Shown: positions 1 to 23,663 of the stretch, piece by piece
Layout of the letters: every line of letters starts with the position of its first letter
How positions within the stretch are numbered: position 1 is the stretch's first letter
DNA from: a virus
DNA length: 23,663 nucleotides
Strand: one strand, 5' to 3'
IMG/VR virus record: IMGVR_UViG_3300044727_000029
Coordinates: 1-23,663 of that record
The notes under the pieces: generated by a model
The model's input: the letters and a program-made list of their open reading frames with translations, nothing else
The model's database searches: none
Told to the model about the DNA's origin: nothing
Translations under genes and position numbers: made by a program

Positions 1-247
1 GCGGCTGGTTGTGGCCGATCTTCGGCTTGGCCGCCTCGGGCTTGGGCCGAGTGTCGACCTTGGAGAAGGCGCGCTGGATCGCCTCGCGGCGCGAGGTCGG
101 CGGCGCCTCGGGCTTGGCCGGCGCCTGCGAGCCCACAGGAGCTGGCGCGCTGACCGGGTTGGGATTGACCGGGACTTCGGTCTGGCTCGGCTGCGGGGCT
201 GGCTGCGGCGGCGGGGCGGTATCCGGGGCGACTGCGGTATCTGACAT
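1..247 (-). CDS. Probable scaffold-type late protein, N-terminus only (runs off left edge)
   Basis: The 82 visible residues begin MSDTAVAPDTAPPPQ and are a long Pro/Ala/Gln-rich, probably disordered leader (residues 1-50). A basic helical stretch follows (SRREAIQRAFSKVD), then the short motif IGHNQP at the left edge. The start is well supported: AGGA lies 8 bases upstream of the ATG at 247. Proteins with a disordered Pro/Ala leader followed by GHN(Q/N)PP are common in phages of alphaproteobacteria, and in this position, downstream of portal and minor virion genes, they often are scaffold or pre-head proteins. That role is inference from layout and recall; the conserved part lies outside the window. 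It is the last gene of the leftward late operon seen here. The gap 248-331 shows only its ribosome-binding site. Confidence 0.75.
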   Translation of the reverse strand, partial: MSDTAVAPDTAPPPQPAPQPSQTEVPVNPNPVSAPAPVGSQAPAKPEAPPTSRREAIQRAFSKVDTRPKPEAAKPKIGHNQP

Positions 248-331
248 GGCGACGTCCTGCGTGGCCGCGACGAGCGGCGGTTAGGACGAGCCTGTGGAGT
301 GCGTCGGCCGGACCCCCGTCCCGCCGTCAGA

Positions 332-649
332 TCACCGGGCGCGGTGGCCTGCCTTGAACTTCTCCGCCGCAGTGCGCAGCGCCTTGCGGCGCGCGTCCTT
401 CACGGCGCGCTGGTCGGTCGAGCGCACCAGCGGCTTTGGCTTTTCGTTGCCGACCTCGATCAGCCCGAGCGATCGCCCGACCGCGCGGAACTGACGCTTA
501 CTCTCGTAGAACCTTCCGTCCACCTGCTCGGTCGGCGGCATCGCGTCCGAGATCACGGACGGGCACGGCAGGCTTGAGCGCGCCACCGGGATGCTGCGCC
601 GGTCCACGCGCCAGCGGCCCGGCTCCACTTCGATCAGCCTCACGTCCAT
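332..649 (-). CDS. Small conserved phage protein, unknown function
   Basis: This 105-residue basic protein starts MDVRLIEVEPGRW. The start at 649 is chosen because AGGAG sits 6 bases before the ATG; an in-frame ATG at 664 lacks such a site. The centre carries VDGRFYESKRQFRAVGRSLG followed by IEVGNE, a pattern (VDG-x-FY-x-SK-x2-FR-x3-R-x2-G-x-x-EVGN) that I recall from small conserved proteins in structural regions of podovirus-like phages. The C-terminus is Lys/Arg rich and predicted helical. There are two cysteine-free halves and no membrane segment. Its 5' part overlaps the 3' part of the upstream reading frame by about 150 bases, so the two genes share DNA or the upstream one is translated differently. 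I infer a minor virion or assembly role from position only. Confidence 0.7.
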   Translation of the reverse strand: MDVRLIEVEPGRWRVDRRSIPVARSSLPCPSVISDAMPPTEQVDGRFYESKRQFRAVGRSLGLIEVGNEKPKPLVRSTDQRAVKDARRKALRTAAEKFKAGHRAR

Positions 650-848
650 CGGCAGCTCCTGCAAGCATCAGCAGCGGCGGTACCACGAAGGTGACGGCGA
701 GCGCCATGCGCGGCGCCACCACCTTGGTCACCGGCGTGCCGCGACCGTTGGCCGCCTCGGACACCGGCACGCCCAGACGCGGGAACGTGCCGGTGACGTC
801 GATCACGGGCAGGCCGCCCGCCGCTACGGTAACGACCGGCCATCCCAT
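498..848 (-). CDS. Small late protein with a long out-of-frame overlap
   Basis: The frame opens with MGWPVVTVAAGGLPVIDVT preceded by AGGAG seven bases upstream, an excellent ribosome-binding site. The first 57-60 residues are hydrophobic and beta-rich, with the repeating flavour GLPV/LGVPV/TPVTK. Such short beta proteins are frequent between virion genes of rhizobial phages (recall, no family name). After about residue 66 the composition changes abruptly to Arg/Ala/Gly-rich sequence typical of a GC-rich shadow frame, and this continues for some 50 residues to a stop at 498. There it overlaps the better-looking 105-residue gene that starts at 649. Either the protein truly carries this tail, or the functional product ends or shifts frame near 650. 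Confidence is high for the N-terminal part only. Confidence 0.6.
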   Translation of the reverse strand: MGWPVVTVAAGGLPVIDVTGTFPRLGVPVSEAANGRGTPVTKVVAPRMALAVTFVVPPLLMLAGAADGREADRSGAGPLARGPAQHPGGALKPAVPVRDLGRDAADRAGGRKVLRE

Positions 849-857
849 GTTGTTCTC

Positions 858-1079
858 CTACTTGTCTGCCGTCGTGGCTGTTGCGGCCTTCACCGCCCAC
901 ATCGCCGCTTCTTCGTAAGCAGTCTGCGCCAGCGCGGCGCAGCGCCCCTGCTCGGGAAATGGCGACTTGTACTGCTCGCAGAGATCGATCAAATCGGCGG
1001 TTTTCTGCTTGATCTGATCGACCACGCTATCGCCGGACGGATTGAACGAAACGCGCACGCGATCTTGTCCAAGGCTCAT
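858..1079 (-). CDS. Acb2/Tad1-like hairpin protein, candidate anti-defence sponge
   Basis: This is a 73-residue protein with two predicted helices. Residues 13-35 (NPSGDSVVDQIKQKTADLID and the following CE) and residues 46-70 (RCAALAQTAYEEAAMWAVKA) match the pattern I know for the small Acb2/Tad1 hairpin family: NPSG at the start, a D-x-IK-x6-LIDLCE helix, then R-x2-ALA-x-T-x2-EEAAMWAVKAAT. Characterised members, Acb2 and Tad1, are phage proteins that bind and sequester the nucleotide second messengers of CBASS or Thoeris defence and so stop host immune signalling; they act in the cytoplasm of the infected cell. Family assignment is by recalled motif; the ligand is unknown here. The gene lies six bases after the preceding TIG-protein gene with AGAGG upstream of its ATG, and so is co-expressed with late genes. 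Many family members sit in this structural-gene neighbourhood. Confidence 0.72.
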   Translation of the reverse strand: MSLGQDRVRVSFNPSGDSVVDQIKQKTADLIDLCEQYKSPFPEQGRCAALAQTAYEEAAMWAVKAATATTADK

Positions 1080-1085
1080 CGCCGG

Positions 1086-2039
1086 TCACCTCTTGCCCTT
1101 CTTGACGCGCTTGCTGCTCGGCGTGTCCTTCTTTGGCTTGCGCTGCTGCTCGCGCTTGGCGCTGCTCATGCGCGCGACCGCGGTGAACTCGAACGACAAT
1201 ACGTCGCTCATCTCCTCGCCGCGCGATACTTCGACGTCGACGATCTCCGCCGTCGCCGACACCGGGCAGTCCGCGGTCAACTCGGTCGGGGACACGACGA
1301 TCGTCGGCACGTCGACGTCGTCGAACACCACCACGCAATTCGGGCCGAAGCCCGAACCGGTGACGGTGAGCGGGAACGAGCCGGAGCCGACCACCGCGGT
1401 GTCGGGGCTGATATCGGTCAGCACCAGCGGCGGCAGGTTCTGCGGGTCCTCCGGGACCTGATTGGGTCCGTCCGAGCCGGTGAATACGTGCGAGCCGGGA
1501 GGCTCGTTGATGCTGACCAGCCGGTCGGGCTCGCCCAAGCCCCCGCCGCCTTCCTTGGCCTGTCGCTGGCGGTTCTCCGCCTCCTGCACCTGATCGCCCG
1601 CGTCCTTGGTGTGATCGAGGCCGAGGCTCGGCCACTGCTCGACCTTCACCTCCGGCTCGGGCGGCGCCACGCCGGCAATGCTCTCCATGCCGAGCCGCTT
1701 GGGGTCGACGATGCCGCCGGGGTCCTTGATCCGCGCGTTCGGTGGCCCGGTTTCCTCGGGCGCCACGCTCGGGATCGCCGGATTGACGTTGTCGCGGGTC
1801 TGCTGGCCGTGGTGGCTGGTGTCGTCGAGCCGGTCCTCCGGCTTGGTGCGCTCGATGAAATCGAACGGCTTCTCCTCAAGCAGCTCGCGCCGGTCGTCGC
1901 CCTCGGCCTTGGGCAACCGCTCGGGCTGGTCGTCCTTGCGCTTGCGGCCGTCGTCGAACGGCCGATCCTTGTTGATCTCGGCCTCGCGCTGGCGCTGGCG
2001 CTCGTTACGGCCGTCGTCGGGCGTGCGTGGAGTGTTCAT
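1086..2039 (-). CDS. IPT/TIG-domain late protein with charged N-terminus
   Basis: The protein has 317 residues; its ATG overlaps the stop of the upstream gene as ATGA (2036-2039), which fixes the start. Three parts can be seen. Residues 1-70 are highly charged and Arg/Asp/Glu rich (NERQRQREAEINKDRPF), likely helical or disordered. Residues about 70-200 are Pro/Gly-rich linker sequence. Residues about 205-285 form an immunoglobulin-like IPT/TIG domain, recognisable from DISPDTAVVGSGSFPLTVTG followed by SGFGPNCVVVF and a closing FEFT strand. The last 30 residues are strongly basic (KREQQRKPKKD, KRVKKGKR). TIG domains in phages are usually surface-exposed virion modules that bind carbohydrates or other proteins. 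A decoration or head-surface role is inferred. Confidence 0.75.
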   Translation of the reverse strand: MNTPRTPDDGRNERQRQREAEINKDRPFDDGRKRKDDQPERLPKAEGDDRRELLEEKPFDFIERTKPEDRLDDTSHHGQQTRDNVNPAIPSVAPEETGPPNARIKDPGGIVDPKRLGMESIAGVAPPEPEVKVEQWPSLGLDHTKDAGDQVQEAENRQRQAKEGGGGLGEPDRLVSINEPPGSHVFTGSDGPNQVPEDPQNLPPLVLTDISPDTAVVGSGSFPLTVTGSGFGPNCVVVFDDVDVPTIVVSPTELTADCPVSATAEIVDVEVSRGEEMSDVLSFEFTAVARMSSAKREQQRKPKKDTPSSKRVKKGKR

Positions 2040-2749
2040 GTGAACGTCCAATTCGTTGCGTTGCTGGGGGTACCGCCGACGCCGTTGACGACCGTGACCG
2101 GCAGGGTGCCGGCCGTGGCCCGCTTCGGCGCGTTGGTCACCGTCAACGAAGTCGCGCTCACGAAGTTCGTCGTCTGCGCAACGCCGTTCACAAAGACGAC
2201 GCTGGAGCGGTTGAAGTTGGTTCCGGTCACGGTCAGCAGCGTGGTGCCGGCGCCGGAGACGTTGCTCGCGCCGCTCGCCGCCGACGTCGTCGGGGTGCCG
2301 GTGCCAACCGTTCCGGTCAGGTAGGAAGCATGGCTGGCGTTCGGCGACAGGGTGTAGGCGCCCAGATCCGACACCGCCTGCGTCGGGCACTCGGCGCGCG
2401 AACCGGGTGCGGTGACCACCACCTCGGTGCCGGCGCCCTCGTGCGCCACGGACGTGGAGGCCGGGACCACGCCGCCGGCCGCGCCGGGGTAGCTGTTCTC
2501 GGTGCCGCCCGCGGTCGCGCCGGTGCCGGAGGCGAGCGCCGCGGTATTGGCCGCAAACGCGGTGAGAGCGCCGGCGGTGCCGTCGTCGAAGTAGGGCGGC
2601 GGCGCGGAATTGAAGATGTTGTTGTCGAAGTTGTCGGCGTAGGTCGCCTTGGTGAGATTGGGCGGATTGGGCGGCGTGGCGCCGGTGAACGACATATTCG
2701 TCGGCGGCGTCGGGCTGGGCGGCGTAACCGTCAATGCACTTTGGGCCAT
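2036..2749 (-). CDS. Virion-associated protein with C-terminal IPT/TIG domain
   Basis: The product has 237 residues, starts MAQSALTVTPPSP and has AGGAG 7 bases before its ATG. The N-terminal 40 residues are Pro/Thr-rich, the middle (about 40-160) is Ala/Gly/Thr-rich beta-type sequence, and residues 163-237 are an IPT/TIG fold. The TIG signature is TLLTVTGTNFNRSSVVFVNG, then SATSLTVTNAP and a final GTLPVTVVNGVGG hairpin. Very few charged residues and no signal peptide are seen. The fold is typical of outer-surface or tail-associated phage proteins. The next gene in the operon also ends in a TIG domain, so the two are probable partners or duplicates. It is the first gene after the plus-strand insert at 2785-2976. 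Confidence 0.78.
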   Translation of the reverse strand: MAQSALTVTPPSPTPPTNMSFTGATPPNPPNLTKATYADNFDNNIFNSAPPPYFDDGTAGALTAFAANTAALASGTGATAGGTENSYPGAAGGVVPASTSVAHEGAGTEVVVTAPGSRAECPTQAVSDLGAYTLSPNASHASYLTGTVGTGTPTTSAASGASNVSGAGTTLLTVTGTNFNRSSVVFVNGVAQTTNFVSATSLTVTNAPKRATAGTLPVTVVNGVGGTPSNATNWTFT

Positions 2750-2777
2750 TGTCGTCTCCTCTCGGGTTGAGTACCAT
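2749..2777 (+). promoter_or_regulatory. Candidate promoter for the isolated plus-strand gene
   Basis: TTGTCG (2749-2754) and TACCAT (2772-2777) are separated by 17 bases; each matches four of six sigma-70 consensus positions. The expected transcription start, about 7 bases after the -10 box, falls at 2784-2785, which is the ATG of the following gene, so the message would be leaderless. No Shine-Dalgarno site is visible before that ATG, which agrees with leaderless translation. The call is weak on box quality alone and gains weight from that agreement. Confidence 0.35.
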
Positions 2778-2784
2778 AGTCCCC

Positions 2785-2976
2785 ATGCACGCGCTTGAGC
2801 AAACGATCCGCGACCTGATCGCGCGCAAGAACGCCGCCACCGCGGGTTCGGCCACGTATCGCATGGCCGTGCGCCAGCTGACCGGCCTGCACCGCACCAG
2901 CGCCGAGGCGGAGCCGATCATCGAGGAACTCGATCCGCTCGAATGGGGCGGCGTTCATTTCGGATACCGCGACTGA
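2785..2976 (+). CDS. Small plus-strand gene inside the leftward late operon, unknown function
   Basis: The 63-residue product begins MHALEQTIRDLIARK and ends WGGVHFGYRD. It has a natural protein composition (two amphipathic helices, residues 2-16 and 24-45, then an acidic patch EAEPIIEELDP). The opposite-strand frame over the same bases reads as Arg/Gly/His-rich sequence and looks like a shadow. No ribosome-binding site is present before the ATG; the gene may be leaderless. It lies between two minus-strand genes and its last 22 bases overlap the end of the 542-residue protein gene in convergent orientation. A lone inverted gene with its own promoter in a late operon is the usual form of a phage moron. 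Function is unknown. Confidence 0.55.
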   Translation: MHALEQTIRDLIARKNAATAGSATYRMAVRQLTGLHRTSAEAEPIIEELDPLEWGGVHFGYRD

Positions 2977-4583
2977 TCGGCGATCGCGCCCATTCCGACG
3001 GCGCCCATCAGCGCGTACATCGGGATTTCACCTTTGATGATCCCGCGCCGCAGTATCTCATCCTTCGGCATGCCGGTAAGGCGGTGCGTGCGCTCGATGC
3101 TCTCGTTGATCGTCTGGATGAACGGCTGTCCCGCCGTGTAGGACGGGTCCTTCATGTTCTTGAAGCCGGACCAGCCGACGTCCTGATAATTCTGCGGACG
3201 CACGCCGACCTTGGCGGCCTCCTCGCCGAGCACCTTCTCGTACAGGCCGTAGGTCCCCGGCGGCGGCATCATGACCTTGGGCGTCATGCCCGACGTCATC
3301 TGCTCGTCCATCGTCGCCGCGCCGCGGTTGCCGGTGAAATTCTGCGAGAAGTTGTGCCGCTTCGGGTTGGCCGCGCCGAGCGCGGAGAAGCCGCCCTCGT
3401 CGAATATCTTCTTGTGCATCGCCATGTTGCCGGAGGCGTAGCGTCCGCCGATCGGGAACGGCATCTGGTGCGCGGCCTCGGGGTACGGCTTGCCGGTGGC
3501 GCGCAGGTAGTTGCCGTAGTGCGCCATCATCCAGTTCGAGGTAGGATCGGCGCCGCCGGTCGTGGCCGCCATGCTGGTCGCGATGCGATCCTGAAACGCC
3601 TTGCGCCCGGCCTGCGGCCCCAGCTCCTTGATGAACTCGTCCTCCAGCTGCTTCATCGCGTACCAGTCGGCCGTGTTCGGGAGTTGCGTACCGCGCTCGA
3701 ACGCGGCGCGCAGGCGCGTGCGTGCCTCCTCGCTGCCGATGTTCTCCATGTGCTTGTCGATCGTCGCCTGCTTCTTCGGGACGATCGTTGTCGTGTCCAC
3801 GTTCGGCGGGTAGTTGGCCGGATCGACGTGCTGGCGCTGCGCGACGTCGAAGTACGGCTGGTAGCCGTTCTTCGCCATGTCGTCCGATATTCGCTTGCGC
3901 TCCTTCTGGAAGGCTACGGCCTCGGGCGTCAGCTCCTTCGACCAGAACTCCTTCTTGGTCTTGGGGTCGATCGCCAGCACCGGAGGCCCGACCGGCGGGT
4001 ACTCCTCGGCGTACTGGCCGAAGCGCGCCGCGACCGGCGGGTTGTTGTGCCCGATGCCCGGCGGCGTCCAGTTGGTCACATCCGCCACGCCGCCCATCAC
4101 GGCCTTGCCGCGCGGCACGCGCGGACGACCCGCGGCCTCGGCGGTGTCGGAGCCGAGCACGGCACCAGCCGCCGCGGGGATGGCCTTGCGTCCGATCCTA
4201 ACCGGGTTGAACAGCGTGCTCGCGCCGAGCACGTCGTCGGGCGCGAGCATGTCGCCGGCCATGTCGGCCATCTTCATGCCGCCGACCACCGGGCGGATGT
4301 CGGCCGGACCCTGCTGGCCGGCCAGCCCGCGCGCCACGTCGGCTGAACGCTGCACCGCCTGCTGCTGCCTCTCGTCGCGGTGCTGCGCCTGCTGGGCGCG
4401 GTCGTAGGCGTCGAACGGCGCGTAGGTGGTCGGGCTGTACTGGTCGGTATGGGCCAAATGGCCCATTTGAAATGCATCGGCGACGGAGGGCTGGTCGGGC
4501 CAGCGGCTGTCGACCGAATAGTTCGGCGTGTCGACCGGGCGGTCGAGGTAGGACAGGCCGAACGGGTTGTAGCGGTCGCTCAT
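2955..4583 (-). CDS. 542-residue virion-type protein, possibly an internal or ejected protein
   Basis: The start at 4583 is fixed by ATGA overlap with the upstream gene and by the sequence MSDRYNPFGLSYLDRP. I do not recognise a named family with confidence. Residues 1-100 are Asp/Gln-rich and hydrophilic, with a DRAQQAQHRDERQQQ helix. A hydrophobic Ala/Gly segment follows (about 133-150). Residues 176-183 read GIGHNNPP, echoing IGHNQP in the protein at the left edge. A long globular region (about 200-510) includes a Trp/Tyr/Asn-rich stretch, NWMMAHYGNYLRATGKPYPE. The C-terminus is a Gly/Ala/Met hydrophobic segment ending IADQSRYPK, strikingly like the tail of the ART protein next door. Position and composition suggest an internal virion protein delivered with the DNA. 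That is inference. Confidence 0.75.
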   Translation of the reverse strand: MSDRYNPFGLSYLDRPVDTPNYSVDSRWPDQPSVADAFQMGHLAHTDQYSPTTYAPFDAYDRAQQAQHRDERQQQAVQRSADVARGLAGQQGPADIRPVVGGMKMADMAGDMLAPDDVLGASTLFNPVRIGRKAIPAAAGAVLGSDTAEAAGRPRVPRGKAVMGGVADVTNWTPPGIGHNNPPVAARFGQYAEEYPPVGPPVLAIDPKTKKEFWSKELTPEAVAFQKERKRISDDMAKNGYQPYFDVAQRQHVDPANYPPNVDTTTIVPKKQATIDKHMENIGSEEARTRLRAAFERGTQLPNTADWYAMKQLEDEFIKELGPQAGRKAFQDRIATSMAATTGGADPTSNWMMAHYGNYLRATGKPYPEAAHQMPFPIGGRYASGNMAMHKKIFDEGGFSALGAANPKRHNFSQNFTGNRGAATMDEQMTSGMTPKVMMPPPGTYGLYEKVLGEEAAKVGVRPQNYQDVGWSGFKNMKDPSYTAGQPFIQTINESIERTHRLTGMPKDEILRRGIIKGEIPMYALMGAVGMGAIADQSRYPK

Positions 4584-5548
4584 GGCCGCGCTCCGTATGT
4601 GCTCTGGTCGATCGTGCCGCCCATCGCGCCGGCGCCGAGCACGCCGCCGGTGGCGCCGATCACGCCGTACTTCGCCATGATGTCGAGCTTGGAGGGGTCG
4701 AAGGCGACGTAGTTGTAGGTCTGCGGCTTCTGCAAGTCGCCGACAATCGAGCGCCACCAGTCAGCATACGGCGATACCTGCTGTTCCTTCAGCGCCGCCG
4801 CCAGCGCCGCTTCGCGCGAGCCGTGCTGGCCTATCATCCGCTTCGCTTCGGCATCGTACATGCGCGAGCCCTCATCGAGATAGCGAATGCCGGGGATGCC
4901 TGCCTCGTCGCGAAACACGTTGCTCGCGCGCGGCTTGTCTTCAATCGCGGCGATGCCGCGGTACGCCTCCTCGCCGGTCATCTTCTCGGGCGAGCCGAAC
5001 AGCCACTTCTTGGCGACATTCCATGCTGCCGGACCCGCAGGCTGCTGCGCGAGCGGCTTGTCCCAGTCGAGCAGCTCCTCAGGCTTGGCCCTGAAGTTCA
5101 CCTCGTAGGTGCGCGGGCCGATCTGCTTGCCGCTTTGTATCATGTCGATGGCTGCGGTGAATTTGTCGAACATCGGGCCTTGCTTGTACGCCGCTGCCAT
5201 CTCCTGCAATGATTTCAAGGTCGCGTTGGGATCGAAACCGTGCTGCTGCAAGCGATCCGCCGCCATCTGCTCGACGTTACGCTGCCACGTCTCATTATGC
5301 GGCACGAAGTCGCCGAACCGCTTGTCGTAGAAGTTTTTCCAGTATTGCCCGCCTTGCCCAGACACGGCCGGATTTTCCGCCGCGTAGATGCCGTGGCCGT
5401 AGACCTGCGCGCCCTCGCCCGTGCCGATCTTGGCGAGGTCGAACTTGTCGAAGTCATGCGGGCTGGAGTGGTAGACGTGGATGCCGGTCGGCGTCGGGCC
5501 GCCGACCTTGCCCGCGAGCACCGCCGCGATCTTGTCGCGCCAGCTCAT
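4580..5548 (-). CDS. ART-PolyVal-type ADP-ribosyltransferase-like virion protein
   Basis: This 322-residue protein starts MSWRDKIAAVLAG; the ATG at 5548 has GGAG 9 bases upstream and shares one base with the preceding stop (TGATG). The domain is recognisable as the ADP-ribosyltransferase fold found in phage polyvalent proteins. It shows VYHSSPHDFDKFDL (residues 25-38), then GEGAQVYGHGIYAAENP (44-60), YEVNFRAKPEELLDWDKPL (148-166), GIPGIRYLDEGSR (217-229) and NYVAFDPSKLDI (279-290). Relatives modify proteins with ADP-ribose from NAD+ and are thought to be injected with phage DNA to reprogramme or disarm the host. The His of HSSP and the GHGIYAAE block fit the NAD-binding motifs; catalysis is unproven. 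The C-terminal 30 residues are Gly/Ala hydrophobic and end TIDQSTYGARP. Confidence 0.85.
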   Translation of the reverse strand: MSWRDKIAAVLAGKVGGPTPTGIHVYHSSPHDFDKFDLAKIGTGEGAQVYGHGIYAAENPAVSGQGGQYWKNFYDKRFGDFVPHNETWQRNVEQMAADRLQQHGFDPNATLKSLQEMAAAYKQGPMFDKFTAAIDMIQSGKQIGPRTYEVNFRAKPEELLDWDKPLAQQPAGPAAWNVAKKWLFGSPEKMTGEEAYRGIAAIEDKPRASNVFRDEAGIPGIRYLDEGSRMYDAEAKRMIGQHGSREAALAAALKEQQVSPYADWWRSIVGDLQKPQTYNYVAFDPSKLDIMAKYGVIGATGGVLGAGAMGGTIDQSTYGARP

Positions 5549-5640
5549 CAGAACGCTCCCACCGCCCAGAACACCAGCACCAGACACAGCACCGCGAGCC
5601 CGACCAGCGTGTACATCGCGATGCGGTCGCCGGCGATCAC
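5548..5640 (-). CDS. 30-residue single-span membrane peptide
   Basis: A GTG start at 5640, two bases from the previous stop, is preceded by GGAGG 7 bases upstream, the best ribosome-binding site in this stretch. The product is about 30 residues: a short polar head (IAGDRIAMYT) followed by an uninterrupted hydrophobic span of roughly 18 residues (LVGLAVLCLVLVFWAVGAF). The stop overlaps the next ATG as TGATG, so translation is coupled. Tiny one-helix proteins of this kind are frequent in phage late operons; some are holins or spanin helpers, but nothing here assigns that role. The strong ribosome-binding site and both tight junctions support a real gene despite its size. Confidence 0.7.
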   Translation of the reverse strand: MIAGDRIAMYTLVGLAVLCLVLVFWAVGAF

Positions 5641-5641
5641 G

Positions 5642-6658
5642 TCACAGCCTCCCCGGAATGTAGGCGCGCCGCCCGAAGTTCAGGACACCCGGCGGCGGGA
5701 TCAGCGGTGCGCCGCGGTCGACCTCCAGCTCGGCAACGCTGGTCGTCACAATGATCGCGAGCGGCGACGCGGTCAAAACAATATCGCCGGCGGGCGGCGC
5801 CGCGGTGACGATCAGGTCGGCTGAATTGCAATGAATTGCAATTGGCAGCGTCGCGGCGATCAGGACGTAGGCGTCCTGCGTGATCGCGACGCGCAGGTCC
5901 GCGGTCTTGGGCGTAACGGTGACGCCGAGCGGCGTGCCGGTCAGGACGAAGGCGTCCGAGATCACCGTGACGCGCAGGTCGGCGGTCTTGAAGCTGGCGG
6001 TGACGCCGAGCGTCGTGGCGACGATCTGGTTGCCGCTCGACTTGACCAGATTGGCGGTCTTGAAGCTGACCGTGACCGGCAGCTTGGCGGACGTCAGCCG
6101 CCACGCCGAGCGCAGGGTGGCGGTCTTCGGCGCGACGGTGACTGACAGCTTGGAAGATGTCAGCCGCCGCCCGGCTGACAACGTGGCGGTCTTGGGGCTG
6201 ACAGTGACTGACAGCTTGGCGGATGTCAGCCGCCGCCCGAGCAGCAGCGCGGCGGTCTTGGGCGTGACGGTGACCGGCAGCGGCGTGCCGGCTACCCGAC
6301 GGCCGGAGCCAACCGACGAGGTCTTGAACGCGACCGTGACCGGCAGAGCCGAGCCGGTGAGGATGTAGTTGCGGCGGATCTTCAGGTCGGCGGTCTTGGG
6401 CGTAACGGTGACGCCGAGCGTGGTCGCGGTCAGGCGGAAGTCGCGGTGCGCCGAGAGGCTGGCGGTCTTGAAGCTGACCGTGACGCCAAGCGTCGAGCCG
6501 GTGAGCCGGTAGTTGCGCTGGACCTTGAGGTTGGCGGTCTGCAGCGTGACGGTGACTGCGAGCGTCGCGGTGGTCTGCCCGAGCTGGCCGTCCCAGTGCG
6601 CCGCGTCCCACTTGCCGCGGTCCCATCGTTCCGGGACGACTGGCTTGACGAAGGACAT
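5642..6658 (-). CDS. Twelve-repeat beta-rich virion protein
   Basis: The 338-residue product has three parts. A 27-residue head (MSFVKPVVPERWDRGKWDAA and following) is Trp-rich. About twelve tandem units of 22-29 residues follow (residues 28-316), each of the type LT-x3-L-x-VTV-x2-KTA-x-L, often followed by a basic RR or RN pair. A 22-residue Pro-rich tail ends the protein. The alternating VTV and KTA-x-L strands suggest a beta-solenoid or repeated beta-hairpin rod. I do not recognise a family. Such repeat rods in phage structural operons are usually fibres, head spikes or surface adhesins. Spacing to the upstream gene is 9 bases and the ribosome-binding site is weak. No catalytic motif is seen. 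The start MSFVKP is preferred to an out-of-frame ATG just upstream. Confidence 0.8.
   Translation of the reverse strand: MSFVKPVVPERWDRGKWDAAHWDGQLGQTTATLAVTVTLQTANLKVQRNYRLTGSTLGVTVSFKTASLSAHRDFRLTATTLGVTVTPKTADLKIRRNYILTGSALPVTVAFKTSSVGSGRRVAGTPLPVTVTPKTAALLLGRRLTSAKLSVTVSPKTATLSAGRRLTSSKLSVTVAPKTATLRSAWRLTSAKLPVTVSFKTANLVKSSGNQIVATTLGVTASFKTADLRVTVISDAFVLTGTPLGVTVTPKTADLRVAITQDAYVLIAATLPIAIHCNSADLIVTAAPPAGDIVLTASPLAIIVTTSVAELEVDRGAPLIPPPGVLNFGRRAYIPGRL
5711..6577 (-). repeat. Coding tandem repeat array, 12 units of 66-87 bp
   Basis: The units encode the LT-x3-L-x-VTV-x2-KTA-x-L repeat of the 338-residue protein. The central units (about 6060-6260) are shortest, exactly 22 codons, and most alike. 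The 15-base block TGACTGACAGCTTGG, for example, recurs at 6139 and 6205, 66 bases apart, and is followed in both copies by near-identical sequence. Outer units are longer and more diverged, as expected if the array has grown from the middle by recombination. Confidence 0.85.
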
Positions 6659-6667
6659 GCGCGCTCA

Positions 6668-7099
6668 TCACTGGACCGTGAGGGTACCGTTGGTCTGGTC
6701 GAGGTCGACCGTGAAGGTGTCGGTGTCGGCGAGCGTGACGGACGCGCCGTTGTCGATCGAGGCGACCACCTTGTTGCTCGCCGAGCTGTTGTAGATCACG
6801 ACGTAGCGGAACGGCCCGATCGAGCCGCCCGCGGCGGTGAACACGGTGTCGTTCAGGGTCAGCTTGAACACCCCCGCCGTGGTCGTGGCGCTGGCCGTGG
6901 TGAGCGTATTGCCGCCGGCGGTGTAGCCGGCCGCAGCCGCCGGCGCCGGCGCCACGGTGGTGTTCCAGACGGTGTCGGTGGTCAGCCCCGGCGCGGTGTT
7001 GGTCAGCGCCGCCTTGAACACGGCCGTGGCGAGGTTGTGGCCGGCCTTGGACAGCTCGTCGATAAAGGTGTTGTACTTGACGATCGGCGCGACGGCCAT
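6668..7099 (-). CDS. Small beta-rich virion protein
   Basis: This 143-residue protein begins MAVAPIVKYNTFIDELSKAG with GGAG upstream, three bases after the portal stop. It has a short N-terminal amphipathic helix (residues 9-32), an Ala/Gly/Thr-rich middle (TPA-type, about 45-75), and a beta-strand-rich C-terminal half with GPFRYVVIYNSS and ADTDTFTVDLDQTNGTLTVQ. This layout, a DELxxAGHNL helix followed by a jelly-roll-like beta domain, recurs in small phage structural proteins encoded right after the portal. I recall it as an uncharacterised virion protein. It has no cysteine, signal peptide or membrane span. A head-decoration or connector-associated role is a guess from position. Confidence 0.75.
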   Translation of the reverse strand: MAVAPIVKYNTFIDELSKAGHNLATAVFKAALTNTAPGLTTDTVWNTTVAPAPAAAAGYTAGGNTLTTASATTTAGVFKLTLNDTVFTAAGGSIGPFRYVVIYNSSASNKVVASIDNGASVTLADTDTFTVDLDQTNGTLTVQ

Positions 7100-7102
7100 G
7101 GC

Positions 7103-9505
7103 TCACACTCCCGGTCTGGTCGGCGGATTGCTCATCTTGAATTGCTGCATGGCGCGGCGCTCGCCCTGCTTCGCCAGCATGTCCTGCTGCTTGATCTGCG
7201 ACGCCTGCTTCTGCAGGTCGATCTTGGCGGCGTTGGCCTGCAGGTCGGCCTGCTTCTTGACCATGTCGGCCTGATGCTTCTCGCGGTCGGCCATCATCTT
7301 GAGCTGGGTCTGCTGCGCCTTCTCCTCGCCGTCGCCCTGCTTGGCGCGCAGGTCGGCCAGCTTCATCTTCTCGTTGGACGCGATCTTCATCTGCTCGTGC
7401 TTGTCGCGCATCGCCATCTCGGCCTGCTTGAGCTGGGCGTCCTGCGCGTCCTTCTGCTGGGCGTGGCCCAGCTTCATCGCCTCGATCTCCTTGGCGGTGT
7501 TGGCCTGTATCGTGGTCGGGTCCGGCCCCTTGGGCGCCTCGGCCTTGGTCTGCATCAGCTCGACGAGGTCGTCGATCGCGCCGTCGAGGCTGCGCCCGGC
7601 GCGGTAGGGGGCGGTTGCGAACTTTAAGACCTCGCCGCAGAAGCCGGCGGTCTGCGGCTCGATCATGATCATCTGGGTGAGCTGGGGCAGGAGCTGCGCG
7701 AGCACCGCGACGAACTCGGCGCGGCGCTGCTTCTCCGAGTTCTCGTCGAGCTGGATGGTACTGTCGCTCTCGATGTCGAGGGTGAAGGACTTGGTGCGGC
7801 TGTCGCGGAACAGCTCCATGACCTGATCGAAGGTCGGCGCCTCGATGATCTTCTTGAGCGCCTTGTGGCCTTCGGCAACGACAGCCTCGGCCTGCGCCAG
7901 CATCGCCTGCGGATCACCGCCGGGCGGCTGGCCGGGCGCGGGCGATCCGCCCGGCGACGCGGCTGGCGGGCCGCCGGGCGGCGCTCCCGGAGCGGTCGGA
8001 CCGCCGGGTGGGGGTCCACCGGGAGGGGGTTGCTGCTGGGAGAGCATCTGGCGAGCCATGGCGAGCATCTGCTGTTGCTGCTGCAGCTGCTGGGACAGCT
8101 CGCGCGCCTGCTTCTCCTGCATCTTCGTCGTCGGCAATTGCGTCTGGCTCATCGCGATGATGGTCAGCTCGTCGAAATTCTCGGTGATGATCTCGGCCGT
8201 GATGTTGACGAGGTCGCGCGCGATGCGGACCAGCTCCTCCTGCTTGTCCTTGATGCGGCTGGAGCCGTACTGCGTCTTGAGTTCCTGCGCGCCGAGCGTC
8301 TCGCGCGCGTCGGTGGCGCCGCGCATGATGTCGCTCAGGCCCATGATCTGGTAGATGTCCTGAATGATCTGCTGGCGCAGCGTGACGCACTGCTGGATGG
8401 TCGCCGCGATCTCCTGAATAGGCAGCCAGATGATCACCTCCTTGGAGCCGCCGAAGGCGGCCCAGTTGGAGATCGGGACCAGCATGCGGCCGGGCGTGTT
8501 GGTGGTGATGGCGGCCTGAATGGCCTCGGACAGCTCGGCGCCGCCGGCCGGGTAGAAGCCCTTCGCCTCCAGCGCGCTGGAGAGCGCGTGGATCTTGGCG
8601 GTCAGGGTGTCGATCTCGTCGAGCTGGTCCTCGTACTGCAGCGCGTCCGGGACGGGCACGAGGCTGCCGCGCTGCAGCGTCCCATACGCCGGCTTCGGAC
8701 ACGGAAAGAAGTCGACGCAGTCGAGGTGCGGGTCGGCCTCGTCGAGCACGTCCTCGCAGCCCTCGGCGACCCAGACCACGCGGCGCTCGGTCTTGTCCCA
8801 GATCTCCCAGAACTTGGCGCGCTCGCGCGCATCCGCGCCGCCGATCTCCTTGACGTCGCGGTCGACCTTGTAGTCGGCCTCCTTGTAGCTGTCGCCGCTG
8901 GTGGCGTGGAACCGCTCGCGCGCCTGCGCGCGGGTGAGGTAGCTCGCCGCGGCGACCCACGTCACCTCGAACCAGTTGCGCGCCACGGTGTGGAGGAAGT
9001 CGCGGCGGTGCTTGAAGTCGACGCAGACGCACTCGTAGTCGTGGCTTTTGTCCTTCTCCTCGTAGCGGCACCACGCCACGCCGCGGCCGTAGAGCGCGAC
9101 GTCGTTGCGCACGAGCAGCATCAGGTCGTTGATGTGGCAGAGGTCGAAGGACGCGGTGACGCACCGCTCCAGAACCTCGCTGGCGGCCTGCGGCACCGGC
9201 CGGCGGTCCTTCCACTTCGGCGTGACGACGGGCTGCGGCGGCTTGGCGTAGATGGAGGGGCCGATGACCTCGATGTTGGCCCAGAGCATCTGGAACTCGC
9301 GGTCGCGGCTGGCATTGCTCAGGCGGTCGATGTTGGCATAGCGCCTGTCGATCTTGTCGCAGTGGTCGTTCCAGTCGTCGAACGCCTTCTCGCTCTCGCG
9401 CAGCAGGTTGAGCCACGCATCGGCCTTGTCGGGTTCGAGCCTGACGTCGAACTCCAGATCGTCGTGGCGGACGTCGTCGTCTGCAGGTGCGGGTGCGTCA
9501 ACCAT
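7103..9505 (-). CDS. Portal protein (P22-like head-tail connector)
   Basis: The 800-residue product would form the dodecameric ring at one capsid vertex through which DNA is packaged and ejected. The N-terminal helical region includes FQMLWANIEVIGPSIYAKPP (residues 71-90), a familiar pattern in podovirus-type portals, followed by QPVVTPKWKDR and a stem/wing region to about 460. The QLQQQQQ block lies near residues 465-480. It is followed by an unusually Pro/Gly-rich linker (about 485-530), then a basic, Gln/Lys/Met-rich coiled coil (about 680-795), as in the barrel extension of long portals. The start is clear: AAGGAG 7 bases before the ATG, which lies 8 bases inside the upstream gene. The large terminase lies upstream, separated by two small genes. 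Confidence 0.9.
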   Translation of the reverse strand: MVDAPAPADDDVRHDDLEFDVRLEPDKADAWLNLLRESEKAFDDWNDHCDKIDRRYANIDRLSNASRDREFQMLWANIEVIGPSIYAKPPQPVVTPKWKDRRPVPQAASEVLERCVTASFDLCHINDLMLLVRNDVALYGRGVAWCRYEEKDKSHDYECVCVDFKHRRDFLHTVARNWFEVTWVAAASYLTRAQARERFHATSGDSYKEADYKVDRDVKEIGGADARERAKFWEIWDKTERRVVWVAEGCEDVLDEADPHLDCVDFFPCPKPAYGTLQRGSLVPVPDALQYEDQLDEIDTLTAKIHALSSALEAKGFYPAGGAELSEAIQAAITTNTPGRMLVPISNWAAFGGSKEVIIWLPIQEIAATIQQCVTLRQQIIQDIYQIMGLSDIMRGATDARETLGAQELKTQYGSSRIKDKQEELVRIARDLVNITAEIITENFDELTIIAMSQTQLPTTKMQEKQARELSQQLQQQQQMLAMARQMLSQQQPPPGGPPPGGPTAPGAPPGGPPAASPGGSPAPGQPPGGDPQAMLAQAEAVVAEGHKALKKIIEAPTFDQVMELFRDSRTKSFTLDIESDSTIQLDENSEKQRRAEFVAVLAQLLPQLTQMIMIEPQTAGFCGEVLKFATAPYRAGRSLDGAIDDLVELMQTKAEAPKGPDPTTIQANTAKEIEAMKLGHAQQKDAQDAQLKQAEMAMRDKHEQMKIASNEKMKLADLRAKQGDGEEKAQQTQLKMMADREKHQADMVKKQADLQANAAKIDLQKQASQIKQQDMLAKQGERRAMQQFKMSNPPTRPGV

Positions 9506-9899
9506 AGGGCCACTCCTTGGCGCACACCGGGCAGGCCAGCATCAGCGTGCGCCCTTGGCGGAATACTTTCTTGTGGGTGCGGCTGTCGCACTGCGGACAC
9601 GCCCGCGGCGGGCGCGGTCCCGGCAGCGTATCATGCGGCGCCGTCCACGTCGCGGACGGTTGCGCTGCCTGACCGGCCGGCGCGGGCGGAAACACGAACG
9701 GCTCCAGCGCGAGCTGCTCCGGCTCGGGCGCGGGCGCGGGCGCGAGCTCGGGCTGCTTCTCGACCAGCAGGTTGGACGCCTCGACCAGCAGGTCGGCGGC
9801 ATCCAAGGCGACCAGCTCGCCGGCCCACGGGTCGGGCTTGGCGGCGCGGGCGAGGATGTGCGCGGCGCAGGTCCGCATGCGGTCGGTCAGCTCGCTCAT
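9498..9899 (-). CDS. Zinc-ribbon small phage protein
   Basis: The product is 133 residues, starting MSELTDRMRTCAAH. The ATG at 9899 overlaps the previous stop as ATGA, so the longer in-frame extension upstream is not used. The N-terminal 45 residues are helical, and the middle is a Pro/Ala-rich linker (PAPAPEPEQLALEPF). The C-terminus holds a two-knuckle zinc ribbon, with C101 and C104 (CPQC) and C123 and C126 (CPVC), closing KEWPYG. It sits between the large terminase and the portal. A DNA- or protein-binding accessory role in packaging is possible but not shown. Its last eight bases overlap the portal start and carry the portal's ribosome-binding site. Confidence 0.75.
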   Translation of the reverse strand: MSELTDRMRTCAAHILARAAKPDPWAGELVALDAADLLVEASNLLVEKQPELAPAPAPEPEQLALEPFVFPPAPAGQAAQPSATWTAPHDTLPGPRPPRACPQCDSRTHKKVFRQGRTLMLACPVCAKEWPYG

Positions 9900-10171
9900 G
9901 GCGCGCGCCAGTCGCCATTGCGCACGGCCGGCCCGGTGCGGCGCCACTCCTGATAGCGCTTGTAGGCGGGGCTGGCCTCGAACAGCGCGCGCTCGTGCGC
10001 CGTCACCGCGTCGGCGCAGCGGTCGAGCGCGTCGAGGTCGACCACGTCCTGCGCGCGCTGCTCGCGCAGCTTCTCGCGGGCGGTGGCGAGCTGCCAGCGG
10101 GTGTCGGCGAGCTGCGCGCGCAGGTCGCGGATGACCGCTGACAGGCTCGGCTTGGTCTTGCGCTTCTTCAC
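9896..10171 (-). CDS. Coiled-coil protein between terminase and portal genes
   Basis: The 91-residue basic, helical product starts MKKRKTKPSLSAVIRDLRAQ. Heptad-like hydrophobic spacing runs through LRAQLADTRWQLATAREKLRE (written here in parts), and there is a Trp-rich C-terminus (YKRYQEWRRTG). Its ATG overlaps the terminase stop (10168-10171) and its stop overlaps the next ATG, so it is translationally coupled on both sides. No family is recognised. Location suggests a packaging accessory or head-assembly factor; nothing in the sequence decides this. Confidence 0.7.
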   Translation of the reverse strand: MKKRKTKPSLSAVIRDLRAQLADTRWQLATAREKLREQRAQDVVDLDALDRCADAVTAHERALFEASPAYKRYQEWRRTGPAVRNGDWRAP

Positions 10172-11541
10172 AGCATGGCCCTCCGTTTCGGTTCGGGCGG
10201 CGGCGGGATGATCCAGCCGCTGAAGGCGGGGTTGGGCGGCGCTTTTATCTTACGGATGGGAGCGCGGCGCCACGCCATGCTCAGGTAGCGGAAGGCGTCG
10301 CTCGGGTGGCTCGTCCAGTCGTGGACGGCGTTGGCCCGGAACGCTTTCTTGTCGTCGTCCCATTCGCGGCGGTACTGCTCCAAGGCGTCGAGCCCTCCGG
10401 TCTCAGTGCGGGGGTGAAACACGCAGAGGGGGAGAGTGCGGCGCACCGCATTGATGCCGTCGTCAAGGCTGTGATGGGGCACGAGCAGCGGACGGAGCCC
10501 CATGCCGGACATCGTCTCAACTCGGGTTCGTCCGCTGCCCCATTCCTTGATCTTGGCATCATGAGGAACATAGTCGTCACCGTGTTTCCAGCCATGGTCG
10601 CGCGCCTTGCTTTCGATCACGCCGGCGTAGTGCTCCAGACCGACGCCGCTCGCCGCGTAGTGGTCGAGGATGGCGATCTGCGCGCCGCGCGGCTGGAACC
10701 ACCAGATCGAGGTGTCGTCGCCGACGCCGAGGTCCCACGCGCGGTGGACCGGCTCGCCGGCGATCGCGTTGACCGGCGCGACGCGGCCCTCGTCGCGCAC
10801 GTCCTTCATCTCGCGGGCGTAGAAGGCGCCCAAGATGGCGGCGTGCCAGTCGCAGAGGTACTCCTGCCGGAACTGGGCCTCGCCGACGTCCGCGCCGTAG
10901 AGGGCTTGGTACTCGGCGAGCGCCTCTTCGAGCTGCAGGGTGGAGAGAGTGCCGGTGTCGACCGCGGTCAGCCGCTCGCAGAACCAGCCCGGCGTCTTGG
11001 AGGCATGGCCGAACATGGCGTGGGCGTGGTTCCTTCCTCTTGGCGTGGTGATGAACGCGGCCCAGCCGTTGTTCTCCTCGACGATCGGCCGGTGGTAGGC
11101 CCACGCGGAGGGGTTTGCCAATGCCCACTCAGAGTAGGTAACCCCCGCAACACCCGAGCCAACAGTCGCGTCAAAGCGGTCGGAGCCGATGAGCTGCCAT
11201 GTCGAGCCATTTTTGAACCTGATGAACATCTCGTGGTCGTTGGTATTGGCGCGCATCGCCTCGGGGAACGCCTCGTCGATCCGCCGGCGCCCGCTGTGCG
11301 GGTTGACGGCGGTCCAGATCGCCTTGCGGGCCTGCCCGTATTCCGGCAGGCAGTGCCAGTAATTTCCGACACGTTTCCAAGCACTTACCGCGGAGTGGTG
11401 GAGGCAGATCTCGTCCTTGCCCGCCCTCCTGTGCCACACCGCCATGGCGCGCTTGCCGCCGTCCTGCAGGTAAGTCCACAGCGCGGCCTGATGCCGCCGC
11501 GGCCACCAGTCGCCGTGCGGCAGGTCGACCTCGATCGCCAC
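10168..11541 (-). CDS. terL: Terminase large subunit (packaging ATPase-nuclease)
   Basis: This 457-residue protein drives DNA into the prohead and cuts concatemers. The ATPase part shows a phage-type Walker A, WHRRAGKDE (residues 36-44), Walker B VTYSEW (134-139) with the catalytic Glu, and the coupling motif TTPRG (165-169). The C-terminal RNase H-like nuclease shows D270 in HRAWDLGVGDD, D328 in YVPHDAK and the terminal acidic block DWTSHPSDAFRYL (408-420). The HRRAGKD form of Walker A is usual in the terminases of P22- and T7-like relatives. The start is GTG at 11541, four bases from the preceding stop, with GGAG 9 bases upstream; there is no ATG alternative that keeps the N-terminal DLPHGDWWPRRHQ adenine-binding region. 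Confidence 0.93.
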   Translation of the reverse strand: MAIEVDLPHGDWWPRRHQAALWTYLQDGGKRAMAVWHRRAGKDEICLHHSAVSAWKRVGNYWHCLPEYGQARKAIWTAVNPHSGRRRIDEAFPEAMRANTNDHEMFIRFKNGSTWQLIGSDRFDATVGSGVAGVTYSEWALANPSAWAYHRPIVEENNGWAAFITTPRGRNHAHAMFGHASKTPGWFCERLTAVDTGTLSTLQLEEALAEYQALYGADVGEAQFRQEYLCDWHAAILGAFYAREMKDVRDEGRVAPVNAIAGEPVHRAWDLGVGDDTSIWWFQPRGAQIAILDHYAASGVGLEHYAGVIESKARDHGWKHGDDYVPHDAKIKEWGSGRTRVETMSGMGLRPLLVPHHSLDDGINAVRRTLPLCVFHPRTETGGLDALEQYRREWDDDKKAFRANAVHDWTSHPSDAFRYLSMAWRRAPIRKIKAPPNPAFSGWIIPPPPEPKRRAML

Positions 11542-11544
11542 GGC

Positions 11545-11964
11545 TCAGGCTCCGCAGGCGGGCGCCGCGCCGGTCACAGGCTGGGGGCGTATGGCGGCGC
11601 GGCGCCCTACGGCGACCGTCTCGGCGAGGAGCTGGCCGCCGATTTTAGTGTGTGGTTTACGGGCCGGATTAGCTGACCAGCTAAATGGGTTATCAGGGTT
11701 TTTAGTGGGATGATTAGGGATGATTACGGGCGGGCGTATGACAGTTGGCCGCGCACCTTCAAGATCACCGATGGTACCATTTACGATCGATTGGGGGTGG
11801 GGATTAGCCAGCCCTTGCGACAGGTACTGGCTAATCCCCTGACCATTACGCACGACGCTACGCACACCATTAAGCCTAATCATGACCGACGGATTAGTAA
11901 TCCGCTGTTTATCGCTGCGAGAGTAGGACAACTTGCACTCATGTCGCATCGTTGTCGCGTCCAT
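11545..11964 (-). CDS. Doubtful 139-codon frame in the lower-GC pre-terminase segment
   Basis: An uninterrupted frame links the candidate small terminase (overlap 26 bases) to the large terminase (gap of three bases), as expected for a gene in this tight operon. Against it, the sequence is markedly lower in GC than its neighbours and its codons favour A/T at the third position. The predicted protein has no recognisable pattern beyond recurring NP pairs, which merely translate the GGATTA repeats, and the ribosome-binding site is poor. The segment may instead be non-coding DNA with packaging or regulatory sites. I list it so that the 400-base gap is explained, not because the protein is well supported. 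Confidence 0.25.
   Translation of the reverse strand: MDATTMRHECKLSYSRSDKQRITNPSVMIRLNGVRSVVRNGQGISQYLSQGLANPHPQSIVNGTIGDLEGARPTVIRPPVIIPNHPTKNPDNPFSWSANPARKPHTKIGGQLLAETVAVGRRAAIRPQPVTGAAPACGA
11666..11903. repeat. Cluster of GGATTA palindromes and direct repeats before the large terminase
   Basis: Within 240 bases lie three perfect inverted repeats. TTAGCTG/CAGCTAA spans 11669-11684 with a 2-base spacer. GGGGATTAGCCAG/CTGGCTAATCCCC (13 bp) spans 11799-11839 with a 15-base loop. GGATTA/TAATCC spans 11891-11903 with a 1-base spacer. A tandem GGGATGATTA pair lies at 11707-11726. GGATTA occurs at 11666, 11801 and 11891, and TAATCC at 11832 and 11898. Position beside the terminase genes suggests a pac or cos site or small-terminase binding region; a replication origin or attenuator is also possible. 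Confidence 0.7.
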
Positions 11965-12232
11965 TATTCTCGATCGTGAGTGGAGGTGCGAGCGCAGCCT
12001 GCACGATATGTCTAATAGTCACGCGGATGTCACCCTCGCCGTCCTCGCCAGTGTGCGTCTGCGGCGGCCGGCCCCAGCCGCGGTCGAGCAGCGCAATCGC
12101 CGCGGCGACGCGCGCTGCCTCCTGCTTGCCGTTGCGCGCCACGCCGGCGAGCGTCTGGATTGCCTCCAGCGCATGCGCACGAGCATAGCTTCGGATTTCG
12201 GTAGGCGCTCTAGCCACTTGCCTCCGGGTCAC
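11939..12232 (-). CDS. Candidate terminase small subunit or terminase-adjacent accessory protein
   Basis: The 97-residue product starts with GTG at 12232, overlapping the upstream stop by four bases (GTGA), with GAGGA five bases upstream. An N-terminal helical part, TEIRSYARAHALEAIQTLAG, is followed by AARVAAAIALLDRGWGRPPQ. The pattern A-x2-HT/AL-x-AI-x-TL ... AA-x-ALLDRGWG(R/K)PPQ is common in short proteins encoded just upstream of large terminases in phages of alphaproteobacteria. It resembles the helical half of small terminases. I see no classic helix-turn-helix. DNA recognition for packaging is therefore inferred from position and recalled pattern. Confidence 0.6.
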   Translation of the reverse strand: MTRRQVARAPTEIRSYARAHALEAIQTLAGVARNGKQEAARVAAAIALLDRGWGRPPQTHTGEDGEGDIRVTIRHIVQAALAPPLTIENNGRDNDAT

Positions 12233-12489
12233 CCCGTCCTCTGTTCCAGCCGCTTCACCCGCTCGCCCACGCCCACGATTGCGAGGCCGACATCACCGAT
12301 CGCGTCGTTGTCCCGCGTTCGCTGCTGCTCCAGCTCCGTCACCCGGTCGGCCAGCTTCAGCACGCTTGACCCGAGCGCCGCGATGACGTCGAGCAACCGG
12401 CGCTGCATCGCCTCCAGATCGGCGATCGCGACCTGCCTCTCCTTGGCGATCTCGTGGTCGACGAAGCTGATCACCTTCATGCCGGCCAT
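12229..12489 (-). CDS. Coiled-coil protein of unknown function
   Basis: This 86-residue product starts MAGMKVISFVDHEIAKE. The start at 12489 is preferred because an upstream in-frame ATG would add a stretch (MTPEPDRRILRSYPQG) that collides with the neighbouring gene and lacks a better ribosome-binding site; AGGG lies 8 bases before the chosen ATG. Residues 12-60 are a continuous heptad-like helix with MQRRLLDVIAALGSSVLKLA and VTELEQQ, and a second helix follows (IVGVGERVKRLEQ). It could oligomerise. Its stop is coupled to the candidate small terminase. Confidence 0.65.
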   Translation of the reverse strand: MAGMKVISFVDHEIAKERQVAIADLEAMQRRLLDVIAALGSSVLKLADRVTELEQQRTRDNDAIGDVGLAIVGVGERVKRLEQRTG

Positions 12490-12499
12490 GCGTGCACCC

Positions 12500-12508
12500 T
12501 GTGGATAA
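12500..12508 (-). other. Exact DnaA-box match
   Basis: The minus strand reads TTATCCACA, identical to the bacterial DnaA-box consensus. It lies 11 bases upstream of the coiled-coil gene start. It is a single copy, and one exact match in a window of this size is within reach of chance, so it is recorded without claiming an origin. Confidence 0.3.
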
Positions 12509-12526
12509 CTCCGCAGGATGCGGCGA

Positions 12527-12796
12527 TCAGGCTCTGGCGTCAAGTTGCCCGGGTAGTCGAGGCGCTGTCCGATGCCGCGGCCCGAGCCGCAGATGCAGCA
12601 TCAGCCGCAGCAGCTTGACTGCACTGGCTGGCACCTCGGCCTCGCCCGCGACGTAGCGCCGGCTGGTGCGATCGCTCACGCCAAGGAAGCGCGCGCCGCT
12701 GCTCTGGTTCAGCCCGAGCGCCGCCAGCAGGCGCTCATACTCGGCCGGGCTGATCGCCGCGACCTTGCGCCAGTCGGCGTAGTTCTGGTTTGCCAT
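12527..12796 (-). CDS. Small helix-turn-helix transcriptional regulator
   Basis: The protein has 89 residues. The start at 12796 has GGAG 7 bases upstream; an upstream in-frame ATG adds only a short non-conserved leader. Residues 17-35 (SPAEYERLLAALGLNQSSG) and 36-51 (ARFLGVSDRTSRRYVAG) form a lambda-repressor/XRE-type helix-turn-helix: helix 2 contains the Q-x2-GARFLGV turn, and helix 3 is the RTSRRY recognition helix. VPASAVKLLRLML follows as a third-domain helix. This LGLSQ-x2-AA-x-LGV-x-x-RT-x-RRW/Y form is typical of small phage regulators. It is the first gene of the leftward operon and lies just inside the divergent promoter pair, so it probably regulates one or both promoters. Confidence 0.8.
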   Translation of the reverse strand: MANQNYADWRKVAAISPAEYERLLAALGLNQSSGARFLGVSDRTSRRYVAGEAEVPASAVKLLRLMLHLRLGPRHRTAPRLPGQLDARA

Positions 12797-12821
12797 GTCA
12801 GCTCCATTTGATGCTGGCACC

Positions 12822-12850
12822 ACGATATGCACTTTTTTGCACTAGGTCAA
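12822..12850 (-). promoter_or_regulatory. Leftward promoter of the HTH/late operon, with a GTGCA direct repeat
   Basis: On the minus strand TTGACC (12850-12845) and TATCGT (12827-12822) are spaced exactly 17 bases. Between them the sequence reads GTGCA-AAAAA-GTGCA, two direct GTGCA copies one helical turn apart and so on one DNA face, a likely operator. The start point would be near 12815, giving an untranslated leader of about 20 bases before the regulator's ATG with GGAG in it. Box fit and geometry are good; activity is untested. Confidence 0.6.
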
Positions 12851-12858
12851 TTTGGCAG

Positions 12859-12888
12859 TTGACAGGCTTGGACAGATTGTCCTAGTTT
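12859..12888 (+). promoter_or_regulatory. Rightward promoter of the 12914-13716 gene pair, with a palindromic operator
   Basis: TTGACA (12859-12864) is a perfect -35 box, followed after 18 bases by TAGTTT (12883-12888), a weaker -10 box. The spacer contains the perfect palindrome GGACA-GAT-TGTCC (12870-12882), where a repressor dimer would block polymerase. The -35 boxes of the two divergent promoters are only 8 bases apart. A different repeat in each spacer implies two modes of binding or two regulators. Confidence 0.6.
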
Positions 12889-12913
12889 GCGTCATCAACA
12901 ACGGAGATACGCC

Positions 12914-13339
12914 ATGACCAAGTACACCGACGGCTCCCTGATCCGCACCAAGCAGACCTTCGGCGAGACGATCAGCGAAGGCCACACCGACTTCGGCCTG
13001 CTCGACGCCAAGGGCCGCAAGCTGGGCGCCAACTGGCGCATCTTCCACATCACCGTGACGCCGGTAGGCGAACAGCCGTCGGACGGCAGCATCTACATGG
13101 AAAGCCCCGACCTGACCGGCGAGCGCGTCGCGATCGCCCACACCGTCACCCGCAACGGCGAGCGTTTCGGTGGCGCCGGCTGCTGGCGCGAAGTCCACGC
13201 CGACGTCGCGTCCGCCGTCGCCGCGATCAACGCCAAGAACGCCAAGGCGCGCGCCCGCTACGCCCGCATGGCGGACGTCACCGCCCCCGGCCGCGAAGGC
13301 CCCGCCCTGCTCGACGCCGTCCTCAACGGGAGGGCATGA
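12914..13339 (+). CDS. Early small protein, unknown function
   Basis: This 141-residue protein starts MTKYTDGSLIRTKQTFGET. GGAGA lies 7 bases before its ATG, and it is the first gene after the rightward promoter. Residues 1-75 have mixed alpha/beta character with NWRIFHITVTPVGE and a GSIYMESPDL block. A Trp/Gly-rich patch (FGGAGCWREVHADV) and a basic Ala-rich helix (AAINAKNAKARARYARM) follow. No family is recognised. Its stop overlaps the next ATG (ATGA). As a promoter-proximal early gene it may act on host physiology or replication control, but this is only positional. Confidence 0.7.
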   Translation: MTKYTDGSLIRTKQTFGETISEGHTDFGLLDAKGRKLGANWRIFHITVTPVGEQPSDGSIYMESPDLTGERVAIAHTVTRNGERFGGAGCWREVHADVASAVAAINAKNAKARARYARMADVTAPGREGPALLDAVLNGRA

Positions 13340-13716
13340 GCATGGGCAGCGAAAACAACCTGTTCTACGAGGAGGCGCTGGACGCCCAGCGCCTCGCCGC
13401 CGACAGCTTCGCCCGCAACACCGCCCCAAGGACCACCATCATGGACGGCCTCCCCGACCTCGTGCTGCCGCAGGTCAGCATCAACGGCAGCCACCCCGAC
13501 GACCTGCTCGCGCAACAGTCCGCCGTGATCACCGCGCTCGCGCAGCTGCAGCGCCGCATGGCCGCGGCCCGCCCGCACGGCCGCGACTACCAGTACCGCC
13601 CGAACGAATACGTTCAGGCGCGCGACGCGTGGACCGCGCGCGAGGCCCTGCTGCTCGACCTGCAGCAGGACCTCGTCGACCACGCCAAGGCGATCAGCCG
13701 CTCGGTCCAGCGTTAG
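13336..13716 (+). CDS. Early helical protein, unknown function
   Basis: The 126-residue product begins MSMGSENNLFYEEALDAQR and is coupled to the upstream gene by ATGA; a second ATG two codons on is an alternative start. The protein is mostly helical and Ala/Gln-rich (DDLLAQQSAVITALAQLQRR), with a Tyr-rich middle (GRDYQYRPNEYVQARDAW) and a C-terminal helix (LLLDLQQDLVDHAKAIS). No recognisable domain is present. Its last 23 bases overlap the convergent gene ending at 13694, and no terminator hairpin separates the two. Confidence 0.65.
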   Translation: MSMGSENNLFYEEALDAQRLAADSFARNTAPRTTIMDGLPDLVLPQVSINGSHPDDLLAQQSAVITALAQLQRRMAAARPHGRDYQYRPNEYVQARDAWTAREALLLDLQQDLVDHAKAISRSVQR

Positions 13717-14044
13717 CGTCGGCCTTCACCGCGTCCAGCTCGCCCTGCAGCGAGGGGACGCGGTGCTTCTCCAAGAGCACCGCCAGTGCGTCGATCAGCG
13801 CGTCCGCCCGGGCGCGCTTTTCCACCGCCTGATCGCGATCGTGGCGGTACTGCTCGACCTCGGTCTGCAGCCGGGCGTGCGCCAGCCGCAGCGCGTCGTG
13901 CTCCGCCGCCAGCCCGCGGTGCTCGACCGTCAGCCGGTCGAACGCCGCCTTGCAGCTGTCACGCTCCTCCTCGGCCTCGACCACCGCCAGCAGCCCGGCC
14001 TCGACGCGGTCGCGCCGTCCGTTCGTCGTCCCGTTCGTGTTCAT
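13694..14044 (-). CDS. Coiled-coil protein downstream of the replication block
   Basis: The product is 116 residues from the ATG at 14044 (MNTNGTTNGRRDRVEAG), which overlaps the upstream stop as ATGA with GGAG 10 bases upstream; an ATG five codons earlier (MELQAM) is possible. Residues 15-100 are an almost unbroken heptad pattern (VEAEEERDSCKAAFDRL, LRLAHARLQTEVEQYRH, VEKRARADALIDALAVL). The rest is a short flexible tail. Long coiled-coil phage proteins of this size are often called hypothetical. It is the last gene of the leftward 14-17.5 kb block. Confidence 0.65.
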   Translation of the reverse strand: MNTNGTTNGRRDRVEAGLLAVVEAEEERDSCKAAFDRLTVEHRGLAAEHDALRLAHARLQTEVEQYRHDRDQAVEKRARADALIDALAVLLEKHRVPSLQGELDAVKADANAGPSG

Positions 14045-14433
14045 CGCCTGCAGCTCCATGAGTTTCCGCTCCACACCGTACGCCGGCCGTGCCGCTTGCA
14101 CGTCTCCTGATCCGGCTTGCGGATCGTCACCACGACGGTCCGCACCGGACGGGGCTCCACCGGCGCAGCGGAGGCCGGTGGTGCGTTTTGCGGTGTCTGG
14201 GCTGCCGGAGGCAGGCCGACCAGCGCATCGCGCACCAGCAGCTGCCGCACCGGCTCCCACCGCTGCTCGAACGTGAGCGGTACCGGCTGCGCCTGCGGGA
14301 TCATCGCCGGGTGCCGGTCCTGTATCTTCTGCGCGCCGGCCGGCCCGACGATCATGACGCCCAGCGCGAGCGTTGCCACCCTGTACCATCCTGTACCACG
14401 TGCCTGTTCCACCTTATTTCCCTTCCATTTCAA
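14041..14433 (-). CDS. Probably exported small protein with a C-terminal Cys motif
   Basis: The 130-residue product has a basic N-terminus followed by a hydrophobic core (VATLALGVMIVGPAGA) and a cleavage-like AGA-QK site near residue 35, that is a Sec signal peptide or a membrane anchor. The mature part is Pro/Ala-rich with a helix (TFEQRWEPVRQLLVRDALVG). It ends in a basic segment with C112 and C128 (CKRHGRRTVW ... WSCRR). I recall the CxRHG-x-RxVW...W-x-CRR ending from small rhizobial phage and plasmid proteins of unknown function. The ribosome-binding site is weak (AGGTGG about 13 bases upstream). The CTGTWCCA repeat array spans its start, so autoregulation is conceivable. Confidence 0.6.
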   Translation of the reverse strand: MKWKGNKVEQARGTGWYRVATLALGVMIVGPAGAQKIQDRHPAMIPQAQPVPLTFEQRWEPVRQLLVRDALVGLPPAAQTPQNAPPASAAPVEPRPVRTVVVTIRKPDQETCKRHGRRTVWSGNSWSCRR

Positions 14434-14452
14434 AGCTGTACCACCTGTTCCA

Positions 14453-14471
14453 CCTTTTTCTTAGAAAAAGG
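14453..14471. other. AT-rich perfect hairpin downstream of the primase-helicase gene
   Basis: CCTTTTTC (14453-14460) and GAAAAAGG (14464-14471) form a perfect 8-bp inverted repeat with a TTA loop. On the minus strand it lies about 70 bases after the stop of the primase-helicase gene and is the only low-GC hairpin in the neighbourhood. It is too AT-rich for a canonical terminator and lacks a U tract after the stem. It may be a DNA-unwinding element or part of the adjacent repeat region. Confidence 0.35.
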
Positions 14472-14501
14472 GGTAGTAAAATTACCGTAGCAAGTTGGAA
14501 A

Positions 14502-14526
14502 CCACGTTGTGACACGTCACACGTGG
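14502..14526. promoter_or_regulatory. Imperfect 11-bp palindrome, candidate operator
   Basis: CCACG-T-TGTGAC-AC-GTCACA-CGTGG forms an 11-bp inverted repeat with one unpaired T in the left arm and a 2-base centre. It lies just after the stop of the primase-helicase gene (14539) and upstream of the next leftward gene, where an operator or an origin-binding site would be expected. The inverted CTGTACCA-like box partly overlaps its right end. Confidence 0.45.
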
Positions 14527-14538
14527 TACACCCCCCAC

Positions 14539-16767
14539 TCAGCTACCGCTTAGGCTACGCCAATACCCCCGTGTAACCTCGCCGCCGATCCGAAAGCGCC
14601 CACGGGTCCACCCGAGCGCCCGCATCGCATTCGCCAGCCGCTTGGTGTGCTGGTCATGCAGCATGTGCGTCGGCAGGCCGATAATGGTGTCGAAGATCGC
14701 CTTCACCGACACCCGCAGCTCGTCGTCGGCCACCTGCACGATGCCGACCACGCGCGCCACGCCCGCCAGTGGACCCGCGTTCGTGGCCACCACCTTCAAT
14801 CCCGCCTCCAGCGCGTCCTCCCACGGGTCGCGCACGCGCCGCTCGTCCTGCTCGGCGCCGACCGCTTCCCACAAGTCGGGATCGAGCGTCAGCACCTCGC
14901 CGCCCGACTGCCGCGCCGCCGCCTCGCCCCACAGCTGCAGGCGCACCGCCCGCAGCGCGCCAAGGTCGATCGGGCGTCCTACCTTGATTGGCCAGAACCG
15001 CCGGTTGCCGGTCTGTGACTGCAGGTATTCCCGGCCGTTGGTCGTGCCGACCTCGATCGAGTGCCGCGGCTGCTCGACAAGGAAGTGCCCGTAGGCCGGC
15101 CGCGCCCGGTCAACCTGTCGGCTGGCGAACGCCTTGACCGTCTCCACCTCCGCCTTGCGCATCCCGGCCAGCTCGGCGTTTTCATGTATCCACACCCCGG
15201 CGAGCTGCTCCTGCACTTCGCGCGACGCCTTGCCGATGATGCTCTCGTCCGAGAAATTCTCCGCCCCGGCCAGCACCAGCCACGCCGAACTCTTGTTCCA
15301 GCCCTCCGGCGCCTCCAGCACCGTGATGTTGTCGAACTTGATCCCCGGCCGCCGCGCGCGGGCGACCGCCGCGATCATGGTCTTGGCCACGCACTGCGCA
15401 TTGACCCGCGTGTCCGCCGCGTTGAAGTGCTCGACCGCCATGCGGTCGAGGCGCGCGACACCGTCCCAGTTCGCCTCCGCCTCCGCCAGCATGTCGGTCA
15501 CCGGGTTGAACGCATTCTCGCCCGCCAGCGCGACCACGGCGTCCCTGACATGCTTCTCGGTGAAGTCCAGCCCGAACGCATTCGACAGCGCCGTGCGCAG
15601 CGCCATCACCACCCGATCCGTGACTTCGCCGCAGCACGGCGGCAGAGGCGATCGCGTCGAGCCGAGCAGCATCTTGTTATGAAAGACATCTAACGAGCAG
15701 ACGAACCTGAGCGCCGTGATCGCCAGCCGCGCGTTGTGCAGCGACGCCTTCGGATAGGCTCCGCTCGCCGTGCGCTCGCGCCAGTTGGGAATATCCGGCG
15801 CGACTTCGACGTGGTGCAGCTCGGCGACCGCTGCCAGCCGCTCCGCGAACCCTTCCGGCACGTGCGTCGGCGCCGCGCTCTTCGGGCAGTGCCACGTCGC
15901 CTCTTCGTTGTCGAACACGCCGACGCAGCGCGCGACGTGGCAATCCCCGACCCGGCACTTGGTGCGGTTGTGGCTGCCGTCGATGAACGAGCCCGACACC
16001 CGCAGCTCGCTGTTCGCGCCGGCCATGGCGCACAGCGTGTCGTAGTCGATCTGGTCCGGCCCGTTGTGCACGTCGAACCGCGTCGCGTCGTCGATGTCGT
16101 ACACCACCGGCCCGCTCGCGCCGTCGTGGATCGGCTTCACCGCGACCAGCCCGTGCGCCTCCATGATGGCGTCGCAGGCGTCCATCAGCGGGCTCAGGTC
16201 GGCGCCGGGAAAGGTCGGCAGCTCGGCCGCCTGCGCGTCGAGGATCGTGCGCCCGTGGTATCCATAGTGGCGCTCGACCCCGTCCGTGATGCTGTGCAGG
16301 CCGTGCACGCCGACGTAGCGCCGCGACAGCGTGGTGAACACCTCGACGCGGTGGCCCTTGGCCTCCGGCGTCTTGGGCACCGTTCCGGGGACCACCCAAC
16401 GCCGCGTATTCAGGTAATGTCGCTCGGTCTCGGCGCGCCCGATCAGCGCCAGCTTGGCGGCGCCCGAGTGGCGCCGCAGGCAGCGCGCCATGAAGTCCGG
16501 CCAGCGCGCCGTGAGCATCGCCACGATCTCGTCGACCACCGCCGCGATGCGCACGTCGATGTCGATCACCACCAGCCCGCTGCCGTACATGCGGATGGCC
16601 GCGGCGCGTCCGTTCCACCGCTCGATGTCGTCCGCCTCGTTCGGCATCTTCTGCCAGCCGGTGAACGGGTGTTCCTTGCCCTCCCGCAGTGGTATGACGT
16701 CGAAGCCGTTCGCCTTGATCTTGTGCCACACCGGGCGATAGAGCGTGATCCGCTTGGGTTTCAGCAT
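14539..16767 (-). CDS. VapE/VirE-type primase-helicase, N-terminal prim-pol domain
   Basis: This 742-residue replication protein starts at 16767 with GGAG upstream and overlaps the previous gene by 7 bases. The N-terminus is a bifunctional primase-polymerase: GFDVIPLREGKEHPFTGWQK (21-40), the metal-binding DID in GLVVIDIDV (D69, D71), then HRVEVF and RRYVGVHGLHS. A middle region includes C-rich CRVGDCHVARC. The C-terminal VirE/VapE superfamily 3-like helicase shows a Walker A-like PEGWNKSS near residue 490, the Walker B-like WIHENAELAG near 527, and the family signature GTTNGREYLQSQTGNRRFWP near 575-590. It should prime and unwind phage DNA. The Walker A has Asn where Gly usually precedes the Lys. 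Confidence 0.9.
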   Translation of the reverse strand: MLKPKRITLYRPVWHKIKANGFDVIPLREGKEHPFTGWQKMPNEADDIERWNGRAAAIRMYGSGLVVIDIDVRIAAVVDEIVAMLTARWPDFMARCLRRHSGAAKLALIGRAETERHYLNTRRWVVPGTVPKTPEAKGHRVEVFTTLSRRYVGVHGLHSITDGVERHYGYHGRTILDAQAAELPTFPGADLSPLMDACDAIMEAHGLVAVKPIHDGASGPVVYDIDDATRFDVHNGPDQIDYDTLCAMAGANSELRVSGSFIDGSHNRTKCRVGDCHVARCVGVFDNEEATWHCPKSAAPTHVPEGFAERLAAVAELHHVEVAPDIPNWRERTASGAYPKASLHNARLAITALRFVCSLDVFHNKMLLGSTRSPLPPCCGEVTDRVVMALRTALSNAFGLDFTEKHVRDAVVALAGENAFNPVTDMLAEAEANWDGVARLDRMAVEHFNAADTRVNAQCVAKTMIAAVARARRPGIKFDNITVLEAPEGWNKSSAWLVLAGAENFSDESIIGKASREVQEQLAGVWIHENAELAGMRKAEVETVKAFASRQVDRARPAYGHFLVEQPRHSIEVGTTNGREYLQSQTGNRRFWPIKVGRPIDLGALRAVRLQLWGEAAARQSGGEVLTLDPDLWEAVGAEQDERRVRDPWEDALEAGLKVVATNAGPLAGVARVVGIVQVADDELRVSVKAIFDTIIGLPTHMLHDQHTKRLANAMRALGWTRGRFRIGGEVTRGYWRSLSGS

Positions 16768-17114
16768 GGCTTGCGCTCCGCCTGCATCATCGTTCCCGAC
16801 GGGTTGTCGGTCAGGGGCCGCCACGCCAGCGAGCACAGGCCCTTGTGCTGCTCGATCGTGATTTCGCGCGGGATGCAGCCCATTTCGCAATAGAACTGGA
16901 TCGCGATCCCGTCGCGCCGGGAGCTGGGGTTGCTGGTCTTTCCGACGTTCTGCTGCACCGTCCCGTCCGGGTTTACGCGGGTCTTGGTGACTTTCCCGTC
17001 CTCGCCGTCGCGCGTATATACCGTCACGGCGCCGTGATGCGCCCACATATTCCCGCATTCCGGGCAGCACAGCAGGTATTGATTTTTGAAGTCTAGTTCG
17101 ACATCGTCGAGCAT
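16761..17114 (-). CDS. Zinc-finger protein co-transcribed with the primase-helicase
   Basis: The product has 117 residues, starting MLDDVELDFKNQY at 17114 with AAGGA upstream; a longer in-frame start lacks a ribosome-binding site. Two cysteine knuckles are separated by a beta-rich insert: C17-PE-C20 (in CCPECGNMWAHHG) and C76-EMG-C80, together a likely four-Cys zinc ribbon. Conserved-looking features include VTVYTRDGEDGKV and ITIEQHKG. I recall this C-P-x-C-G ... C-E-x-x-C-x2-...IxQHKG pattern in phage replication clusters of alphaproteobacteria without assigned function. It may bind DNA or the helicase. Its stop lies inside the first codons of the primase-helicase gene. Confidence 0.7.
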   Translation of the reverse strand: MLDDVELDFKNQYLLCCPECGNMWAHHGAVTVYTRDGEDGKVTKTRVNPDGTVQQNVGKTSNPSSRRDGIAIQFYCEMGCIPREITIEQHKGLCSLAWRPLTDNPSGTMMQAERKPC

Positions 17115-17186
17115 TGGTCTGCGTCCTTCTCGCATAAGGTCCAGATCGGGCCGGGGCGCCCTCCAAGCGCCTCGGCCCCTCGTCCG

Positions 17187-17489
17187 CTAGGGCGCGGCGA
17201 GCAGGCGATCAATATCCGCCGAATTGCGCACGAAGTAAACTTCAACACCTAGTGCCTTGTACTGGTCGTGGTACCACTGCTGGTGCGGCGCGATCCGCCC
17301 GCGCTTCGGGCGCTTTAATTCCGCGAATATAATCCGCGGCCGTGGCCCCGGCAGGATTACCAGCCGGTCGAAAAATCCGCGCTTGCCGACGCACATCACC
17401 TTCTCGCAGACGCCGCCGAGGCGCTCGACCCGCGCCACCAGCTCGCGCTCGACCGTGGCCTCCTTGACAATGGCCGACATCCCATTCAT
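17187..17489 (-). CDS. VRR-NUC domain endonuclease
   Basis: The 100-residue protein is essentially one VRR-NUC module, a PD-(D/E)XK nuclease of the kind found alone in phages and fused in FAN1. The N-terminal helix VERELVARVERLGGVCEK is followed by the catalytic Asp of GFFDRLVILPG (D41), the E-x-K of IIFAELKRP (E57, K59) and the downstream Gln of HQQW (Q70). These are the family's active-site positions. It probably trims branched or junction DNA during phage replication or recombination. Two ATGs, 17489 and 17480, are possible; neither has a strong ribosome-binding site. It is the first gene of the leftward replication block and diverges from the nuclease gene at 17535. Confidence 0.85.
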   Translation of the reverse strand: MNGMSAIVKEATVERELVARVERLGGVCEKVMCVGKRGFFDRLVILPGPRPRIIFAELKRPKRGRIAPHQQWYHDQYKALGVEVYFVRNSADIDRLLAAP

Positions 17490-17534
17490 GCTCGCACCAG
17501 AACATCGTGAATTAAAACTGGCAAGGTGAATTTA
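17490..17534. promoter_or_regulatory. 45-base divergent intergenic region with a GTGAATT direct repeat
   Basis: This short, AT-rich gap must hold the 5' ends of both replication operons unless promoters lie inside the flanking genes. GTGAATT occurs at 17507 and again at 17526, about two helical turns apart. A perfect TTGACA lies at 17464 inside the VRR-NUC gene, but no good -10 box follows at 16-18 bases. AAGG at 17523-17526 serves as ribosome-binding site for the rightward gene. Confidence 0.4.
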
Positions 17535-18797
17535 ATGTCGAAACATTCGGCCATCGTGGGGGGCTCGACCGCGGGCCGCCTGCTCGCCTGCCCCGCCAGC
17601 CTCGCCCGCACCCGCGCGCTGCCGCCCTCCGCCGACGCGCCCTCCGAATACGCCGAGGAGGGCACCTTCGCCCACGAGGTCATGGCGGCCCTGATGGACG
17701 GCCGCCGGCGCGGCGTGCTGCTCGGGAACGACGCGAGCGTCGAAGTCCCCGCCCACGTCGGCTGCCAGTTCCACGACCGCGTGCTGACTAACGATCACCT
17801 CGATACGATGGTGTATCCTGCGCTGGAGCACCTCGACACCTTGGAGCAGGAGTTCGACACCGCCGGCGCCTTCGAGGTGGTCGGCGTCGAGCAGCGCGTC
17901 ATATTTCCGGGAATACCCGGCGCCTTCGGCACCGTCGACCTGATCCTGCAGAACGACCGCTTCACCCTGCTGGTCGACTGGAAGTTCGGGCAGGGCATCG
18001 GCGTCAAATGCGTCTACAGCGACGGGCAGGGCGCGATCGTCAATCCGCAGCTGATGTACTACGCGGCCGCCGCCCTGCGGACCAAGCCGGGCCTGTTCAC
18101 CAAGCGCCGCATCGTCGTCGCCATCATCCAGCCGCGCTCGCTGGAGCCGTTGACATTCACCGAGGTGACCCGTCGCGAGCTGAAGATGTTCGTCGAGGAC
18201 CTGCACAATTCCGTGCTCGCCGCGGTCGACCGCGACCCGCCGCTGCGCAAGGGCGAGCACTGCCGCTTCGCGCCCTGCAAGATCGACTGCCCGCTCTGGA
18301 CCGGCGCCGTGCTTGACCTGACCGCACTGAAGCCGGTCGCGCGAACGACTGCAGTAAAGGGGCCGACGCCCTACGGCGACTATCTCGCCCGCGCCAAGGC
18401 GCTCACCGACACCGTCCTCCAGTTCAAAAATGAGCTGGACGCGCAGATGCACGCCTACCTCGAAAACGGCGGCAGCATCCCCGGCTGGCGGCTGAAGGCC
18501 AAGGCCACCCGGCGCCAGTGGGTCGACGCCGACACCGTCGCCGCCACCTTGGCCGGGATTGGCTTTTCCGCCGACGAGATCTGGCGCGACCCCGAGCTGC
18601 TCACCTTCCAGCAGGCCGAGGCGATCGCCAAGCGCCTCGGCGAGAAGATACCCGACGAGCTGCGCGTGGCGCCGCCGCCGAGCGGCACCACGCTCGCCAC
18701 CACCGACGATCCCGCCCCGGTGGTCGAGCCGGCCGCGCTGGTCGAACGCTTTGCCGCGTCACTGCGGCTTCTGCAGCAACAGCAGGCCGGCAAGTGA
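17535..18797 (+). CDS. DUF2800-type RecB/Cas4-like nuclease
   Basis: The 420-residue protein begins MSKHSAIVGGSTAGRLLACP. It shows the PD-(D/E)XK order of RecB-family nucleases: EGTFAHEV (42-49), GTVDLIL with D135, VDWKFG with D148 and K150, then the Q-x3-Y helix NPQLMYYAA. Cysteines C19, C243, C248 and C252 (in CRFAPCKIDCP) are placed as in the iron-sulphur-cluster nucleases Cas4 and AddB, so an Fe-S cluster is likely. The C-terminal third is helical, with a Pro/Ala linker and a poly-Gln end. DUF2800 proteins sit next to DUF2815 and a polymerase gene in many phages and are thought to process replication or recombination ends. It is the first gene of the rightward operon. Confidence 0.85.
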   Translation: MSKHSAIVGGSTAGRLLACPASLARTRALPPSADAPSEYAEEGTFAHEVMAALMDGRRRGVLLGNDASVEVPAHVGCQFHDRVLTNDHLDTMVYPALEHLDTLEQEFDTAGAFEVVGVEQRVIFPGIPGAFGTVDLILQNDRFTLLVDWKFGQGIGVKCVYSDGQGAIVNPQLMYYAAAALRTKPGLFTKRRIVVAIIQPRSLEPLTFTEVTRRELKMFVEDLHNSVLAAVDRDPPLRKGEHCRFAPCKIDCPLWTGAVLDLTALKPVARTTAVKGPTPYGDYLARAKALTDTVLQFKNELDAQMHAYLENGGSIPGWRLKAKATRRQWVDADTVAATLAGIGFSADEIWRDPELLTFQQAEAIAKRLGEKIPDELRVAPPPSGTTLATTDDPAPVVEPAALVERFAASLRLLQQQQAGK

Positions 18798-18827
18798 CTG
18801 CCGGCCACATGAAGAGGACTGCGAATT

Positions 18828-19607
18828 ATGTCTGACATCGTGAAACGCGGCGAGCAGCTGCCCGCCGACTACATCTCCCGCCTCATGTCCGGGATCGCGG
18901 AGAGCCGCGCCCAGACCATCGTCGCCGGCGGAAAGCCCTTTTTCCGCATGGGCCGCTCCGGCGCCTTCATCTTCGGGCAGAGCAACGAAGAGGTGCAGGA
19001 GGGCTCGCGCTGGGCGGTCAACATCATGACTATGTCGCACGGCTACTCGTGCTGGGTCGACGGCGGGCAGAACCAAGCCAACGCGCTCGCCGGCGAGGTC
19101 ATGACCGCGATGACCAACCCGCTCCCGCCGCGCCCGGACCCGATCGGCGACGCCGCCTACAAGGACCAGCGCAGCTTCGAGATGAAGTGCATCGACGGCG
19201 CCGATCAGGGCACCGAGGTGATCTACAAGATCAACTCCGTCGGCGGCATCCGCGCGGTGGCCGAGCTGCTCGACGCCATCCACGCCCAGCTGGCGCACGC
19301 GCCGGCCTACCCCTGCCCGGTGCTGACCTTCTCGTCGGACAGCTACCCGCACAAGAAATGGGGCCAGATCTTCGTCCCGATCTTCACCGTGGTGGGCTGG
19401 GCCGATATGAACGGCAACCTGCAGGACGACGACCAGCCCGAGGCGCTGCTCGGGCCGGCACCGAAGGAACCGCCCCCGCCGGCGGAAGGAGCGCGCAAGC
19501 GCAAGGCGCCGCTCGGGACGGCGCCCAAGGCCGCAGCGCAGCCCGCTGAGCCCGTCGCGACGGCGCAGACCCATATCGGGCAGCGCCGCCGGCCGAGCGC
19601 AGCCTGA
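18828..19607 (+). CDS. DUF2815-type single-stranded DNA-binding protein
   Basis: The product is 259 residues from the ATG at 18828 (MSDIVKRGEQLPADY), with AGAGGA upstream and 30 bases after the nuclease gene. The body (residues about 25-195) is a mixed beta fold with GGKPFFRMGRSGAFIFG, TYKxQ-like YKDQRSFEMKCIDG and KKWGQIFVPIFTVVGWADMN, matching my recollection of DUF2815 OB-fold-type proteins. The last 55 residues are a low-complexity Pro/Lys/Ala tail (PKEPPPPAEGARKRKAP). It probably coats single strands for the polymerase encoded next and the nuclease encoded before it. The tail is basic, unlike the acidic tip of bacterial SSB. Confidence 0.75.
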   Translation: MSDIVKRGEQLPADYISRLMSGIAESRAQTIVAGGKPFFRMGRSGAFIFGQSNEEVQEGSRWAVNIMTMSHGYSCWVDGGQNQANALAGEVMTAMTNPLPPRPDPIGDAAYKDQRSFEMKCIDGADQGTEVIYKINSVGGIRAVAELLDAIHAQLAHAPAYPCPVLTFSSDSYPHKKWGQIFVPIFTVVGWADMNGNLQDDDQPEALLGPAPKEPPPPAEGARKRKAPLGTAPKAAAQPAEPVATAQTHIGQRRRPSAA

Positions 19608-19623
19608 GCCTTCCCTGAGCCAA

Positions 19624-19654
19624 TCCGCACGGTCCGCATTGCGGATCGTGCGGA
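19624..19654 (+). promoter_or_regulatory. GC-rich 14-bp hairpin between the SSB and polymerase genes
   Basis: TCCGCACGGTCCGC (19624-19637) pairs with GCGGATCGTGCGGA (19641-19654) around an ATT loop. The only departure is one G-U wobble in RNA. No U tract follows, so it is not a canonical intrinsic terminator. It lies in the only notable gap of the rightward operon, 17 bases after the SSB stop, where it could protect the upstream message from 3' decay, attenuate polymerase expression, or be a protein site. Confidence 0.6.
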
Positions 19655-19666
19655 CGCTGCGGAAGT

Positions 19667-19695
19667 TTGACGGACGTCTGACGCAAGGTCTGACG
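19667..19695 (+). repeat. Three TGACG repeats ahead of the polymerase gene
   Basis: TTGACG at 19667 and CTGACG at 19678 and 19690 follow one another at 11-12 base spacing; the last two extend to GTCTGACG (19676 and 19688). The repeats lie between the hairpin and the polymerase ribosome-binding site. They could be a small operator array. The sequence is short and GC-rich, so chance is not excluded. Confidence 0.4.
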
Positions 19696-19711
19696 GGTAC
19701 AGGAACGCCTC

Positions 19712-21880
19712 ATGAACGCCCGCACACAAATGCGTTTCGCACATGCGTCCGAGCGTGCATGGGGGCCGACCTTCGATCCCGCCCGCATCGGCTGGATCGA
19801 CTTCGAGACCCGCGGCCGGGTCGACATCGCGGCCGGCGCCTACCGCTACGCCACCGAGGCCGACGCGGTCGTGCTGTCCTACGCGATCGGCATGGGGCCG
19901 GTGCGCCGCATCGCGGTGCCGCGCTTCCCGGCCACGCTCGACATGGTCGACCTGCCGACCGAGTTCCTCGGCTTTCACGCCAAAGTGATGACCGGGACCG
20001 GCATCTGGGCGGCGTGGAACGCTTCCTTCGACCGCGCCATCTGGAACTACGCCGCCACCGGCTTCCCGCTGCTGGAGCCGCACCAGATCATCGACGTGAT
20101 GGCGCAGGCGGCAGCGTCCGGCCTGCCGCCGGACCTGTCCGCGGCGGCGGTTGCGTCACATTCGGTCACAAAACTGCAGAGCGGTCGCGAGCTGATCCGG
20201 CTGTTCTGCCTGCCCGACAGCACCGGCACGCCGCAGGACAACCCGGTCGAGTGGTCAGCCTTCCTCGACTACGCCGACCGCGACATCGACGCCATGCGCT
20301 CGACCTTCCTCGGCACCCGCCAGCTGCCGCTCGCCGAGTGGCGCGAATACTGGGCGATGGAGGCGATCAACGATCGCGGCGCGGCGATCGACCTGCCGAT
20401 GGTCGAGGCCGCCAGCCGGCTCGCGGCCGAGGACAAGGAGCGCGCCAAGGCCGAGCTGCGCGCCATCACCGGCGATCCCCAGATGACCGTCGACATGGTC
20501 AAGCGCCTGACGGCGTGGCTGCTCGACCGGCTGCCCGAGGAGGGCCGCGCGATCATCACCAAGCGCGACGAGGAGGTCGACGAGGACGGCGTGATCACCA
20601 AGCCGGCCAAGCACGCATTGACGCGGCGTCAGGTCGAGCGGCTGATCGCCTACGTGGGGGCTCTAAACAATACCGGATTAAACGACGCCCTGCGCCTGCT
20701 CCAGATCCGCCTCTACGGTGGTAGCAAGACCCCGGCCAAGTTCGCCAAGATGTTGGCGTCCCACGTCGACGGGGTGCTCTACGGCCAGTACGCGTTCAAC
20801 GGCGCCGCCCAGACCGGCCGGGCGTCGAGCCGCGGCGTGCAGGTGCACAATCTCGCGCGCGACGTGCTGGCGGACGAGCCGGACGCGATCGACAGCCTGA
20901 TCGATGGCTGCGACTACAACTGGCTGGCGCTGAAGCGCCCCGACCCGGTGTCGCGCCAGCTCTCGCTACTGATCCGCCCCGCCTTCGTGCCGGCCGGCGA
21001 CAACGTGTTCGTCTGGAGCGACTGGAGCCAGATCGAGGCGCGCGTGCTGCCGTGGCTGGCCGGCGACGACCCCGGCGCCTTGGCCCGGCTGCAGGTGTTT
21101 CGCGACGTCGACGCCGACCCGACCGTGCCGGACCTCTACACCCGCACCGCCGCGGTGCTCTCGCATCTGCCGGTCGAACAGGTCACCAAGCCGGTGCGCC
21201 AGCGCGGCAAGGTCGCCGAGCTGGCGCTCGGCTTCGGCGGCGGGCTCGGCGCGCTGCAGAGCATGGCGGCCGGCTACGGCCTGCATCTGGACGACGCCGA
21301 GGGCAGGCAGACCGTCGAGGACTGGCGCGCGGCTAATCCGTGGTGCGTCAGGTTCTGGGAGGCGCTGGAGGATGCGGTCGAGCGGGCGATGCGCCTGCCG
21401 GGTCTGGAGCAGCCGGTCGGCCGGCTCAAATACTGCTTCGCGCGCGACTACCTCGGCGGCTCGCTGTTGTGCGAGCTGCCCTCGGGGCGCTTCCTCACCT
21501 ACCGCGAGCTGCGCTGGGAGCCGGTCGAGGAGGAAGGCGACGACGGCAAGCTGCGCACCTCGCGCCAGCTGCGCTTCTCGCGCGGCCACGGCCGCGTCAA
21601 GCTGTGGCGCGGCATGTTGTGCGAGAACGTCGTGCAGGCGGTCGCCGCCGACGTCCTGCGCGGCACATTGCGCCAGCTGAAGGATGAGGGCCACTGCGTG
21701 CGCCTGCACACCCACGACGAGGTCCTGCTGGAATGCGCGCCGGCTGACGCTACGCGCGTCGCATCCGAGTTGCGCCACGTCATGCAGCGCGGCTTTCCGT
21801 GGAGCGAGGGCCTGCCGCTGATGAGCGAGGAGACGCTCGGCTATTACTACACCAAGCACGAGGGGAGCCACGGACTATGA
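19712..21880 (+). CDS. Family A DNA polymerase with 3'-5' exonuclease domain
   Basis: This 722-residue replicative polymerase starts at 19712 with AGGA 8 bases upstream. The proofreading domain shows Exo I WIDFETRG (D30, E32), Exo II WNASFDRAIW (N103, D107) and Exo III YADRD (Y187, D191). In the polymerase domain motif A is WSDWSQIEARVL (catalytic Asp near 436), motif B is RGKVAELALGFGG (near 499) and motif C is HTHDEVLLE (near 666). The O-helix has Phe where Tyr follows the ALG in most relatives (Tyr766 of E. coli PolI), which could affect fidelity or nucleotide choice. There is no 5'-3' exonuclease domain, as usual in phages. It follows the SSB gene and is coupled to the small HTH gene. Confidence 0.93.
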   Translation: MNARTQMRFAHASERAWGPTFDPARIGWIDFETRGRVDIAAGAYRYATEADAVVLSYAIGMGPVRRIAVPRFPATLDMVDLPTEFLGFHAKVMTGTGIWAAWNASFDRAIWNYAATGFPLLEPHQIIDVMAQAAASGLPPDLSAAAVASHSVTKLQSGRELIRLFCLPDSTGTPQDNPVEWSAFLDYADRDIDAMRSTFLGTRQLPLAEWREYWAMEAINDRGAAIDLPMVEAASRLAAEDKERAKAELRAITGDPQMTVDMVKRLTAWLLDRLPEEGRAIITKRDEEVDEDGVITKPAKHALTRRQVERLIAYVGALNNTGLNDALRLLQIRLYGGSKTPAKFAKMLASHVDGVLYGQYAFNGAAQTGRASSRGVQVHNLARDVLADEPDAIDSLIDGCDYNWLALKRPDPVSRQLSLLIRPAFVPAGDNVFVWSDWSQIEARVLPWLAGDDPGALARLQVFRDVDADPTVPDLYTRTAAVLSHLPVEQVTKPVRQRGKVAELALGFGGGLGALQSMAAGYGLHLDDAEGRQTVEDWRAANPWCVRFWEALEDAVERAMRLPGLEQPVGRLKYCFARDYLGGSLLCELPSGRFLTYRELRWEPVEEEGDDGKLRTSRQLRFSRGHGRVKLWRGMLCENVVQAVAADVLRGTLRQLKDEGHCVRLHTHDEVLLECAPADATRVASELRHVMQRGFPWSEGLPLMSEETLGYYYTKHEGSHGL

Positions 21881-22158
21881 GCAGCAACATCCCGCTGGCG
21901 CGCATGATCATCCGCACCGCCCTGAAGGAATGCGACATGGACGAGACGGCGCGGCGCTACTGCAAGCTGGCGCTCGGCCACATGACGCGGGCGCACGCGG
22001 TGCGCCGCGCCCCGGCCACGCCGAACCGCGTCACGCCGGCGATGCGCGCCGCCGTGCGCGCGCTCAAGTACACCGACCTGACCATGCATGAGATCGCCAA
22101 CAAGGTCGGCCTCGCCAACGGCGGCCGGGTGTCCGAGATCATGGGGCGCAAGCGATGA
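21877..22158 (+). CDS. Small helix-turn-helix protein between polymerase and helicase genes
   Basis: The product has 93 residues, starting MSSNIPLARMIIRTALKE. The ATG overlaps the polymerase stop (ATGA at 21877), and its stop overlaps the helicase ATG in the same way, so the three proteins are made together. The C-terminal half reads VTPAMRAAVRALKYTDLTMH-EIANKVGLANGGRVSEIMGRKR. This is a typical helix-turn-helix with turn HEIANKVGL and recognition helix GRVSEIM, as in many phage MarR/Hin-like small proteins. The N-terminal helix contains a Cys pair (C19, C29). It may bind the origin or regulate the operon. Confidence 0.8.
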   Translation: MSSNIPLARMIIRTALKECDMDETARRYCKLALGHMTRAHAVRRAPATPNRVTPAMRAAVRALKYTDLTMHEIANKVGLANGGRVSEIMGRKR

Positions 22159-23582
22159 GGCCGTTTACCGACCTGCGCCCGTACCAGCAGCGTATCGCGA
22201 CGCACCTCTACGAGCACGACGAGGCGATGTGCGTCATGCGACCGGGGTCTGGAAAAACAGCCGCCGCGCTCACCGCGATCTGCGACCTGCTCGACGAGGG
22301 CGTGATCCGCCACGCGCTGGTGATCGCGCCCAAGAGGGTCGCGCGCGTGGTCTGGCCCGACGAGATCGCGCAGTGGGCGCACACCGCCGGGCTGACCTAT
22401 GCCGTGCTCGACGGCGACCCCGAGCAACGCAAGGCGCTGCTACAGCACGCGCCCGATCGCGACCTGACCATCGTCGGCCTCGATGTGGTGCAGTGGCTGG
22501 TCGAGGCGCTGCGCGACTACCACACCGATCACGCGCTCTACGACCTCCTCGTGATCGACGAGGCGAGCCGGCTGCGCAACCCGAGCGGCGAGCGCGCCAA
22601 GGCGCTGGCGAAGTATGCCCACCACTGGCGCATGATCTGGGGACTGTCCGGCACCTTGCGCCCATCGAGCGCGCTTGATCTGTTCATGCCGGCGCGCGTC
22701 GTCACCCGCGGCAAGTTGTGGGGGCGCTCGTTCTGGCAGTGGCGCAAGGCGCATTTCTACCCGACCGACTACATGGGCTACAACTGGGCGCCGCTGCCCG
22801 GCGCCGAGGAGCAGCTCAACGCCGCGCTGGCGCCGCTTACCGTCACGGTGGCCGAGGGCGAGATGCCGGTGGTCACGCCGACGATCGTGCTCGACAAGGT
22901 CGAGCTGTCGCCGGCCGCGCGGCGCCAGTACCGCGACATGCAGGCGCGCCTGATGGCCGACACCGGCGACGAGCGGGTGATCGCCGGCTCGGCCGCGATC
23001 GCCACCGGCAAGCTGGCGCAGCTCGCCAACGGCTTCATGTACGGCGAGCTGGAGGAAACGCACGCCATTCACAACGCCAAGCGCGACTGGCTGCGCGACC
23101 TGATCGAAGAGGCGAGCGAGCCGACCTTGATCGTCTACGAGTATCAGGAGGACTGGCGCATGCTGGAGCACGAGGTGGTGCTGGCGACCAAGCAGGACTT
23201 CCGCTACCTCGGCGCCGGCGTGTCGGACAAGCAGGCCGCCGCCAACATCGCGGACTGGAACGCCGGCAGGCTGCGCTTCATGGGCCTGCACCCGGCCAGC
23301 GGCGGCCACGGATTAAACTTACAACATGGCGGCGCGGACATGGCGTGGATTTCCCCGACGTGGTCGCCCGAGATGTGGGAACAGACCATCGCGCGCCTCG
23401 CGCGGCCCGGCCAGCAGCGTCCGGTGGTGGTGCGGGTGTGCGTCGCGAGCGACACGGTCGACGAGCTGAAGCTCGACCGCGTCCACTTCAAGATGGGCGC
23501 GCAGGAGGCTTTCGAGGCGTGGCTGCGCCGTTGGCACGCGGATGCTGCTCGTCAAAATGCGCCAGCGTGCCCCGCAGCGTGA
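22155..23582 (+). CDS. SNF2/DEAD-type superfamily 2 helicase
   Basis: The product has 475 residues. Domain 1 carries a Q-like start (DLRPYQQRIA), Walker A MRPGSGKTAA (GSGKT at 31-35), motif Ia ALVIAPKRV, motif II VIDEASRLRNP (D135, E136) and motif III GLSGT (163-167). Domain 2 contains LIVYEYQEDWRMLE, motif V-like GGHGLNLQHGG (near 380) and motif VI-like WEQTIARLARPGQQRPV. These are the landmarks of the phage SNF2-type helicases usually encoded beside DUF2800 and family A polymerases. It should translocate on double-stranded DNA or unwind forks. There is no accessory DNA-binding domain. The last 95 bases overlap a convergent gene. Confidence 0.88.
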   Translation: MRPFTDLRPYQQRIATHLYEHDEAMCVMRPGSGKTAAALTAICDLLDEGVIRHALVIAPKRVARVVWPDEIAQWAHTAGLTYAVLDGDPEQRKALLQHAPDRDLTIVGLDVVQWLVEALRDYHTDHALYDLLVIDEASRLRNPSGERAKALAKYAHHWRMIWGLSGTLRPSSALDLFMPARVVTRGKLWGRSFWQWRKAHFYPTDYMGYNWAPLPGAEEQLNAALAPLTVTVAEGEMPVVTPTIVLDKVELSPAARRQYRDMQARLMADTGDERVIAGSAAIATGKLAQLANGFMYGELEETHAIHNAKRDWLRDLIEEASEPTLIVYEYQEDWRMLEHEVVLATKQDFRYLGAGVSDKQAAANIADWNAGRLRFMGLHPASGGHGLNLQHGGADMAWISPTWSPEMWEQTIARLARPGQQRPVVVRVCVASDTVDELKLDRVHFKMGAQEAFEAWLRRWHADAARQNAPACPAA

Positions 23583-23663
23583 CCGGGATTGCGTCGATGA
23601 TCTTGTCGCGCGTGGTGTCGTCGGTGCGCGCCAGCATGGTGGCGATCGCGCGGATGAACGTGA
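23488..23663 (-). CDS. Unidentified gene entering from the right edge (C-terminus only)
   Basis: An open minus-strand frame runs from the right edge to a stop at 23488, 57 residues. The first 40 read TFIRAIATMLARTDDTTRDK and then IIDAIPVTLRGTLAHFDEQH. This is a well-balanced helical sequence with normal composition; the last 17 are Pro/Arg-rich (RANGAATPRKPPARPS) where the frame overlaps the helicase gene. It therefore appears to be the true end of a minus-strand gene, convergent with the helicase. No start is visible and no family is recognised. The overlap with the helicase gene is 95 bases (23488-23582), long for convergent phage genes. Confidence 0.6.
   Translation of the reverse strand, partial: TFIRAIATMLARTDDTTRDKIIDAIPVTLRGTLAHFDEQHPRANGAATPRKPPARPS

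Follow-up and report, generated by a model that had tools for sequence, protein, structure and literature searches.

Headful phages P1 and T4 carry their packaging-initiation (pac) sites in or beside the gene for the small terminase subunit, terS (pacA and gene 16, respectively). The same arrangement has been described for P22 (gene 3) and SPP1 (gene 1) (PMC7672466). In PaP3, the oligomerization core of TerS consists of helices α4 and α5 and strand β1, and the helix-turn-helix (HTH) is N-terminal (PMC7672466). Closer to the virus considered here is the podophage ppS10JBj-1, which was predicted from TerL phylogeny to be headful and for which packaging of flanking host DNA was reported (PMC10127595); its TerL is 59% identical.

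The island analyzed here (positions 11640 to 11964 of the window, i.e., of an entire virus record of 23,663 bp) resembles the pac sites of P22, SPP1, P1, and T4 in that it is a terS-linked DNA site occurring once per genome searched, in a phage family with a studied relative predicted to be headful. It differs from them in that the candidate site lies in noncoding DNA after terS and in that the accompanying TerS-like protein has no evident HTH. That protein matches the oligomerization core of PaP3 TerS in sequence, yet the N-terminal HTH through which PaP3 binds cos is not evident here, and a cos site is unsupported. Our best reading of the island is a terS-linked pac site of a headful phage, to which we give not quite an even chance.

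Genomic context of the island

The genes around the island are all read from the minus strand, in the order g101 (12527–12832), g104 (12229–12543), the TerS-like gene (11939–12232), the island, the gene for the large terminase subunit TerL (10168–11541; 457 amino acids; phrog_2, 1.5e-15), and the gene for the portal protein (7103–9505; 800 amino acids; phrog_12082, 5e-180). The 97-amino-acid TerS-like protein matched phrog_15261 (3.8e-9) and phrog_2538 (terminase small subunit; 0.007), and a profile built from 43 TerS homologues matched residues 72–115 of PaP3 TerS (6w7t; E value, 5.7e-4). An earlier, sequence-only reading had placed the island between candidate small and large terminase genes, and these assignments bear it out. 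Because the HTH of 6w7t is N-terminal and the match covers residues 72–115, it is apparently to the core only. The AF2 model of the protein comprised just three helices (residues 13–50; pLDDT, 75), so that neither the profile match nor the model gave evidence of an HTH, and a Foldseek search with the model returned no significant match. A gel shift using the 97-residue protein alone may fail because no HTH is visible.

Repeats of the island

The conspicuous repeats described from the sequence were all found: (i) a perfect 13-bp inverted repeat (GGGGATTAGCCAG at 11799–11811 and CTGGCTAATCCCC at 11827–11839) that makes a hairpin with a 15-nt loop (11799–11839, minus strand) at the upstream edge of the conserved block B described below; (ii) the palindrome CGGATTAGTAATCCG at 11890–11904, with a short minus-strand hairpin around GGATTACTAATCC (11887–11907); (iii) a third palindrome, TTAGCTGACCAGCTAA (11669–11684, plus strand); (iv) a tandem pair of the 10-mer GGGATGATTA (11707–11726, plus strand); and (v) five GGATTA/TAATCC boxes, starting at 11666, 11801, 11832, 11891, and 11898. 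The island is also AT enriched as claimed, with a GC content of 51.7% versus about 68% in the surrounding DNA. The repeats are not chance. With dinucleotide-preserving shuffles of 11640–11964 as the null, 0 of 2,000 shuffles had five boxes and none of 400 had a 13-bp arm (longest arm, 9). The cluster had been said to be without parallel in the late operon; elsewhere in the window, perfect arms (loop up to 20) reach 10 bp at most. The five boxes are not independent, however, because four of them are arms of two palindromes.

These repeats fared less well in the comparison among relatives. From viral contigs, 80 TerL relatives were kept, and apart from the window, L001, L002, L003, and L169 were the only loci found to carry the island itself (together, the five members of clade A). 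The GGATTA boxes, whose conservation in related phages had been suggested as a check, were mostly not kept, nor were the tandem 10-mer (private to the window) or the third palindrome; the short hairpin around GGATTACTAATCC was kept in L001, L003, and L002 and was absent from L169. The idea that the boxes are TerS-binding sites is disfavored because their retention does not track TerS identity: most boxes were lost in L002 and L169, whose TerS proteins are 88% (over 78 residues) and 79% identical to that of the window, whereas several were retained in L001 and L003, with TerS proteins only 68% identical. Judged from the alignments, the conserved part of the island differs from its conspicuous repeats.

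A conserved noncoding core

An open frame of 139 codons runs across the island (11545–11964, minus strand). It was rejected as a gene, as it has indels and no codon signature: differences at the three codon positions numbered 27/28/31 between the window and L003 and 25/25/33 between the window and L001, and the dN/dS ratios of the frame were 0.76 (L003) and 0.63 (L001), versus 0.13 to 0.14 for terL in the same pairs. CTG stands at the start position of the frame in both L001 and L003, and 1-bp indels inside block B break the frame in L002 and L169. An intact coding frame kept in relatives, against which the sequence-only reading had cautioned, was accordingly not found: the frame is open in L001 and L003 without a codon signature and is broken in the other two, and it shows neither codon-position bias nor conservation of frame. 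The island is noncoding.

Within it, block B (11738–11806, minus strand; five genomes) is the conserved noncoding core and the best candidate for a functional site. Its own core, TAATCCCCACCCCCAATCGATCGTAAATGGTACC (11773–11806, minus strand), is near-identical in the alignment of all five clade A members, follows the minus-strand pattern TAATCCCCACCCCCAWTCGATCGTAA[A]WGGTACC, and overlaps the 3' arm of the 13-bp hairpin. Pairwise identities in block B were 74 to 94%, versus 55 to 84% at fourfold sites of terL, and all but 1 of the 10 pairs showed an excess of block B over the fourfold sites (p, 2e-2 to 4e-6); the exception was the closest pair, L001 and L003. Block B is conserved beyond neutral coding sites, i.e., constrained as DNA. 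It lies about 130 to 280 nt after the terS match in clade A.

Block A (11890–11947, minus strand) was conserved in L001, L003, and L002; in L169, a different sequence bearing a hairpin of its own takes its place. The alignment further revealed a direct repeat, GAYGCGACA, present twice 11 bp apart (11942–11961, minus strand); it makes up the last terS codons in the window and falls outside terS in L002. In L002 and L169, a CCCTGCATGCTGG hairpin of 13 to 14 bp sits where the window has the GGGGATTAGCCAG hairpin, and L169 differs in its upstream hairpin. Some clade A members therefore have other sequence in place of block A or of the hairpins. Island profiles gave no convincing second copy in the loci searched; the one copy per genome searched, constrained at the DNA level, is what a pac site calls for.

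Related DNA after terS in the wider family

The gap between terS and terL varied from an overlap to 2.4 kb; among 49 distinct loci, the two genes abut in 14 and are more than 700 nt apart in 12. The gap is also a spot for cargo that differs among relatives, being an HNH endonuclease in some and a polysaccharide lyase or a serine recombinase in others (e.g., L026:3019–3594, L041:3917–4798, and L172:3406–4053). A quick TerL tree grouped clades A, B, and C (the latter two introduced here) together with a few other rows, some of which are truncated upstream of TerL.

Related noncoding DNA downstream of terS is well supported, by profile matches, in sister clade B (L005, L006, L028, L170, and L172). 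For a profile trained on these five alone, the best matches outside the training set were L007 and, at block B, L001, L002, and L169, each of them on the late strand; at block B, shuffled sequences matched as well in 0 of 200 cases for L001 and for L002 and in 1 of 200 for L169. The clade B profile had no match in the window itself or in L003, and it gave no strong match in the gaps of element-free loci.

Clade C (L009, L014, L023, L025, L026, L036, L040, L041, L043, L044, L047, L055, L174, and L176, plus near-copies; about 14 distinct sequences) carries an element of the form GGGGTGG..CCGGGGG..TGTCGGGRTTGAAT..GGTACCGGTACCGG. It is found 48 to 175 nt after terS even though terL is 577 to 2,293 nt away, so that its position follows terS regardless of the distance to terL, as a terS-linked pac site would. 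A relationship between the clade C and clade B elements is suggestive only: L026 and L006 linked the two with 0 of 200 shuffles doing so, and most other sequences gave no match. Clade C loci also encode a small serine recombinase on the opposite strand (L026:618–1238, L044:308–934, L040:2628–3263, and other loci).

A candidate site of packaging initiation

We propose that the island is a cis-acting noncoding DNA element just downstream of terS whose functional heart would be block B and not the GGATTA boxes. Terminase would recognize DNA of the block B region on the replicating concatemer and make the first cut at the element or nearby, and headful packaging would follow; the hairpin next to the core would be a fast-changing companion, its sequence swapped between relatives. 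The sequence-only reading had offered a pac site, a cos site, or a TerS-binding site: what stands of it, as the best reading of a noncoding and conserved stretch, is a pac or otherwise TerS-linked site, while cos is unlikely and a role for the boxes found no support.

Several observations bear on this proposal. The contigs of L002, L003, and the window continue across the island. In a near-full set of 21 genomes (three clade A genomes of 42 to 45 kb and 18 relatives), 9 contigs close into circles with 69- to 127-bp overlaps, and contig breaks are scattered over the set, a pattern that may suggest circular permutation but that assembly can mimic. The 600 nt upstream of TerL held mildly more contig ends than expected (9 versus 4.1; p, 0.016), a weak signal in which near-copies are included. 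For the clade C element, the consensus RNA fold is negligible (−1.7 kcal/mol), which points to recognition as DNA. Counting against a pac site are the failure of the clade B profile to match the window, the small number of matches between clades B and C, and the lack of a visible HTH in TerS. Folding of the late-strand RNA above shuffles in clade A (z, −2.5 to −6) also fits an RNA role. Since terS abuts terL in 14 of 49 relatives, with no such element, the family can package without an element at this place.

A further proposal, that a minimal TerS without a DNA-binding HTH travels with a family-wide packaging-initiation element, with specificity given by the site and its interchangeable hairpins together with TerL or another phage protein, seems to us improbable; it would set these phages apart from the known systems in which TerS has an HTH. 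If the island is a pac site, packaging initiation in this uncultured phage family would be placed in noncoding DNA right after terS, adjoining the gene of a TerS in which no DNA-binding domain is obvious, and block B would be a marker predicting packaging type and transduction in the family. With its 69 bp, block B is a precise target for mapping ends and testing binding.

Alternative readings

T7 has intercistronic RNase III hairpins, and the hairpins of the island likewise lie between late genes that share an operon. An element of the late transcript, in which hairpins of a terS-terL leader RNA undergo RNase III-like processing or modulate the translation of TerL and a protein or the ribosome contacts the conserved block, is nevertheless unlikely, though not negligible. 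In each of the four clade A members examined, the late strand folded better than shuffles (core z, −2.5 to −6.1), and in L001 and L003 it clearly outfolded the opposite strand; L002 and L169 have a different 13- to 14-bp hairpin at the same place, and certain changes in the stems are neutral through G-U pairing on the late strand. Unlike in T7, though, what is conserved here is a linear block, its core TAATCCCC being conserved both inside and outside the hairpin. No Rfam family matched at gathering score, the clade C element has no conserved RNA structure, and terS-terL gaps show no clear enrichment in long inverted repeats (7 in 29.7 kb versus 81 in 498 kb).

A recombination site (attP or res) whose recombinase was lost or replaced in clade A is less probable than the pac reading by a wide measure and must be called doubtful. 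Clade C loci do encode a small serine recombinase, a relative of the L172 PF00239 protein, and the L172 gene immediately adjoins the element within the gap. Near-complete clade A genomes (G001 to G003), by contrast, have no PF00239 or PF00589 protein and hence no cognate recombinase in the same genome, the near-complete clade B genome (G004) gave no match to a recombinase query, and the clade C enzyme is encoded across terS, roughly 0.9 to 2.4 kb from the element. Among 84,980 genomes of bacteria and archaea, none matched the block A pattern.

There is also a small chance that the island is a relic or a neutral insertion without function in a variable terS-terL spot. The variable gap size (overlap to 2.4 kb) and the unrelated cargo, e.g., HNH nuclease and polysaccharide lyase, would suit such an origin; block B, conserved above fourfold sites in 9 of 10 pairs, and the recurrence of related DNA after terS in the sister clade argue against it. 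A cos site with fixed cohesive ends is very unlikely because, even though the island adjoins the terminase genes and one circular contig (L001) breaks inside it, assemblies traverse it in L002, L003, and the window, some contigs circularize, and the TerL relative is predicted to be headful, while the scattered breaks over the 21 near-full genomes, 9 of them circular, speak against cos without excluding it.

Other searches and features of the window

Several other candidates were considered and set aside. ARAGORN found no tRNA or tmRNA in the island, and a 25-nt likeness of 11885–11909 to the tRNA-Arg of phiEco32 (BLAST E = 3; no tRNA model match) was taken as chance, as was a weak match of L002 to a eukaryotic miRNA family in Rfam (E, 0.39). 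As for transcription signals, the island had no sigma-70 promoter-like match, and a search for intrinsic terminators gave one weak terminator-like palindrome (11890–11904), on the opposite strand. The cumulative GC skew of G001 to G003 has its maximum at the island (window positions 11700–12000), but the maximum is weak once the island is masked and is absent in 18 relatives; a skew switch marking a replication end was rejected. Matches to CGATAAACAGCGGATT outside clade A have flanks that do not resemble block A, and phage and plasmid collections searched with the island gave short chance matches or none.

Elsewhere in the window, VTVTPKTADL-like repeats make up a protein encoded at 5642–6658, and a 335-amino-acid protein encoded at 4580–5587 bears a VYHSSPHDFDKFD motif; neither had a Pfam match, and we take the motif of the latter to recall phage ADP-ribosyltransferase-like domains. 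The window also holds a replication module (14539–17166, 17526–18797, 19712–21880, and 22155–23582) comprising a Prim-Pol/VapE-like primase-helicase, a DUF2800 nuclease, a family A DNA polymerase, and an SNF2-type helicase.
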